From Bacteroides cellulosilyticus (GTDB taxonomy: Bacteria > Bacteroidota > Bacteroidia > Bacteroidales > Bacteroidaceae), in assembly GCF_020091405.1 (NCBI RefSeq), contig NZ_CP081903.1, forward strand, positions 124,001 to 188,000: a stretch of DNA of 64,000 nt. The letters are read 5' to 3'. The position numbers and the translations under genes are program-made. This document shows positions 1-64,000 of the stretch, piece by piece. Position 1 is the first letter of the stretch. Each line of letters opens with the position of its first letter. The notes beneath the pieces were generated by a model. The model saw nothing but the letters and a program-made list of their open reading frames with translations, was not told where the DNA came from and did not search any database.

Positions 1-1327
1 CCGCAATCCAAATATGTCCCGTAACGGAATGTTGCATCATAGACATTACCGTAGAAATACCACGATAACGATCGAATTCAGGCATTTGGGTATAATAAGT
101 GAATTTCCCGGTTTGACGGTTCTTCACCCCCAATCCATAAGTTCCTATTCCCAGCCAGAGCAATCCTTCATCATCCACCAAAATACTGCGAACAGAAGTA
201 GTCTTCAGCATTCGTTTGACTTCCAACAACTGATCCCAATAGAAATCAGCTTTCCGAGTACTCACTTTGTTTACACCTCCACCAATCATACCTACCCACA
301 TCAGCCCCTGGCGATCACGCAAAAGGGAAGCCACTTCATCACTGGCTATAGAACTATCCGATTCACTGGGATAATAATTACTGAAAGTCTCAGCACCTGT
401 GTAATTCCCTGTCAACGGAAGTACACTGAGCCCTTTACGGGTTCCTACCCATAAAGAATGAGTATTAAGATCTTCGGATAAAGCATAGATAATATCATCT
501 GAGATACCGGCAAGGTTCTTTTCATCATACCTATAAGTAATCCAAGTGGTCTTATCCGGCTGGTAGGCATCTTTCAACAAAACCAAACCACCACGCCAAG
601 TACCTACCCAAATATTCTTTTGACTGTCCTGAAATACATAATGAGCAGAGTTTTGTTCATTCAACCGCGGGTATCTGAAATATTTCCCGGTTTTCTTCTC
701 ATAACGATACAACCCTGCATCCCATGTTCCAATCCAAATATCTCCCCGGTCATCTTCAAACAGAGATTTGATGGCAGCCCTGGGCATCACATTCCCTGTA
801 TTTTCGCCACCATGGCATAAGAAATCATCTTTATCTTCCTGGTACTCATACACTCCCCAATCTGTTGCAAACAGAATACGTTCATCACTGGTTATCAGTA
901 CTTGAGGGATACTATTACCATTCATCTCCGGATGATCTATTTTCCGTATCGCACCCGTTTTCTTGTCCAAAACATTCAGACCACTGTAAGTACCAATCCA
1001 AAGACGGTGTTTTGCATCCTCTGCCACACAGAAAACATTATTATTGGTCAGCAAATCAGTGCGAAAAAGATTGGATTTATAAGTAGTAAGAGAATAACCA
1101 TCATATTGGAAAAGGCCATTACGGGTAGATATCCAGATATATCCGTCGCGATCCTGATAGACAGATTGCACATCTTTACTGGGCAAACTGTTCAATATGG
1201 ACGAAGACTTAAACACCAAAGTAGTTGGTTTAGGTGTTGTGATAGCCTGACATATCAAAGGGAAAAATATTCCAAAGCAAAATACAAAACTCCAGATTTT
1301 TTCTTTCATAGTAAGCATTACCTTCAT
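1..1327 (-). CDS. HTCS-type sensor/regulator, N-terminal sensor part (runs off left edge)
   Basis: The minus strand is open from about 1327 to the window edge. The translation starts with a signal peptide (KIWSFVFCFGIFFPLICQA) followed by repeated two-component-regulator propeller blades, with motifs such as DRDGYIWISTRNGLFQYDGY, HRLWIGTYSGL, GDIWIGTWDAGL, KNIWVGTWRGGL and LMWVGMIGGGVN. This is the periplasmic sensor half typical of Bacteroides hybrid two-component systems; the Y_Y_Y, kinase, receiver and AraC parts would lie outside the window. Three in-frame ATGs exist (1327, 1318, 1309). I chose 1327 because GGAG lies 6 nt before it on the minus strand. It diverges from the DUF2264 gene, which it may regulate. 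The family assignment is firm for the sensor domain and inferred for the missing half. Confidence 0.85.
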   Translation of the reverse strand, partial: MKVMLTMKEKIWSFVFCFGIFFPLICQAITTPKPTTLVFKSSSILNSLPSKDVQSVYQDRDGYIWISTRNGLFQYDGYSLTTYKSNLFRTDLLTNNNVFCVAEDAKHRLWIGTYSGLNVLDKKTGAIRKIDHPEMNGNSIPQVLITSDERILFATDWGVYEYQEDKDDFLCHGGENTGNVMPRAAIKSLFEDDRGDIWIGTWDAGLYRYEKKTGKYFRYPRLNEQNSAHYVFQDSQKNIWVGTWRGGLVLLKDAYQPDKTTWITYRYDEKNLAGISDDIIYALSEDLNTHSLWVGTRKGLSVLPLTGNYTGAETFSNYYPSESDSSIASDEVASLLRDRQGLMWVGMIGGGVNKVSTRKADFYWDQLLEVKRMLKTTSVRSILVDDEGLLWLGIGTYGLGVKNRQTGKFTYYTQMPEFDRYRGISTVMSMMQHSVTGHIWIA

Positions 1328-1364
1328 GGTTTACTCCGTTTTAAATATAATTAATAACGCCCGA

Positions 1365-1372
1365 CAAATATA
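1365..1372 (-). promoter_or_regulatory. -7 box upstream of the HTCS-like gene
   Basis: The minus strand reads TATATTTG, a match to the Bacteroides -7 consensus TAnnTTTG, about 38 nt before the chosen start at 1327. No good TTTG -33 box is visible about 20 nt upstream. Confidence 0.5.
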
Positions 1373-1434
1373 CGTAAATATATCTAAAAGTATCTTATCC
1401 ATTGGTAATATTATATTCCAATAATTCTATATCG

Positions 1435-1556
1435 GGACGTACCCGGGATGTACTTGCTCCGTACCAAGTCCGTAGTTTCTCCGTACAGAGGTACTTCTGA
1501 CCGAAGAACGTACGGAGCAAGTACGGTCCGGATACGGCTCGGGTAAGGAGCAGATA
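1435..1556. repeat. 11-nt-period repeat array with inverted halves (GTACGG / CCGTAC core)
   Basis: In the 360-bp gap between divergent genes, units beginning GTAC recur every 11 nt (GTACCCGGGAT, GTACTTGCTCC, GTACCAAGTCC, GTAGTTTCTCC). After a short break the complementary form follows (GTACGGAGCAA, GTACGGTCCGG, ATACGGCTCGG). GTACTTGCTCCGTAC at about 1450 and GTACGGAGCAAGTAC at about 1509 are exact 15-bp reverse complements, so the region can form a long hairpin. The same GTACGGAG core recurs in the array at 45002-45126. Apart from this array and promoter-like sequence, the gap holds nothing I recognise. Confidence 0.75.
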
Positions 1557-1687
1557 AGCTCAAAAAGACAATATTGACCTAAATTTCACCCTTTTTGGCA
1601 CTAAAGTAGCCGTTTATATTGCAAAGAATACCTTTTCTTTGCAGAGAAAAATAAATAAGAATATTCTTACCATGTAATACACACGCA

Positions 1688-3706
1688 ATGATGAAAATTG
1701 TATTCTCAAAAATGACCGGAGGATTATTACTATTTACTTTATTAGTTTCATTAAAAGTAAATGCCTCCTTGCCACAGGCTAAAAATGATTCCGTATTTCA
1801 TTTAGTACAACCGGACTACAAGTTGAGCCCTCTCACCGGTATGACTCGCCAACATTGGCTTGACGCTGCAACCTATTTACTGGACGGAGCATTCAGTTAC
1901 ATCCACACACCGGATGATCCGATGCACTTCCCGAAACAGCCGGGAAAGAGTTATCCAACAGATGGAAAACCTAACAAAACGGAGAATTTGGAGGGACTTT
2001 GCCGCACCATGTTCGTAGCAATCCCGCTACTAAAAGAAAATCCGGATCTGGTACTGAATGGAATCAAAGTCGGAGATTATTACCGGCAACAGTTACGCAA
2101 TATGAGTGATCCGTCTAAGTCCGGATATATTCAACACCTCAAAGGTGGGGCAAGCCAGACGCTTGTAGAATTCGGAGCACTTGCCTTGTCACTTACCGTA
2201 ATGCCTGAGATTATCTGGGAACCATTGACACAAAAGGAGAAAGATGATCTTGCCGCATTAATGCTTAGTTATGGTAACGGACCTACAATCGGTTCTAACT
2301 GGCGCTTCTTCAATATATTCGTCATGTCTTTCTTCAAAGATCAAGGTTATGAAGTCAAAGACGGTTATATGGATGAATTGCTGCAAAAATCACTGGCACA
2401 ATATCGTGGATATGGATGGTATAATGATAGTCCGGCCTATGATTATTATAGTATGTGGGCTTTTCAGATGTATGGTATGATTTGGGCGCATTACTACGGT
2501 GAGAAGTTCAATCCGGAAGCCGGACGACAGTTTGTCAGAAACTTCCGTGACCTGGTCCCTAACTATCCCTATATGTTTGCCGAAGATGGAAAAATGAATA
2601 TGTATGGACGCAGTATTACGTACCGTATAGCTGCCGCTGTACCCTTCCCTTTGATGGGGTGGCTCAATGATCCGTCTATCAACTATGGCTGGATGCGCCG
2701 CATTGCCTCTTCCACCTTGCTCCAGTTCCTTGAAAATCCTGCATTAATGGAAGACCGGGTACCAACACTGGGATTTTATGGGGCTTTTGAGCCTGCCGTA
2801 CAGATTTATAGTTGTCGTGGCAGCGTTTACTGGATGGGGAAAGCGTTCCTTGGATTATTATTGCCTGCTGATAATCCGTTCTGGACAGCTATTGAGAATA
2901 ACGGAGCTTGGGAAAAAGAACTTCAATCCGGCAAAGTATACAATAAGTTTATGGAAGGTTCCAACACTTTAGTGACCAACTATCCCAATAGCGGCACCTC
3001 GGAAATACGTGCATGGTGCCATGAAACGGTTGCCAAAGACTGGCAGAAATTCCGTTCTACCGAGAATTATAACAAACTGTCCTACAACACGGCATTCCCC
3101 TGGATGGCAGACAGCCCGGATGGCAAAGTATCCATGAACTATGCCGTACTGAATGACAAACAAGAATGGGAAGTGCTACGCCTCTATACATTCAAAAAGT
3201 TTGAAGACGGAATTTACTACCGGGATGCAGAACTTGAAACAAACCCGGAAATCAGATTCCGTCTGGCAGATATTCCGCTTCCTAACGGTATACTTCGTGT
3301 GGACAAGGTTTCTTTTCCACTTACAACAGAATTACGTTATGGACACTATTCTCTTCCGGAGCTAGGCAATCCCATTGTTACAAAGGAGCAAAAGGCCGGA
3401 GGATACACCGCCTACTGCATGGATAATGGTGCCTATCAAACGGCTCTTATCAATCTACAGGGTTGGTCGGAAGTGGAATTCGTACAGACTGAAGGGCTCC
3501 ATCCGGTCAGTAACAAATGCTCAGTAATCAATGCTGCCGCTACTCATTCCGGTGATAAAGTCTTTATCACACTGCAATTATGGAAAAAGAGTGGCAAGTC
3601 ATTTACTAAAAAGGAACTGACACCTGTAAAGTCCTTCAAACAGACCGGAGACACTATAACCATTTATTTCTCTGACGGGACGGTAAAGACGGTTTCTCTC
3701 TCCTGA
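1688..3706 (+). CDS. Secreted DUF2264 family protein
   Basis: A 672-residue protein with an N-terminal signal peptide (hydrophobic stretch GGLLLFTLLVSLKVNAS, cleavage near residue 27, no lipobox Cys). The body matches DUF2264: an alpha/alpha-barrel-like N-terminal two thirds with motifs GLCRTMFVAIPLL, GPTIGSNWRFFNIF, WYNDSPAYDYYSMWAFQMYG and MNMYGRSITYRIAAAVPFP, then a beta-rich C-terminus. The start is ATGATG at 1688/1691. From memory, a DUF2264 protein of B. thetaiotaomicron founded the GH154 beta-glucuronidase family; I could not check this, so a uronic-acid glycosidase role is an inference. It stands alone, divergent from an HTCS-like regulator, which suggests control by that regulator. 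Confidence 0.85.
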   Translation: MMKIVFSKMTGGLLLFTLLVSLKVNASLPQAKNDSVFHLVQPDYKLSPLTGMTRQHWLDAATYLLDGAFSYIHTPDDPMHFPKQPGKSYPTDGKPNKTENLEGLCRTMFVAIPLLKENPDLVLNGIKVGDYYRQQLRNMSDPSKSGYIQHLKGGASQTLVEFGALALSLTVMPEIIWEPLTQKEKDDLAALMLSYGNGPTIGSNWRFFNIFVMSFFKDQGYEVKDGYMDELLQKSLAQYRGYGWYNDSPAYDYYSMWAFQMYGMIWAHYYGEKFNPEAGRQFVRNFRDLVPNYPYMFAEDGKMNMYGRSITYRIAAAVPFPLMGWLNDPSINYGWMRRIASSTLLQFLENPALMEDRVPTLGFYGAFEPAVQIYSCRGSVYWMGKAFLGLLLPADNPFWTAIENNGAWEKELQSGKVYNKFMEGSNTLVTNYPNSGTSEIRAWCHETVAKDWQKFRSTENYNKLSYNTAFPWMADSPDGKVSMNYAVLNDKQEWEVLRLYTFKKFEDGIYYRDAELETNPEIRFRLADIPLPNGILRVDKVSFPLTTELRYGHYSLPELGNPIVTKEQKAGGYTAYCMDNGAYQTALINLQGWSEVEFVQTEGLHPVSNKCSVINAAATHSGDKVFITLQLWKKSGKSFTKKELTPVKSFKQTGDTITIYFSDGTVKTVSLS

Positions 3707-3728
3707 CATAAGTTTCGGAAGGAATAGT

Positions 3729-3736
3729 TATCTTTG
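3729..3736 (+). promoter_or_regulatory. -7 box for hemW
   Basis: TATCTTTG matches TAnnTTTG and lies about 49 nt before the hemW start, just after the stop of the DUF2264 gene. This suggests hemW is transcribed separately. Confidence 0.5.
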
Positions 3737-3784
3737 CCGCCAAAGTAAGAGCTACGAAAGCTCTTCTACAGAAACAATATAATT

Positions 3785-4915
3785 ATGGCAGGCATCTACA
3801 TACATATCCCCTTCTGCAAGACACGTTGCATTTATTGCGATTTCTATTCCACTACACGTTCGGAATTGAAATCGCAATATATCCGTGCCCTTTGCCGGGA
3901 GTTGACGGAACGCAAGGAATATCTGAAAGGGGAAGCTGTTGAAACCATTTATTTCGGTGGAGGTACACCGTCACAGTTATCGGAGGAAGACTTTAAGGAG
4001 GTTTTCAAAACGATTGAACAGGTTTACGGAACGAGGGAAGCAACAGAAATAACTCTTGAAGCAAATCCCGATGACCTTACGGAAGAATATATCGGAATGT
4101 TGCACACTCTACCGTTCAACCGCATCAGCATGGGAATACAAACTTTTGATGATGCAACACTGCAATTATTGAACAGACGGCACAATGCCACACAAGCCAT
4201 AGAAGCAGTAAAACACTGTCGACAAGCAGGTTTTCAAAATATCAGCATCGATTTAATTTATGGCTTGCCCGGAGAGACCGACCAACGCTGGACACAAGAT
4301 TTACAGCAGGCTGTCAGTCTTGATGTAGAGCATATTTCAGCCTACCATCTGATTTACGAGGAAGGTACACCCCTTTACAAAATGCTGCAACAACACTCGG
4401 TATCTCAAGTGGATGAGGATAGTAGTCTGAACTTCTTCTCCACATTGATAGATACCCTTTCTGCCACCGGATACGAGCATTATGAAATTTCCAACTTTTG
4501 CAAACCGGGAATGTATTCCCGACATAATACTTCTTATTGGCAAGGTATCCCTTATCTAGGATGCGGCCCGTCCGCACATTCCTTTGATGGAGGCTCGCGC
4601 GAATGGAATGTAGCTTCACTAAATCAGTATCTTTCATCAGTAGAACAAGGACAACGCCAACACGAAACAGAACAACTGGACACACGAACCCGCTACAATG
4701 AATACATCATCACAGGTCTGCGCACAATGTGGGGAATATCAACTGAAGAGCTAAAAAAGAAGTTCGGCGACCGACTCTCGAAATATTGTTTGGAACAAGC
4801 CAGATCTTATCTGGAAAATGGGAAATTAGAGTTGCATAACGATCGGTTAAAGCTAACCAGAGAGGGTATTTTCATCTCAGATGGTATCATGAGCGATTTA
4901 TTGATAATAGAATAA
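3785..4915 (+). CDS. hemW: Radical SAM protein HemW (coproporphyrinogen III oxidase-like)
   Basis: A 376-residue cytoplasmic radical SAM enzyme. The cluster motif is C11-K-T-R-C15-I-Y-C18, the CxxxCxxC form, with the usual HemW start (GIYIHIPFC). Further family blocks are YFGGGTPSQL (SAM-binding GGGTP), EANPDDLTEEYIGML, GIQTFDDATLQLLNR, DLIYGLPGETDQRW and HYEISNF. The C-terminal winged-helix segment (RYNEYIITGLRTMWGI) is present, so the gene is full length. HemW is regarded as a heme-binding or heme-trafficking protein rather than a true HemN oxidase; that role comes from family knowledge. It ends in a hairpin shared with the convergent gene. Confidence 0.9.
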   Translation: MAGIYIHIPFCKTRCIYCDFYSTTRSELKSQYIRALCRELTERKEYLKGEAVETIYFGGGTPSQLSEEDFKEVFKTIEQVYGTREATEITLEANPDDLTEEYIGMLHTLPFNRISMGIQTFDDATLQLLNRRHNATQAIEAVKHCRQAGFQNISIDLIYGLPGETDQRWTQDLQQAVSLDVEHISAYHLIYEEGTPLYKMLQQHSVSQVDEDSSLNFFSTLIDTLSATGYEHYEISNFCKPGMYSRHNTSYWQGIPYLGCGPSAHSFDGGSREWNVASLNQYLSSVEQGQRQHETEQLDTRTRYNEYIITGLRTMWGISTEELKKKFGDRLSKYCLEQARSYLENGKLELHNDRLKLTREGIFISDGIMSDLLIIE

Positions 4916-4960
4916 TTGCTTAAAAGCCGCATCCATCACGGATACGGCTTCTAAGCAATT
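4914..4960. terminator. Bidirectional terminator hairpin
   Basis: AATTGCTTA pairs with TAAGCAATT, and the inner AAGCCG...CGGCTT extends the stem with small mismatches. It lies between the convergent hemW and BACON lipoprotein genes. Confidence 0.7.
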
Positions 4961-4987
4961 AATGTAAAAATCACAAACTAAAAATAT

Positions 4988-6016
4988 TTAATCCGTATTT
5001 TCTGTAAAATGAGTTTGCATAACAATGTCAGTAGCAGTACCATAGCCACCCTTATATGTACTATTTGAAGGGGTTCCAGTGAATTTACCATAGTAGAATC
5101 CATCCACATGCTGTTTTGCCCATGTACCATTGTCAGCAAAAACAAAAATCATATTATAATTTTCATCCGTAGCTATAGGAGCAACATATTGTACAGTTGT
5201 TCCCCATCCAAGTGTCCCGGCATTGTCATAAGCACACAGATAAACTTTATATGGAGAAATATCTCCCAGATATTGTCCAAATGAGATAATAAAATAACCT
5301 TCATTATAAGTTGCCAGGAAAGATGCATCCACCGGCATCCCATTCGTCGTCAGTTGATATACATTAGCAATCCCTGTTGATTCAACTTTACAAAGTGCAG
5401 CATATCGCTTACCATTATTTGTATACAGCATATCATAAATACCGTTCAAATTCATTTGTGTAAATTCCGCGGTATACGCCACATTACCATCATCAATAAC
5501 CACCATACTTGTCCTATATCCTCCATCTTGAATAGCGGGCGCGGTAAATATTATCTGATTTTCATCCCTCCGGTAGGTAATCCATTGGGGTACTGTCACT
5601 TTAATATCCCGTTTTGTATCCAAAGAAAAAGCTGCATCTCCTCCTGCCGGCGCAAATGTTACATCTTTCAAGGTACAGATAAAAGTATCACCTAACTGTG
5701 TAACAGGGACCTCTTTCTTTTCATTGGCAGAACGAATAGTAACCATCGTCGTACGACTTGAGATTGAATTGTTCAAATCTACCGATAAGCTAATATCCTG
5801 TCCTGATACAGATATATGACACCATGAATCAGCCGCAGTAGCCTCTACCTCCGAAGTAGCAAGTACTTTAATCAAGCCGGTGCCACCTTTATATGTAAAC
5901 TGGGCTTCTGTACTTATCACAGTCAATTCGGGGCTTTTTACCGCATCATCATCGTCGCTGCACCCTACAACCATTGTGCAAAGTGCCAGAATTAATATAT
6001 TCACTAACTTTCTCAT
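4988..6016 (-). CDS. BACON-domain lipoprotein
   Basis: Last gene of the minus-strand SusC/SusD operon, about 342 residues. I start it at 6016 (MRKLVNIL), not at the in-frame ATG at 6028, because GGAAAG lies 5 nt before 6016. The lipobox is VVGC (Cys19), followed by an Asp run typical of surface-exposed Bacteroides lipoproteins. Residues about 35-110 and 115-190 look like two BACON-type beta-sandwiches: each ends in strands such as MVTIRSANEKKEVPVTQLG and MVVIDDGNVAYTAEFTQ. The C-terminal half is beta-rich and unrecognised. BACON domains are thought to act as spacers or binding modules. Given the neighbours, an accessory outer-membrane substrate-capture role is likely but inferred. Confidence 0.8.
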   Translation of the reverse strand: MRKLVNILILALCTMVVGCSDDDDAVKSPELTVISTEAQFTYKGGTGLIKVLATSEVEATAADSWCHISVSGQDISLSVDLNNSISSRTTMVTIRSANEKKEVPVTQLGDTFICTLKDVTFAPAGGDAAFSLDTKRDIKVTVPQWITYRRDENQIIFTAPAIQDGGYRTSMVVIDDGNVAYTAEFTQMNLNGIYDMLYTNNGKRYAALCKVESTGIANVYQLTTNGMPVDASFLATYNEGYFIISFGQYLGDISPYKVYLCAYDNAGTLGWGTTVQYVAPIATDENYNMIFVFADNGTWAKQHVDGFYYGKFTGTPSNSTYKGGYGTATDIVMQTHFTENTD

Positions 6017-6032
6017 ACAACTTTCCATTTAT

Positions 6033-7313
6033 TTATTTTTTAATCATGCTCAAAGGTCCGGCATATCGGGAAGTTCCCCATTGCTTAAATTCACCGACAT
6101 ACTCATTACCTTTCATTTCCCATACTATGAGTGAATTAACTTCATGATCAGCCCAAACGCCATAACTTTCTAAATCTATTATAATATCCTCCGTATCCAC
6201 TCTTGGTTTACTTGCAACCCCGAGTGCAGTATTTTTAAACAAACTACCGGTATTGGCATCCCAAGCACATAACCATACTTCATTACTGCCGGCATTACCC
6301 ACTTTCTGTGACATAATTCGAATTCCTCCGACACTCTTATCGTAATTCACCAGCAGTTTGTAATTCGGATTAAACCCGACCATCAGGAATGATGTCTGAC
6401 TTTCCTCTTCAAGAATCACCGGTATTCTTCCTCCAGCATATACAAAGTCCCATGATCCCAAAAAATCCTTATACTTCATATATCCCTCCGGCAATTCATT
6501 TGCCGTGAGCTTAACATCGGTGGCTCCCTGATCAGTACAAGTAAACGTTTTAGTCGCACTATCCCACGTGAAGTTTTCCAATGTCTTCCCCATCACTTCT
6601 ATCGGTTCATAGAATTTAATACCGGTAGCAGTGAAAATATATGGCCCCGATACTGACTCAGTCTTCTTACCTTCAGTCTCATAACTGAAAAGAAATACAT
6701 GGTCTTCCATCGGAACGACAAACGTCTTTCCGCCAATACTGGCCGTATATGTGGTTGTAAACGTTTCTTTCGACAACTTAACCGTTTTGTCCAAAAGCGT
6801 CATCGGAGGTTCAGTCAGACGCGTCATTTTTATGACATTATTTGTCTTTTTTCCTCTAAGAATAATTTCATTATCGGTATGCGACCGAAATATAAATTCA
6901 TAATCGCCCTCATACCCTTTACCTTTTCCACCTCCGTCTATGATGTCCGGATCAGAAAAATGATGGAACAATTCATTATATGTATCAAAGTTTAATGTCG
7001 GGCCTATATCTTTTTTCAAGGAATAAAGACTGGTTACTTCTTTTTCAGCCTCCTCAAATGCATCAGTAGATACTGTAACCTGATCACCATCTTTAAATTT
7101 CATAGTAAAAAGATACCCTCCATAGGCTTGGGTAGACGAAGGATAATATTCCATAGCCCACCCATATTCTGCACTTTTCAATAAAGTCTGATACTCAGCC
7201 AATGCTTTCTCTACACGCACCGATGATGGTTCATCAAATACGTCGTCCACATCCTGCACACACGAACTCAGAAGTATGGAGAAAACAAAAAATGTATATA
7301 TTATTTTTTTCAT
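6033..7313 (-). CDS. DUF4302 domain lipoprotein
   Basis: A 426-residue lipoprotein (MKKIIYTFFVFSILLSSC, Cys18). The N-terminal region VEKALAEYQTLLKSAEYGWA, with YPSSTQAYGGYLFTMKF and a following FRSHTDNEIILRGKK, matches the DUF4302 family found next to SusC/SusD pairs and zinc-metallohydrolase lipoproteins. The biochemical function is unknown. It sits 10 bp after the metallohydrolase gene and 16 bp before the BACON gene, clearly in one operon. Its likely place is the outer membrane facing outward, as a partner of the SusC/SusD complex; that is inferred from context. Confidence 0.85.
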   Translation of the reverse strand: MKKIIYTFFVFSILLSSCVQDVDDVFDEPSSVRVEKALAEYQTLLKSAEYGWAMEYYPSSTQAYGGYLFTMKFKDGDQVTVSTDAFEEAEKEVTSLYSLKKDIGPTLNFDTYNELFHHFSDPDIIDGGGKGKGYEGDYEFIFRSHTDNEIILRGKKTNNVIKMTRLTEPPMTLLDKTVKLSKETFTTTYTASIGGKTFVVPMEDHVFLFSYETEGKKTESVSGPYIFTATGIKFYEPIEVMGKTLENFTWDSATKTFTCTDQGATDVKLTANELPEGYMKYKDFLGSWDFVYAGGRIPVILEEESQTSFLMVGFNPNYKLLVNYDKSVGGIRIMSQKVGNAGSNEVWLCAWDANTGSLFKNTALGVASKPRVDTEDIIIDLESYGVWADHEVNSLIVWEMKGNEYVGEFKQWGTSRYAGPLSMIKK

Positions 7314-7323
7314 ATTTTAATTA

Positions 7324-8193
7324 TTAAATATTATCCAAATCGAGTTCACTTATCTCAGCGCAACGCCTGCTAATTACACTACGCAGTTGTTCAATATCGA
7401 TGCTCCAGGATTCTTTCATATACTTCCTTACGATATCCAGTTTCTGGTAAATGATGGCACTCCCTTTATCACCAGCGAGTGCTATTACCTCGTCCCATTG
7501 CTCAGCTGGATAAGTCAGGTAACAGGCTGTTACTTCAGCGATATCTTCACGAGGCTGGCTACCGGCATACGGCGTGACAAATCCCAGTGGAGCAACAGTT
7601 TCAAGACTACGGTTTTGCCATCCTGTAGGCACATAGTTTCCGGCACTGATTTTATCAAACTCTACCGTATATGCCTTCTTTTGATGCAAGATATGCGCAA
7701 ACTCATGGTGCATCACCTTAAAATAATATTCATTCAGCTCGTTCACATTAGTGGGGTCAAGCCAGTTCCCCATATAAAGGGTAACTTTCAATCCGCCTTC
7801 AGCCGTTCCCAAGGTATAAGTTGTTTTGTCCCATGACGCCGAACCAATCAGATGAATCACTTTAGGGGCATTGGCACGTGTAAAGTCAATACCTCCCACT
7901 TCATCATAAACTTCCAGCCAGGCATGTTTCACTATCTTAGCCAGTTTGACACTAAGTTTAAAATCCGTAGGAACCAGATTATGCGAATAGTCAGATTCGA
8001 TATGCTCCATCCTATAGATGAAATCAATATTATAGGTATCCACATAGTTTACTTTCAGCCATTTGTCAAAGGCATTACGTTCTGCCTCCGAAGTATCAAA
8101 AATACTATTATCCTTATCCGGCTCATTGTCGTCACAGGCCGAGAAACCCATTCCGAATATAAGCATCAATATATATATATACCAATTTTTCAT
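7324..8193 (-). CDS. Substrate-import-associated zinc metallohydrolase lipoprotein
   Basis: A 289-residue lipoprotein (MKNWYIYILMLIFGMGFSAC, Cys20). It carries the zinc motif HEFAH (His163, Glu164, His167) followed by ILHQKK, and a downstream acidic segment PREDIAEVTACYL (about 215-225) that may supply the third ligand. This matches the family of putative zinc metallopeptidase lipoproteins linked to TonB importers (TIGR04549-like / Peptidase_Mx1). Its surface or periplasmic position beside SusC/SusD suggests that it trims a peptide or protein ligand before import. Proteolysis is inferred from the motif; the substrate is unknown. It follows the SusD gene by 25 bp. Confidence 0.87.
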   Translation of the reverse strand: MKNWYIYILMLIFGMGFSACDDNEPDKDNSIFDTSEAERNAFDKWLKVNYVDTYNIDFIYRMEHIESDYSHNLVPTDFKLSVKLAKIVKHAWLEVYDEVGGIDFTRANAPKVIHLIGSASWDKTTYTLGTAEGGLKVTLYMGNWLDPTNVNELNEYYFKVMHHEFAHILHQKKAYTVEFDKISAGNYVPTGWQNRSLETVAPLGFVTPYAGSQPREDIAEVTACYLTYPAEQWDEVIALAGDKGSAIIYQKLDIVRKYMKESWSIDIEQLRSVISRRCAEISELDLDNI

Positions 8194-8218
8194 AAATCTT
8201 CGTTTTTTAGCGGTTTAA

Positions 8219-9718
8219 TTATCTGGGATTTCTTTCCATACCGGCTGATACAACTGCTGCCGGTATCTGTATAGCTTTTCTCAAATCGTGAGATTCCAGT
8301 ACAATAGGAGATTCTCCATAAAGTTCACGCGTAATTTTAAGGCCAAAACGCTTGATATCCAGCCACCGTTCACCTTCATGAACTGTTTCTATACGGCGGG
8401 CATGTAACACGGCTTTCAACAGATTGGTCTGCAAGCCCGACTCTATATCAAATTTCGGATTCAACGGCTTTCCGTTTGTTTTTGGATCAACAGTCTTTTC
8501 ATAAAATGTGTTCAGGCTTTCCATATCCGGTATTTGCGCTGCTACTTTAGCTTTACACCAATACTGCAAGTCTCTCACCCCCTTATCATATTGTTTAGCC
8601 AATATATAAGCCTCAGCGCGATTGAGAAGCGTTTTATCACTGGTAAAAGCAAATATCACTTGCCGGTAATAACCGGTGTTCAATACAGCATTGGTAGTTT
8701 CGAATATAGCATCCATTTTCGGAACAAAGATTGACTGATCTCCATATCCCAAAACTTTATCATAAGCCATAAGATGTCCCCATGCCGCAGGCGACCAGAT
8801 GGTTTCCCCTTCGCACAATGTCCGGTTATGCCCATATCTCTGATTGGTATATTGAGTTCCCCACCTTGAAAGTGCCCCTATCAGCATCAGGTTGGCCGGT
8901 TCATCTTTATCAATAAAAGCTAACGTATATTCTTTAGAACTGGGGAACTGACTATATCCGTTCATATTCCGTAATAAACTACCGGGATCTTCGCCAATAG
9001 CCTCCGTAGCATATTTTATTGCCTTCTCATATTGATTGTAGAATAGATTGAACTGAGCTGCAAATGAGTATGCCGCTCTTTTGTTAAAATGATAGAGCGG
9101 AACAGTGTACGCTTCATCACTTATTAAAGGAAGAGCCTCTTCGATGTCTTTATCTATCTTCTCATAAGTCTCTTTTAAAGTTCCTCTTTCATACTTGACG
9201 CCAATAGAAGTTCCCGGAGCGGTCATATAAGGTACACCTAAATCCTTATCGGCATCATTGCCATAAGCCATACAGAAAACATTAGTTAACAAGAAATGTC
9301 CGTAAGCACGACAAATCAGCGCTTCACCCTTATATGGCAACGCTTCTTCCGGCTCACCCAATTCCCGGATGGCAACCAAAGCCTGATTAGCAGCTGCGAT
9401 TATCATATAACACCCATCCCACATATAGCCAGGAGTATCCTGATCAACGTCAGTTATATCTTCCCAACGAAATGACTGTATCATTTTGTTATTCGGCAAG
9501 CTATATTTATCTCCATTATCCTGCCGGTTATCCGACATCATTTCTTCCATCAGTAATGCAGAAGATTTTGGATAAGCCGACACCAAAAGATCTTTTACCT
9601 TTTGCAAAGAATTTACTTCGGCACGCTTGTCAGGCATTGTATCCAGAAAGCCGTCACAAGAAGTGATACTTCCCAAAAGAACAGCCAGCAGAGATATAAT
9701 TATTATTTTTGTTTTCAT
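8219..9718 (-). CDS. SusD/RagB family lipoprotein of the phase-variable operon
   Basis: A 499-residue SusD-like protein with lipobox SITSC (Cys21). Family landmarks are the TPR-like helical region (YKGEALICRAYGHFLLTNVF), FNKRAAYSFAAQFNLFY, and the C-terminal VLHARRIETVHEGERWLDIKR block with a closing IQIPAA. It forms the substrate-binding lid over the SusC barrel. It is only 12 bp downstream of the SusC body, so its expression depends on the same invertible promoter and should be off in the sequenced orientation. The accompanying metallohydrolase suggests a peptide-type ligand rather than a glycan; this is an inference. Confidence 0.93.
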   Translation of the reverse strand: MKTKIIIISLLAVLLGSITSCDGFLDTMPDKRAEVNSLQKVKDLLVSAYPKSSALLMEEMMSDNRQDNGDKYSLPNNKMIQSFRWEDITDVDQDTPGYMWDGCYMIIAAANQALVAIRELGEPEEALPYKGEALICRAYGHFLLTNVFCMAYGNDADKDLGVPYMTAPGTSIGVKYERGTLKETYEKIDKDIEEALPLISDEAYTVPLYHFNKRAAYSFAAQFNLFYNQYEKAIKYATEAIGEDPGSLLRNMNGYSQFPSSKEYTLAFIDKDEPANLMLIGALSRWGTQYTNQRYGHNRTLCEGETIWSPAAWGHLMAYDKVLGYGDQSIFVPKMDAIFETTNAVLNTGYYRQVIFAFTSDKTLLNRAEAYILAKQYDKGVRDLQYWCKAKVAAQIPDMESLNTFYEKTVDPKTNGKPLNPKFDIESGLQTNLLKAVLHARRIETVHEGERWLDIKRFGLKITRELYGESPIVLESHDLRKAIQIPAAVVSAGMERNPR

Positions 9719-9730
9719 AAGTTCTGATAT

Positions 9731-12700
9731 TTAAAATCCTAATCTTAAAGTTAATGTAAATTGCTTGGGCACAGGAGCCGACACACCACCCGAACGGAAA
9801 AATTCAGGATCCTGTCCGTTCAATTTTGAGTCTGCATAAAGCAAAAACAAGTTGGTGGCCTGTAGTTTCACTGAAGCATTGCTGATAGCTGTTCCTTTCA
9901 AAAGAGAGCGTGGGAAATCATAAGAGAGGGACACTTCCTTCAACCGGATAAAATCACCTTTGGCAATGCGAGCAGTTGAATAGTTATAGGCATTGTAACC
10001 ATAATTCAGATTGCCATACTGTTTATTTTCAAATGAGCTGGCTATGACCGGAATATCGGTATACATCTCGTCGCCCGGCAGTCTCCAACGATTCTTAAAA
10101 TCCTTCTGGGTTGCGTCCAAATCACTATAAGAACTCTTGAATGCGGGATCAAGCCGTACTTTATTTCCTGCGGAATAAGTGATGAATACATTCAGACGGA
10201 AGTTCTTATACGTGAAAATATTACCAAAACTACCGGTTATAGTGGGATCTGACGGACCTTCGTATTTCAGGAAATCAACATTCTCCGACTCCTGGAAATT
10301 CAAGGAACCATAATTCTTCTTGGTTATCTTTTTGTCACCAAACATAAAGGTCGGGAATCCATCTTCATCAAGTCCTTCAAATGGAATAGAGAACAATCCT
10401 CTTGAGGGATAGCCTTCGCGTGCAAAACCTACTCCGGCAATAAGAGAAAATACGGTTGAACGGGATTTAAAGTCGGTAACTTCCGTCTTGCTATACCCGA
10501 AAATAAAATCGGTAGACCACTTAAAGTCTTTTGTTTCAATGTTTCTGGTGGATAAAGACGCTTCAAAGCCATGAGATTTCATAGAAGCGACATTGGCATA
10601 ACGCTGAGTCTGCCCTTCCACTCCCTGTGTAGTAGTAATGCCAATCAGATCGTAATTATCACGCTTATACCAAGCCGCTTCCACATTAATCCGGTTATCA
10701 AGAAATCCCATATCCAGACCGATATTCAGCTCATGTTTTTTCTCATAAGTCAAATCAGAATTTTCCAAATCTTCAATTTTCAGCCCCGATTCCGCTACAC
10801 CTGCCGACGGACGCCAGGGGGTATAGCTCTGAATGATTACCAAAGAATTGGATACATTACTCGGACCGACATCCGCCGTTAAACTATAAGAAGCCTTCAG
10901 GGTAAAATGTGATAAAGCAGGTTCTAAATCTTTAAAGAATTCTTCCTCATGCATATTCCATGCGCCCGCAATGTTCCAAGTAGGCAACCAGCGTGCTGAA
11001 CGGGACTTACCCAAGCGATTGGAACCTTCATAACGTCCTGTTCCCGTCAAAGTATAGCGTCCTTTATAAGAATAAGTTGCTGTTCCGAAGAAAGCCACAT
11101 TTCTCTTTTTAGTATTGCTCAAACTATAATAATCGGAGTTACCTTCACGCATTTTCTTAAATGCAAGATAATCAAAAAACGGAATTTCCCCATTGTCATA
11201 TTGCATCCCCCAACCATCAAAGTTGTTACTGGAACGGTCTTGAGCATTTGCTTCCATACCGCCGTATACATTTACGATATGGATGTCTTTGAAAACATCA
11301 TTCCATGACACAGCTGCACGGAAGTCATAACTCAACATCTTATATTGAGTGGTATTATAGAAACCACCCTTAGGAAGAATAGTTACCGGCAATGCATAAG
11401 GATCATCAGGATTTTTATAAAGCCATGAATTACTATTGATAATAGTGGCATCTCCCATAGCACGGTAAGCCAAAGCTTGGTTCGAATTTTCCCGTATCTT
11501 ATGTTCTTGTGAAGTTGAGGAATATTTCAACGCTCCTAAAGCACTGACTTCCAGTTTAGGTAAAATCTTCCATCTCATTTCGCCCTGAAATTTCAGGTCT
11601 ACTACATCCAATGAAATGTTATTTGTATTCAATTCATTGAAGATATTAAAATCCGAATAGTTACGCATATAATAGGTATTGGCGTCCAATGTTCTGGAAG
11701 TGTTCAATGCATAACTATAAGGGTTAATATCAAATCCACGTGTAACCTCACCCCGGACAGCATCCATGCTTTGTCCCAATGTGCCGGGAGCTTCCTGCTT
11801 ACGATAAGATGCATTGGCAATCACATTAAGAGAAAGATTCTTCAGTATGTTATAGCTATTATTCAGATTAGCCGTATAGCGCTGTACTTTGTTTTTAATC
11901 ATCCATCCTGGATCATTCATAGCACTTACCGACACATAAGAGGTTGACTTTTCATTTCCCATTGCATAACTAACAGAATGGTTCATCATAACAGAATTAC
12001 TGAAAAGCATGTCAAACCAGTCGGTATTTCTCATTTCAGCCTCACGTAAATATTCATTCTGTGCCTCAGGCGTGTGAGCAAGTCCAAACTGTCCGTTCGT
12101 TTTGTCATACCAGTTATTCAATTGAAACATTTTGCCGTACACGCCACTATTGGAAGCCCGGTATACACTTGCGAAGTTAAGCCATCCTTTATCTCTCATT
12201 TCCTGATAAATTCCCATCTGATCCTGAGAGTTCATCAAATTAAATTCACGGTAAGAAGGCTTCATTCTCATTGTAAATTCCCCCGTATAGCTTAGTTTGC
12301 TGGTTCCGACTTTACCTCTTTTAGTGGTAACAACAATCACACCAGCCATAGCACGTGCTCCGTAGATAGAAGTAGCCGAACCATCTTTTAGTATCTGGAA
12401 ACTCTCTATATCATCGGCATTTAGCCCGGCTATAGCAGAACTGATCAGAGTCACGGCATCACCCGATGAAAGCTGGTCGGCACTCACCTCCACAACATCA
12501 TCCATAATAACACCATCGACCACCCACAAGGGTTTTGAATTTCCATAGATTGACGTAGCACCACGCACACGGATTTTAGGCGCAGTACCGAATGTACCCG
12601 AAACATTTTGTACCGATACTCCCGCAGAGCGTCCTTCCAAGCCACGACTAATATCAGCTAAACCATCGAGTTTAACATCGGCAGCCGTTAATCTGTCGGC

Positions 12701-12829
12701 AGCACCTGTAAACAAGCGTTTATCAACCTTAGTCATACCTGTAATAACGACCTCATCAAGTACTTCTGCATCAGGCTTCAACAGAACCTTTATCAACCCG
12801 GATTTAATAGGAACTTCTTGTGTTTGCAT
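9731..12829 (-). CDS. SusC-like TonB-dependent transporter, body without its 5' end (phase-OFF)
   Basis: The open frame encodes the SusC plug (VLDEVVITGM, then VRGATSIYGNSKPLWVVDGV and LKDGSATSIYGARAMAGVIV) and a full 22-strand-type barrel ending TLTLRLGF. It lacks the signal peptide and most of the carboxypeptidase-D-like domain. The ATG at 12829 is not a credible start: no leader peptide, no promoter, and the frame continues upstream through the 24-bp repeat (VPSSARTLQISFVG) to 12874, where an in-frame TAG stops it. The missing 72 codons lie inverted at 13329-13544. Joined after inversion, the protein would have 1111 residues. In this orientation the gene is split rather than decayed: no frameshift or stop is seen in the body. 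Confidence 0.93.
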   Translation of the reverse strand: MQTQEVPIKSGLIKVLLKPDAEVLDEVVITGMTKVDKRLFTGAADRLTAADVKLDGLADISRGLEGRSAGVSVQNVSGTFGTAPKIRVRGATSIYGNSKPLWVVDGVIMDDVVEVSADQLSSGDAVTLISSAIAGLNADDIESFQILKDGSATSIYGARAMAGVIVVTTKRGKVGTSKLSYTGEFTMRMKPSYREFNLMNSQDQMGIYQEMRDKGWLNFASVYRASNSGVYGKMFQLNNWYDKTNGQFGLAHTPEAQNEYLREAEMRNTDWFDMLFSNSVMMNHSVSYAMGNEKSTSYVSVSAMNDPGWMIKNKVQRYTANLNNSYNILKNLSLNVIANASYRKQEAPGTLGQSMDAVRGEVTRGFDINPYSYALNTSRTLDANTYYMRNYSDFNIFNELNTNNISLDVVDLKFQGEMRWKILPKLEVSALGALKYSSTSQEHKIRENSNQALAYRAMGDATIINSNSWLYKNPDDPYALPVTILPKGGFYNTTQYKMLSYDFRAAVSWNDVFKDIHIVNVYGGMEANAQDRSSNNFDGWGMQYDNGEIPFFDYLAFKKMREGNSDYYSLSNTKKRNVAFFGTATYSYKGRYTLTGTGRYEGSNRLGKSRSARWLPTWNIAGAWNMHEEEFFKDLEPALSHFTLKASYSLTADVGPSNVSNSLVIIQSYTPWRPSAGVAESGLKIEDLENSDLTYEKKHELNIGLDMGFLDNRINVEAAWYKRDNYDLIGITTTQGVEGQTQRYANVASMKSHGFEASLSTRNIETKDFKWSTDFIFGYSKTEVTDFKSRSTVFSLIAGVGFAREGYPSRGLFSIPFEGLDEDGFPTFMFGDKKITKKNYGSLNFQESENVDFLKYEGPSDPTITGSFGNIFTYKNFRLNVFITYSAGNKVRLDPAFKSSYSDLDATQKDFKNRWRLPGDEMYTDIPVIASSFENKQYGNLNYGYNAYNYSTARIAKGDFIRLKEVSLSYDFPRSLLKGTAISNASVKLQATNLFLLYADSKLNGQDPEFFRSGGVSAPVPKQFTLTLRLGF

Positions 12830-12850
12830 ACCAACAAAAGAAATCTGTAG

Positions 12851-12874
12851 AGTTCTCGCAGAACTTGGAACATT
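12851..12874 (-). repeat. Left 24-bp inverted repeat of the switch
   Basis: Exact reverse complement of 13521-13544. The inner 15 bp (12851-12865) form the dyad AGTTC-N5-GAACT. Both copies lie in the same SusC codons (VPSSART). Confidence 0.97.
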
Positions 12875-13160
12875 CTATTTATAAGGCGTACAGAAAAGCA
12901 GATAAATCTTGTTCCTACATTCTAAATGTGTTTAATTTAGCTGAATAATATTTTTATTAAAATTATATCACGAAATCTATATACCGAAATGCAAAATTAT
13001 TATTTATGATCAAACATAAAATCATTTTGTAAGCTATTACCATATAACGCCAATATACAAACACAATGCCAACACAAATAAACAACATATAACGCAATTG
13101 CATTCTCATTATGAACATTCATCAACCACAACTGTATTTACAAAAAATAACAATAATTAC

Positions 13161-13190
13161 TTTGTACTTAAAAAGATGTGTTTATCTTTG
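13161..13190 (+). promoter_or_regulatory. Promoter inside the invertible segment
   Basis: TTTG at 13161-13164 and TATCTTTG at 13183-13190, spaced by 18 nt, match the Bacteroides -33/-7 consensus. Transcription should start near 13197, giving a leader of about 130 nt before the ATG at 13329. In the sequenced orientation it reads toward the sigma-factor gene; after inversion it would drive the SusC operon. Confidence 0.8.
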
Positions 13191-13215
13191 CAAATTATTA
13201 AAAATACGAATAAAC

Positions 13216-13283
13216 ACGCTATTATATACGCTATTCAAAACGCAATAAAAAAACGCGCGAGTCAATACGCAGAATAATAACGC
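13216..13283 (+). repeat. Six phased ACGC motifs in the SusC leader
   Basis: ACGC occurs at 13216, 13228, 13240, 13253, 13267 and 13280, spaced 12, 12, 13, 14 and 13 nt, within an otherwise very A/T-rich leader. It lies between the promoter and the start codon, so it would be present in the mRNA. Function unknown. Confidence 0.6.
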
Positions 13284-13328
13284 AATCTGATAACCTTGTT
13301 TTAAACTTAAATTCTGAGAGAAGTACTT

Positions 13329-13571
13329 ATGAAAAGAAAATTGATGTTGCTATTGATCTACCTGTTCACAGGGGTAGGTCTACTCAGTGCACAAACATTA
13401 AAAGTGACAGGAGTCGTCATTTTTGAGGAAGACAATGAACCTGTTGTAGGAGCTACCGTATTAATCAAAGGTACAAAAACAGGTATTGTAACTGATTTGG
13501 ATGGTAAATTTACCATTTTAAATGTTCCAAGTTCTGCGAGAACTTATTACATGCTTCAATATATATTCTAA
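13329..13571 (+). CDS. Detached N-terminus of the phase-variable SusC (signal peptide plus carboxypeptidase-D-like domain)
   Basis: An 80-residue frame. It starts with a signal peptide (MKRKLMLLLIYLFTGVGLLS, cleavage after AQ), followed by the N-terminal extension domain of SusC proteins (TLKVTGVVIFEEDNEPVVGA, VLIKGTKTGIVTDLDGKFTI). It stops eight unrelated residues after the repeat (YYMLQYIF). The first 72 residues belong to the SusC encoded at 9731-12874 on the other strand. As sequenced, it would make only a short secreted peptide. This is one half of a phase-variable gene and not an independent gene. Confidence 0.95.
   Translation: MKRKLMLLLIYLFTGVGLLSAQTLKVTGVVIFEEDNEPVVGATVLIKGTKTGIVTDLDGKFTILNVPSSARTYYMLQYIF
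13521..13544 (+). repeat. Right 24-bp inverted repeat of the switch
   Basis: Exact reverse complement of 12851-12874; the dyad AGTTCTGCGAGAACT is at 13530-13544. Confidence 0.97.
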
Positions 13572-13613
13572 AAGACACCATTGCCCAAAATAGGAAATTC
13601 TAAATAAAACCAC

Positions 13614-13621
13614 TACCTTTG
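13614..13621 (+). promoter_or_regulatory. -7 box upstream of the ECF sigma gene
   Basis: TACCTTTG matches TAnnTTTG, 26 nt before the sigma start and outside the invertible segment, so the sigma gene can be transcribed in both orientations. No clear -33 box and no terminator between 13545 and 13646 are visible. Confidence 0.5.
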
Positions 13622-13646
13622 CCCCATAGCTATATGAAACGGCAAT

Positions 13647-14186
13647 ATGACAGAACAGGAAGTCAGAAGGTATCTACGGAAAATGAGCGAGCAGGATTCC
13701 CAAACTGCTTTCCGGGATTTTTATGACATGACGTATGACCGTCTGTTCCGTATCGCTTATTACTACACTCACCACGAAGAATGGTCGCAAGAAATTGTGC
13801 TCGATGTTTTCATGAAACTCTGGGAACACCGTAAGCAACTATTAGAAATTACCAATATCGAAGATTACTGTTTCATACTCGTAAAGAATGCCTCTCTCAA
13901 CTATATAGAAAAAGAGGAGCGCCGCCCCACCCTATCAACAGAAACCCTACAAGAACACTCCGGTCAAGCTGTATCTCCTGAAGATACTCTGATCAGCGAA
14001 GAGCTTTTTGCTCGCTATGTAAAAGCTCTCGACCGACTACCGGAACGTTGCCGTGAAGTCTTTATCCGCATCCGTGAAGAAAAACAAACCTATGCACAAG
14101 TAGCAGAAGAGTTGGGTATCAGTACAAAAACGGTGGATGCGCAATTGCAGAAAGCAACCATTCGATTGAAAGAAATACTGCTCTAA
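13647..14186 (+). CDS. ECF-type RNA polymerase sigma factor (Bacteroidetes FecI-like)
   Basis: A 179-residue sigma-70 family protein with region 2 at about 20-85 (FRDFYDMTYDRLFRIAYYYT, then EIVLDVFMKLWEHRKQL) and region 4 at about 120-175 (LDRLPERCREVFIRIREEK, QVAEELGISTKTVDAQLQKA). Length and order are normal for the family. The cognate anti-sigma (FecR) and the TonB receptor follow, with a small lipoprotein between. Two copies of a candidate promoter for this sigma factor lie at 14585 and 15330, but none was seen upstream of the sigma gene itself. Its 5' side borders the invertible segment, so the outward-facing promoter may raise its transcription when SusC is off (inference). Confidence 0.93.
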   Translation: MTEQEVRRYLRKMSEQDSQTAFRDFYDMTYDRLFRIAYYYTHHEEWSQEIVLDVFMKLWEHRKQLLEITNIEDYCFILVKNASLNYIEKEERRPTLSTETLQEHSGQAVSPEDTLISEELFARYVKALDRLPERCREVFIRIREEKQTYAQVAEELGISTKTVDAQLQKATIRLKEILL

Positions 14187-14250
14187 TAAATAGAGCTTTG
14201 TCAAACAACATTCATCAATCCCCGGTGTTAGTAAACCATCCTCCCGGCAG

Positions 14251-14325
14251 GGCTACACCTTTTCCCCCGGATGGCTACACCCTTTGGAGGCGATGGCTAC
14301 ACCATCCGAAGAAAAGGGTGTAGCC
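14251..14325. repeat. 22-nt (2 x 11) direct repeat GGCTACACC with inverted copy
   Basis: GGCTACACC starts at 14251, 14273 and 14295, exactly 22 nt apart. The inverted AAGGGTGTAGCC at 14314-14325 is the complement of GGCTACACCCTT at 14273-14284, so a hairpin can form. It lies in the 469-bp gap after the sigma gene; the rest of that gap holds the ECF promoter at 14585 and nothing else recognised. Confidence 0.75.
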
Positions 14326-14584
14326 TTGTAAAAGTAGTGCCACAGCTATCTCCTGAGCGGGTACAGACCGATTTTACCATATTCCGCCCCGACATCGTCA
14401 TGTAACATTTTCACACTTCCGGAAGTGCTCATCCCCATGCCTGAAGAACTCAACCCGAAAGGGGCGATGAAGATAGGGGGAAAAAGTATATCTACTTATC
14501 AAAGGACTGGAGGAATGGTACAAAAGGGAATATGCATCCACAGTAATTATCACATGATTAATTAACACTTTTTGTTTCTATTGC

Positions 14585-14616
14585 CATAGGGAGTTTCTTT
14601 TCTGCTCCTGTCTTTA
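14585..14616 (+). promoter_or_regulatory. Candidate ECF-sigma promoter, copy A
   Basis: CATAGGGAGTTT, 10 nt, CCTGTCTTTA. The same two blocks with the same 10-nt spacer occur at 15330-15361. It lies 39 nt before the small lipoprotein gene. The spacers differ, so the two conserved blocks look like -35 and -10 elements of the adjacent sigma factor. Confidence 0.7.
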
Positions 14617-14655
14617 CTCATGAACTATATTAAACTAAACTAAAATTAAAACGAC

Positions 14656-15075
14656 ATGAAAAGATTTTGCAAACAAATGGCAGGAACCGCAGGGCTTCTC
14701 TTCATCCTTGCCGCATGCAGTAACAACAGTTCCAGTTATCCCGAAGAGTATGTAGGTTTTGAGAAAGCCACCAAAAACTATTCGTTCGACAAAAACAAAG
14801 ACACAGAAGAGTTCGACGTAAAGATTATTGCCGCTGAAAAGAAAAATGAGGATAGAGAAGTTCTCATTAATGGCATAAACATGCCGGGTAAAGCAGTTAT
14901 TTTCAGTCTTGAAGACAAGACGGTCATTATCCCTGCCAAGAAGAAATCAGCCAATCTACGAGTGAAGATCTATCCGAAGAGAGTGACAGACAAAGCTGAA
15001 TTCCGCATCGTCTGTACCCCGAAGGATAAAGAAGGCAAAAAGACACAGATCACTATCCATCTAAGTCCACAATAA
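14656..15075 (+). CDS. Small lipoprotein in the sigma/anti-sigma locus
   Basis: A 139-residue lipoprotein (lipobox LAAC, Cys21) followed by SNNSSSYPEEYVGFEKATKN. The rest is a predicted beta-sandwich rich in Lys and Glu, ending RIVCTPKDKEGKKTQITIHL. I do not recognise the family; it loosely resembles small DUF4843- or Calx-beta-like lipoproteins. It has its own candidate ECF promoter and stands between sigma and anti-sigma, so it is probably a regulon member rather than an accidental insertion. It may be a surface partner of the TonB receptor; that is an inference. Confidence 0.75.
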   Translation: MKRFCKQMAGTAGLLFILAACSNNSSSYPEEYVGFEKATKNYSFDKNKDTEEFDVKIIAAEKKNEDREVLINGINMPGKAVIFSLEDKTVIIPAKKKSANLRVKIYPKRVTDKAEFRIVCTPKDKEGKKTQITIHLSPQ

Positions 15076-15108
15076 TCATTTGGCTCATAACGGAAAAGAA
15101 AGGAATTA

Positions 15109-15203
15109 TTTCACCACAGAGGACGCAGAGGACGCAGAGGTTATAATTATCTCTGAACTAGAAGCCTAAAAACTCTGTGAACTCTGCGTCCTCTGTGGTG
15201 AAA
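15109..15203. repeat. Inverted repeat with 9-nt internal repeats (ACAGAGGACGC type)
   Basis: The 22 nt at 15109-15130 are perfectly complementary to 15182-15203. Each arm contains direct CAGAGGACG-like units with a 9-nt period. It follows the small lipoprotein gene and could act as a terminator-like or mRNA-end hairpin. Similar ACAGAGG repeats occur between genes in many bacteria, as I recall. Confidence 0.8.
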
Positions 15204-15329
15204 AGATTCATAACCCGTCAATAATGAACATAATTTGAATTCTGATTCGCATGATTAATACATGTATAGGACTATGATGGAATGATTCTGAAGCGGCTAG
15301 CACTTCTTCTTCAAAAAAAGAAGTTTCGG

Positions 15330-15361
15330 CATAGGGAGTTTTTACGTTTTACCTGTCTTTA
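15330..15361 (+). promoter_or_regulatory. Candidate ECF-sigma promoter, copy B
   Basis: CATAGGGAGTTT, 10 nt, CCTGTCTTTA, identical in both blocks and spacing to 14585-14616. It lies 20 nt before the fecR start, so it would drive fecR, the TonB receptor and the DUF4249 gene. Confidence 0.72.
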
Positions 15362-15381
15362 TAGAAAAGAGGAATAAGAAC

Positions 15382-16254
15382 ATGGAACAAGAATTTGAAA
15401 AAATACTCGATAAACTCGCAACCTCCACCCGTTCGCCGAGAGGAAGATTCTCGAAAGCCAATAGCTGGATACTTCTTGAGAAACGGTTGCCGCATCTGCA
15501 ACGCCGCATCCTTTCATTGCACACAATGGCTGGTGCAGCCGCTGTCGCCGTGCTTTGTGTACTGGGCTGGTGGGCATACTATATGTTCGCCCCAGTACCA
15601 TTGCAAACCGTATCCACATTGGCAGAAACACGTACCGTAACACTGCCCGACCAAACAGAAATTGTACTGAACCGCTATTCTTCTCTGACTTATCCCGAAC
15701 GCTTCAGAGGAAAAGACCGGAAAGTACAGTTACAAGGAGAAGCTTATTTCGAAGTCAGCAAGGATGCAGCACATCCTTTCAAAGTGGAAGCCGGTGCAAT
15801 TATAGTGCAGGTTTTAGGTACACATTTCAATGTCGAAGCCTATCCCAAAGATACGCAAGTGAAAACAACTTTATTGGAAGGTTCCGTTTCTGTCAGCCTC
15901 ATCGGTAAAACAGAAAAGAGTCTGATTCTCTCACCCAATGAAAGCGCTATATATAATAAGGATAAGAAAAGTCTGACCCTACATACCGAAAATAATGCAT
16001 CCGAAGAGATTATCTGGAGAAACGGAACACTGCTTTTCAAAAGCATTCCTTTACAAGAGATTATCCGACAACTTTCTAACGCTTTCCACACAGATATTCG
16101 TATTGAAGACACCGACTTACAGAACTATCGCATGACGGCTACTTTCTCTGATGGCGAAACACTGGAAGATATTCTTTCGCTGCTTTGCCGCAATCAAAAG
16201 TTTGAATACACAAAAACTAATGACATAATAATGATCACACAAAAATTAAACTAG
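15382..16254 (+). CDS. FecR-family anti-sigma factor
   Basis: A 290-residue single-pass inner-membrane protein: a cytoplasmic N-terminus of about 47 residues that should bind the sigma factor, one membrane helix (about 48-69), then a periplasmic FecR domain (TVTLPDQTEIVLNRYSSLTY, VQLQGEAYFEVSKDAAHPF, VLGTHFNVEAY) and a C-terminal DUF4974 segment (FKSIPLQEIIRQLSNAF) resembling an STN fold. In this family it holds the sigma factor until the TonB receptor signals ligand binding. The receptor gene starts 1 bp after its stop, which supports a signalling pair. Confidence 0.93.
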   Translation: MEQEFEKILDKLATSTRSPRGRFSKANSWILLEKRLPHLQRRILSLHTMAGAAAVAVLCVLGWWAYYMFAPVPLQTVSTLAETRTVTLPDQTEIVLNRYSSLTYPERFRGKDRKVQLQGEAYFEVSKDAAHPFKVEAGAIIVQVLGTHFNVEAYPKDTQVKTTLLEGSVSVSLIGKTEKSLILSPNESAIYNKDKKSLTLHTENNASEEIIWRNGTLLFKSIPLQEIIRQLSNAFHTDIRIEDTDLQNYRMTATFSDGETLEDILSLLCRNQKFEYTKTNDIIMITQKLN

Positions 16255-16255
16255 A

Positions 16256-19039
16256 ATGAAATCCTCTATCTGTTCACCCCGCACCATCAGGAAATTTTTC
16301 CTGGTGGGAGCGGTTCTCCTATCAACCTGTACACTACAAAGTACAATCGTATTTGCCACCTGCGTTCTACAGAAGACAAATCCTTCACAAACGCGTTTCA
16401 GCATAAAACTACAAAACGCTACACTGGAAGAGTTCGTGAAACAAGTGGAACAAAAAACCGGGTACAGTTTCATATATGGAGAAGAAGTACGCCTGAATGG
16501 ACGCATCACACTGGCCGTCCGTGACCTTACTATTAACGAAATTCTCCGGAAAGCCTTTGAAAACCAACCGATAGGTTTCGAAGTCTCCGGAAAACATATT
16601 TTGCTAAACAAGCGGCCCGTGCCGCAGAAAACCGTAAGCCGTCGGTTCACTATCAGCGGATATGTGACGGACGGGGTGTCTTCCGAGACACTGATTGGTG
16701 CCAATATCCTCGATAGTCGTCAGCGTGTAGGCACTGCCACCAATCCTTTCGGTTTCTATACTCTTACTTTGCCGGAAGGAGATGCGGATTTAAGTTTTTC
16801 GTATTTAGGGTACGAAACTTGGCACAGTTCGTTCCCGCTGAATAAAGACACCGTGCTCAACGTCCGCCTGGACAGCAATAATGAACTGGCGGAAGTGATA
16901 GTACTTTCGGATAAGAAAGAGGCCGGCATTCAGTCTACTGCTATGGGAGCACATGAAATTCCAATGGCACAGATACAACATACTCCGGCTGTGCTGGGAG
17001 AGGCTGATATATTGAAAACTATTCAGTTAATGCCAGGTGTACAAGCCGGAACGGAAGGCTTTTCCGGTTTATATGTACGTGGCGGAGGACCGGACCAGAA
17101 CCTAATATTGCTGGACGGTATTCCGGTATATAACGCAGATCATCTTCTGGGGGTGTTTTCCGTATTTACTCCCGAAGCTGTAAAAAACACTACACTCTAC
17201 AAGAGTTCCTTTCCCGCCCGTTACGGTGGCCGGCTTTCCTCTATTGTCGATGTACGTACCAACGACGGAGACATGCATCATTACCACGGTGCACTCAGTG
17301 TAGGTACACTTACCGACAAACTGCATTTTGAAGGACCTATCTGGAAAGGACACACCTCTTTCAGTCTTAGTGCACGTGCCACGCACACCGCCTTCTTCAA
17401 AAACCTCATAGTGGATAAAGATGATTATTACGCCGATAAATACAACTACTACTTTTACGACATCAATGCCAAAGTGAACCATAAATTCAATGACCGCAGC
17501 CGCCTCTTCATTGGTTTCTATAAAGGAAAGGACCATTACCACTTTGATACCACTGACAGCAATAACTATCAGAACAACGACGAAGCTAAAGTCTATTATA
17601 AGGATGACAGTCATCTGAACTGGGGAAACACTATCGCCTATGGCCGTTGGAATTACGTATTCAATAGTAAGTTGTTCTGTAACACCACTATTTCCTACAA
17701 TAACTATCTGATGAAATTGAATCAGGATGTGGAAGATACGCGCACCTACCAGGGGCAGATATTAGATCGTTATAGCTATTTATCCCAATTCCGTTCAGGT
17801 ATCAGTGACTGGAGTGCGCGCATGGACTTCGATTTTACACCCGCGCCGGAGCATCACATCAAGTTTGGAGCAGAATATATCCACCATACTTTCCGCCCGG
17901 GCATCTCCACTTCCAAGACTCAGGAAGTGGAAAACGGAGAGCAACAGGAAGAAACAATTTATGCTGCCAGCAATAATCATGTACTACGAGGACAAGAGGT
18001 ATCACTCTATGCTGAAGATAATCTCAACCTGAACAGTCATCTCAGTCTAAATGCCGGTATAAGGGCATCTCTGTTCTCTACACAAGGAAAGAACTACTGT
18101 TCGATTCAACCACGCCTCTCCACACGCTACAACTTTGGACAGGGATTCTCCGCCAAGGCATCCTATACATGTATGGCACAATATGTACACTTACTTTCAT
18201 CCACTCCCTTCTCTATGCCTACGGATCTTTGGGTACCAATTACCAAAAATATACGCCCCATGTATGCCAATCAATACTCTCTAGGAGGCTATTATACAGA
18301 CCTACCTGGCTGGGAGTTCTCTATAGAGGGATATTATAAGCAAATGCGTCACATACTGGAATATCAGGATGGCGTTTCCTTTTTCGGCACTTCCACTAAT
18401 TGGGAGGAAAAGGTAGAAATGGGTGAAGGACGTTCCTTTGGCCTGGAAATGATGGTGCAAAAAACTTTAGGAAAAACTACCGGTTGGCTGGCATATACAC
18501 TGGCAAAGACCGATCACCGTTTCAAAGATGGTGCCATCAGCCAGGGTAAATGGTTTCCTTATAAATATGACCGCCGCCACAGCATCAGTCTGTGTTTGAA
18601 TCATAAATTCAGCGAACGTATCGATGTCGGAGCTTCATGGATATTCAATACCGGGGGATGCATCACAGTGCCTGAACGGGAAACCATTATCATCCGTCCC
18701 GAAGGCAATATAGAATCTGCTCCTTATATTTCCCGGCGCAACAACTATCGCCTGCCAGCCAGTCATCGCCTAAACCTGGGTATCAACTTCAACAAGAAAA
18801 CCAAGCATGGCATACGTACCTGGAACATCAGCCTTTATAATGCCTACAATGCTATGAACCCCAACCTGGTTTACAGCAAATGGGAACAAGGTTACAATCT
18901 GATTTACGATGACTTTTACAACAGCATATATCAGGGAAACGGTGATCAATATAACTCAGAGAAAAAGTCGAAGACTGTTATCAAGAAACTGACTATATTA
19001 CCCTGCATACCCTCTGTGACTTATACCTATAAATTTTAA
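16256..19039 (+). CDS. TonB-dependent receptor with STN signalling domain
   Basis: A 927-residue outer-membrane receptor. After a signal sequence there is an STN domain (about 45-115: FSIKLQNATLEEFVKQVEQK, FIYGEEV, KHILLNKRP), a carboxypeptidase-D-like domain (about 125-205: TISGYVTDGVSSETLIGANI), the plug (about 225-340: LGEADILKTIQLMPGVQAGT, LYVRGGGPDQNLILLDGIPV) and a beta-barrel ending TYTYKF. The STN domain is the part that contacts FecR-type anti-sigma factors. It is not a SusC with a SusD partner; its partner is the DUF4249 lipoprotein 15 bp downstream. The ligand is unknown. Confidence 0.92.
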   Translation: MKSSICSPRTIRKFFLVGAVLLSTCTLQSTIVFATCVLQKTNPSQTRFSIKLQNATLEEFVKQVEQKTGYSFIYGEEVRLNGRITLAVRDLTINEILRKAFENQPIGFEVSGKHILLNKRPVPQKTVSRRFTISGYVTDGVSSETLIGANILDSRQRVGTATNPFGFYTLTLPEGDADLSFSYLGYETWHSSFPLNKDTVLNVRLDSNNELAEVIVLSDKKEAGIQSTAMGAHEIPMAQIQHTPAVLGEADILKTIQLMPGVQAGTEGFSGLYVRGGGPDQNLILLDGIPVYNADHLLGVFSVFTPEAVKNTTLYKSSFPARYGGRLSSIVDVRTNDGDMHHYHGALSVGTLTDKLHFEGPIWKGHTSFSLSARATHTAFFKNLIVDKDDYYADKYNYYFYDINAKVNHKFNDRSRLFIGFYKGKDHYHFDTTDSNNYQNNDEAKVYYKDDSHLNWGNTIAYGRWNYVFNSKLFCNTTISYNNYLMKLNQDVEDTRTYQGQILDRYSYLSQFRSGISDWSARMDFDFTPAPEHHIKFGAEYIHHTFRPGISTSKTQEVENGEQQEETIYAASNNHVLRGQEVSLYAEDNLNLNSHLSLNAGIRASLFSTQGKNYCSIQPRLSTRYNFGQGFSAKASYTCMAQYVHLLSSTPFSMPTDLWVPITKNIRPMYANQYSLGGYYTDLPGWEFSIEGYYKQMRHILEYQDGVSFFGTSTNWEEKVEMGEGRSFGLEMMVQKTLGKTTGWLAYTLAKTDHRFKDGAISQGKWFPYKYDRRHSISLCLNHKFSERIDVGASWIFNTGGCITVPERETIIIRPEGNIESAPYISRRNNYRLPASHRLNLGINFNKKTKHGIRTWNISLYNAYNAMNPNLVYSKWEQGYNLIYDDFYNSIYQGNGDQYNSEKKSKTVIKKLTILPCIPSVTYTYKF

Positions 19040-19054
19040 AAGCCATACCAGATT

Positions 19055-20197
19055 ATGAAAACAAGAATTAAATTACACCTTATTATATATATAGCTTTCG
19101 CCGGACTCTTTATGGCTTGTGAAAATGAAATCCCATATAATCCCGGACAACAAACTCCGCAGCTTATCATGAATGCCCTGCTCAATGCCGGACAAACAGA
19201 GAATCTCGTTTATCTGCATCTTAGTGAAGGAAACAGCATCGGCCGCATCAATGAAGCAACGCTTTCCCTCTATGTAAACGATAAACAGATTGAATCCCCT
19301 CAAGCCATATCTCCCGAAGAATACTATGAAAATATGCAAAATCAGCTTGACAAGGGGCAATATGAAGCATTACTAAAAAGTATGCGCTTCAAAATATTCC
19401 GTCTCACCGCCCGCTTACAACCCGGAGATAACATTCGCCTGGAAGCCACAGCGGAAGGCGGAAAGTATCATGTCAGTTCGCAAGTAACTGTTCCCCGTCC
19501 CCTACAAAGCCTGCAAGTGGACACCTGTACCGCCCTCATCCGCCAATGGGGTAGCATGAGAGCCCATCGTCAATACCGCATCACCTTAGAGGATCTTCCC
19601 AACGAAAAGAACTATTACCGTCTGGAAATAGTGAATAACAAAGACTTCCGCTGCGTTATCTACACGCCCAACGAAGACGAGAACGGAGACTATATAAAGG
19701 ATGAAAATGGAGATTACATTTACACCATAACGAAAGACACAGTTGTCAACTATAGATATACCGAACTTATCAACCGTGAAGACGTGATCCTGACCGACGG
19801 ACATGTTACCAGCTCGGATGATGATGAAAATGCAATGTTTCCCACCAACATTGAAAACAAATACAGTATCTTCACAGATAATCGTTTCACCAATTCATCT
19901 GCCACGCTGAAAGTTTACACCCCACTTTACGATGACAACTATGATATTCTCCAATCACTGAATTATACCCGTTGCTACCTGAAACAAAATATCACCGTGC
20001 GCGTGCTCAGTTTGCCTGAAACATATTATCGCTACCTGAAAGCTTTAAACTGCATGGATGACGAAGATTATGACGAAGCCCTGATGGAACCTATCAGCCT
20101 GCCCAGCAATGTAGAAGGCGGATTGGGCTTTGTAGGTATTTCATCTGAAATTCAATACACCATAGATATGCCGGATAAAAAATGGGGATGGTGGTAA
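19055..20197 (+). CDS. DUF4249 lipoprotein
   Basis: A 380-residue lipoprotein (MKTRIKLHLIIYIAFAGLFM then AC, Cys22) of the DUF4249 family. Landmarks are the early ENEIPYNPGQQTPQLIMNAL, a conserved Ig-like core (LQPGDNIRLEATAEGGKYHV) and a C-terminal VEGGLGFVGISSE. It is normally encoded directly after a TonB receptor of the type at 16256, as here, and is thought to be an outer-membrane partner of that receptor. An acidic insert (PNEDENGDYIKDENGDYIYT, about 208-228) contains a short internal duplication of ENGDYI. Function unknown. Confidence 0.88.
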   Translation: MKTRIKLHLIIYIAFAGLFMACENEIPYNPGQQTPQLIMNALLNAGQTENLVYLHLSEGNSIGRINEATLSLYVNDKQIESPQAISPEEYYENMQNQLDKGQYEALLKSMRFKIFRLTARLQPGDNIRLEATAEGGKYHVSSQVTVPRPLQSLQVDTCTALIRQWGSMRAHRQYRITLEDLPNEKNYYRLEIVNNKDFRCVIYTPNEDENGDYIKDENGDYIYTITKDTVVNYRYTELINREDVILTDGHVTSSDDDENAMFPTNIENKYSIFTDNRFTNSSATLKVYTPLYDDNYDILQSLNYTRCYLKQNITVRVLSLPETYYRYLKALNCMDDEDYDEALMEPISLPSNVEGGLGFVGISSEIQYTIDMPDKKWGWW

Positions 20198-20372
20198 AAT
20201 CCGTATAAATACTATCATTATGATCACCCGTGTTCGACAACCATATTACATTCATATTACAAACAAGGTCTTAAACAAGCAAAATAATACCAGATAATTG
20301 ATCTATATCAAGAAATGCTCCCTTAAACAGCACTTTCCTTCTTCTTTATTTTTATGTTATAAAACATATTCC

Positions 20373-20380
20373 TATATTTG
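20373..20380 (+). promoter_or_regulatory. -7 box for the small secreted protein gene
   Basis: TATATTTG, about 105 nt before the start at 20485, with a T-rich but poor -33 region. The leader contains a perfect palindrome (CTAAGCGCTTAG) just after the expected transcription start. The 287-bp gap before the gene holds nothing else recognised. Confidence 0.55.
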
Positions 20381-20484
20381 CATAGGTAAAAAGAAAAAGC
20401 TAAGCGCTTAGAGCTGTTTTCAATAGGTATTAGATTTTTAGAGTTAGAATTGTTTTTAGGTATAACAAATTAAAAGTAGGTATT

Positions 20485-20838
20485 ATGAAACGTTTAGGAT
20501 TAACATTAATGGCAGCAGTCTGCCTGACTGCTACGACATTTGCAGCAGGAAATCAACCTACAACTGCAAAATGGGATGGTAACATCAACGTAACCAAGTT
20601 GAGTAAATATTTAAAATTGTCGGCTGACCAGCATGAAGAAGTAGCAAACATCTGCGAATACTTCTCTACACAGATGGGACGTGCCACAACTGCAAAGAAG
20701 GACCAGGAAAAGAAACTCCACAATGCAGTGTACGGAAACTTGAAGTTGATGAAGAAAACGCTTACTGACAAGCAATACGCTGATTATGCGAAAGTACTGA
20801 ATGTCACTTTGCAGAATAAAGGTATCGAAGTGAAATAA
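20485..20838 (+). CDS. Small secreted helical protein
   Basis: A 117-residue protein with a cleavable signal peptide (MKRLGLTLMAAVCLTATTFA, then AGN). The mature part is helical and Lys-rich, with LSADQHEEVANICEYFSTQM and a C-terminal LTDKQYADYAKVLN, the latter resembling the LTxxQ motif of Spy/CpxP-like periplasmic proteins. It is probably a small periplasmic protein; similarity to Spy/CpxP is weak and a chaperone role is not shown. It is monocistronic, with its own promoter and a terminator. Confidence 0.75.
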   Translation: MKRLGLTLMAAVCLTATTFAAGNQPTTAKWDGNINVTKLSKYLKLSADQHEEVANICEYFSTQMGRATTAKKDQEKKLHNAVYGNLKLMKKTLTDKQYADYAKVLNVTLQNKGIEVK

Positions 20839-20842
20839 TAAG

Positions 20843-20875
20843 AGAGGGCACTGAACATCACGTTTTGTGCCCTCT
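20843..20875 (+). terminator. Rho-independent-type terminator
   Basis: AGAGGGCAC pairs with GTGCCCTCT across a 15-nt loop, followed by TTCCTCT, directly after the stop at 20838. Confidence 0.8.
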
Positions 20876-20928
20876 TTCCTCTATCAACACTATACGAGTG
20901 TCGACTCCCTAACCAATATATATTTCAT

Positions 20929-21681
20929 TTACAAACAATATCTGTCTTGTAGCTCCTTTTTATATTTCTTAGAGACCAGCAACTCATCTACATTCTCAAA
21001 TGGCGGATACAACACACATTTACCATCCTTGATAATCATCAGATAATCAATATTGATTATAAAAGACTGATGAATCTGCACAAAACAAGGAGCATATCTC
21101 ACGATCTGATCGGCCGTGGTACTCTTCTTCAAAGGTAACGGCGTTTGTCCACTCAACACCGCCTCCCACTGTTTCCGTTCAGAGCAATACCGGAAATATC
21201 CAATTTCGGCAGGCCGTAATGCCCGCATGTCATTTGTCGGAGTAAACACCATAAATGTCTGACTAGTGTTTGCTAATGCCGCAGGAAAAAATGCAGCTTT
21301 CCGTTCTAATTCTATTCTTTCCATAAATCGGGAAATAATAAGTTCCAGATCTTTTTCCTCAAAAGGTTTCAATAAATAATCAAAAGCAGATTGACGAATG
21401 GCTGACATCATGTATTTATCGTATGCCGTATAAAAAACAACTTTCATGCCCCAAGTCAGAGATTCGCGAATACTATCCAGCAAATCCATCCCCCTCATAT
21501 CAGGTAGCTCTACATCTAAAAAGAGCAAATCGGGGCGCACTTTTGCTATCAGTTTCTTCCCGGATACTCCATTGCGTGCAGTGCCTTCTAAATGGAAGTT
21601 TTCAAATTTCTGCAACCCGAATACCAGATTATCCAAGGACAACTCATCGTCATCTACTATTGCAACCTTATACCTGTCCAT
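20929..21681 (-). CDS. LytTR-family response regulator
   Basis: A 250-residue protein. Receiver domain at 1-120 with acidic pair D10-D11-D12, phosphoacceptor Asp56 (LLFLDVELP), conserved Thr (VVFYTAYD) and Lys (DYLLKPFEEKD). LytTR DNA-binding domain at about 150-245, with RPAEIGYFRYCSERKQW, FVQIHQSFIINIDYL and LLVSKKYKKEL. It acts as a transcription regulator paired with the histidine kinase encoded 124 bp upstream. The target is unknown. Confidence 0.92.
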   Translation of the reverse strand: MDRYKVAIVDDDELSLDNLVFGLQKFENFHLEGTARNGVSGKKLIAKVRPDLLFLDVELPDMRGMDLLDSIRESLTWGMKVVFYTAYDKYMMSAIRQSAFDYLLKPFEEKDLELIISRFMERIELERKAAFFPAALANTSQTFMVFTPTNDMRALRPAEIGYFRYCSERKQWEAVLSGQTPLPLKKSTTADQIVRYAPCFVQIHQSFIINIDYLMIIKDGKCVLYPPFENVDELLVSKKYKKELQDRYCL

Positions 21682-21805
21682 ACCTCTCTTGTTTCTGCGA
21701 AATTAAAGAACTGAAAGCAATTTAAAAAATCAGAATATGTCATTTTCAGGATATTCGATCAAAACAACGGATATCCAATCAAAATTGAGGATTATTCGAA
21801 AATCA

Positions 21806-23845
21806 TTAAACTGAATAATCATAATTCAACGGTAAATGGAAACTTACTTCACATCCGGTCTCGCCATCCGGCAGAGGAATATTGTGTACCGAAGTTTCAA
21901 TCATTTCCTTATTCTTAGCATTCAAAATCTGAATAGTTTGCATGATTACCTTCATTCCGGTCCCTGTCCCTCTGTTAGCACTGTTCAGTTTGAATCCGCC
22001 CCCGTTATCCGTAATCCGGACACAAATATAAGTACCGGAACGATGAACATCAATCCAAAGGCGCCGTTCACCTTCTTTGCCCCGAAGAGCGTGCTTGATG
22101 GCATTCTCCACCGGTATCTGTATTAACATGGAAGGCAGAAGCAACTGATTGGTGTCCACATCTTCACCAACTTCAATAGTCACCTTAAATTCCGGTCCCA
22201 AAGAACGGCGTTGAAGATCAATGTAGGTTTGCACAAAACCTAATTCTTCTTTTAAGGTAACACACATTTGCTCAGCTAATTCCAAATTCCGACGCATTAG
22301 TTTCACCAATGAGGAGAGCTCTTTTTTATTCTCCCCTTCCCGACTGCCCATTTCCTGGTTCAGCACATTGAAAATAAAGTGCGGTGACATTCTGTTACGT
22401 ATATTCTCCAAACGTAAAGAAGATATGGTACGCTGACTTTGCGCAAGCAGAAGGGCCCGTCTTTTCTTTTCATACAGATAGATGAAACAAGCAATAACCA
22501 ATACCAAAACGCAAATTCCAATCCAGAAGAAACGTCCCTCGTGCAACTTTAGCATCTCTACCTTCTGCTGCTCAATCAATATGTTCTTTGCCAACAGTGT
22601 AGAGTCCTGTTGATATCTCAATGACATATCGGCTGTACGCATTCTTACATGTTCATTCCGGATGGAATCGTCCAGCCGACTGTTTTCTTTCTGATAAAAG
22701 AAAGCATTTTTATAATCTGCCGTCTTCTCGTAAAACTCCTGCAAATACTTATTACGAATATGCAGCATGTCCGGCTCTATATGATTCGGATTGGCAGCCT
22801 TACTTAGCAGATTTCTTACGGTTGCCATATCATTTCGCTCCAAAGCCAGACCGATACGCTGGGTATCAATATAATAAAGCGCTCCTGCCGCCCCTATTTT
22901 CCGAAAAAAGGGTTGGCATTCATTGATATATTTAGCCGCTGAGTCAGGTTCATTCATTTGCAGATAGACATCCCCCAGATTCACCATGCACAGGTTCTTC
23001 TCAAAGCCCATATCGGGATGAGAAACCGCCAGCGAGAAACCTTTCTTGAAATATTTTAAAGCTTCCGGATAATCCTCACGATAATAATATGAATTACCAC
23101 GATTATTCAAATAGATATATTTCTCGTAAGGAAGCATTTTATCATAAAACATCCCTGCCAGATTATAGTAATAGTCGCACTGATCAAAGTCGTGTAAAGC
23201 CATATACACCTGAGCCAGCCCATAATAAACAGGATGACGACGCCCCTCCGATATTCCTAAAGAATCTCCGATTTGCAGCGCTTTACGATACCAAAATGCA
23301 CTTACGTCATATTTTCCCTGCCGGCTGCATGCATCAGCCAGATTGATAAGAATATCCGGGACTGATTCTGTCTTCATTCCCTGCAAACGTTGTTTGTAAG
23401 AATCAGTAAAACAAACAATAGCCGAATCCATAGCGCCTACACGCACATAAATATTACCTTTTGTATTCAGATATTCCGAGCGTAAATCAGCAAGGTAGGG
23501 TGAAGATTGTTCACGGGCACAAAAGTCCTCTATCCGCCTTATTAAATAGCGGGCTGAATCTACATCCGAAGCGAACATATACGTTTTTAATACTATAGCA
23601 GAGTAATAATACCATTCCAGACTATCAGTTGACACCTCCATCTTTTGCTTTGCCAACGCACGTATCTGTTGTGGATGAGTGGTCAGAGAATCTGTAACCG
23701 AACGATAAAAAGAGTCGTATTCTTTTTTCCAGGAGGAATGCTGCTCAGACTGTTTACACGAAACAACTAAGAATAGTAGTAAGAGAACCGGAAGAAAAGT
23801 TCTCCACAGAATTTTGCCATCTATCGTGTTCATAGCTATTGACAT
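21806..23845 (-). CDS. TPR-containing sensor histidine kinase (LytS/His_kinase type)
   Basis: About 679 residues (possible start at M5). An N-terminal hydrophobic segment ends in VVSC, so it may be a lipobox or membrane anchor. A long TPR region follows (about 90-420: DSLGISEGRRHPVYYGLAQV, YLNNRGNSYYYREDYPEALK, EKNLCMVNLGDVYLQMNEPD). A membrane helix (about 435-457, FFWIGICVLVLVIACFIYLY) precedes the His_kinase domain with the phosphoacceptor His near 488 (MSPHFIFNVLNQE) and a HATPase domain (VENAIKHAL, ITDNGGGFKL, GTGTGMKVI). It is the partner of the LytTR regulator downstream. The signal sensed by the TPR part is unknown. Confidence 0.92.
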   Translation of the reverse strand: MSIAMNTIDGKILWRTFLPVLLLLFLVVSCKQSEQHSSWKKEYDSFYRSVTDSLTTHPQQIRALAKQKMEVSTDSLEWYYYSAIVLKTYMFASDVDSARYLIRRIEDFCAREQSSPYLADLRSEYLNTKGNIYVRVGAMDSAIVCFTDSYKQRLQGMKTESVPDILINLADACSRQGKYDVSAFWYRKALQIGDSLGISEGRRHPVYYGLAQVYMALHDFDQCDYYYNLAGMFYDKMLPYEKYIYLNNRGNSYYYREDYPEALKYFKKGFSLAVSHPDMGFEKNLCMVNLGDVYLQMNEPDSAAKYINECQPFFRKIGAAGALYYIDTQRIGLALERNDMATVRNLLSKAANPNHIEPDMLHIRNKYLQEFYEKTADYKNAFFYQKENSRLDDSIRNEHVRMRTADMSLRYQQDSTLLAKNILIEQQKVEMLKLHEGRFFWIGICVLVLVIACFIYLYEKKRRALLLAQSQRTISSLRLENIRNRMSPHFIFNVLNQEMGSREGENKKELSSLVKLMRRNLELAEQMCVTLKEELGFVQTYIDLQRRSLGPEFKVTIEVGEDVDTNQLLLPSMLIQIPVENAIKHALRGKEGERRLWIDVHRSGTYICVRITDNGGGFKLNSANRGTGTGMKVIMQTIQILNAKNKEMIETSVHNIPLPDGETGCEVSFHLPLNYDYSV

Positions 23846-23882
23846 TTATATAAAGAATAAATATATCCTTCACGCATTGCTA

Positions 23883-23914
23883 CAAATATAATAGTTTTTC
23901 CCATTTAGTACAAT
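23883..23914 (-). promoter_or_regulatory. Promoter of the kinase/regulator pair
   Basis: The minus strand shows ATTG (23914-23911), 20 nt, then TATATTTG (23890-23883), about 37 nt before the kinase start. Confidence 0.65.
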
Positions 23915-23971
23915 TTTAAGGCCACTTATCCGCCAAGATATTTATTTATCCTGTTTTTACTTATTATATAA

Positions 23972-24003
23972 TTTGGGCATCACAAATACTTATTTTAACT
24001 TTG
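23972..24003 (+). promoter_or_regulatory. Promoter of the DUF5723 gene
   Basis: TTTG (23972-23975), exactly 20 nt, TAACTTTG (23996-24003): a full match to the Bacteroides consensus, about 52 nt before the start at 24056. Confidence 0.8.
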
Positions 24004-24055
24004 CATAAACAAATTGAAGTAATCATTAACAGTAACCCACAAATTACGAGACACA

Positions 24056-25354
24056 ATGAGAAAGCTTTTACTTTTGGGGATTTGTATCTCCTTTCTTCTC
24101 CCCACAGCTATGCAGGCGCAATACTTGCGTTCATCCTATTTTATGGAAGGAAGCAGTACCCGCATTCAGTTAAATCCGGCATTGCAACCCAAACGTGGCT
24201 ATGTCAATTTCCCCGGTATCGGTTCCGTGAATGCCGAAGTAGCCACCAACTCACTTGGTATACAAGATGTCATCGACGTTTTCGATTCCGATGGTGAATT
24301 TTATAACAATGACAAGTTCTACAATCGCCTGAAAGGAATGAATGAAGTGAATATCAGTGCGAATACAGATGTTATATCTTTCGGATTCTATAAAGGAAAA
24401 GGTTTCTGGTCATTCAATGTAGGAGCACGGGCTGATGTGGACGCCACTATTCCTAAAGAAATGTTTCGATATCTTCGCGCAACTGATGTAGAAAATTTCA
24501 GTTGGAGCGGCGAAAGCTTTGATATCCGCAATGAGAAACTACGCTTGAACGCTTACATAGAAGTCGGAGCTGGATATTCACGTGCCATCAACGAGCGCTT
24601 AACCGTAGGTGGTAAAGCCAAATTGCTATTAGGTGCAGGAAACATAAACCTAAAAATTAATCAGATTCAGATGTCAGGAAGAGGAATCGGATATGAATCT
24701 GAATTTCAGCTAAAGTCGGATGCTTATATGGAAGCTTCTGCCAAAGGCTTGAAGCTTGAAGAAGAAGACGGTTACATCACTGATCTGGATTATAACAGCT
24801 TTGGTATCAGCGGTTATGGAGCAGGTATTGATTTAGGAGCCACCTATCAAGTAATGAAGAATCTGAATGTCTCTGCCGCCATTCTTGATTTAGGATTTAT
24901 CTCCTGGGACAAATCTAACTCTCAAGTGGCTGAATCAGATAGAAATGCCACTATAAATAAGGATAATTATAGCGACGACGTACTGGACTTCAATTTATTC
25001 GGTTTGAAGAAGAAGGAAAACAAATCACGCACCACCTCCTTATCACCGACTATGGTTATCGGAGGGGAATACGGATTACTGAACAACAAACTGGGATTAG
25101 GATTATTATCAACTACCCGTTTCGGCCAGTTAAAAACGTATTCTGAATTGACATTCTCCGCCAATTACCGTCCCAATACTCTGATTAATACTACGTTGAG
25201 TTATTCCATGTTACAAGGTGGCGAGACATTCGGTATTGCTTTCAAAATAGGTCCTTTGATGCTGGGTACTGACTATATGTATTTTGGAAATAATTCCAAA
25301 CATGTGAATGCCTTTATCGGACTTTCTATTCCTTTGGGAAAGAAGAGAATATAA
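24056..25354 (+). CDS. DUF5723 family outer-membrane-type protein
   Basis: A 432-residue protein with signal peptide (MRKLLLLGICISFLLPTAMQ, then AQ). The pattern SSYFMEGSSTRIQLNPALQP, followed by many alternating strands (FSFNVGARADVDA-like, LRLNAYIEVGAGYSRA, GAGIDLGATYQVMKNL) and a final VNAFIGLSIPLGKK, matches the DUF5723 family and looks like a beta-barrel of the outer membrane. The function is unknown. It is monocistronic, divergent from the kinase gene and convergent with the Smr-domain gene. Confidence 0.85.
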   Translation: MRKLLLLGICISFLLPTAMQAQYLRSSYFMEGSSTRIQLNPALQPKRGYVNFPGIGSVNAEVATNSLGIQDVIDVFDSDGEFYNNDKFYNRLKGMNEVNISANTDVISFGFYKGKGFWSFNVGARADVDATIPKEMFRYLRATDVENFSWSGESFDIRNEKLRLNAYIEVGAGYSRAINERLTVGGKAKLLLGAGNINLKINQIQMSGRGIGYESEFQLKSDAYMEASAKGLKLEEEDGYITDLDYNSFGISGYGAGIDLGATYQVMKNLNVSAAILDLGFISWDKSNSQVAESDRNATINKDNYSDDVLDFNLFGLKKKENKSRTTSLSPTMVIGGEYGLLNNKLGLGLLSTTRFGQLKTYSELTFSANYRPNTLINTTLSYSMLQGGETFGIAFKIGPLMLGTDYMYFGNNSKHVNAFIGLSIPLGKKRI

Positions 25355-25355
25355 T

Positions 25356-25442
25356 AGTTATGAGCTACGAGCTACAAGCTACGAGTACTATGCAGAATAA
25401 TAGCGCAGCAACTCGTAGCTTGTAGCTATTGTAGCTCGTAAC
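25356..25442. terminator. Hairpin of 7-nt repeats between convergent genes
   Basis: Heptamer units GAGCTAC/GAGCTAC/AAGCTAC/GAGT are followed about 30 nt later by the reverse complement (ACTCGTAGCTTGTAGC...), with one 2-nt insertion in the right arm. It fills the gap between two convergent genes and probably ends transcription from both sides. AGCTACGAG repeats of this kind are, as I recall, common between Bacteroides genes. Confidence 0.7.
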
Positions 25443-26503
25443 TATTTAATCGTTATCATCGTTGCCCCGAAACCATATTCCTGGAAAGAGGCATCCTGAT
25501 GCCGGAAAGTAGGATATTTACGTTTCAGTTCATCCAGTAACGCTTTACGAAGTACACCGTCACCTTTTCCGTGGATAAAGACAATACGCTGTTCACGTTT
25601 ATTCTTATACTGTTCCAGCACCTCACGGAATTTATCCAGCTGATAATTCAGTATCTCACTGTTGCTCATTCCATGAGTATCATCCAGTAATTCACCAATA
25701 TGAAGGTCTATCTCAATAATGCCACTTTGTCCGCCACGTTTCACAATCGGCTGAGATTTGGGTTTGTCCACCACTGTTTTCTGAAGCAAAGCTGATTGCA
25801 ATTCTTCAGCAGAAACATACACTTGTTTAGTGGGAACATCATCCTTTACTATATCGTAAATCAATGCAGGCGTTTCAAAGAACTCTGACTCCTGGAATGT
25901 ATGCAATTTATAGAACTTCACCGTATCAATACGGAATTCCACGCTTACTGCCGGTTTCATCGCAAACGAACGCCCTTCCTTAAAAGCAATAAATTGCACA
26001 GCTACGTGTTCACGATCATTCAATTCTGCTTTTTCAAATTCTTCCAGCAAGAATTTTGTATTCGGCTCTACTACTCCATTGGAACGGACCTCCCATGCTT
26101 TTCCTTCGGCACACAGATAGGTATAATACAAATAATAGTTACTGTCATTCACCAGATAAGCTTCAAAAGGAGTCGTGCTGACTGCTTTGATATCTTCCGG
26201 AACGAAAGCCAGAAAAACATTCAGCACATCCCCACCACGCATTTCCGGCTGACGAAAAGCAGAAACTTGAGGCTTAGACAAATGTCCCATTTCTTTTTCT
26301 TCCTGTACAGGATGGGAAATGGAAGATTGTACCGGTCTCGTCATATTATAATCATCCGTATCAATCACCACACACTCACGTATGGGCATCGGGATATCAA
26401 ATCCATCGGCATCTTCTACCAACACAATATCCTTTCCCCGAAATCCCGTCACAATACCGCCCCCGATCTCATTCAGGAAGCGTACTTTATCACCTATTTT
26501 CAT
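25442..26503 (-). CDS. DUF2027 / Smr-domain protein
   Basis: A 353-residue cytoplasmic protein. The N-terminus ([40 protein letters not shown]) is the SH3-like start of DUF2027. The middle (about 90-240) is beta-rich. The C-terminus is a Smr domain (about 270-353) with the motifs [14 protein letters not shown] (a D-L-H motif), [20 protein letters not shown] and [18 protein letters not shown] (HGxGxGxLR), ending GATMITIK. Smr domains are nucleases or DNA/RNA-binding modules related to the C-terminus of MutS2; no MutS ATPase is present here, so the gene is not mutS2. Confidence 0.9.
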
Positions 26504-26623
26504 CTTCTTTCTATTTAAGTATTTGACGAATTAGAATTTACGATTGAAGTTCGAAAACCCAATCGCTCTACAAAGATACGGCAACTCAATAAAAAAAGAT
26601 AGAAAAAAGAGAATAAATATCCG

Positions 26624-26631
26624 TACCTTTG
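26624..26631 (+). promoter_or_regulatory. -7 box that sets the start of the queA-like gene
   Basis: TACCTTTG. Transcription would begin near 26638, downstream of the in-frame ATG at 26629, so the true start must be the ATG at 26653. Confidence 0.65.
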
Positions 26632-26652
26632 CAGCCCGTAAAGAAGTTTATC

Positions 26653-27882
26653 ATGAAAGAAGATCCAAAACATATCCGTATCAGTGAATTTAACTATCCG
26701 TTACCGGATGAACGTATCGCAAAATTCCCTCTACCAGTGCGCGATCAGTCCAAACTCCTGGTCTACCGCCATGGTGAAGTATCCGAAGACCGCTTTACTT
26801 CACTTCCATCCTATCTCCCGACGGGAAGTCTGATGATATTCAATAATACAAAAGTGATACAGGCACGCCTGCACTTCCGTAAAGAAACCGGTGCTCTCAT
26901 TGAAGTCTTTTGTCTGGAACCGATTGAGCCGAACGATTATGTGCTTAATTTCCAGCAAACCAAACATGCCGCCTGGCTTTGTATGATCGGTAATCTGAAG
27001 AAGTGGAAAGAAGGTACGCTGAAACGGGAAATGACTGTAAAAGAGCAACCGATTACTTTGACTGCTACCCGTGGTGAATGCCACGGCACCAGCCATTGGG
27101 TAGATTTCCGTTGGGATAATCCGGAGATAACTTTTGCTGATATCCTCGAAGTATTCGGCGAACTTCCCATTCCGCCTTATCTGAACCGGGATACACAAGA
27201 AAGTGATAAGGAAACTTATCAGACTGTTTATTCTAAAATAAAAGGTTCAGTAGCCGCTCCGACCGCCGGGTTGCACTTTACTCCCCGTGTACTGGACGCA
27301 TTAAAAGAAAAAGGAGTAGATTTGGAGGAATTGACATTGCACGTAGGCGCAGGAACTTTCAAACCTGTAAAGAGCGCAGAAATCGAAGGACATGAGATGC
27401 ATACCGAATATATATCTGTTTCTCGCGGAACAATTGAAAATCTGATTGCTCACAACGGAAAAGCAATTGCCGTAGGCACTACCTCCGTACGAACACTGGA
27501 AAGTCTCTACCATATCGGTGTCACCCTTCTGAAAAATCCGAATGCAACAGAAGAAGAACTTCATGTTCATCAATGGCAGCCTTATGAAACAGCTGAAGAG
27601 ACTGCAAGTATCACATCTGTAAAAGCGTTGCAGGCCATTCTCAATTACTTGAACCGCCATGATATGGAAGCGTTGCACACCAGTACGCAAATTATTATTG
27701 CACCAGGATACGACTACAAGATTGTAAACGCCATGGTCACTAATTTCCATCAACCACAAAGCACCTTACTATTACTCGTCTCCGCCTTTGTAAAAGGCAA
27801 TTGGCGGAAAATATATGACTTCGCATTAGGTCATGACTTCCGTTTTCTAAGCTATGGGGATTCTTCATTAATAATACCCTAA
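26653..27882 (+). CDS. S-adenosylmethionine:tRNA ribosyltransferase-isomerase family protein (QueA-like)
   Basis: 409 residues from the start at 26653. QueA landmarks: ISEFNYPLPDERIAKFPLP, LMIFNNTKVIQARLHF, VFCLEP, YQTVYSKIKGSVAAPTAGLH, LTLHVGAGTFKPVKS, AVGTTSVRTLESL and VNAMVTNFHQPQSTLLLLVS. QueA transfers and rearranges the ribosyl group of SAM onto preQ1 tRNA in queuosine synthesis. The protein is longer than classical QueA (about 350 residues) with extra sequence in the middle and near 300-330, so it may be the second QueA-like paralogue common in Bacteroides. I therefore give no gene symbol. Confidence 0.85.
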   Translation: MKEDPKHIRISEFNYPLPDERIAKFPLPVRDQSKLLVYRHGEVSEDRFTSLPSYLPTGSLMIFNNTKVIQARLHFRKETGALIEVFCLEPIEPNDYVLNFQQTKHAAWLCMIGNLKKWKEGTLKREMTVKEQPITLTATRGECHGTSHWVDFRWDNPEITFADILEVFGELPIPPYLNRDTQESDKETYQTVYSKIKGSVAAPTAGLHFTPRVLDALKEKGVDLEELTLHVGAGTFKPVKSAEIEGHEMHTEYISVSRGTIENLIAHNGKAIAVGTTSVRTLESLYHIGVTLLKNPNATEEELHVHQWQPYETAEETASITSVKALQAILNYLNRHDMEALHTSTQIIIAPGYDYKIVNAMVTNFHQPQSTLLLLVSAFVKGNWRKIYDFALGHDFRFLSYGDSSLIIP

Positions 27883-27911
27883 CCTGTATATACAAATTAA
27901 AATACCTAATT

Positions 27912-28490
27912 ATGAACGACGAACTAATATTAATTGAAAATAAGATATACGAAGTGCGTGGCACAAAAGTCATGTTGGACTTTGACTTAGCAGAACTCTA
28001 TGGAATAGAAACAAGAACATTAAAACAGGCAGTAAGACGGAATATTGAAAGATTTCCTGAGGATTTTATGTTTATGCTCACCAAAGAAGAAGCTAACAAC
28101 TTGATACACATAGGGGTATCACAAAATGTGATATCCCCTGAATATAATGTTGGCTCTACAAACATATTTGCTTTTACAGAAAATGGTGTATCAATGCTTT
28201 CATCTGTTCTGCGTAGCCCGCTTGCCATTCAAATCAACATCAATACAATGCGAACATTTACGCGGATGCGCCAACTTGTTTTTGCATGCAAAGAAAGCAG
28301 TCTTTCCGTAAAGGATGAATTAGAACAAATAAAAGTACAACTATCCGAGATAGCCGAAGATTTGGAAAGTAACGAACAAGATCATGAAAGCCTTTTCAAT
28401 GCCATTGCAGAGATATCTCTCAAACTACAACTTAACCAATCTAATCCCGGGCGTGTTACCGTGAAAGGATTCACCAAAAATGATTTATGA
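27912..28490 (+). CDS. ORF6N-domain protein
   Basis: A 192-residue protein starting with an ORF6N DNA-binding domain (about 5-90): IENKIYEVRGTKVMLDFDLA, LYGIETRTLKQAVRRNIERF, PEDFMFMLTKEE, FAFTENGVSMLSSVLRSPLA. The C-terminal 60 residues form a predicted coiled coil (VKDELEQIKVQLSEIAEDLE). The family came from phages but is widespread as single chromosomal genes in Bacteroides. No phage genes are nearby. An imperfect inverted repeat (GGGGTATCACA / TGTGATATCCCC, 28113-28138) lies inside the coding region and may be an operator or mRNA hairpin. It overlaps the Nudix gene by 4 bp (ATGA), so the two are translationally coupled. Confidence 0.88.
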   Translation: MNDELILIENKIYEVRGTKVMLDFDLAELYGIETRTLKQAVRRNIERFPEDFMFMLTKEEANNLIHIGVSQNVISPEYNVGSTNIFAFTENGVSMLSSVLRSPLAIQININTMRTFTRMRQLVFACKESSLSVKDELEQIKVQLSEIAEDLESNEQDHESLFNAIAEISLKLQLNQSNPGRVTVKGFTKNDL

Positions 28491-28999
28491 CAATGAACAG
28501 CGATAATAACCAGGAAATGTTTCCTCTTGTCGATGAACAGGGAAATATTACAGGAGCCGCTACCCGTGGCGAATGTCACAGTGGCAGCAAACTATTACAT
28601 CCGGTAATTCACCTTCATGTTTTCAATTCCAAAGGTGAACTGTATATGCAGAAACGTCCCGAATGGAAAGATATCCAACCGGGAAAGTGGGATACATCCG
28701 TAGGAGGACATGTAGATTTGGGCGAAAGTGTAGAAATGGCGTTGAAGCGCGAAGTACGGGAAGAGTTAGGCATCACCGACTTTACTCCCGAAACCATTAC
28801 GAGTTACGTCTTTGAATCTGCACGCGAGAAAGAGCTTGTCTTTGTACACAAAACGGTTTACGACGGCGAGATACAACCAAGCGATGAATTGGACGGTGGT
28901 CGTTTCTGGACCATAGAGGAGATTAAAGAGAATATGGGGAAAGGTGTGTTTACACCGAACTTTGAGGGGGAGATAGAGAAAGTGATCGAACCACTTTAA
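28487..28999 (+). CDS. Nudix hydrolase
   Basis: 170 residues (or 168 from the second Met). A perfect Nudix box spans residues 74-96 (G74-x5-E80-x7-R88-E-V-R-E-E-L-G-I). The N-terminus (MFPLVDEQGNITGAATRGEC, HLHVFNSKGELYMQKRPEWK, WDTSVGGHV) resembles the YfcD / isopentenyl-diphosphate-isomerase-like Nudix subgroup. The substrate, probably a nucleoside diphosphate derivative or isoprenoid diphosphate, cannot be read from sequence. It starts inside the end of the ORF6N gene. Confidence 0.88.
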   Translation: MTMNSDNNQEMFPLVDEQGNITGAATRGECHSGSKLLHPVIHLHVFNSKGELYMQKRPEWKDIQPGKWDTSVGGHVDLGESVEMALKREVREELGITDFTPETITSYVFESAREKELVFVHKTVYDGEIQPSDELDGGRFWTIEEIKENMGKGVFTPNFEGEIEKVIEPL

Positions 29000-29134
29000 C
29001 CTTGATACTAACTGTAATCATGCAGAACTTTATCAAAGCATCTATTTAAAATAATCCCATTAATCTGCAACTTCTAATAAAAAAATCCCCTAAACACTTG
29101 ACATCGCCTCCTTGATGTCGTATATTTGTATCGG

Positions 29135-29200
29135 TAAATCTATTTAAGATTCAATTTTAAATTAGCATAAACGGAGAGGCATCGCTTCTCCGTTCTTTTT
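29135..29200 (+). ncRNA. Candidate small RNA
   Basis: A promoter-like pair, CTTG (29097-29100), 20 nt, TATATTTG (29121-29128), is followed about 65 nt later by a strong terminator hairpin with an eight-base T tract. No ORF lies between them. The predicted transcript would be about 65 nt, AU-rich with one 3' hairpin, as in many small RNAs. It may instead be a leaderless or orphan transcription unit; expression is not known. Confidence 0.45.
29171..29200 (+). terminator. Intrinsic terminator
   Basis: ACGGAGA and TCTCCGT form the stem around a 9-nt loop, followed by TCTTTTTTT. It ends the candidate small RNA and may also stop read-through from the Nudix gene. Confidence 0.8.
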
Positions 29201-29221
29201 TTATCTCTACTGTTCCCATTT

Positions 29222-29414
29222 GAAATGCCACACCTCAATAATCCGAATGCCACACCTCAACAGGTGAAATGGCTGGCATTTAGGTTGTTGAGGTGTGGCA
29301 TTCGGATTATTGAGGTGTGGCATTTCGGTTATTCAGCCCTGCGGAACGGATGATGCAATTGAGGCAAACAGATGATGCGTTCGGGGTAAACGGATGATGC
29401 GTTTGAGGTAAACA
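29222..29414. repeat. 11-nt-phased array with a 40-bp perfect inverted repeat
   Basis: The 40 nt at 29222-29261 are exactly complementary to 29287-29326, with a 25-nt loop. Each arm contains AATGCCACACC-type units 22 nt apart. The 11-nt phase continues to the right as three 22-nt direct repeats starting GATGATGC at 29349, 29371 and 29393. It fills most of the 509-bp gap between the Nudix and ATPase genes. No ORF or known element is visible in it. Confidence 0.85.
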
Positions 29415-29508
29415 GACGGTCTGTCCGAAAGCAAAAACGGGAAGTTTGAGCCTCCCGTCTGTTAATCTTATGTAAATCTGCTCTTGACAAAAAAGCAAAG
29501 TTACACCG

Positions 29509-30957
29509 TCATTCCTTGAACAAATCGTCCAAAAGCACCTGACTCTGAACACAACCGGAATACATATTCTCCTTTAACCCGTAAGTGGTGACAAAAGTCA
29601 GCATCAACGACTTTCGTGTATTTGTTTCTTCTCGAAAAGCGGCAATCTTGTTTCTTAACTTTTCTTCATAGCCTTTGTCTATCGCAAACACCGTAGAGTA
29701 ATATTTCATCTCACAAAGATTTACAGTTTCATCCTTACGATCAATTACCAAGTCTATCTGTGCCCCTTTATCTACAGTAGAACTACTCCATGAACAAACT
29801 AACGTCTGCACACCAGCTATTCCGAGTGCCGCCTTTATCTGCCGCACATGGTCCAGACAAAGCATCTCGAAGGCATAACCGCTCCACGAGGCATGTAGTG
29901 GAGTGTTCTGCGAAGTAGTCCAGAAATGTTCATCGCGATAACGATTGGTACGTATAAAGCGAAAGTAAAATAAAGTGTAGAAGTCCACCAATTGAAACAA
30001 AGCATCCCGCTGCAACCTTCCTGTCGGGCTCATCCTCGGCTTTCCGAAAGGTTCATACCGGCGAATAAAACCACAACTCTCCAATTCTTCAAGGGCTATG
30101 CTAAAAGCTCCGTTATTGGTCAGTCCTGTGATCCTGAGCAATTCTTTACGATTCAGTCCTTTAGCCTTCGTGGCAAGTGCAGTTACTATCTGTATATGCA
30201 AACCGGCATTCTTGAACAAGGCACGATAGAGGTTTTCAAATTCATCGGACAGCTCTGCTCCACTTTCAAAAAACAACCGGTCAATATTCTGCGCCAAACT
30301 GCGGTCTTTCCGCATAAAAGAAAGATAATAAGGAATGCCGCCCATCACCATATAACACTCTGCAATGTCTCGATGGGAATAAGAGAAACCATTCGCCATG
30401 AAGTACTGCTCACATTCATTAAGCACAAAAGGTTCAATAATCATCCGGTGCGTAATGCGGTTGTGCAAACCACCGCGATTCTTTATCAACTTGTTTATCA
30501 TCCATGAAGTGGCAGAACCGCAAACAATCAGCTTCACATCCGTGCGAACGGCTGCCCAGCTATTCCAGAAATTCTCGAGTGCACTGACAAACCCCGATTT
30601 AGGCGTGTCCATCCACGGCAGTTCGTCTATAAAGATCACCTTCGGCCCATCGGGTAATGTCTCCAGATAACGGGCAAGTTCATAAAAAGCCAAGATCCAG
30701 TTTTCGGGTACAGACAAGGTAGTCGATTTTTTATGCCTTTGAAGAGCAATGCTGAAGTTCGTCAACTGCTCTTTCATATTTGCATTATCCATCCCTGTTA
30801 CATAAAAAGCAAAGTTGTCCGCTGTCATCTGACGGATAAGAAATGTTTTTCCTACACGACGACGACCATAGACCGCTACAAACTCCGACCTATTGGAACT
30901 GATGTATTCCCTTAAGGCTTCCAATTCCTTTTTACGTCCTATCAACTTTATGTTCAT
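29509..30957 (-). CDS. AAA ATPase with C-terminal DUF234-type nuclease-like domain
   Basis: About 482 residues from the start at 30957. That start is preceded by GGAGGAAAG; the ATG at 30972 overlaps this ribosome-binding site and is unlikely. Walker A is GRRRVGKTFLI (about 30-40) and Walker B is VIFIDELPWMD (about 107-117), with the arginine-rich GSATSWMINKLIKN block of archaeal-type ATPases. The C-terminal part (about 380-470) has the DUF234 nuclease-like pattern: GAQIDLVIDRKDETVNLCEM then K. Proteins of this family are very common in Bacteroides; their role is unknown, and some resemble toxin-antitoxin or defence ATPases. The promoter carries four copies of a TGCGCAAA site. Confidence 0.85.
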   Translation of the reverse strand: MNIKLIGRKKELEALREYISSNRSEFVAVYGRRRVGKTFLIRQMTADNFAFYVTGMDNANMKEQLTNFSIALQRHKKSTTLSVPENWILAFYELARYLETLPDGPKVIFIDELPWMDTPKSGFVSALENFWNSWAAVRTDVKLIVCGSATSWMINKLIKNRGGLHNRITHRMIIEPFVLNECEQYFMANGFSYSHRDIAECYMVMGGIPYYLSFMRKDRSLAQNIDRLFFESGAELSDEFENLYRALFKNAGLHIQIVTALATKAKGLNRKELLRITGLTNNGAFSIALEELESCGFIRRYEPFGKPRMSPTGRLQRDALFQLVDFYTLFYFRFIRTNRYRDEHFWTTSQNTPLHASWSGYAFEMLCLDHVRQIKAALGIAGVQTLVCSWSSSTVDKGAQIDLVIDRKDETVNLCEMKYYSTVFAIDKGYEEKLRNKIAAFREETNTRKSLMLTFVTTYGLKENMYSGCVQSQVLLDDLFKE

Positions 30958-30980
30958 CGGTCTTTCCTCCATTTATAACT

Positions 30981-31068
30981 TGCGCAAACATAATAAAAAA
31001 CGCCCATTTGCGCAAATTATAAACTTATAATCTGCGCAAACACCAATTTTCACCCCCGTTTGCGCAAA
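30981..31068 (-). promoter_or_regulatory. ATPase promoter embedded in four TTTGCGCA operators
   Basis: TGCGCAAA (minus strand TTTGCGCA) occurs at 30981, 31009, 31033 and 31061, spaced 28, 24 and 28 bp. On the minus strand the TTTG of the second copy is the -33 box and TATGTTTG overlapping the first copy is the -7 box, with a 20-nt spacer. A protein bound to the repeats would cover both promoter boxes, which fits repression, possibly by the gene's own product. Confidence 0.75.
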
Positions 31069-31090
31069 TTATGATTCCATCGGCTACGTT

Positions 31091-31145
31091 AATCAAAAAA
31101 AAGTCCCGCCTTTCTCTTCCGGAAAGGCGGGACTTTTTTTTGATT
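31091..31145 (-). terminator. Terminator of glmM
   Basis: A 23-bp perfect stem (31091-31113 with 31123-31145). Its GC-rich core AGTCCCGCCTTT is flanked by A and T tracts, so it can work in both directions. It lies 9 bp after the glmM stop. Confidence 0.93.
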
Positions 31146-31153
31146 AATTTAGC

Positions 31154-32542
31154 TTACTTCGCCAGATCTTCAATCACCTTCATTATCTTCTGGCCGATTT
31201 CTTCAGCTGCTTCCGCTGTGGAAGCTTCGCTATACACGCGAATAATCGGTTCGGTGTTGCTCTTGCGCAAGTGTACCCACTTATCAGCAAAATCTATTTT
31301 CACTCCATCGATGTCATTGATTTCTTCATCCTTATAAAGCTCTTTCACTTTAGCCAGAATAGCATCCACATCCGTTTCAGGAGTCAGGTCTACGCGGTTC
31401 TTTGCCATGAAATAAGACGGGTAAGTTGCACGCAGTTCACTTACTTTCTTACCCTCATGTGCCAGATGGCTCAGGAACAAAGCAATACCCACCAATGCAT
31501 CGCGACCGTAATGACTTTCCGGATAAATAACTCCACCATTGCCTTCACCACCAATTACAGCGCCTACTTCCTTCATTTTAGTGGTTACGTTCACTTCGCC
31601 CACAGCAGAAGCAAAGTATTCCTTACCATACTTACGGGTTACATCGCGCAACGCACGTGTAGAACTCAAGTTAGAAACCGTATTGCCCGGAGTATGCTTC
31701 AACACATAGTCAGCCACACTTACCAGTGTATATTCTTCACCATACATCTTTCCATCTTCGCAAATCATTGCCAGACGGTCCACGTCAGGGTCAACAACAA
31801 AAGCCACATCCGCCTTACCACCCTTCATCAGGTTCATTATGTCACCCAGGTTCTTTTCAAGCGGTTCAGGATTGTGTTGGAAGTCACCTGTCGGCTCACA
31901 GTAGAGCTTCTCTATATGCTGCACACCCAGTTGTTTCAACAATTCCGGCAGAATGATACCACCCACAGAGTTTACACAATCAATAGCCACGCGGAAATTC
32001 GCTTTTCTGATAGCCTCTACATCTACCAGGTTGAGCGCCAACACACTATCTATATGTTTTTGATTATAAGTCAAATCCTTGCGATACGAGCCCAGATGGT
32101 CTACATCAGCAAAGTCAAATTCTTCTGCCTCAGCAATACGAAGTACTTCATTGCCTTCGGCAGCATTCAGAAATTCACCACGTTCATTCAGCAATTTCAG
32201 AGCGTTCCATTGTTTGGGGTTGTGCGATGCTGTCAGGATAATACCGCCACTGGCACCTTCCATGGTTACAGCTAATTCAGTAGTCGGAGTGGAAGCCAGA
32301 TCAATGTCGATTACATCCCAGCCCATACCCATCAGAGTACCTACTACTACATTCTTCACCATTTCACCCGAAATACGGGCGTCGCGTCCTACTACAATTT
32401 TGTTGCTTTTTACCGTGCACGTTTTGCGGATAAGTGTGGCATACGCTGATGTGAATTTCACAATGTCAAGCGGATTCAAGCCCACACCCGCTCCTCCGCC
32501 AATGGTTCCGCGGATTCCAGAGATAGATTTGATTAGAGTCAT
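31154..32542 (-). CDS. glmM: Phosphoglucosamine mutase
   Basis: A 462-residue alpha-D-phosphohexomutase. The N-terminal SISGIRGTIGGG, the catalytic phosphoserine loop TASHNP (Ser106), the metal loop DPDVDRLAMI (about 244-253), the sugar-binding loop GGEGNGGVI and the C-terminal phosphate-binding RKSNTEPIIRVY (about 428-439) are all present. The NTEP motif and the domain order fit GlmM, which converts glucosamine-6-P to glucosamine-1-P for peptidoglycan and LPS; some Bacteroidetes paralogues may act on mannose or glucose. It follows the DUF4827 gene by 37 bp, probably in one transcript. Confidence 0.88.
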   Translation of the reverse strand: MTLIKSISGIRGTIGGGAGVGLNPLDIVKFTSAYATLIRKTCTVKSNKIVVGRDARISGEMVKNVVVGTLMGMGWDVIDIDLASTPTTELAVTMEGASGGIILTASHNPKQWNALKLLNERGEFLNAAEGNEVLRIAEAEEFDFADVDHLGSYRKDLTYNQKHIDSVLALNLVDVEAIRKANFRVAIDCVNSVGGIILPELLKQLGVQHIEKLYCEPTGDFQHNPEPLEKNLGDIMNLMKGGKADVAFVVDPDVDRLAMICEDGKMYGEEYTLVSVADYVLKHTPGNTVSNLSSTRALRDVTRKYGKEYFASAVGEVNVTTKMKEVGAVIGGEGNGGVIYPESHYGRDALVGIALFLSHLAHEGKKVSELRATYPSYFMAKNRVDLTPETDVDAILAKVKELYKDEEINDIDGVKIDFADKWVHLRKSNTEPIIRVYSEASTAEAAEEIGQKIMKVIEDLAK

Positions 32543-32579
32543 TAGGTTAATGATTTAAAGATTGTTGGTTATACTATAA

Positions 32580-33176
32580 TTATTTATAGATTTGATATTT
32601 CTGAATATAGTAATAATAAGGGTATACAGACTGCATAGCCGAGCTATGTCCCATTTTGGAAGGAACAATCAGTTTAACGCACGCACCATCACGCACATAA
32701 TCCAACGGCACTAGCCAACCGGCAGGGACAGCAGGACCATAATAGCTAAGCATAAATCCCTGTGTAAACTGACCGGCAATAGAAGAGCTTGTTACTCTAT
32801 AGTTAAATTCATCGACTACCTCTGCATAACCCAGATTAGATATTGTTGCCTTTTTATCCATAAGGCTATATTCTGAGAAACGAACCAATATCTGATCGTT
32901 CGGTTTTACGGTATCGGCCAAATTAGCCGAACCTTTGTTTACGATATTCATATATACACCGCTGGCGAGCTGCACATACTCATTCTCCTTTGTAGTCGAG
33001 TCATTTCTGTAAAATTCAGTCTGAGATATAACAGTGATACTACTGTCCCGTATAAATGCCTTTATAGCATCTTTTTCGTCCTCCAGCATTTCTGCATAAG
33101 TCTTGGTATTATCACAAGCCTGGAAAGCCAATCCACATGCCAGCAAGGACAAAAAGAATAATGTAAGTTTCTTCAT
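32580..33176 (-). CDS. DUF4827 lipoprotein
   Basis: A 198-residue lipoprotein (MKKLTLFFLSLLACGLAFQA, then C21) of the DUF4827 family: KTYAEMLEDEKDAIKAFIRD, ASGVYMNIVNKGSANLADTV, FTQGFMLSYYGPAVPAGWLV and a Tyr-rich end (VYPYYYYIQKYQIY). The fold looks FKBP-like (IVPSKMGHSSAM), but peptidyl-prolyl isomerase activity is not shown. The order DHH phosphoesterase, DUF4827, glmM is a familiar Bacteroides arrangement. Confidence 0.88.
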   Translation of the reverse strand: MKKLTLFFLSLLACGLAFQACDNTKTYAEMLEDEKDAIKAFIRDSSITVISQTEFYRNDSTTKENEYVQLASGVYMNIVNKGSANLADTVKPNDQILVRFSEYSLMDKKATISNLGYAEVVDEFNYRVTSSSIAGQFTQGFMLSYYGPAVPAGWLVPLDYVRDGACVKLIVPSKMGHSSAMQSVYPYYYYIQKYQIYK

Positions 33177-33200
33177 TATCTGTTATTTAGTAATTCCGTA

Positions 33201-33208
33201 CAAAAGTA
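33201..33208 (-). promoter_or_regulatory. -7 box for the DUF4827-glmM unit
   Basis: The minus strand reads TACTTTTG (TAnnTTTG), about 25 nt before the start at 33176. Confidence 0.55.
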
Positions 33209-33279
33209 TTCGATTTCGTTGAAAGTTGAAAGCTCTACGAGGAAAGTTCGTATCTTTTAACCTTTGTGCCCCTCTTTTT

Positions 33280-34317
33280 TTATCCTTTCGCATTGAGTAA
33301 AGGCTTAAACTTCTCTAAAGCACGCTCCAAAACTTTCTTTGCTTCATCCATTGTACCATAGAATTCACCGCCGGAAGCATTCAAATGTCCACCTCCATTG
33401 AAGAATTCGGCAGCCAATTGATTACAGGGAAATGTGCCTACCGAACGCAACGAAACTTTAATCATTGGCTTCTCCGTATCTTCACGTAAGAAACAGGAAA
33501 ACACCACATCCTTTATACTCAGAGGAATATTTACAAATCCTTCACTGTCACCCCGGATATAATCAAAGCGTCCCTGTTCGTTTCTGGTCAACGAAATCAA
33601 GGCTGCATGATAATCAGGATACACCTTCATTTGCGAAAGCACATATCCCATCAACCGCAAACGGCTCTCAGAGTAAGTATTATAGACTTTCCTGTAAATA
33701 TCATCTTTATCGATGCCCTTGGAAAGCAACTCGCTGATGATAAAATAGATTTCCCGGTTATTGGAATTATAGGTAAAGCCACCCGTATCGGTCATCATAC
33801 CGGTATAAATACACTCTGCTCCTGCTTTGGTAATTTCATTGAAATAACCCATACGGCATATCAGACGGAACACCAGTTCGGAAGTGGAAGATATATTCGG
33901 ATGTGAAATTGTAATATCACAAAATTCTTCGGGATACAGATGATGGTCTATCAATATCTTTTTCCCTTTTGCTGCCTTTACGGCATCTGCCATTGCATCA
34001 ATACGACTCAAAGCGTTGAAATCCAGACAACAGATTATTTCGGCCTCAGATATCAGCTTATCGGCAAATTCTTTGTAGTGATCGTAAAGTAACACATCTT
34101 TGCTGCCCGGCATCCATCTCAGAAAATCGGGAAAGGCATTCGGCACAATGACATTTGCCACCTTATCCTGCGAATTGAGGAAATGCCACAAACCCAATGA
34201 AGAGCCTATGGCATCGCCGTCCGGCGCTACATGGGCAACAATAACAATTCTCTCCGCATGCCCCATCCACCTGGCAAAACGGTCTATCTTAGCTTGTTCG
34301 ATTACTTTAGTCAACAT
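33280..34317 (-). CDS. DHH-family phosphoesterase (NrnA-like)
   Basis: A 345-residue cytoplasmic protein with DHH-domain motifs HVAPDGDAIGSSLG (about 28-41), CCLDFNALSRID, ILIDHHLYPEEF (the DHH motif) and MTDTGGFTYNSNN, and the DHHA1 substrate-binding domain with GGGHLNASGGEF (about 312-323). This set matches NrnA-type bifunctional oligoribonuclease / pAp phosphatase enzymes, which degrade nanoRNA or cyclic-dinucleotide products. The exact substrate is inferred. Confidence 0.9.
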   Translation of the reverse strand: MLTKVIEQAKIDRFARWMGHAERIVIVAHVAPDGDAIGSSLGLWHFLNSQDKVANVIVPNAFPDFLRWMPGSKDVLLYDHYKEFADKLISEAEIICCLDFNALSRIDAMADAVKAAKGKKILIDHHLYPEEFCDITISHPNISSTSELVFRLICRMGYFNEITKAGAECIYTGMMTDTGGFTYNSNNREIYFIISELLSKGIDKDDIYRKVYNTYSESRLRLMGYVLSQMKVYPDYHAALISLTRNEQGRFDYIRGDSEGFVNIPLSIKDVVFSCFLREDTEKPMIKVSLRSVGTFPCNQLAAEFFNGGGHLNASGGEFYGTMDEAKKVLERALEKFKPLLNAKG

Positions 34318-34455
34318 ACGCTTAATCTATGATTTACAAACAGACGGCTGGAGTGCCCCCCATTCATCTATAACAATTTGAAGCGACAAAAGTACGAAAA
34401 AGTTCGGGAGTTGAGGGAAAGTAGTGCAGGTTTTATTTAGTCCTTGCCCACAGAC

Positions 34456-35625
34456 TTATTTCCCGGAGTTTTTTTCATGCTCTTCGTAACCGGCAAGATT
34501 GTATAGAACAGGGGTAGTACTGTTTCCAACACGATAGATACCGAATTTAAAGTAATAACCTTCTTCATCATTGCGCCCTATTAGTATCTCTTCCTTATTT
34601 ACAATATGTTTCTTAACTTCTTTTCCAGCCTGCTGACAGGACATAATCACATCCAGAAGACCGGGCTTCAGAATGGTCTCCTTCTCTTTCCCGTACAGAG
34701 TCCAGTCAATATCCACCCGGAAGGTTATCCAACAATCTTTCGGAAAGGAATCAAACGGCATTTTGTAGGCTATTGTCGAAGCTTTATAAGTGGAGGTTAC
34801 GGGCTTCATAATCTCTGCCTTGTCCGGGTTTATATTACAACGGTCGGTTTTATCGGTCAGCCATTTGCGGTCTGAGTTAGCTTTAATATAGAAATAGCCT
34901 TGTGAAAAGCCAAAGGCAAGAGGTGGATAGCCACCTTGCTCAATCAGCCAGCCATTAGGTTTTCCGGCTTTATAGATTGTATCTCCTTTGGAATTGATTT
35001 TAGTTATTTTGTCATGGGCTATATTCTTCTTGAAAATCATTCTCTTTTCCAACTCAAGGAATTCTTCAACGCTAAGTCTCATCACCTTACCGTCAGGGTC
35101 GGAAACAAGTGTACGACTCGGCATACCATGCCATTGTGCAAAGATGGTAGACACTTCCTTATCCAAAGTCCGCGGAATGTAAACAGAGAATGTATAACTC
35201 ATGGATGAGCCTTGCGGACAACTACCTTTACCGTAGTGGTATACAGTCTTCATTTTCTGTGCATTAAGATATTCTGTTGCCGGATAGTTACGGAAATCAT
35301 TGGCAACAGCATAACAATAACACAATTCGGCACGACCTTTGGTTTCCCCCCGGGCATAGCCTTCCAAAGTATTGTCTTCCTGTTTCAGCTCGAAGCGATA
35401 AGAAGGCTTGCCTTGGAAAGGCCGGGAATAATCCAACTGAATGGTATGGGGTTTATTAGTACCGACGGCCACCCAACGCCCGTCAATAATCTGATTTGTA
35501 CGGGCTGAATCAGCCTGCACATTTACGCGTTCTTTCAGGGGTGTTAAGTTATCTGACTGTGCACGGACCGGACTTGCTGTTACCAAAGACAAAAGACAAA
35601 GGGGGATTAATACAGTGGTTCTCAT
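34456..35625 (-). CDS. Heparin lyase I (PL13)
   Basis: A 389-residue secreted lyase; the signal peptide ends ...SPVRAQ (no lipobox), so it is probably periplasmic. It is very similar to Pedobacter heparinase I and to the PL13 enzyme of B. thetaiotaomicron (from memory): QWHGMPSRTL, GKPNGWLIEQGGYPPLAFGF, SQGYFYIKANSDRKWLTDK, CWITFRVDIDWTLYGKE, EILIGRNDEEGYYFKFGIYR. His166 in the WHGMP motif and the Tyr near 357-358 correspond to the catalytic His and Tyr known for PL13. It cleaves highly sulfated heparin by beta-elimination. It lies 48 bp downstream of a sulfatase in the minus-strand arm of the heparin locus. Confidence 0.95.
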   Translation of the reverse strand: MRTTVLIPLCLLSLVTASPVRAQSDNLTPLKERVNVQADSARTNQIIDGRWVAVGTNKPHTIQLDYSRPFQGKPSYRFELKQEDNTLEGYARGETKGRAELCYCYAVANDFRNYPATEYLNAQKMKTVYHYGKGSCPQGSSMSYTFSVYIPRTLDKEVSTIFAQWHGMPSRTLVSDPDGKVMRLSVEEFLELEKRMIFKKNIAHDKITKINSKGDTIYKAGKPNGWLIEQGGYPPLAFGFSQGYFYIKANSDRKWLTDKTDRCNINPDKAEIMKPVTSTYKASTIAYKMPFDSFPKDCWITFRVDIDWTLYGKEKETILKPGLLDVIMSCQQAGKEVKKHIVNKEEILIGRNDEEGYYFKFGIYRVGNSTTPVLYNLAGYEEHEKNSGK

Positions 35626-35673
35626 TCTTTATTGATATTTAATAATGTATACGAATCAGGAGTTAGATGGAGT

Positions 35674-37644
35674 TTACTCGAAGGAGTTAGGCAGAGGTAC
35701 CATTGCCCTTCGGCCATAGTTTAATTTCAAACCTTTCTTGTAGGCTTCGGGGCCATGCAAATCTTTAATATCCATTTCACCCAAATTTACAAGGATACCG
35801 CGTGCCATAAGTCCGGCATCTTCATTTTCAAGGCGTGGTAAATTTTCAGCGGCTTCTTTCAGCTCAGACAAAAATGGACGGATATAGTCGCGCATTTCGG
35901 GGTCTAAAGATAAACATTCCAAAGAGGAGTAACCTATTTTTCTGTCCTTTTCTTGAACCGGAGTAATAAGGCGGGCAATACCTTCCTGTGCTTTACCCAG
36001 ATAAACAACGGTATAGGCTGCCTCGGAAGCTATATAAGGATTCTCGTCTTGCAGGAGTGCCAATAAAGTTTGCGGACAAATATTAATTTGATTCTCTCTG
36101 GCAAGTTTTGCATATCCTACTACTCCCCAGAATCTCATCTCCGGCAGAGGGCTGGCAATAGCTTTCTCCAATATGGGGAGAGACGCTACAGTTGCTGTTC
36201 CCGCAATTTCGGCAAGCCCATAAAGTTCATCCAAGGGATATTTCTCTTTGCGTACTTTCTCATAAAGTATATGTCCGGTGCGTGAATTGGGAAGGAAAAA
36301 GCCCAAATCATTAGTAGTACGGATATGGTCGGATAACGCTTGACGCATTTTAGATAAAGTTTCCGCATACTCGGGAATAGCGGATAAGTCATGCAGTTCA
36401 TCCGGATCTTTTTCAAGGTCAAACAGCATTTCTGCCGGATGGGATTCAAAAGTCTGCTTCCAGTCCGGATTGGTATTGTGACCTCCCAACACCAGTTTGT
36501 CCCAAGCTTTATTGGATGGCATTCCCCATTGATAATAATTGCGCAGAGCAAACTGGCGGTAGGGAATATAGCTACGAATATACTTGAAGCGACCATCCGT
36601 AACAGCGCGTACCGGCATGAAGTGGTGTAGCTGGTTGGCTGCCAATGCAAACTGTACTTCACGCTTTTCTTTACTGGCGAACTTGCCGTAAAGCGCCTTT
36701 CCTTGCATATGTTTGGGAGGCTTTATACCTGCCAGACTAAGTACGGTAGGCCCTAGATCGGTGAAGTTCACCAAACCATTTTCCTTACCTTCAGCTCCAT
36801 TTGCCAGGTGCCGCCATTTAGGAGGAAAGTAGGCTATCATAGGCACTTTCAGTCCGCTTTCGTACAGATAACCTTTGCCACGCGCCACGCAACCGCCATG
36901 GTCACTGAAAAAGAAAATGATGGTATTGTCATCCAATCCCTTATTTTCTAAATCTTTCAGGAAGATCCCCAACCAGGTATCCACATCCTGTACCGCTTCC
37001 AGATGACCTGCATAATCCGACCGCACTTCCGGCAAATCGGGCACATAGGAAGGTAAAGTAAGTTGTTGTGGGAAAATGCCCTCTTGAGTATAATCCCTGC
37101 GTCCATCAGTGTGGAAAGTACGGATACGTCCCATGTGTGAAGTTACTGTGTTATATACAGCGAAGAAAGGCTGGTCCTTCCTACGTTTAGTACTATTATA
37201 AGAAGCTTTATTGTTACATTCATCCCAACAGCTTTTGTTATCTGTAGTGGAGTTATAATGTGTCTTGCTATTGTTTGTGCAGTAATACCCGGCTTCACGC
37301 AATCTTTGAGGAAAGAATATATCAGCCGGAGTATCATAAGGAACCGGATGTATATCCATTCCGTAGGTTGAAGAATAACATCCGGTGATAAGAGATGAAC
37401 GGGCCGCCGAACTTTGTGGAGCCACAGACCATGCATTCATAAATTGTATGCTACGAGCGGCCAAGCTGTCTGCATTGGGCGTATGTACATCGCCATTGCC
37501 ATAGCAACCAAATTCATAAGCGCTGGTATCTTCGAAGGTTAGCCAAAGGATATTGGGCCTTTCGTTTTTTTTGTCAGCCGCCTTGGTTTGTGAGGAATAC
37601 AAACCGCAGAAAGCAGTACACATCAATAAAGGTAAGTGTCTCAT
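35674..37644 (-). CDS. Sulfatase (family S1, Ser-type) with HEAT-like C-terminus
   Basis: A 656-residue secreted sulfatase; signal peptide 1-22 (MCTAFCGLYSSQTKA). The formylglycine site is Ser78-S-A-A-R82, followed by SSLITG, i.e. the S-x-A-x-R form that needs anSME maturation. Metal-site segments are RPNILWLTFEDT and FFFSDHGGCVARGKGY. Residues about 500-620 carry HEAT-like helical repeats (MRFWGVVGYAKLAR, NPYIASEAAYTVVYLGKAQE), an unusual extension. Overall the N-terminal half recalls N-sulfoglucosamine sulfohydrolases (S1_8-like); with PL13 downstream an N-sulfatase role on heparin is plausible but not proven. Confidence 0.87.
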   Translation of the reverse strand: MRHLPLLMCTAFCGLYSSQTKAADKKNERPNILWLTFEDTSAYEFGCYGNGDVHTPNADSLAARSIQFMNAWSVAPQSSAARSSLITGCYSSTYGMDIHPVPYDTPADIFFPQRLREAGYYCTNNSKTHYNSTTDNKSCWDECNNKASYNSTKRRKDQPFFAVYNTVTSHMGRIRTFHTDGRRDYTQEGIFPQQLTLPSYVPDLPEVRSDYAGHLEAVQDVDTWLGIFLKDLENKGLDDNTIIFFFSDHGGCVARGKGYLYESGLKVPMIAYFPPKWRHLANGAEGKENGLVNFTDLGPTVLSLAGIKPPKHMQGKALYGKFASKEKREVQFALAANQLHHFMPVRAVTDGRFKYIRSYIPYRQFALRNYYQWGMPSNKAWDKLVLGGHNTNPDWKQTFESHPAEMLFDLEKDPDELHDLSAIPEYAETLSKMRQALSDHIRTTNDLGFFLPNSRTGHILYEKVRKEKYPLDELYGLAEIAGTATVASLPILEKAIASPLPEMRFWGVVGYAKLARENQINICPQTLLALLQDENPYIASEAAYTVVYLGKAQEGIARLITPVQEKDRKIGYSSLECLSLDPEMRDYIRPFLSELKEAAENLPRLENEDAGLMARGILVNLGEMDIKDLHGPEAYKKGLKLNYGRRAMVPLPNSFE

Positions 37645-37730
37645 AAAATAGTATGTATTAAGGATAATAATTTCTTGTGGCTAAAGTAGGGCGTTTATGA
37701 ATAACAAGCGTTTTCTTATGTCGAAAAGAG

Positions 37731-37773
37731 TGCTAATATTGTTTCGGCAAGCTATATTTCGACAATATTAGCA
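37731..37773. promoter_or_regulatory. Inverted-repeat operator between the divergent arms of the heparin locus
   Basis: TGCTAATATTGT (37731-37742) and ACAATATTAGCA (37762-37773) are exact reverse complements separated by 19 bp, midway between the sulfatase and the 632-aa gene. The second half-site recurs exactly at 45240-45251 upstream of susC. It is a candidate binding site for the AraC domain of the HTCS encoded at 39829. Confidence 0.65.
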
Positions 37774-37858
37774 GGGATTCAACAAAATTACGGTTACCCA
37801 TAGACAAATGTGGATAAGATATTATATAAAAGAGGTGAAAAGACCGGAGAATAAACTT

Positions 37859-37866
37859 TATTTTTG
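37859..37866 (+). promoter_or_regulatory. -7 box for the 632-aa gene and HTCS unit
   Basis: TATTTTTG (TAnnTTTG) 25 nt before the start at 37892. The -33 position has no TTTG, as expected for an activator-dependent promoter. Confidence 0.5.
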
Positions 37867-37891
37867 AAATAATAATCTAATCAAAAAAAAC

Positions 37892-39790
37892 ATGAAAAAC
37901 TTAATCTCAGTACTATTACTGTTAAACACATTATTCTTATCTGCCCAAGAGGCTAACCATAACAATCAATCATTCGATAATTCTTTACGTATTGAATCAG
38001 AAAAGTTATTAACGGAATGGATGGACACATTCCTGGCTTATCAATGCGACAATTTACATCCGTCTCTCAATGGTGGCGTCCTGTGCCCTGCCTGTGCCCG
38101 CATTCATGGGCGCATCGGAGATGCCGTACTCCCCTTAATGTATCTGGCTGATAAAACACACAAAGAGAAATACCTTCTTGCCGCCAAACGCCTGATGGCC
38201 TGGATGGAAAACGTGCATCTTCCCAATGGCTCGTGGATGAACGATGTACATGTCTCCGACTGGAACGGTACAACAGTCTTCGCTTCCATAGCTCTTTATG
38301 AAGCATTGCATTACCATGGGCATTTATTAGATGATTCTACCCGGAACCATTGGAAACAGAGGCTGGTAGAAGCAGGTGAGTTCATGCTGGCAACTCCTTT
38401 TATATACAGCCGCAAACGGGAAGGTATGCGGAATATGAACGTGAATTATTCAGCCTCAGCCACCTATGCATTGTATGCGGTTGGAGAGATGTGTAACCGA
38501 CCTGATTTTCAAGAAGAAGCCCGTCAGATAGCTGCCGATCTTAAAAACTTTTTCACTGAAAACGATACTTTTCTATATGGCGAAGGACCCAATATAGGAT
38601 CAAAGACAAAAAACGGCTGTCTTCCGGTAGACCTGCTTTATAATGTAGAAGAATCCTTGCCGAATATGGTATATTATGCCCTTATGGCAAAAGATACTGA
38701 TTTACTGGCTCTCGTTGACCGTTCAATGGTTACTCATCTGGAGTTTATGTTGCCCGATGGTGCCTGGGACAATAGCTGGGGAACCCGTAGTTTCAAATGG
38801 ACTTATTGGGGCGGACGCACCAGTGATGGTTTTATGGGAGGATATTATGCGATGGCTGCCCAACATCCGGAATATTTAGAAGCAATCCACCGTAATGTAC
38901 AATTATTGAAAAAGGCCACTTCCGAAGGTCTGCTTTATGGCGGCATGCATTATCGGGTTTCCGGTATCCCTCCATGCATTCATCATACATTCGGTCACGC
39001 CAAAGCAATCACTTCTTTTTTAGAACTTCCTCCCCTGAATATTACTTCTTCCCCAAAACTCCCGCGTGATAAAACCTATGGTATAAAATATTTCAAGGAT
39101 ATCCACACCTGGCTTATCTCTCAAGGCCCCTGGCGTGCTACATTCACCGGATATGATGCAGAATATAAAATCAAAGGTACTCATCCGATGGGAGGTGCAC
39201 TCTCTATGTTGTGGCATACACAGGCTGGACCTATTTTTGCTGCTACAATGAATCAGTACCAGTTGATTGAAGCGCCTAATATGCAGAGTAATAGCCGTCA
39301 GTATATCATGGGAGGTACACCGCGGATCGAGTTAATGCAAAATGGAACTGTATATAGCAATCTGGATGACCTGAATACAGATATCATCTGCGATACAGAA
39401 AAAGATGGTTATCGGTTTACCGTGAATACTCATTTAGTCGACATTAATCAAAAAGCGCCTTCTCAGGGGGAGATTCCAATTACAGTTGATTATACCTATA
39501 CCCAACAAGGCATCGAAATAAACGTAGAAAACTGCCATGATGCTGCATATCTTATGCTACCGGTCATCTCATCACCTACAGAAGAGGTTAAAGTAACTCC
39601 CCAAGAAGCATCTATAAACAAAGGTGGAGGAACCTTATCTATCATCTGCACAGCCGGACATATAGAAGTAGCGCCAACCGATAAAGATAGACGGATATTT
39701 AATCCGGTTCCTGGTTTTTCTTTTGTACCTTTGCGAATAATTCCCAATAATCCGAAGAAGAAAATTCACTTAAAGATTCTTTTTCGTTAA
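37892..39790 (+). CDS. Secreted alpha/alpha-toroid protein of unknown activity in the heparin locus
   Basis: A 632-residue protein with signal peptide (MKNLISVLLLLNTLFLSAQ). I do not recognise a named family. Residues about 30-400 are helical with toroid-like repeats: GGVLCPACARIHGRIGDAVL, YLLAAKRLMAWMENVHLPNG, MNVNYSASATYALYAVGEMC, PNMVYYALMAKDTDLLALVD, HYRVSGIPPCIHHTFGHAKA. Residues about 410-630 are beta-rich (GALSMLWHTQAGPIFAATMN). Helical toroid plus beta-sandwich is the layout of many uronic-acid lyases and some glycosidases. Its place opposite the PL13/sulfatase arm and upstream of the HTCS suggests an enzyme of HS or heparin breakdown. It is probably cotranscribed with the HTCS gene (38-bp gap). 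Confidence 0.8.
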   Translation: MKNLISVLLLLNTLFLSAQEANHNNQSFDNSLRIESEKLLTEWMDTFLAYQCDNLHPSLNGGVLCPACARIHGRIGDAVLPLMYLADKTHKEKYLLAAKRLMAWMENVHLPNGSWMNDVHVSDWNGTTVFASIALYEALHYHGHLLDDSTRNHWKQRLVEAGEFMLATPFIYSRKREGMRNMNVNYSASATYALYAVGEMCNRPDFQEEARQIAADLKNFFTENDTFLYGEGPNIGSKTKNGCLPVDLLYNVEESLPNMVYYALMAKDTDLLALVDRSMVTHLEFMLPDGAWDNSWGTRSFKWTYWGGRTSDGFMGGYYAMAAQHPEYLEAIHRNVQLLKKATSEGLLYGGMHYRVSGIPPCIHHTFGHAKAITSFLELPPLNITSSPKLPRDKTYGIKYFKDIHTWLISQGPWRATFTGYDAEYKIKGTHPMGGALSMLWHTQAGPIFAATMNQYQLIEAPNMQSNSRQYIMGGTPRIELMQNGTVYSNLDDLNTDIICDTEKDGYRFTVNTHLVDINQKAPSQGEIPITVDYTYTQQGIEINVENCHDAAYLMLPVISSPTEEVKVTPQEASINKGGGTLSIICTAGHIEVAPTDKDRRIFNPVPGFSFVPLRIIPNNPKKKIHLKILFR

Positions 39791-39828
39791 TATATTATTA
39801 TAAGTATACCTCATAATAGGATACAACT

Positions 39829-42800
39829 ATGAAAAAAAAACAAATTTTGTCAGTACTTTTAGGAGTGTTATTTCCATATATATTGAATGCCGGAGCAACG
39901 GAAGATATTTATTTCTCTCATATCGGCATGGAAGATGGGTTGTCACACAGCACGATATTTGCAATTAATCAGGATAAAGAAGGGAATTTATGGTTTGCCA
40001 CATACGACGGCGTGAACAAATACGATGGCTACAACTTCACCGTGTATCGCCACGAATATACGAATCCCAATAGCATTGCCAGCGATATAACCCGATGCAT
40101 AGCCATCGATGATTCAGATCATATATGGGTAGGAACACGTGAAGGTCTGTCTCTTTACAATCATCGCAAAAACATTTTCTCCAATTACTACTATAAAAAG
40201 AATGGCATCAATGTGCCTATAAACAACATCGCCCCCATTAAAGAAAACTGGCTGATGCTGGGCACGACGGAAGGTATTTTACTTTTTGATATAGAAAAAG
40301 AATGCTTTTTGAATGATACTCTGCCTTCACTGCATTTGCTGAAACCAACCGCTTTAAAACGTCAGGGAGAATACATTTATATAGGTGCCGAAGATGGGCT
40401 ATACACTTATACACTATCAGGAGGAAAACTGGAAAGATTGATAAGTATGCCTGCAGGCGTACGAATACATGCTATTCTATGTCAGATGTTCAGCCGTATC
40501 TGGATGGCAACCGAGGGGAATGGGCTATTTATGTACGATTCCAAGACCAAGGAACTGAAGAACTATCGGTATAAAAGTGAACAGCCCGGTTTAAATTCCA
40601 ATTATGTACGCTCATTGGAGCTGGATACGGAAAATCGTTTATGGGTAGGCACCTATAGCGGACTGAATATTTATAAAGAGGCAACCGATAATTTCTCTTC
40701 TATAAGAAGTTCCGAGATACAAGAAGGAAGTTTATCACAGAACTCCGTCCGAAGCATTTTCAGAGATTCTCAAGGTGGTATGTGGCTGGGAACTTATTGG
40801 GGCGGATTGAACTATTATCATCCTCTTTGTAACCGTTTTCAACGTATCAAGCATGTTCCTTTCCTGAATTCGCTTAGTAATAATGTAGTAAGCTGCATTG
40901 TAGAAGACAGTGAACATAACCTATGGATCGGAACAAGTGATGGCGGATTGAATTTCTATGATTCCACCTCAAAATTATACAAGAACTATCTGTTTAAATC
41001 AGGATCATTGGATGTGCCTTTCAAGGATATTAAAACAGTGTATGTAGACGAGGAACATGATAAAGTATATGTGGGAGCCCATGCCGGAGGCATGATGGTA
41101 CTCCAACGCAAATCGGGACAGGTGGAATACTTCAATCGCCAGAACAGTAACTTACCCAGTAACAATATCTATTCCATCATCTCAGATGAGAACGGGGGAC
41201 TATGGATCGCTTCTCTGGAACATCTCTTGCACTTCGATATAGACAAGCGCAATTTTACGATTATTGATAAAGATAAAAATGGACGTAAATTACAACAATA
41301 TAATCGTTTGCTGTTTCGTGACTCCAAGAAACGTATATGGGTAGGAGGTGAGATGGGGGTTTCCGTTTATAATCAGACAAAAACTGATTTCCTGACCAAT
41401 ACAGATTTCCATATAGACCCGATACTACAGCAAGCATTTGCAAATTGCTTTTATGAATCTACATCGGGATATATTTGGATCGGAACACGTAGCGGGCTTT
41501 TTGCCATGAAAGAAGGCGGTAAGGAGCTATTGCAGTATACCACGGCAGATGGTTTGCCGAGTAATGTTATTTATGGCATCATGGAAGATGCTTACGCTCG
41601 TTTGTGGATAAGTACCAATCAAGGTTTGAGTTGCCTGAATCCGGAAAATGGAAAGTTCCGTAACTTTACTATATTGGACGGCTTGCAGGGAAATCAGTTT
41701 AATGCCGGATCTTATTGTCGTAAAGATAACGGTTACATGTTGTTCGGAGGTGTCAACGGTATTACATTATTCCGCCCGGAAACATTGATTGACAATCCTT
41801 ATGCTCCTAAACCGGTAATCAACAAGCTGTTTGTTTATAATAAGGAAGTCCTTCCCAACGATGAAACGGGAATATTGAGTGAAACAATTGAATATACAGA
41901 TCATATCACCCTATCCTCTTTTCAGAATTCATTCGCCATATCTTTTGTAGTGTCTAACTATATCGCCGGCAAGCACAATACTTTTGCTTATAAACTGGAA
42001 GGCTACAATGATGAGTGGTACAGACAGAATGATACCAGTCCGGTTTCATACTCTAATTTACCGGCCGGTGACTATACTTTTTATATAAAAGCAGCAAACA
42101 ATGACGGTAGATGGAATGAGGAACCGACCCTACTTCATATTCGCATCTTACCAGTCTGGTACTGTACCTGGTGGGCGCTTTCATTGTTTGCCTTATCTTT
42201 CATGCTGATGGTATTCGGTATTGTCCGCTACTTCTGGCTGCGTAAAAGCATGCAGGCTGAAATCCTTATGGAGAGACTGGACAAGGAGAAACGGGAAGAA
42301 ATCAATCAGATGAAAATCCGTTTTTACATTAATATATCACACGAATTGCGCACTCCGCTTACTCTCATTGTGGCACCTTTGCAAGAATTGCTAAGTCGCA
42401 TATCAGGGCATTGGGAACATAAGCAACTACTGTATATACAAAGAAATACAAACCGTTTGTTGCATTTGGTCAACCAATTGATGGATTACCGGCGGGCAGA
42501 ATTGGGAATCTTTGAACTAAGATTGGTGAGTGCCAATGCTTACAAGAAGGTCTTGAATAGTTTCATGAACTATGAAAGTTTGTCGAAGAAAAAAGATATA
42601 GACTATAATTTCTATACGGAATTGCAGGATAAAGAACTGCTATTCGATGAAAACTACCTGGATCTGATTGTTAATAACTTACTGTCGAATGCATTTAAAT
42701 ATACCGAAGAAGGAGAAAGCATTACGGTAAAACTGTATCTGGAGGAGCAGAATCTTGTACTGCAAGTGATAGATACAGGTATCGGTATTCCTAAAGAGAA

Positions 42801-43863
42801 ACAAGAGAAGATTTTCGAACGATTCTATCAAGTGGAGAGTGGACGTGAGGGGAGTGGCATTGGGCTTTCCCTTGTACAGCGATTAGTTGAATTACATCAT
42901 GGAAAGATCACATTAGAGAGTGAGCCCGGAAAAGGTTCTACTTTCTCCATTTACTTGCCACAAGATAAATCTGCATATAACCGTGAAGAACTGCTTGGAG
43001 GAGAAGAGAACGCAGACAATCAACGGGTATACTCTACGAATGCGCACGACGTATATATCGGTGATGAAGAAGAAGCCGATATAGAAAACAAAGAAGATGA
43101 GGATACAAATAAACGAGGAACACTCCTTGTGGTAGAAGATAATAAAGAATTAAGGCAATATCTGGTAAATGGATTGTCCGGCTTATTCAATATGCTGGAA
43201 GCTGAAAATGGGCAAAAGGCATTAGACATTCTGAAAGAGAATGAAGTTGACCTGATTATAACAGATGTCATGATGCCCGTAATGGATGGTACCAAATTAT
43301 GTAAGTTGGTAAAACAAAACTTACGCACCTGTCATATTCCAATATATATGCTGTCTGCCAAAGCAGATATTAAATATCAATTGGAAGGTTTACAGGTAGG
43401 AGCAGATGATTACATAGCCAAACCTTTCTCTATGGCAGTATTGAAAGCAAAGATTATGAACATGCTACGTACACGCCATCGCATCTTCGAACACTATTCC
43501 AATACCACCGAAATAGAACCGGAGGAACTTACCAATAACACGATGGATGAAGAACTGCTCAGAAAAGCGATTGCAGTGATTGAAAAGAACATGGACAATG
43601 TAGAATTTTCCACAGAGCAATTTGCGCGTGAAATGAATATGAGCCGTTCTAATCTACATCTGAAACTAAAAGCAATAACAGGGAAGTCAGCTATTGACTT
43701 TATCCACAAGATACGCTTTAGCCGCGCATGTCAGCTTTTGCAGGAAGGAAAATACAATGTTTCAGAAATCAGTTTTATGGTAGGCTACAATACTCCTTCT
43801 TATTTTGCAGCACGCTTCAAGAAGTATATAGGTTGTCTGCCTACCGAATATGGAAAGAAATAA
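39829..43863 (+). CDS. Hybrid two-component system regulator of the heparin locus
   Basis: 1344 residues. Signal/anchor sequence at 1-25; periplasmic propeller blades (about 30-680, e.g. LWFATYDGVNKYDGYNF, IWVGTREGLSLYNHR, LWIGTSDGGLNFYD); Y_Y_Y domain (about 690-765, YKLEGYNDEWYRQ); membrane helix about 775-797; histidine kinase with phospho-His near 838 (ISHELRTPLTLIVAP) and ATP site (NNLLSNAFKYTEEGE, DTGIGIPKEKQEKIFERFYQ); receiver domain from about 1096 with phospho-Asp near 1145 (LIITDVMMPVMDG); AraC-type HTH at about 1255-1344 (FAREMNMSRSNLHLKLKAIT). HTCS proteins sense an oligosaccharide in the periplasm and activate their locus; here an HS/heparin fragment is inferred. Confidence 0.95.
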   Translation: MKKKQILSVLLGVLFPYILNAGATEDIYFSHIGMEDGLSHSTIFAINQDKEGNLWFATYDGVNKYDGYNFTVYRHEYTNPNSIASDITRCIAIDDSDHIWVGTREGLSLYNHRKNIFSNYYYKKNGINVPINNIAPIKENWLMLGTTEGILLFDIEKECFLNDTLPSLHLLKPTALKRQGEYIYIGAEDGLYTYTLSGGKLERLISMPAGVRIHAILCQMFSRIWMATEGNGLFMYDSKTKELKNYRYKSEQPGLNSNYVRSLELDTENRLWVGTYSGLNIYKEATDNFSSIRSSEIQEGSLSQNSVRSIFRDSQGGMWLGTYWGGLNYYHPLCNRFQRIKHVPFLNSLSNNVVSCIVEDSEHNLWIGTSDGGLNFYDSTSKLYKNYLFKSGSLDVPFKDIKTVYVDEEHDKVYVGAHAGGMMVLQRKSGQVEYFNRQNSNLPSNNIYSIISDENGGLWIASLEHLLHFDIDKRNFTIIDKDKNGRKLQQYNRLLFRDSKKRIWVGGEMGVSVYNQTKTDFLTNTDFHIDPILQQAFANCFYESTSGYIWIGTRSGLFAMKEGGKELLQYTTADGLPSNVIYGIMEDAYARLWISTNQGLSCLNPENGKFRNFTILDGLQGNQFNAGSYCRKDNGYMLFGGVNGITLFRPETLIDNPYAPKPVINKLFVYNKEVLPNDETGILSETIEYTDHITLSSFQNSFAISFVVSNYIAGKHNTFAYKLEGYNDEWYRQNDTSPVSYSNLPAGDYTFYIKAANNDGRWNEEPTLLHIRILPVWYCTWWALSLFALSFMLMVFGIVRYFWLRKSMQAEILMERLDKEKREEINQMKIRFYINISHELRTPLTLIVAPLQELLSRISGHWEHKQLLYIQRNTNRLLHLVNQLMDYRRAELGIFELRLVSANAYKKVLNSFMNYESLSKKKDIDYNFYTELQDKELLFDENYLDLIVNNLLSNAFKYTEEGESITVKLYLEEQNLVLQVIDTGIGIPKEKQEKIFERFYQVESGREGSGIGLSLVQRLVELHHGKITLESEPGKGSTFSIYLPQDKSAYNREELLGGEENADNQRVYSTNAHDVYIGDEEEADIENKEDEDTNKRGTLLVVEDNKELRQYLVNGLSGLFNMLEAENGQKALDILKENEVDLIITDVMMPVMDGTKLCKLVKQNLRTCHIPIYMLSAKADIKYQLEGLQVGADDYIAKPFSMAVLKAKIMNMLRTRHRIFEHYSNTTEIEPEELTNNTMDEELLRKAIAVIEKNMDNVEFSTEQFAREMNMSRSNLHLKLKAITGKSAIDFIHKIRFSRACQLLQEGKYNVSEISFMVGYNTPSYFAARFKKYIGCLPTEYGKK

Positions 43864-43866
43864 GAT

Positions 43867-45033
43867 ATGAGAAAACACAAGATATGTGCACTACTCATTG
43901 TTCTGTCCTTGTTAGCAGCATGTAAACAGCCCCAATCATTAACCCTTTCTGTCAGTGAAGTCGCACAAATTAAGGCAGATGGTACATCCATCCGGCTTTT
44001 CTGTTTGACAAACAGGAATGGAATGACAATCAAAGTCACCAACTTTGCTGCCTCGCTAACGTCCGTTTCCGTACCCGACAAAAAGGGAAACTTCGGACAA
44101 GTAGTACTGGGCTTCGATAGCTTAGAAAGTTATCTGGGAAAGCATCCTAAATTTGGTGCCACTGTAGGCAGATTTGCCAATAGAATCAAGCATGGCGAGT
44201 TTTGCCTGGATACCCAGATCTTTCAACTTGAAAAGAACAGTAAAGGAAATTCTGTTCATGGCGGAAGCCGGGGATTCAATACTCAAGTATTCGAAACAGA
44301 TACCTTTTATATAGTGAAAGACACGGCAATAGTTGTCTTTTCTTATAAAAGCGCTCACCTTGAAGGAGGATTTCCTGGCAATCTGAATCTGTCAATCGCT
44401 TATAAACTGACTGATCGCAATGAAGTAATCCTGGATTATACGGCAACCACGGATCAGCCTACTGTTGTAAATTTCACCAATCACAGCTACTTCAATCTGA
44501 CCGGCTGTAAAGAGCCTGTACTGAACCATCTTTATACATTGCATGCGGACTCAATTACTCCGGTAGATTCAACAGGAGTCCCTACCGGAGAGCTGAAGGC
44601 AGTTGCAGGAACGGAGTATGACTTCAGAACTCCACGAACAGCCGAAAAACAAATCCAACGGATGATGGGAAAAACTTATGATATCAATTATAAGCTAAAT
44701 AAGCACCCGGATTCTTTGGAATTAGTAGCTACAGTCACAGAACCTGTATCTGGAAGAATACTGAAAGCATATACTACTGAACCCGGGATGCAATTTTATA
44801 TTCCAAGTTCCAACATGAATTATCTGAATGGGCATGGCAATAGAAATTACGGTAAATACTATGGATTCTGCCTCGAAATGCAGCATTTCCCAGACTCCCC
44901 CAATAAACCCCAATTTCCTTCTACAGTATTGCGACCTGGCGAAATCTACCGGCAGACAACAATCTATAAATTTGAAAATTCACCAGCAACGAAATGCCAC
45001 CTCCGTATCAAGTCCGTACCTCCTCCGTACTGA
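43867..45033 (+). CDS. Aldose 1-epimerase (galactose mutarotase) lipoprotein
   Basis: A 388-residue lipoprotein (MRKHKICALLIVLSLLAAC, Cys19). Mutarotase motifs: GATVGRFANRIKHGEF, NSVHGGSRGFNTQVF (the catalytic-site HGG), VVNFTNHSYFNLTG (the NHSYFNL motif), and a C-terminal CLEMQHFPDSPNKPQFPSTV carrying the catalytic Glu. It interconverts sugar anomers, here probably in the periplasm. It starts 3 bp after the HTCS stop. The last residues (LRIKSVPPPY) and the stop codon are encoded within an 11-nt repeat array, so the natural C-terminus has been altered or extended; catalytic residues are upstream of that point. Confidence 0.9.
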   Translation: MRKHKICALLIVLSLLAACKQPQSLTLSVSEVAQIKADGTSIRLFCLTNRNGMTIKVTNFAASLTSVSVPDKKGNFGQVVLGFDSLESYLGKHPKFGATVGRFANRIKHGEFCLDTQIFQLEKNSKGNSVHGGSRGFNTQVFETDTFYIVKDTAIVVFSYKSAHLEGGFPGNLNLSIAYKLTDRNEVILDYTATTDQPTVVNFTNHSYFNLTGCKEPVLNHLYTLHADSITPVDSTGVPTGELKAVAGTEYDFRTPRTAEKQIQRMMGKTYDINYKLNKHPDSLELVATVTEPVSGRILKAYTTEPGMQFYIPSSNMNYLNGHGNRNYGKYYGFCLEMQHFPDSPNKPQFPSTVLRPGEIYRQTTIYKFENSPATKCHLRIKSVPPPY

Positions 45034-45126
45034 GTCCGTATCCATGAGTATGGAGATACTACGGAGAAGATACGGAGATGGTACGGAGATACTACGGAGG
45101 AGGTACGGACATGATACGGAGATACC
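45002..45126. repeat. 11-nt-period array (TCCGTA / TACGGA) overlapping the end of the mutarotase gene
   Basis: Units TCCGTATCAAG, TCCGTACCTCC, TCCGTACTGAG, TCCGTATCC are followed by the inverted series TATGGAGATAC, TACGGAGAAGA, TACGGAGATGG, TACGGAGATAC, TACGGAGGAGG, TACGGACATGA, all 11 nt long. It can form an extended imperfect hairpin. It begins inside the last 10 codons of the mutarotase gene and occupies the first third of the 336-bp gap before susC; the rest of the gap holds the susC promoter region. Confidence 0.85.
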
Positions 45127-45239
45127 TCAATGGTCTTTCAGCAATCAATCCTGTATATTATTTCTTTATTGAATAAAGGCACATACCCCTTCTATAGGAC
45201 TCTGTGGCGCACATTTTACACAAAAACATTCTAAGGTGA

Positions 45240-45323
45240 ACAATATTAGCATGCAAAAAGCATAAAATTGGGAGTATCAAAAACAATACTTTCCCACTTT
45301 TTTTTGCGCTTGCAGTAAGTTTG
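45240..45323 (+). promoter_or_regulatory. susC promoter region with HTCS half-site
   Basis: ACAATATTAGCA at 45240-45251 is identical to the right half of the operator at 37762-37773. TAAGTTTG at 45316-45323 is a -7 box (TAnnTTTG), 47 nt before the susC start. The -33 position reads TCCC instead of TTTG, which fits dependence on an activator. The half-site lies about 65 bp upstream of the -7 box. Confidence 0.65.
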
Positions 45324-45369
45324 CCGTCACAAAAATGATCTCTAAAGTTAAACCTTAGATTTATTTATT

Positions 45370-48300
45370 ATGTTCAAATTAAAAGAATCAATTTTATTGT
45401 TTTTCCTCGCTTTCGTCAGTACGATTGCATACGCGCAAAGTCTGACAGTTACTGGTAAGGTAGTCGATAGCGAAGGTTATGAAGTTATTGGAGGTAGCGT
45501 TATTATTAAGGGTGCTGCCGGTATTGGAACTGTTACTGACATAGATGGCCACTATTCGCTGAAAGTAAATGATGCATCTAAAGATGTATTAGTCTTTTCG
45601 TATGTGGGAATGACTCCCCAGGAAGTGAAAGTCAACAATCAGAGTGTTATTAATGTAACGTTGCAGGCAGATGCCGTACTGCTGGACGAAGTTGTAGCCA
45701 TCGGTTATGCAACTGTAAAACGTAAAGACCTGACCGGTTCTGTTGCTTCGGTTAATAGCAAAGAGCTTTCAAAAGTTCCTACCAGTGATATTACACAAGC
45801 TCTTGCCGGCCGCATGGCAGGTGTGCAGGTTATGCAGAGTGAAGGTGCTCCCGGAGCTTCCATTTCTGTTCGGGTTCGTGGTGGTATTTCCATTACTCAA
45901 AGTAACGAACCTTTGTATATCATCGACGGTTTCCCCAGTGAAGACGGTATGTCTACCCTTGACCCAGCGGAAATTGAAACAATCGACATCCTGAAAGATG
46001 CTTCTGCTACAGCTATCTACGGTGCCCGTGGTGCTAATGGTGTAGTCGTTATTACTACCAAGAGCGGTGGTAAAGACGGAAAAGCGACTGTCACATTTGA
46101 CAGTTATGTAGGTTTCAAGAAAATAGCCAAGAAGCTGGATGTACTTTCTACTTATGAATTTACGATGTTGGATTATGAACGTCGCGTTTACGACGCTACC
46201 ACTCCGGACGACTGGGAGAAAGACATCAAAAAGTTCACCGAAATCTACGGCAACTACAGTGACCTTGAAAAAAACTATGGCAATCGTAAAGGGCTGGACT
46301 GGCAAGATGAAACATTGGGACGCACGGCAATTACACAAAACTATCGTGTAGGCGTTTCCGGTGGTACTGATAAATTAAATTATAACCTGGCATATTCTTA
46401 TTATGACGAAGACGGTGCCATGGTATATAGCGGCAACAACAAGCACAACATTTCATTCAACATGAATCATAAAGTGAATGACCGCTTGGACATCACCGCC
46501 CGTATCAGTTACGACCAAATGAAAATTACCGGTATGGGTACTTCTGAAGGAGGCGACCGTTTCAATAAGATGCAGCACATTTTGCAGTACCGCCCCACAG
46601 TAGGTATCAACGGAACCGATGACCTGTTATTGGGAGATGAAGACCCTATCTTCTTGGATGATTCAGGTAACGTAATGCAGAACCCCTTACTTTCTGCGGC
46701 AGAAGAGACGAATGATCGTGAATATCGTACATTCCAGGCTAACGGTGGCTTCACTTTGAAACTTTTCAAAGGTCTCTCTTTCCGTAATACCACAGGTATG
46801 CGTTACCAAACACGACGCAACGATGTTTTCTACGGAGACAAGTCAATCACAGCAAAACGTTCAAGCATCAATGGTAGTATTCAAAACCTAGAGACCGGTA
46901 GCTTCCAGACTTCAAACGTATTGAACTATAACTGGTCGGGTAAAGGTCATGATGTGACTGCCATGGTAGGTCAGGAATATGTAGACCGTTGGAACCGTAA
47001 TTTCAAAGCAGCAGCATCTAACTTCCCGAATGACGATATAGGTTTGGCTGACCTCTCACTGGGGCTTCCGACAGCAGTTCAGTCTGCCGAAAACTATGAT
47101 GATAAATTGCTCTCTTTCTTCGCCCGTTTCAACTACGGCTTCAAAGATAAATACTTGTTTACCGCTTCGGTTCGTGCCGATGGTTCTTCCAAATTCGGTA
47201 AGAATAACAAATGGGGCTATTTTCCTGCATTCTCAGCAGCTTGGCGCCTGGGAGAAGAAGAGTTTATCAAGAACTTGAATATCTTCTCCGACTTAAAAGT
47301 TCGTTTGGGCTATGGTATGGCGGGTAACAACCGTATCGACAGTTACCTTAGTCTGGCTGTATTGGGATCTGTCACTTATCCCAATGGAGACTCCACCCAG
47401 CCCGGTTATGTTTCCAAGCAGATTCCTAACCCTGACTTGAAGTGGGAAGCTAACAAAACCTTCAACTTTGGTCTTGATTTCGGTTTCTTCAATCAACGTT
47501 TAACCATTTCTCCTGAATTTTACATAAACCGCAGTAGCAATTTGTTGCTAAACGCCAAACTGCCTACTTCATCCGGTTACAACAGCATGGTTATCAATGC
47601 CGGTGAAACAGAAAACAAAGGTATTGACTTAACCATCAACTCAACCAATATTACGAATAAGTATTTTACCTGGAACACATCCATCACTCTGTCACACAAT
47701 AAGAATTCTGTAAAGAAACTGACGGGAGAAGATGTGCAGTTGTGGGAGGCTAACTTCGGTTACAGCCAGAATACGCACATTATCGGCGTGAACCAACCTT
47801 TGGGACAGATGTACGGATACGTAACAGATGGTCTGTACCAAGTATCTGACTTTGATTACGATGCAGCAACTAAAACTTACACACTGAAAGACGGTGTTCC
47901 GTATGCAGGCGAAAAAGGTAATGTAAAACCGGGTATGTGGAAGTTTAAAAATATAGATGGCAGCAAAGACAATAAAATTACAGAAGCTGACAAAACAGTC
48001 ATTGGTAACGCTTATCCGAAACTTTACGGTGGTATCAATAACACTTTCACTTACAAAGATTTCGATTTGAGTATATTCCTTACCTATAGCATCGGTAACG
48101 ATGTATTCAATGCAACCAAACTGACCAACACCAAAACTGCTTTGCAGAACAAAAACGTTTTGGCAGTAGCTGATTCTAAGCACCGCTGGGTATTGGTTAA
48201 TAAGGCAGGTGACTTGATTACAGATCCCCAGGAGATGGCAGACATCAACAAGGGCAAGACTGTAGCCGCCATTTATGATAACGAAGCAGGTGATACTTAC

Positions 48301-48567
48301 ATTCACTCTTGGGCTGTAGAAGATGGTTCTTTCCTGAAACTGAGTAACATTACTTTAGGTTACACATTCCCGAAGAAGATGATCAGAAAAGTCGGATTGA
48401 GCAAATTACGTCTGTATGCCACAGGCTCTAACCTGCTGACCTGGACCAAATATTCCGGCTTCGATCCTGAAGTTTCTACAATGGGAAATGGTCTGACACC
48501 AGGCGTTGACTTTGGTGCTTATCCCAGAAGCCGCGCGTTTGTTTTCGGTATTAATTTAGCTTTCTAA
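45370..48567 (+). CDS. SusC-like TonB-dependent transporter of the heparin locus
   Basis: 1065 residues: signal peptide (MFKLKESILLFFLAFVSTIA, then YAQ), carboxypeptidase-D-like domain (about 25-105: LTVTGKVVDSEGYEVIGGSV), TonB-box-like VLLDEVVAIGYATVKRKDLT, plug (about 115-235: VRVRGGISITQSNEPLYIID, LKDASATAIYGARGANGVVV) and a beta-barrel ending AFVFGINLAF. It is complete and in frame, with no inverted repeats, unlike the phase-variable SusC at 9.7 kb. It imports oligosaccharides, here presumably HS/heparin fragments, with the SusD 22 bp downstream. Confidence 0.95.
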   Translation: MFKLKESILLFFLAFVSTIAYAQSLTVTGKVVDSEGYEVIGGSVIIKGAAGIGTVTDIDGHYSLKVNDASKDVLVFSYVGMTPQEVKVNNQSVINVTLQADAVLLDEVVAIGYATVKRKDLTGSVASVNSKELSKVPTSDITQALAGRMAGVQVMQSEGAPGASISVRVRGGISITQSNEPLYIIDGFPSEDGMSTLDPAEIETIDILKDASATAIYGARGANGVVVITTKSGGKDGKATVTFDSYVGFKKIAKKLDVLSTYEFTMLDYERRVYDATTPDDWEKDIKKFTEIYGNYSDLEKNYGNRKGLDWQDETLGRTAITQNYRVGVSGGTDKLNYNLAYSYYDEDGAMVYSGNNKHNISFNMNHKVNDRLDITARISYDQMKITGMGTSEGGDRFNKMQHILQYRPTVGINGTDDLLLGDEDPIFLDDSGNVMQNPLLSAAEETNDREYRTFQANGGFTLKLFKGLSFRNTTGMRYQTRRNDVFYGDKSITAKRSSINGSIQNLETGSFQTSNVLNYNWSGKGHDVTAMVGQEYVDRWNRNFKAAASNFPNDDIGLADLSLGLPTAVQSAENYDDKLLSFFARFNYGFKDKYLFTASVRADGSSKFGKNNKWGYFPAFSAAWRLGEEEFIKNLNIFSDLKVRLGYGMAGNNRIDSYLSLAVLGSVTYPNGDSTQPGYVSKQIPNPDLKWEANKTFNFGLDFGFFNQRLTISPEFYINRSSNLLLNAKLPTSSGYNSMVINAGETENKGIDLTINSTNITNKYFTWNTSITLSHNKNSVKKLTGEDVQLWEANFGYSQNTHIIGVNQPLGQMYGYVTDGLYQVSDFDYDAATKTYTLKDGVPYAGEKGNVKPGMWKFKNIDGSKDNKITEADKTVIGNAYPKLYGGINNTFTYKDFDLSIFLTYSIGNDVFNATKLTNTKTALQNKNVLAVADSKHRWVLVNKAGDLITDPQEMADINKGKTVAAIYDNEAGDTYIHSWAVEDGSFLKLSNITLGYTFPKKMIRKVGLSKLRLYATGSNLLTWTKYSGFDPEVSTMGNGLTPGVDFGAYPRSRAFVFGINLAF

Positions 48568-48589
48568 TGAACTTCAAATGGAGAATACA

Positions 48590-50260
48590 ATGAAAAAATA
48601 TAGAGTGATTGCGCTAAGCGCACTGATTGCAGCAGGATTCACCTCTTGCGACCTGACTGAAAAACCTACTTCTTACTACGAGAAGGACACTTATTTTGAA
48701 ACTATGGACCAGGCAAAAATGTCAGTAGTAGGTATTTACGATTGTCTGGCTATAGACAAGCATTACGGACAATATGAAATGGCGATGCCTGCTTCGGATG
48801 ATACCTATTATATTCAAGGAACAGGTACGGATAACACACGTCGTGATATTGCCCACTACATGGTGAAACCGACCAATACTTGGATTGCATCCATATGGGA
48901 ATACAAATACCTGGGTATTGACCGTGCTAATTTTTCCATTGCCGGTATTGAGAAGATGACAGGTTACGAAGAAGATTCCAATTTAAAAGAGTTAGTGGCT
49001 CAGGCACGTTTCCTCCGCGCATTTCTGGCTTTCGATTTAATTAAATACTGGGGAGATGTTCCGTTCAAAACCACTTATACTGCCGGATATGACGAATCTT
49101 TCAAAGGTCGTGTAAGTCGTGAAGAAATCTATGACCAGATTATAGTTGACCTGAATTTTGCTAAAGAAAACCTGCAAAAAGACAATGCTTCACTTTCACC
49201 GGAAGTTCCTTCACAAGGTGCTGCCCATGCATTGCTGATGCGTGTTTATCTGCAACGTGCCGGGTACAGCTTGCAGCAAGACGGTACATTGACCCGCCCG
49301 GACGAAACTAAAAGAAAAGAATACTTTAACGCTGTAATTGCCGAATGGACTGCCTTCCAGAACAAAGGCAACCATGGTTTTTATACAGGTGGTTTTGAAC
49401 AGTTATTCAGAGGTTATTCAGAAGGTACCTTGAATTCCCAAGAGAGTTTGTGGGAAATTGCTTTCAATCCTACAGGAGCCGGCTACAAGGACAATGCAGG
49501 TACTTGGGCTACTTATAACGGACCAGCGGTAGAGGCACCGGGAAAAAATGCTCCTGCTGATGCATGGGGACGTGCCAATGCTTTCTTCCGTGTACTGCCG
49601 GCCTGGAAAAACTTCTTTGAAGAAGGCGATGAACGCAGAGATGTAATGGTATGTACCTATCAGTACAAATGGAATGCAAATGCCGGTAAACATGATAAGG
49701 TTGAAAACGCAAAACTGACTGACTGGTATCCCGGCAAATGGCGCAGAGAGTGGATGCCCGGAGGTTTTGTAGATCCCAACAACACAGGAGTGAACTATTG
49801 TCCGCTTCGCTTCGCCGACGTTGTATTGATGGCAGCCGAAGCTTATAATGAAACAGGCAACACCCCGGAAGCCTGGAAATTGCTGAATATGGTACGTGAA
49901 CGCGCAAAAGCTACTCCGATAACCGATGCCAACTACAGCAGCCTGATGAAAGCTCCACAAGTTTATGATCTCCCATATATTCAGGATGGAGACGCTGCCG
50001 GCAAGTTCCGCACAGCTCTTTATTGGGAACGTGGTTTCGAGTTAGCTTTCGAAGGTCAGCGCAAATATGACCTGTTGCGTTGGGGTATCTTGGGCGACGC
50101 ACTGAAGTTCTTCCAAGGAAATATGGACAAAGCACTCAAAGGTAAGTATGTAGCCGGTGATAAATTCGTCAAAGGCCAGCATGAACTTTTCCCGATACCA
50201 CTGGGAGAGTTACAGGCTAATCCGGCTTTGAATAACCAGAATAATCCGGGTTACGAATAA
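48590..50260 (+). CDS. SusD-like glycan-binding lipoprotein of the heparin locus
   Basis: 556 residues from the start at 48590, preferred over the ATG at 48578 because GGAG precedes it and the signal peptide then starts MKKYRVIALSALIAAGFTSC (lipobox Cys20). SusD features: the helical TPR-like region (VAQARFLRAFLAFDLIKYWG), VPSQGAAHALLMRVYLQRAG, the C-terminal LYWERGFELAFEGQRKYDLL block and LFPIPLGELQANPALNNQN. It lies on the cell surface and hands ligand to SusC. No separate surface glycan-binding protein gene follows it, unlike many PULs. Confidence 0.94.
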   Translation: MKKYRVIALSALIAAGFTSCDLTEKPTSYYEKDTYFETMDQAKMSVVGIYDCLAIDKHYGQYEMAMPASDDTYYIQGTGTDNTRRDIAHYMVKPTNTWIASIWEYKYLGIDRANFSIAGIEKMTGYEEDSNLKELVAQARFLRAFLAFDLIKYWGDVPFKTTYTAGYDESFKGRVSREEIYDQIIVDLNFAKENLQKDNASLSPEVPSQGAAHALLMRVYLQRAGYSLQQDGTLTRPDETKRKEYFNAVIAEWTAFQNKGNHGFYTGGFEQLFRGYSEGTLNSQESLWEIAFNPTGAGYKDNAGTWATYNGPAVEAPGKNAPADAWGRANAFFRVLPAWKNFFEEGDERRDVMVCTYQYKWNANAGKHDKVENAKLTDWYPGKWRREWMPGGFVDPNNTGVNYCPLRFADVVLMAAEAYNETGNTPEAWKLLNMVRERAKATPITDANYSSLMKAPQVYDLPYIQDGDAAGKFRTALYWERGFELAFEGQRKYDLLRWGILGDALKFFQGNMDKALKGKYVAGDKFVKGQHELFPIPLGELQANPALNNQNNPGYE

Positions 50261-50288
50261 ATCCGGGAAATATAAAATTGGCAATTGT

Positions 50289-50323
50289 GATGGAGAGAGA
50301 ATCTGTTTCATACTCTCTCCATC
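50289..50323 (+). promoter_or_regulatory. Intercistronic hairpin after SusD
   Basis: GATGGAGAGAG and CTCTCTCCATC form a perfect 11-bp stem with a 13-nt loop, in the 87-bp gap between the SusD and GH88 genes. No T tract follows, so it more likely protects or attenuates the mRNA than ends it. Such hairpins could give higher SusC/SusD than enzyme levels (inference). Confidence 0.7.
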
Positions 50324-50347
50324 TGCTTTACTTATAAAACGTATTGT

Positions 50348-51637
50348 ATGAAAAGATTTTTATTATTTTGTTACGCAGTTGCTACACTACAGGGTTTCTC
50401 CAGTTGTTCATCCAGTCAACCTGAAGAAGATTATGACTGGTTGAAAAAAGCAATAGATACTTCTGTTCAACAACTGGAAGAAACAGTGGCCGATGTAGGA
50501 GATTCAGTCTTGTTGCCCCGTTCCATCTGGACGGGATACGATATGGATTTTCTCTGTAGTCAGTTACAAAGAGATCCTGCAACCTTCAAAGACTCTTTAC
50601 GGGTTAAACCCGTGAAGGATGTTCTGGGAAGCCGCAGATATTGCAGTTCCATCTATGATTGGACAAGTGGTTTTTTCCCCGGAAACTTGTGGTATACGTA
50701 CCAGCTGACCGGCATTGAAGGATTAAAGAACGATGCTGTGAAATTCACGAATTATTTGTATCCGGTAAAAGACTATAAAGGTACACACGACATCGGATTT
50801 ATGATGAATTGCAGTTATGGAAATGCATATCGCTTGGCTCCTGCCGACAGTGTTCGTCAGGCATTGGTGCAAACAGCCGATAACTTATGCAGCCGTTTTG
50901 ATCCGACCATAGGTTCTATTCGCTCCTGGGATTTCGGGAAGTGGAATTTCCCTGTAATTATTGATAACATGATGAACCTGGACCTGCTGTTTTACGTAAA
51001 CCATCTTACCAATGATTCCAAGTATAAGGAAATCGCATTGAAACATGCCGAGACAACCTTAAAAAATCATTTCAGAGCAGATCATTCATCCTACCACGTA
51101 GTCAGTTACAATAATGATGGCAGCGTAGAAATGAAATGTACCCATCAGGGGAAAAATGATGATTCGTCATGGGCACGCGGACAGGCTTGGGGAGTATATG
51201 GATATACCTCTTGCTATCGTGAATCCGGAGATACGGTCTTCTTGCAGCAAGCCAAAGATATTGCAACATTGATTATGACTCGCGTAAAGACTGAGGATGC
51301 GATACCTTTGTGGGATTATGATGCGCCGGATAGCCCGGAAACACCCCGTGATGCATCTGCCGCCTCTATTACAGCCTCCGCTTTGATAGAACTCAGCACT
51401 TTGGTAGAAGATGGACAAGTATATTTTGACTATGCGGAAAAACTGCTTAAGTCTCTTTCTTCCGATGCTTATCTGGCAAAGGTTGGTACGAATCAGGGAT
51501 TTATCCTGATGCACTCTACAGGTTCGTTGCCCAATGGTTCCGAAATTGATACTCCTATCAATTATGCCGATTATTATTATCTGGAAGCATTGGCCCGGTA
51601 TATGCAGGTAAAAGGACTCGATTATAAATCGCTTTAA
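50348..51637 (+). CDS. GH88 unsaturated glucuronyl hydrolase
   Basis: A 429-residue lipoprotein (MKRFLLFCYAVATLQGFSSC, Cys20). GH88 landmarks: YDWTSGFFPGNLWYTYQLTG, HDIGFMMNCSYGNAYRLA, WNFPVIIDNMMNLDLLFYVN (with a catalytic-type Asp), HQGKNDDSSWARGQAWGVYG, WDYDAPDSPETPRDASAASI and INYADYYYLEALARY. It hydrolyses the 4,5-unsaturated uronate left at the non-reducing end of disaccharides by the lyases, once the 2-O-sulfate is removed. First enzyme gene after SusC/SusD; 16 bp before the PL12 gene. Confidence 0.94.
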   Translation: MKRFLLFCYAVATLQGFSSCSSSQPEEDYDWLKKAIDTSVQQLEETVADVGDSVLLPRSIWTGYDMDFLCSQLQRDPATFKDSLRVKPVKDVLGSRRYCSSIYDWTSGFFPGNLWYTYQLTGIEGLKNDAVKFTNYLYPVKDYKGTHDIGFMMNCSYGNAYRLAPADSVRQALVQTADNLCSRFDPTIGSIRSWDFGKWNFPVIIDNMMNLDLLFYVNHLTNDSKYKEIALKHAETTLKNHFRADHSSYHVVSYNNDGSVEMKCTHQGKNDDSSWARGQAWGVYGYTSCYRESGDTVFLQQAKDIATLIMTRVKTEDAIPLWDYDAPDSPETPRDASAASITASALIELSTLVEDGQVYFDYAEKLLKSLSSDAYLAKVGTNQGFILMHSTGSLPNGSEIDTPINYADYYYLEALARYMQVKGLDYKSL

Positions 51638-51653
51638 ACGAAATTAGTATACC

Positions 51654-53651
51654 ATGAAAATAGCAAAGTATTTTTTATGCCTGGCTCTTTTGCTGGCCGC
51701 CATAAGTGCGGAAGCGCAGCAACTGCGGAAGGAAGCCTTTGATTTACTGAACCTGGATTATCCGGGGTTGGAGAAAGTAAAGGCTGCATGCACCCAACAG
51801 CAATGGGATAAAGCGGCTCAGGCTTTATTGGACTATTACCGCCAACGCACCGGCATAGGACATCCTGATATAAATCTGAAGAATATCAAAATATCAAAGG
51901 AAGAACAAAAATGGGCGGACGATGCCCTGGAACACACATTTTTTGTGCACAAAGGATATCAGCCTTCCTATAATTACGGTAAAGATATCAATTGGCAATA
52001 TTGGCCGGTACAGGACAACGAGTTGCGCTGGCAGTTGCACCGCCATAAATGGTTCACCCCGATGGGAAAAGCATATAGAATCTCAGGGGATGAGAAATAT
52101 GCCAAGGAATGGGCATACCAATATATGGACTGGATTAAGAAGAATCCTTTGACAACCGTAGAGAAAGAAGAATACGAACTTGTCAGTGCGGGCGAAGTAA
52201 AAGGAAATGCTGAAAATGTACGCTTTGCATGGCGTCCGCTGGAAGTGAGCAATCGTTTGCAGGATCAGACACTGCAATTTCTATTGTTTATTCCCTCACA
52301 GGCTTTTACTCCGGAATTCCTGACTGAGTTCCTTATTAATTACCATCGGCATGCCTTACACATTTTGGGCAATTATTCCGACCAAGGCAACCATCTGTTG
52401 TTCGAAGCGCAGCGTATGGTGTATGCAGGCGTATTTTTCCCTGAATTTAAAGAGGCAACCGGATGGAGAGAGAGTGGGATAAGCATTTTGAACCGTGAAA
52501 TAAAAAAACAGGTTTACCCGGATGGCGGTCAATATGAACTGGACCCGCATTATCATTTGGCGGCAATCAATATTTTCTGCAAGGCCCTGCGTATGGCTGA
52601 TGTCAATGGTTTCCGTCAGGAGTTTCCTGCCGAATACGTGAATACAGTTAAAAATATGATTGAGTTTTACGCTAACATCTGTTTCCCGGATTACAGTAAT
52701 CCTTGTTTCAGTGATGCAAAACTGGGAGACCGTCCGGCAGAAATCCGCAATTATCAGGAATGGCTCAAACTGTTTCCTGATTGCGACTGGATTCGTTATT
52801 ATGCCACAGAAGGACGTGAAGGTTCCCCCCTACCCAATCTTTCTCACGGAGCCCTGACTTCCGGTTTCTTTACTTTCAGAAACGGCTGGAAACAAGATGC
52901 TACTGTAATGGTGGTAAAGGCCGGGCCTAAAGGTGAATGGCACTGCCAGCCGGATAACGGAACTTTTGAGCTTTGGTTCAATGGTCGGAATCTCTTTCCG
53001 GATAGCGGTTCATACGTCTATGCCGGTGATGATGAAGTGATGAAACTTCGCAACTGGTTCCGCCAGACAAGTTCACATAATACCCTGACACTGGATGAGA
53101 AAAACTTGCAGACCACACAATCCGTCACTAAACTTTGGAAACCCGAAGGTAATGAACAAATCCTGGTGACAGAAAATCCCCATTATGAGGGTTTAAAGCA
53201 CAGACGTTCTGTCTTCTTTGTAGACCAATCTTATTTTGTCATTGTCGATGAGGCTGTGGGAGATGCAAAAGGAACAGTGAATCTGAACTATCACTTATGT
53301 GAAGGTACTGTAAATGTGGACGATAAGAATCATATTCTGACTACCGCTTACGATGGGCCAAGCAATATGAAGCTACAATGCTTTGCCGAAAAGAAAGCTT
53401 CGATGAGAGAAAAAGAAGGATGGCGTTCAACTGCCTATCGCGTACGTGTCCCCCGTACTTCAGTTTCTTTTGATGTGGACAAAAAGGATTCGGAAGCTGT
53501 ACGCTACATAACCATTATCTATCCTTCGAAAAATGCAGCTTCTTTTCCTGCATTCAAGGCTAAATTCCTGAATAAGAAGTTTGATGAGAATGGAGTGAAA
53601 ATAGAGATATCTGTTGATGGAAAGAAACGTCAATTGGAGTATAAACTATAA
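51654..53651 (+). CDS. Heparinase III-like heparan sulfate lyase (PL12)
   Basis: 665 residues; signal peptide (MKIAKYFLCLALLLAAISAE, then AQ) without lipobox, so periplasmic. The N-terminal alpha-helical toroid (EAFDLLNLDYPGLEKVKAAC, INWQYWPVQDNELRWQLHRH, ILGNYSDQGNHLLFEAQRMV, GGQYELDPHYHLAAINIFCK) and the C-terminal beta-sandwich (GEWHCQPDNGTFELWFNGRN, FRQTSSHNTLTLDEKN) match Bacteroides PL12. The Asn/His (GNYSDQGNH) and Tyr (DPHYH) of the helical part are the expected catalytic region. It cleaves low-sulfate heparan sulfate by beta-elimination. Length is normal for the family. Confidence 0.95.
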   Translation: MKIAKYFLCLALLLAAISAEAQQLRKEAFDLLNLDYPGLEKVKAACTQQQWDKAAQALLDYYRQRTGIGHPDINLKNIKISKEEQKWADDALEHTFFVHKGYQPSYNYGKDINWQYWPVQDNELRWQLHRHKWFTPMGKAYRISGDEKYAKEWAYQYMDWIKKNPLTTVEKEEYELVSAGEVKGNAENVRFAWRPLEVSNRLQDQTLQFLLFIPSQAFTPEFLTEFLINYHRHALHILGNYSDQGNHLLFEAQRMVYAGVFFPEFKEATGWRESGISILNREIKKQVYPDGGQYELDPHYHLAAINIFCKALRMADVNGFRQEFPAEYVNTVKNMIEFYANICFPDYSNPCFSDAKLGDRPAEIRNYQEWLKLFPDCDWIRYYATEGREGSPLPNLSHGALTSGFFTFRNGWKQDATVMVVKAGPKGEWHCQPDNGTFELWFNGRNLFPDSGSYVYAGDDEVMKLRNWFRQTSSHNTLTLDEKNLQTTQSVTKLWKPEGNEQILVTENPHYEGLKHRRSVFFVDQSYFVIVDEAVGDAKGTVNLNYHLCEGTVNVDDKNHILTTAYDGPSNMKLQCFAEKKASMREKEGWRSTAYRVRVPRTSVSFDVDKKDSEAVRYITIIYPSKNAASFPAFKAKFLNKKFDENGVKIEISVDGKKRQLEYKL

Positions 53652-53664
53652 GAAGACTTTTATT

Positions 53665-55272
53665 ATGAATCGCTTATCATATTTATTTTTACCTCTCACT
53701 GCCATCGGAGTCTCCGCTTGTAGCTCCAATAAGGCCAAAGAGGAGGTGAAACGTCCGAACATTATCTTTATGATGACAGACGACCATACCACGCAGGCTA
53801 TGTCGTGCTACGGCGGACGCCTGTTGCAAACTCCCAATATGGATCGGATTGCCAATGAAGGTATTCGTATGGACAATTGTTATGCGGTCAATGCTTTATC
53901 CGGTCCGTCAAGAGCTTGTATCTTGACGGGCAAATTCAGCCACATCAATGGATTCACTGATAATGCCAGTACTTTCGACGGCAACCAACAGACCTTTCCC
54001 AAATTATTACAGTCGGCAGGCTACCAAACTTCGATTATCGGTAAATGGCATCTGATCACCGAGCCTCAGGGATTTGATTATTGGTGCATCTTGACCGGAC
54101 AACATGAACAAGGGGATTATTATAATCCCGATTTCAATGAGAACGGAAAGCAGATTGTAGAACAGGGCTATGCTACCGACATTATCACGGATAAGGCTAT
54201 CGAGTATCTGGAACACAGAGACAAAAGCAAGCCTTTCTGCATGATGTACCATCAGAAAGCTCCGCATCGTAACTGGATGCCTGCCCCCCGCCACTTGGGT
54301 ATGTTCAATAATACCGTTTTTCCTGAACCGGCCACACTCTTCGATACGTATGAGGGAAGAGGTTCCGCTGCCAGGGAACAGGATATGTCTATTGAACATA
54401 CATTGACCAATGATTGGGATCTGAAACTGCTGACTCGTAAAGAAATGCTGAAAGATACGACCAATCGCCTCTATCAGGTCTACAAACGTATGCCGGCTGA
54501 TGTGCAGGATAAGTGGGATTCAGTATATGCCCAGCGCATTGCCGAGTATCGCAGTGGTAAACTGGAAGGTAAAGAGTTGATCAGCTGGAAGTACCAGCAA
54601 TATATGCGGGATTACCTGGCAACAATTGTTGCTGTGGATGAAAATATAGGGCGGTTACTCAGTTATCTGGAAAAAATCGGTGAGTTGGACAATACAATCA
54701 TTATCTACACTTCGGATCAGGGTTTCTTCCTGGGCGAACATGGTTGGTTCGATAAACGCTTCATGTATGAGGAATGTCAGCGTATGCCGCTGGTCATCCG
54801 TTACCCGAAGGCAATCAAGAGCGGAAGTGTTTCGAGTGCCATTGCCATGAATGTAGATTTTGCTCCCACCTTGCTGGATTTTGCCGGAGTAGACATACCC
54901 GCCGATATTCAAGGCCAGTCGCTCAAACCGATCTTGGATAATGGGAAAATACCGGCAGACTGGAGAAAAGCCGCCTACTACCACTATTATGAGTATCCGG
55001 CGGAACATTCGGTTAAAAGACATTATGGCATTCGTACAGCTGATTTTAAACTGATTCACTTCTATAATGATGTGGACGAGTGGGAAATGTACGATTTGAA
55101 GAATGACCCGAATGAACTGAATAATGTGTTTGACAAACCGGAATATGCCGACAAACGGACAGAACTGATGTCACTGCTGAAAGAAACCCAAAAGCAGTAT
55201 AAGGATGATGATCCGGATGAAAAAGTAAATGAGCTGTTCAAAGGTGACAGACGATTGATGAAAAATAGATAA
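53665..55272 (+). CDS. Sulfatase, N-acetylglucosamine-6-O-sulfatase-like (S1_11-like)
   Basis: 535 residues from the ATG at 53665. The open frame reaches back to 53614 but overlaps the PL12 end; the signal peptide with lipobox VSAC (Cys19) starts at 53665. Formylglycine site Ser79-G-P-S-R83 (anSME type), metal-site DD39-40 (NIIFMMTDDHTTQAMSCYGG) and SDQGFFLGEHGWFDKRFMYE are conserved. The sequence resembles the 6-O-sulfatase of the B. thetaiotaomicron heparin locus as I remember it, with long insert KRMPADVQDKWDSVYAQRIA. Expected role: removing 6-O-sulfate from glucosamine of HS/heparin disaccharides. Subfamily is inferred. Confidence 0.9.
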   Translation: MNRLSYLFLPLTAIGVSACSSNKAKEEVKRPNIIFMMTDDHTTQAMSCYGGRLLQTPNMDRIANEGIRMDNCYAVNALSGPSRACILTGKFSHINGFTDNASTFDGNQQTFPKLLQSAGYQTSIIGKWHLITEPQGFDYWCILTGQHEQGDYYNPDFNENGKQIVEQGYATDIITDKAIEYLEHRDKSKPFCMMYHQKAPHRNWMPAPRHLGMFNNTVFPEPATLFDTYEGRGSAAREQDMSIEHTLTNDWDLKLLTRKEMLKDTTNRLYQVYKRMPADVQDKWDSVYAQRIAEYRSGKLEGKELISWKYQQYMRDYLATIVAVDENIGRLLSYLEKIGELDNTIIIYTSDQGFFLGEHGWFDKRFMYEECQRMPLVIRYPKAIKSGSVSSAIAMNVDFAPTLLDFAGVDIPADIQGQSLKPILDNGKIPADWRKAAYYHYYEYPAEHSVKRHYGIRTADFKLIHFYNDVDEWEMYDLKNDPNELNNVFDKPEYADKRTELMSLLKETQKQYKDDDPDEKVNELFKGDRRLMKNR

Positions 55273-55277
55273 TCTAA

Positions 55278-56915
55278 ATGAATACCATGGATAGAAGAAA
55301 TTTTTTAAAGAATACAAGCTGGTCCTTTCTCGGATTAGCTGTTTCCGGTAGTTTATTGTCCGCATGCCAGCGCGGAACTGCCGCAGGAAAGAAAATTATG
55401 CCCTCTGCCAGTAATCTGAAATATTTCTGGGGAGATCTACATAACCACTGTAACATAACCTACGGCCATGGCGACATGCGTTCTGCGTTCGAAGCCGCCA
55501 AGGGACAATTGGATTTTGTATCTGTCACCCCACATGCCATGTGGCCTGACATTCCCGGAGCAGATGACCCTCGCCTGAAGTGGGTGATTGATTATCATAC
55601 CGGTGCTTTCAAGCGTTTGCGCGAGGGAGGTTATGAGAAATACGTAGCCATGACCAATGAGTACAATAAGGAAGGGGAATTTCTAACCTTTGTAGGTTAT
55701 GAGGCACATAGCATGGAACATGGCGACCATGTGGCCCTGAACTATGACCTGGATGCACCGTTGGTGGAATGTACCTCCATTGAAGACTGGAAACAAAAAG
55801 CCCGCGGACATAAAGTATTTATAACTCCGCATCACATGGGTTACCAGACGGGCTACCGCGGATATAACTGGAACTTCTTTACGGAAGGAGACCAGACCCC
55901 GTTCGTAGAGATGTATTCCCGCCACGGATTGGCTGAGAGCGATCAGGGCGATTATAATTATCTGCATGATATGGGACCTCGCCAATGGGAAGGTACAATT
56001 CAATGTGGATTGGAGCAAGGCAAGAAATTCGGTATTATGGGCTCGACAGACCAGCACGCCGGATATCCGGGCAGTTATGGTGATGGGCGTATAGGCATAC
56101 TGGCAGAGTCATTGACCCGTGATAAGATTTGGGATGCCATGAAGAACCGTCACGTTTGTTGCGCTACCGGTGATAAGATCAATATAGATTTTCGTCTGAA
56201 CGACGCTTTTCCGGGCGATGTGGTGCGGGGTAACAGCCGCCGTATTTATTTGAATGTGGAAGGCGGCAGTTGCATCGATTACATAGACATTGTCAAGAAT
56301 CGAAGATGCATAGCCCGTTTAAGTGGTCCGTTGTTGCCCGAAATGCCGGAAGGAGACATGGTACGTTGTAAGGTAAAGATTGAATTTGGATGGAATCGTG
56401 AAGAGCAGTATGTACATTGGCAAGGAAAGCTATCTATCAGCAAAGGAACTATCAATGCTGTGGAACCTTGCTTCCGTGGCGCTGCCTTCACCTCTCCGCA
56501 ACCGGGAGAACCCGAGTTTGAAACAAAGGTCAACCGTATTGTGTCTGTTACGGACAAGGATACGGAGTTGGACATGTACAGTTCCAAGAATCCGAACACC
56601 ACCACTCCCGCCATGCAGGCTGTCATTCTGGATGTCACTATGCCTAAAGACGGTATGATTACGGCAGAATTCAACGGCAAGAAGTTTGAACATTCACTGG
56701 GCGAACTTCTGGAAGGTTCCCGCTCCCATTTTATGATCGGATGGCTTAGTGAAGCTATTCTATTCAACCGTGCAATGCCGGAAAGTTGCTTTATGGTTGA
56801 ACATTATATGGAAGATACTGAACCCGAAAGAGATACGGACTATTACTATGTCAGAGTTCGCCAGCGTGACCAGCAATGGGCGTGGAGCTCTCCTATATGG
56901 GTAGAAAGAACATAA
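55278..56915 (+). CDS. PHP-superfamily (DUF3604-like) metal-dependent protein in the heparin operon
   Basis: 545 residues. The N-terminus has a twin-arginine start (DRRNFLKNTSWSFLGLAVSG) and lipobox LLSAC (Cys30), so it is exported and probably lipidated. Metal-ligand candidates of a PHP fold are WGDLHNH (His55, His57), HGD (His64, Asp66), TPHA (His86), EAHSMEHGDH, TPHHMGY and STDQHAGYPG. The C-terminal part (about 320-545) is beta-rich. DUF3604 proteins are uncharacterised hydrolases. It lies 5 bp after a sulfatase and 26 bp before a ROK kinase, deep inside the operon, so a role in HS breakdown (for example on an ester, amide or phosphate group) is likely. The activity cannot be read from sequence. 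Confidence 0.82.
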   Translation: MNTMDRRNFLKNTSWSFLGLAVSGSLLSACQRGTAAGKKIMPSASNLKYFWGDLHNHCNITYGHGDMRSAFEAAKGQLDFVSVTPHAMWPDIPGADDPRLKWVIDYHTGAFKRLREGGYEKYVAMTNEYNKEGEFLTFVGYEAHSMEHGDHVALNYDLDAPLVECTSIEDWKQKARGHKVFITPHHMGYQTGYRGYNWNFFTEGDQTPFVEMYSRHGLAESDQGDYNYLHDMGPRQWEGTIQCGLEQGKKFGIMGSTDQHAGYPGSYGDGRIGILAESLTRDKIWDAMKNRHVCCATGDKINIDFRLNDAFPGDVVRGNSRRIYLNVEGGSCIDYIDIVKNRRCIARLSGPLLPEMPEGDMVRCKVKIEFGWNREEQYVHWQGKLSISKGTINAVEPCFRGAAFTSPQPGEPEFETKVNRIVSVTDKDTELDMYSSKNPNTTTPAMQAVILDVTMPKDGMITAEFNGKKFEHSLGELLEGSRSHFMIGWLSEAILFNRAMPESCFMVEHYMEDTEPERDTDYYYVRVRQRDQQWAWSSPIWVERT

Positions 56916-56941
56916 TGTTTCCTTATTTGATACAATAAATT

Positions 56942-57871
56942 ATGGAATACGCAATTGGCATTGATTTAGGTGGCACATCTATAAAATATGCTTTGGTAGA
57001 TAAAGCGGGTAATTCTTTCTTTGAGGGAAAATTACCCTCTTTTGCTTCTGTTTCGGCTGCAAAAGTGATGGAACAACTGACAAAGGCTGCCACTTTGCTG
57101 AAAGATGAAGCTGCCAAACAGAACTGGAACGTACTGGGCATAGGACTTGGTACACCGGGAATTGTAGATGAAACAAACCGTATCGTACTGGGAGGTGCGG
57201 AAAATATTGTCGGCTGGGAAAATATAGATGTAGCCTCCCTTATGGAGAAACAGATGAGTCTACCGGTAGTTGTTGGAAATGATGCCAACCTGATGGGACT
57301 GGGAGAAACGAAATACGGTGCAGGAAGAGGTTGTACTCATGTGGTGTTTCTGACTGTAGGAACCGGTATCGGCGGAGCTGTCATCATTGATGGCAAGTTG
57401 TTCAATGGATATGCTAACCGGGGTACGGAGTTGGGGCATGTACCGTTGATTGCCAACGGTGAACGTTGTGCCTGCGGGGCAGTCGGCTGCCTGGAGCATT
57501 ATGCTTCGACTTCCGCCTTGACAAGACGTTTTAGCGCATTGGCGAAAGAGCAGAATTTAAGCTTTGATACGGAGATAAACGGGGAATTGATTGTTCGCCT
57601 CTATCATGAAGATTTCCCGCTCGCTGTCGAGTGCATGAACGAACACTTTTACTATTTGGGGAGAGGAATTGCCGGCTTCATCAATATCTTCAGTCCCCAA
57701 CGGATTGTGATAGGAGGAGGTGTTGCAGAATCCGGCAGCTTCTATTTAGAGGAAATAAGGGCGGTAGTCAAAAAGCACGTAATAGCAGACTGTGCCCTGA
57801 ATACCCAGATTGTGGCTGCCGAATTGGGCAATAGAGCCGGTCTTATCGGTGCAGCGTCACTAATTCTATAA
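56942..57871 (+). CDS. ROK-family sugar kinase (amino-sugar kinase candidate)
   Basis: A 309-residue cytoplasmic protein with N-terminal ATP motif (GIDLGGTSIKYAL, Asp8), the sugar-site segment VVGNDANLMGLGE, the second phosphate motif VGTGIGGAVIIDG, the ROK signature with zinc ligands C176-A-C178-G-A-V-G-C183-L-E and a conserved His in ELGHVP. There is no HTH domain, so it is a kinase and not a ROK repressor. In this operon the probable substrate is glucosamine or N-acetylglucosamine released from HS (inference). The next gene is a transporter, 14 bp away. Confidence 0.92.
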   Translation: MEYAIGIDLGGTSIKYALVDKAGNSFFEGKLPSFASVSAAKVMEQLTKAATLLKDEAAKQNWNVLGIGLGTPGIVDETNRIVLGGAENIVGWENIDVASLMEKQMSLPVVVGNDANLMGLGETKYGAGRGCTHVVFLTVGTGIGGAVIIDGKLFNGYANRGTELGHVPLIANGERCACGAVGCLEHYASTSALTRRFSALAKEQNLSFDTEINGELIVRLYHEDFPLAVECMNEHFYYLGRGIAGFINIFSPQRIVIGGGVAESGSFYLEEIRAVVKKHVIADCALNTQIVAAELGNRAGLIGAASLIL

Positions 57872-57885
57872 ACAAACGAATTATC

Positions 57886-59169
57886 ATGAAAAATAACAAG
57901 AAATGGGGTATGCTGGCATTGATAATGATGTTCTGGTTTACCATTTCATTCATTACAAACATTCTCGGGCCGCTAATTCCTGACATTATCCATAACTTTG
58001 AGCTGAAGGATCTGGCAATGGCGGGATTTATCCCGACTTCCTTCTTTCTGGCTTATGCCATCATGTCGATACCGGCAGGCATATTGATAGACAAATATGG
58101 AGAAAAGCCGGTGCTGTTTATCGGTTTCCTTATGCCATTTATCGGAACCGTCTTGTTTGCGTGTTTCCCGTTTTATTCGATATTACTGGTGTCTTCCTTT
58201 ATCATCGGTTTGGGAATGGCTATGTTGCAGACCGTAATTAATCCTTTGCAGCGTGTTGTCGGTGGAGAAGAGAACTACGCATTCATAGCCGAATTGGCAC
58301 AGTTTGTGTTTGGAGTAGCATCGTTTATCAGTCCTTTGGTTTATACTTGGTTAATACATGCGCTGGCACCGGGAGTCTATCAGCCGGGAAAGAATTTCCT
58401 GCTTGATATTTTGGCGGACATCACTCCGGTCACTCTTCCCTGGGTTTCTCTTTATTGGGTATTCACAGTGTTATTGCTGATTATGCTGCTCGTTGTGTCA
58501 TTGGTTCGTTTCCCGCGCATTGAACTGAAAGATGATGAACGCAGTGGTTCTTCGGCCTCCTACAAGAAATTGTTCCGTCAAAGATACGTATGGCTTTTCT
58601 TCTTGGGAATCTTTTGCTATGTCAGTACGGAACAGGGAGTTTCTATTTTCATGAGTACTTTTCTGGAACAGTATCATGGCATTGATCCGAAGACCGTCGG
58701 CGCGCAAAGCATCAGTTATTTCTGGGGTTCAATGACCGTCGGATGCTTATTTGGCATGTTCCTGCTGAAGTTGATAGACAGCAAACGTTTACTGCAAATA
58801 TCGGGCATACTTTCCATGGGGTTACTGTTAATCGCATTATTCGGTTCTGCGGAAATAGCGGTATGGGCTTTTCCTGCAATAGGCTTTTGTATCTCCATGA
58901 TGTACTCCATAGTGTTTTCACTTGCCCTGAATACAGTAACCCAGAATCATGGTTCTTTTGCAGGTATCCTTTGTTCCGGAATAGTGGGAGGTGCAGGTGG
59001 CCCGCTGCTCGTCAGCCTGGTATCCGATGCCACTTCATTGCGAACAGGCATGCTGCTTATTTTGGTTTTCATGGGATACATTACGTTTATCGGCTTCTGG
59101 GCACACCCTTTGGTTAATAATAAGACAGTTAGCTTGAAAGAGCTGGTTACCTTCAAAAAACAAAAATAA
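57886..59169 (+). CDS. MFS sugar transporter
   Basis: A 427-residue inner-membrane protein with about 12 predicted helices. MFS loop motif GILIDKYGEKPVLFIGFLMP between helices 2 and 3; FHS/fucose-permease-like features include AMLQTVINPLQRVVGGEENY and FGVASFISPLVY in helices 4-5, a long central cytoplasmic loop (RFPRIELKDDERSGSSASYK) and a second half starting FFLGIFCYVSTEQGVSIFMS. It probably carries monosaccharides or HS disaccharides from periplasm to cytoplasm. The substrate is inferred from position between the ROK kinase and the PL15 lyase. Confidence 0.9.
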   Translation: MKNNKKWGMLALIMMFWFTISFITNILGPLIPDIIHNFELKDLAMAGFIPTSFFLAYAIMSIPAGILIDKYGEKPVLFIGFLMPFIGTVLFACFPFYSILLVSSFIIGLGMAMLQTVINPLQRVVGGEENYAFIAELAQFVFGVASFISPLVYTWLIHALAPGVYQPGKNFLLDILADITPVTLPWVSLYWVFTVLLLIMLLVVSLVRFPRIELKDDERSGSSASYKKLFRQRYVWLFFLGIFCYVSTEQGVSIFMSTFLEQYHGIDPKTVGAQSISYFWGSMTVGCLFGMFLLKLIDSKRLLQISGILSMGLLLIALFGSAEIAVWAFPAIGFCISMMYSIVFSLALNTVTQNHGSFAGILCSGIVGGAGGPLLVSLVSDATSLRTGMLLILVFMGYITFIGFWAHPLVNNKTVSLKELVTFKKQK

Positions 59170-59178
59170 GATTTTGAG

Positions 59179-61785
59179 ATGAAAAAGATAGTATTGGGCT
59201 TATCGGCCCTCTGCCTGTTAATGGCATGTGGCAGTTCCGAGCAACCTGCCGTGATAAAGGTTTCCGAAGAAACATTGATGCATGAAGTCCGTGCAACTCC
59301 CTCTCCTGCCGGTGGCACATACGTCAAGATGAATCCACCGCGTTTCATGTGGCCGGACAAATTCCCTCATTTAGGTCCGGTGCTGGATGGAGTTCCGGGA
59401 CAAGTAGATGAAAAGCCCAAAGTAGTTTACCGGATTCGTATCTCCCAAGACAAGAATTTCCGGAAAGATGTCCTTACCGGTGAACGTGCCTGGGCTTTCT
59501 TCAATCCTTTCCAGTGCCTGGCACAAGGAAAATGGTATTGGCAACATGCTTATGTTACCCCCGAAGGTACTGAAGAATGGTCGCCGGTTTACCAATTCTA
59601 TATAGATAAAGATACACCGGAATTCAATCCGCCGACTTTGGAAAAAGTCTTGGCAAAATATCCTTCCCATCACCCGCGTGTGTTGCTGGATGCAGCTGAC
59701 TGGGAAAAGATTATAGCGAAAAATAAAAATAATCCGGAAGCCCGGACTTATATGGACAAGGCTTCCCAATGCATTTCCCGTCCGTTGAAGCATCTTCAGG
59801 AAGAGATCGATACAACGAATGTAGTTACGTTGACCAACATAGTGCAACGTGAATCAGCCCTCATCCGCGAGAGCCGTAAGATTGTAGACAGAGAAGAGGC
59901 CAACGTGGAAGCATTGGTCCGTGCTTATTTGCTGACAAAAGACGAGAAGTATTATCGGGAAGGCATTAACCGCCTGAGTGAAATCCTTTCCTGGCAAAAA
60001 AGCAAATACTTTGCAGGCGACTTTAACCTATCCACCCTATTGTCTATGAGCACATCCGCATATGACGGATTTTATAATTTACTGTCACCGGAAGAGAAAC
60101 AACTGCTGTTGGATAACATCCGCAGAATTGGAGACAAGTTCTATAATGAATACGTGAACCATCTGGAGAACCGTATTGCAGACAACCATGTGTGGCAGAT
60201 GACTTTCCGCATCCTGACGATGGCGGCATTCGCTACAGTCGGTGAAATACCGGAAGCGTCCGTATGGACAGATTACTGTTATAATGAATGGATTTCACGC
60301 CTTCCGGGTCTGCATAAGGATGGTGGCTGGCACAATGGAGATGCCTATTTCCATGTAAATATACGTACCTTGATAGAAGTGCCGGTCTTTTTCTCACGCA
60401 TATCCGGTTTCAACTTCTTTGCAGATCCGTGGTATAACAACAATGCCTTATATGTTATCTATCAGCAACCTCCCTTCTCCAAATCCGGAGGTCATGGCAA
60501 CTCACATGAAGGACAACGTAGTCCGAACGGAGGGCGCGTAGGATATGCCGATGCCCTGGCACGCGAATGTAACAATCCGTGGGTAGCTGCTTATGTACAC
60601 GAAATTATGCAGGAAGACCCTGACATCCTGTCGAAGGCTTTCGAAGCCAAACCGGCAGATTTGACCTGGTATCGCTGCACAACCCCGAAGGAAAGGCCTG
60701 CTTATAGCAAACATCTGTCGGAACTACCGGAATCCAAAGTCTTCAAACAAGCAGGTACTGCCCTGATGAATACCGACATAGGGCATCATGCCAACAATGC
60801 CATGCTTTCTTTCCGAAGCAGCCCTTATGGTTCCACATCCCATGCCTTGGCCAATCAAAACGCTTTCAACACCTTCTTTGGGGGTAAGGCTATCTTTTAT
60901 AGCAGCGGGCATCGTACCGGATTTACAGATGATCATTGTATGTATGCCTACCGGAACACCCGTGCCCATAACTCCATATTAGTAAACGGTATGGGTCAAA
61001 AGATAGGGACAGAAGGCTATGGTTGGATTCCCCGCTACTATGAAGGTGAAGAAATCTCTTACGTTGTAGGCGATGCCTCCAACGCCTATGGGAAAGTAGT
61101 TTCTCCGTTGTGGCTGGAACGCGGACGTTTGTCCGGCACTCAATTTACACCGGAGAAAGGTTGGGATGAAAATAAGCTGGAATTCTTCCGAAGACATATC
61201 GTTCAGCTCGGACGCTCGGGTTTGTTTGTTGTTTACGATGAACTGGCCGGTAAAGAACCGGTAGAATGGAACTATCTGCTGCATACGGTGGAACTGCCTA
61301 TGGAGGTTGTTAAGGAAGAAGGAGGATTGCGCATCTTGGGTAAGAATAAAGCGGATGGAATATCAATAGCTCATTTATATTCTTCACAGGAGATGACTTA
61401 TGCACAAACGGATACATTCTTTGTAGCCGCCCTTGACTGGAAAAAGCGTCTTGGCAAAGCTCTTGCTAATCATTATCATTTTACGGCAACGACAACTCCT
61501 TGCAATAAAGTGTTTTTTCTCAATATAATCGATGTACATGGAAACAACCGTGCCGATGCCGTGATAAATCATCAGGGAAATCGCATTACAGTAGAAGGAT
61601 GGGTTATTGAATGTAATCTGGATAGTGAAGGTAAAGCGTTCCTGCGCATAGAGAACAAGCAGAACGGTGCTTCACTGGACTTCAACTATAATTCGAATAA
61701 GGGTGCTACGACTATCGTCGATCAGGTAGGCGGAAAGAGAATAGAGAAAAGACTGGTTGATTCCCTACCGAAACCTGAAATATAA
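59179..61785 (+). CDS. Exo-acting heparinase, PL15 family (heparinase II/III-like)
   Basis: 868 residues with lipobox LLMAC (Cys14), a short lipoprotein signal. N-terminal beta domain (about 30-150: GGTYVKMNPPRFMWPDKFPH), helical toroid (about 160-520: HHPRVLLDAADWEKIIAKNK, NHLENRIADNHVWQMTFRIL, LHKDGGWHNGDAYFHVNIRT), then beta-sandwich layers (SSPYGSTSHALANQNAFNTF, TRAHNSILVNGMGQKIGTEG). Length and order match the exo-lyase at the end of the B. thetaiotaomicron heparin PUL, as I remember it, which releases disaccharides from the reducing end. The Tyr and His of HNGDAYFHVN and the His of TRAHNS are probable catalytic residues. Confidence 0.93.
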   Translation: MKKIVLGLSALCLLMACGSSEQPAVIKVSEETLMHEVRATPSPAGGTYVKMNPPRFMWPDKFPHLGPVLDGVPGQVDEKPKVVYRIRISQDKNFRKDVLTGERAWAFFNPFQCLAQGKWYWQHAYVTPEGTEEWSPVYQFYIDKDTPEFNPPTLEKVLAKYPSHHPRVLLDAADWEKIIAKNKNNPEARTYMDKASQCISRPLKHLQEEIDTTNVVTLTNIVQRESALIRESRKIVDREEANVEALVRAYLLTKDEKYYREGINRLSEILSWQKSKYFAGDFNLSTLLSMSTSAYDGFYNLLSPEEKQLLLDNIRRIGDKFYNEYVNHLENRIADNHVWQMTFRILTMAAFATVGEIPEASVWTDYCYNEWISRLPGLHKDGGWHNGDAYFHVNIRTLIEVPVFFSRISGFNFFADPWYNNNALYVIYQQPPFSKSGGHGNSHEGQRSPNGGRVGYADALARECNNPWVAAYVHEIMQEDPDILSKAFEAKPADLTWYRCTTPKERPAYSKHLSELPESKVFKQAGTALMNTDIGHHANNAMLSFRSSPYGSTSHALANQNAFNTFFGGKAIFYSSGHRTGFTDDHCMYAYRNTRAHNSILVNGMGQKIGTEGYGWIPRYYEGEEISYVVGDASNAYGKVVSPLWLERGRLSGTQFTPEKGWDENKLEFFRRHIVQLGRSGLFVVYDELAGKEPVEWNYLLHTVELPMEVVKEEGGLRILGKNKADGISIAHLYSSQEMTYAQTDTFFVAALDWKKRLGKALANHYHFTATTTPCNKVFFLNIIDVHGNNRADAVINHQGNRITVEGWVIECNLDSEGKAFLRIENKQNGASLDFNYNSNKGATTIVDQVGGKRIEKRLVDSLPKPEI

Positions 61786-61801
61786 AACCGAATATTAAAT
61801 C

Positions 61802-63220
61802 ATGAAAGCTAATAATATGGTAAAACAAATTCCAATGAAGCATCTGGCATTTTTTTCTTTGCTATGCTCTTCTGCGGCTTCTGCGGCCGAACGTCCCAAT
61901 ATCATCTATATATTCACGGATCAACAGACAGCCAGCGCCATGAGTTGTGCCGGAAATCCGGACCTGCACACTCCTAATCTCGACCGCTTGGCAGCGGCTG
62001 GCGTAATGTTCAATAATGCTTATTGCACTGCTCCGCTTAGTGGTCCTTCACGTGGAGCCATGTTTACGGGGCATTATCCGGATGCAGTAGGACTGTCAGT
62101 CAATGGTTCACCGATGCCCGACTCTCTCAGGACACAGACATTAGGCACCTTAATAAAGAATGCCGGATATGATTGTGCTTATGGCGGTAAATGGCATCTC
62201 CCTCTTCTTGATGTCCCCGACAAAGAATACGGCTTCGACAACATATACAAACATAGTGACGACGGACTGGCGGAAGCTTGCGCCGAATACCTCTCACGCA
62301 AACATAAAAAGCCGTTTTTCCTGGTAGCTTCTTATGACAATCCACACAATATCTGCGAATACGCACGGAGCCAAAACTTCCCTTATGGAAATATCGATAC
62401 GCCTGATATACGGGACTGCCCGGGAGTACCTGCCAATTTCGCCAAGAATCCTTACGATGCCGATGTCATTGAAAGCGAAAGAGCAAACAATTATAATGTA
62501 TATCCAACTGCCGGTTTTACCCCCGAAGACTGGCGTATGTACCGTTATACCTATTATCGTTTGGTAGAAAAAGTAGATAAGGAGATCGGAAAAATTATTG
62601 ATGCGATTGATAAGAACGATCTTTGGAAGAATACAGTAGTGATCTTCTCCAGTGACCACGGAGATGGTATAGGGGCTCACCATTGGAACCAGAAATCTGC
62701 TTTATATGAAGAAGTTATCAACATTCCTCTTATTGTAACCCTGCCCGGCAAGAAGAATGCAGGCAAAGTATTGCCTCAGCTTATCAGTAACGGTATAGAT
62801 TTCTTCGCTTCCGTATGCGACTGGGCAGGTGCCAAGATGCCGGAAGGGGCAGCCGGAAAGTCTTTCCGGAAAGTTGTGGAAGAAGGCAACCCACAAGCCT
62901 TGCATCAAGAATACATCATCACCGAAACACGTTTTGACGGTAGCAAGACAAGAGGTTGGGTGGTACGCAGTGAACGTTATAAATATGTGCTTTATGATAA
63001 AGGAAGACATCGTGAACAACTGTTTGATATGCAGAATGACAGAGGGGAAATGAGAAATCTGGTTATGGAAAATGCATATAATCAGGAACTACAAAAACTT
63101 CGTGATGTCCTTGAGAAATGGATGAATACATATAATATACGTCCAAGCCGCCCAAAACTGCACGATGTTCCCGGTAAAAAACTCGTAAGCACAACCCGAT
63201 ATCAGACAGCTTATAAATAG
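61802..63220 (+). CDS. Sulfatase, hexuronate-2-O-sulfatase-like (S1_9-like)
   Basis: 472 residues (in-frame Mets also at 61817 and 61835; signal peptide MKHLAFFSLLCSSAASAAE begins at the last). Formylglycine site Ser80-G-P-S-R84 with GAMFTGHYPD, metal site NIIYIFTDQQTASAMSCAGN and VIFSSDHGDGIGAHHWNQKS. Size and motifs resemble the 2-O-sulfatase of B. thetaiotaomicron that acts on unsaturated HS disaccharides (from memory). That enzyme prepares the substrate for GH88, which suits the last gene of this operon. Subfamily and position specificity are inferred. Confidence 0.88.
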   Translation: MKANNMVKQIPMKHLAFFSLLCSSAASAAERPNIIYIFTDQQTASAMSCAGNPDLHTPNLDRLAAAGVMFNNAYCTAPLSGPSRGAMFTGHYPDAVGLSVNGSPMPDSLRTQTLGTLIKNAGYDCAYGGKWHLPLLDVPDKEYGFDNIYKHSDDGLAEACAEYLSRKHKKPFFLVASYDNPHNICEYARSQNFPYGNIDTPDIRDCPGVPANFAKNPYDADVIESERANNYNVYPTAGFTPEDWRMYRYTYYRLVEKVDKEIGKIIDAIDKNDLWKNTVVIFSSDHGDGIGAHHWNQKSALYEEVINIPLIVTLPGKKNAGKVLPQLISNGIDFFASVCDWAGAKMPEGAAGKSFRKVVEEGNPQALHQEYIITETRFDGSKTRGWVVRSERYKYVLYDKGRHREQLFDMQNDRGEMRNLVMENAYNQELQKLRDVLEKWMNTYNIRPSRPKLHDVPGKKLVSTTRYQTAYK

Positions 63221-63226
63221 ATAAGA

Positions 63227-63278
63227 AATCCCGGTATATAATATGGGGAAAGGTTCTCCTCATATTATTGCCGGGATT
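63227..63278. terminator. Terminator hairpin at the end of the heparin operon
   Basis: AATCCCGG pairs with CCGGGATT; an inner TAATATG/CATATTA stem extends it. It lies between the convergent sulfatase and HlyD-type genes. Confidence 0.8.
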
Positions 63279-63292
63279 ATACTGCTGAAGAA

Positions 63293-64000
63293 TTAGTTTT
63301 CGTATTCCACTATCTTCCTTAACGGAGCTAACAAACGCTCCAATACATTCCTGTCCGCCAATATAATATCTGCTGTCCCTTTCAATTCGCGTACTGTAGG
63401 GAGTGTTCTGCCATAGTTTGTATGCAACCCATCGGGCAAAGTGATTTCCACAATGTATACTCCGTCTTCTGTTGGAACCGGAGAAATACTTTCCACCCTT
63501 CCCTTTACATAACCAAATTCCTGATCAGGATAATTGTCTATACGCACATGCACTTTCTGTCCTATCTGTACCTTTCCTGAACCCTGCAAAGGAAGTTTTG
63601 CCTTTCCAACGACTTTCGAATCTTTCGAAGGTTGTACCACAAAAACCGTCTCCCCCGATTCTACATTCTGATTACGGCTCCAAACCGTCATAAAAGTTAC
63701 TTTGCCACAAATCGGACTACAGAACAAATAGCTCTGTTCCCACGAACTCAATTGAGCTTCAAGCTGTTCCACTGCATTCTTCAATTCAAGTCTGTGGTTT
63801 TGTTCTTCATCATAAGCCTGCTTGCCCAAATCCAATAAATTTTCTTCCTGCTGCTCCAATTGCATTTCAGCTTGCAACAAACTCATGCCGGAAGTTTCCC
63901 TGGTACGCAGACTCTGCAAATAACGACTACCCGACTCTTCAAATTCTACTGCAATCATAGCATCTCCTTCAAAAAGGATGGAATCCCGGTCATACATACT
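63293..64000 (-). CDS. HlyD-family secretion adaptor, C-terminal part (runs off right edge)
   Basis: The minus-strand frame is open to the window end; only the C-terminal 235 or so residues are visible. A coiled-coil segment (LLQAEMQLEQQEENLLDLGK, LELKNAVEQLEAQLSSWEQS) is followed by the lipoyl half (FCSPICGKVTFMTVWSRNQN, VESGETVFVVQPSK) and the beta-barrel domain (IGQKVHVRIDNYPDQEFGYV, GRVESISPVPTEDGVYIVEI). This matches periplasmic adaptors of type I / peptidase-containing ABC exporters. Its partner genes would lie to the right of the window. It is unrelated to the heparin locus, from which it is separated by a terminator. Confidence 0.88.
   Translation of the reverse strand, partial: SMYDRDSILFEGDAMIAVEFEESGSRYLQSLRTRETSGMSLLQAEMQLEQQEENLLDLGKQAYDEEQNHRLELKNAVEQLEAQLSSWEQSYLFCSPICGKVTFMTVWSRNQNVESGETVFVVQPSKDSKVVGKAKLPLQGSGKVQIGQKVHVRIDNYPDQEFGYVKGRVESISPVPTEDGVYIVEITLPDGLHTNYGRTLPTVRELKGTADIILADRNVLERLLAPLRKIVEYEN

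Follow-up and report, generated by a model that had tools for sequence, protein, structure and literature searches.

A SusC importer gene of Bacteroides cellulosilyticus very probably split by a two-site inverton and captured in the OFF orientation

In the available portions of the published accounts, Tsr0667 is the SusC/SusD shufflon invertase of Bacteroides fragilis (PMC11852207), and one invertase of this species is credited with three SusC/SusD clusters and nine additional regions as its targets (PMC4747536, PMC11852207). The accessible text on the region EE intergenic shufflon of B. fragilis NCTC 9343 describes inverted repeats around the starts of ragA/susC homologues and a promoter serving alternative genes (PMC5729914). 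Among Bacteroides invertible promoters, that of the S-layer locus BT1927 is reported, in the part of the source at hand, to be ON in approximately 1 in 1,000 cells in vitro (PMC12548429). Similarly partial texts list SusCD orthologs among invertible loci (PMC12632263) and describe 311 invertible regions, among which those within or close to SusC/SusD loci and upxY genes differ most strongly; the orientation of regions in or near susC/susD is described there as differing between people with and without inflammatory bowel disease (PMC10939037).

The DNA analyzed here (the window) comprises 64,000 nucleotides of B. cellulosilyticus, positions 124,001 to 188,000 of the forward strand of contig NZ_CP081903.1 (RefSeq assembly GCF_020091405.1; genome G000). 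From comparison of sequences, the segment at 12851–13544 is very probably a site-specific inverton that is switched in trans by a tyrosine recombinase and holds a phase-variable SusC gene in its OFF state. The features of the locus, in window coordinates, are as follows.

4988..6028, minus strand: BACON-domain protein, 346 aa, at the end of the operon (PF13004)
6033..7313, minus strand: DUF4302/DUF4987 protein, 426 aa (profile match)
7324..8193, minus strand: substrate import-associated zinc metallohydrolase lipoprotein, 289 aa (PF15890, TIGR04549; solved relatives 4l7a, 9urd)
8219..9718, minus strand: SusD-like lipoprotein, 499 aa (PF14322)
9731..12829, minus strand: SusC/RagA body lacking a signal peptide, 1032 aa as called (TIGR04056, 573.5 bits)
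12851..13544, no strand: putative invertible segment, 694 bp, in the OFF orientation here (from the repeats, on-paper inversion and relatives)
12851..12874, minus strand: left inverted repeat, with 15-bp core at 12851–12865, in the SusC codons VPSSART
13161..13190, plus strand: match to a Bacteroides-type promoter, TTTG-N18-TATCTTTG, pointing away from the SusC body
13329..13571, plus strand: start cassette, 80 aa, with a signal peptide and 72 SusC codons, ending in 8 misplaced codons and a stop
13521..13544, plus strand: right inverted repeat, with 15-bp core at 13530–13544, in the VPSSART codons of the start cassette
13647..14186, plus strand: ECF sigma factor on the OFF side (TIGR02985)

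A first-pass annotation, made from the letters of the window, had reported identical 24-bp inverted repeats in the same VPSSART codons of both gene parts; the arms were computed to be 100% complementary, and the codons are seen in both translations. The core it gave, AGTTC-N5-GAACT, is present in both arms as AGTTCTCGCAGAACT, and the core was corrected to this 15-mer. We take AGTTC-N5-GAACT to be the consensus of Tsr-type inversion sites at B. fragilis SusC/SusD loci. Among perfect inverted pairs of at least 16 bp within 3 kb in the window, the 12851/13544 pair alone has a gap above 63 bp, the remaining five being hairpins with gaps of 7–63 bp. At a threshold of at least 20 bp within 1.5 kb, three pairs were found (the 12851/13544 pair and two hairpins), compared with 0 in 30 block shuffles. 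With up to three mismatches allowed, the 24-mer occurs at a single locus of the 6.94-Mb, one-contig genome. The 15-bp site AGTTCTNNNAGAACT, with at most one mismatch, occurs at 24 places in the genome versus 34 for a backward control motif; since single copies of the control motif are likewise found in many genomes, single sites are uninformative, and the only pair of copies closer than 13 kb is the 12851/13544 pair.

The SusC body lacks a signal peptide, as had been noted, although its extent was revised from 9731–12874 to an ORF as called of 9731–12829, with the open frame reaching into the repeat. The missing N terminus had been placed on the opposite strand from 13329, where the cassette ORF (13329–13571) does encode a signal peptide and 72 SusC residues, followed by YYMLQYIF and a stop. 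When 12851–13544 was inverted on paper, the 72 codons joined the body in frame, reproducing the predicted uninterrupted SusC of 1111 residues, and coverage of the CarbopepD_reg_2 profile rose from 45 of 88 positions in the stub to 88 of 88 in the joined protein. The promoter match lies 146 bp upstream of the cassette start codon and in the same direction; the Bacteroides −7 promoter consensus is TAnnTTTG in the available part of the source (PMC4747536).

The target is a SusC/SusD operon by its TIGR04056 and PF14322 matches, and the five-gene extent proposed earlier was upheld by profiles for each gene, in the order SusC, SusD, TIGR04549 (PF15890) zinc metallohydrolase lipoprotein, DUF4302 and BACON (PF13004). 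The best solved-structure matches of the SusC were 8ypu and 8ypt, and a literature look-up on 8YPT found no paper. Zero matches among solved structures were obtained for the DUF4302 and BACON proteins, and the comparison of the operon proteins with solved structures gave no nameable substrate. An Rfam scan of 9000–17000 gave zero matches.

We propose that a tyrosine recombinase acting in trans would pair the two 15-bp sites (AGTTCT-CGC-AGAACT) and flip the DNA between them. In the ON orientation, the promoter and first 72 codons would be joined in frame to the SusC body and the five-gene SusCD import operon would be made; in the OFF orientation, seen here, the same promoter would yield only the 80-residue stub, leaving the body without that promoter and signal peptide. 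The likely enzyme would be an L042-type recombinase (see below), encoded next to a SusC shufflon whose start cassette is related. We infer that flipping takes place in this strain and that expression would follow orientation.

Intragenic invertons, reportedly described by Chanin in 2024, carry a repeat inside a coding sequence, so that inversion alters the ORF. The window resembles them in both respects and differs in that each repeat lies in codons of one gene half and that one of its two states encodes a full-length member of a known protein family. With the Tsr0667 shufflon, in the accessible descriptions of that system, the window has in common SusC/SusD operons switched by DNA inversion and the site motif as taken above. 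It differs in having one SusC and two sites, a plain ON/OFF arrangement, whereas the Tsr0667 system chooses among several bodies and a SusC shufflon proper has at least three sites. Its candidate recombinase is also 2.7 Mb away. In region EE, according to the available text, alternative genes are brought to the promoter (PMC5729914), whereas in the window the start cassette would turn and the single body stay. Like the invertible promoters represented by BT1927 in the part of that source at hand (PMC12548429), the promoter match of the window is flanked by inverted repeats, but here the first 72 codons would move with it. The promoter-only form occurs at the same locus in G057 (L064) and in another B. 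cellulosilyticus genome, G042 (L066), where the inversion sites lie in the leader ahead of the start codon.

A DNA search was run across 149 genomes of the genus, and 20 loci were hand-picked from the matches, mostly at places with two nearby matches. Sites in the same codons were found in the OFF arrangement at 10 loci (the window, L063, L070 twice, L071, the second of L072, L074, L077, L078 and L079) and in the ON arrangement at three (the first of L072, L075 and L076). The first-pass reading of a phase-variable importer in its OFF state is thereby extended to other Bacteroides, in which both orientations of this arrangement are seen, with conserved site pairs. The remaining picked loci include L080, which begins at a contig end; L065, L067, L068 and L069, with distant SusC genes only; L081, with a SusC body and with start cassette and motif absent from the 16 kb fetched; and L082, with a 1194-aa SusC and no motif. 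The complete ON-form protein P0141 is 99.9% identical over 1032 aa to the OFF body of L071 and 98.8% identical to the first L070 body, so closely related alleles occur in nature in both states. At L072 (G001:C48:3000-22900), one start cassette lies between two divergent SusC bodies (2072–8874), and flipping there would choose one importer over the other rather than switch one off.

The ON orientation of the window's exact allele was not found in any genome searched, including the 149 genus genomes. Among the best 120 of 6665 protein matches, no ON-form protein exceeded 87% body identity to the window allele, and the closest complete protein had 87% identity over 558 body residues and 85% over the full body. 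The comparison with related genomes suggested by the first-pass annotation thus recovered the opposite orientation for related alleles (the first of L072, L075, L076 and P0141) and not for that of the window. This outcome, and the same OFF form in G047, would be expected of a fixed relic, in which a single past inversion would have left the segment locked OFF and the SusC dead. Some members of the family do seem to have become locked: arms differ at L079, L075 and L076, and L073 has a full-length SusC with a single site left and a broken L042-type recombinase adjoining it. Among the ON loci, the arms of the first of L072 are perfect, whereas those of L075 differ at 2 positions and those of L076 at 1, so the latter two may be locked. 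In the window, however, the arms are still perfect over 24 bp, the genome has an unbroken L042-type gene, and the body ORF is intact, as it is in 10 of 10 OFF loci. Between the window and G047 bodies, 96 synonymous and 4 non-synonymous codon changes were counted among 1033 codons, so the body is under purifying selection; a fixed relic is very improbable.

G047 (B. stercorirosoris) also bears on a second alternative raised at first pass, an assembly error or chimera, since inverted repeats can in general mislead assemblers. Repeats of 24 bp are short for misassembly, G000 is a single contig, and the arrangement recurs in independent assemblies; because G047, assembled independently, has the same split with a SusC body 99.6% identical, this explanation is hardly credible.

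The site family is common to several SusC loci of the genus, with at least 16 close pairs (<2.5 kb) of the 15-bp site in at least 11 genomes, and the central triplets match in all 16 pairs listed. Twelve of these were fetched as new loci. Counting all loci of both fetches minus seven from G000, plus the window, identical central triplets were found in 20/20 exact site pairs (window included), across many different triplets. With one mismatch allowed, 27/27 pairs agreed in the central triplet, and the five pairs with differing arms differed in the outer halves. Three scrambled motifs gave 0 pairs at the same loci. Because these loci were selected for motif or gene family and include close relatives, the triplet test is not genome-wide. 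In most pairs, the resemblance of the flanks outside the 15-mer is loose. A check of the newly fetched pairs other than L100, L102 and L105 confirmed a SusC no more than 2 kb away for 8 of the 12, and the L104 pair lies at a truncated TonB-receptor start beside a transposase. Tyrosine recombinases in general exchange strands across a short centre that needs matched sequence, and the matching central triplets fit this rule, by analogy. The DNA fetched around the 12 other close pairs (about 10 kb to either side; one side for L097) contains no tyrosine recombinase.

The search for Tsr-type recombinases recommended at first pass yielded 26 genes with the PF00589 profile in G000, of which one, L042, is a candidate linked to the start cassette. 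A comparison of 20 of the 26 with NCBIfam brought up no Tsr name.

G000:C1:2820604-2821794: L042, tyrosine recombinase, 397 aa, 2.7 Mb from the segment, with arm-binding, SAM-like and catalytic domains

An L042-type recombinase is probably the enzyme of the window inverton. L042 is divergent from an adjoining SusC in 22/22 loci (L107, L073 and L114–L133), and the first 72 residues of these SusC proteins are 62–74% identical to the window cassette. These are 22 of 27 L042 matches, those left out being the second G123 copy and the matches in G106, G092, G095 and G034. The same codons (mostly VPSSAKT) of the linked SusC genes bear a related site, taken per locus as the 15-mer with most copies, and a further copy with at most one mismatch lies approximately 2–10 kb away in 20 of the 22 loci (L126 and L073 being without). 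The right half of the sites beside L042 is looser, with AATACA or AAAACA in place of AGAACT. Of the 19 SusC bodies compared (those of L118, L124 and L127 are cut by a contig end), 18 are unrelated to the window body and one (L073) is of its family. At L107 (G000:C1:2811000-2830900), a site lies within the complete SusC, and inverted copies precede two other bodies that start MQTQEV, as the window's body does; at least three sites there serve alternative SusC bodies, and from its layout L107 is read as a three-body SusC shufflon with its own recombinase inside. The L107 and window sites have the central GCG in common, so exchange between the two loci would be possible in principle.

The distribution of L042 was compared in 31 hand-picked genomes, counted irrespective of kinship: 15 contain a close pair of sites (exact, or with one mismatch in the case of G057), and the other 16 are nearly complete genomes from which the exact motif is absent. 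The family is present in 15/15 of the former, with one match each and two in G123 (B. fragilis, in which the family thus occurs too); in G132 (B. neonati) the close site pair is present and the L042 copy is broken. Among the 16 zero-motif genomes, L042 is missing in 5, broken in 2 and unbroken in 9, and in two of these nine (L116 and L125) one-mismatch sites lie beside the L042-type gene. The phyletic link of L042 with the sites is weak, because 11/16 zero-motif genomes also carry an L042-type gene, which is present in 26/31 genomes overall. The L042 protein is 100% identical in B. oleiciplenus YIT 12058, within surrounding DNA of 2.5 kb that is 88.9% identical.

The same switch could instead be worked by another recombinase (L054-type, XerC/D or a mobile-element integrase), an alternative that concerns the enzyme only and overlaps the explanation preferred here. 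The genome offers 26 PF00589 genes, and L054 at ≥50% identity occurs in 12/15 site-bearing versus 5/16 other genomes. L054 and its kin, however, adjoin a different motif, TTAC...GTAA, L057 and L062 fail to track the sites, and among the families examined, which cover a minority of the 26 genes, linkage to the start cassette was found for L042 only; we consider another enzyme possible and rather unlikely. As individual candidates, L057 was rejected since outside G000 it passes 50% identity in just three genomes, G086, G131 and G106, all without the exact motif; L054 since it tracks the sites only partly and adjoins TTAC...GTAA-type repeats; and L062 since its distribution is patchy. For the 195-aa pair L043/L044, one protein among the matches listed in a name search bears a general recombinase name. 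Local repeats of the TTAC...GTAA type adjoin L047, L048, L049, L054, L057 and L059, and yet other repeats adjoin L056, L058 and L061. These nine recombinases beside repeat pairs of other motifs (L108–L113 and L054, L056, L058, L061) mark further likely invertons.

On the OFF side, the sigma gene begins 76 bp past the 80-codon stub, and a scan of the plus strand of 12700–14700, which takes in the stretch between cassette and sigma gene, gave no terminator-like site. In 4/4 genomes with an inverton at this locus (G000, G047, G057 and G042), the cassette or promoter points towards the sigma gene. The OFF-state promoter might read through the stub and raise expression of the ECF sigma/FecR/TonB-receptor region, so that cells would choose between two import programmes; we regard this as a doubtful extension of the ON/OFF reading. 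OFF-side neighbours at the other loci examined are varied, with a sigma gene at L095 only. In G086, a different SusC operon occupies the locus and the sigma gene is kept with 61 bp of upstream sequence, so the sigma gene probably has its own promoter.

Related genomes carry different SusC operons beside the sigma gene. The SusC proteins at this locus in G057 and G042 are approximately 67–68% identical to that of the window, and in both genomes the sigma-side homology starts inside the repeat, with 96–97% identity between G057 and the window from 13528 on. Between G047 and the window, DNA identity is 95–99% over most of the SusC body, 66% in the non-coding 13001–13250 and about 80–85% on the sigma side. 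The likely explanation is that whole importer cassettes have been exchanged here; in B. fragilis, SusC shufflons are described in the available text as replaced by chromosomal transfer (PMC5729914).

Other repeats were seen in the window. The hairpin region at 14249–14325, past the sigma gene, has many scattered short matches (mostly 50–100 bases) in B. oleiciplenus and B. cellulosilyticus and, on these matches, is a dispersed intergenic repeat. A CACAGAG-type hairpin lies at 15078–15234, between the lipoprotein gene at 14656 and fecR, and a similar repeat occurs in L108. At 29222–29326 there is a 41-bp perfect hairpin with a 23-bp loop and AATGCCACACCTCAA twice per arm.

The locus appears, by analogy, to belong to the SusC shufflon system that Tsr0667 represents in B. 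fragilis, as a satellite with one SusC. To that system it adds a clean one-gene case and a candidate trans-acting enzyme in 26 of the 31 genus genomes, and one type of start cassette would serve both shufflons and single invertons. For annotation, a 1032-aa SusC without a signal peptide may be an OFF allele and not a pseudogene. SusCD importers decide the diet of gut Bacteroides.
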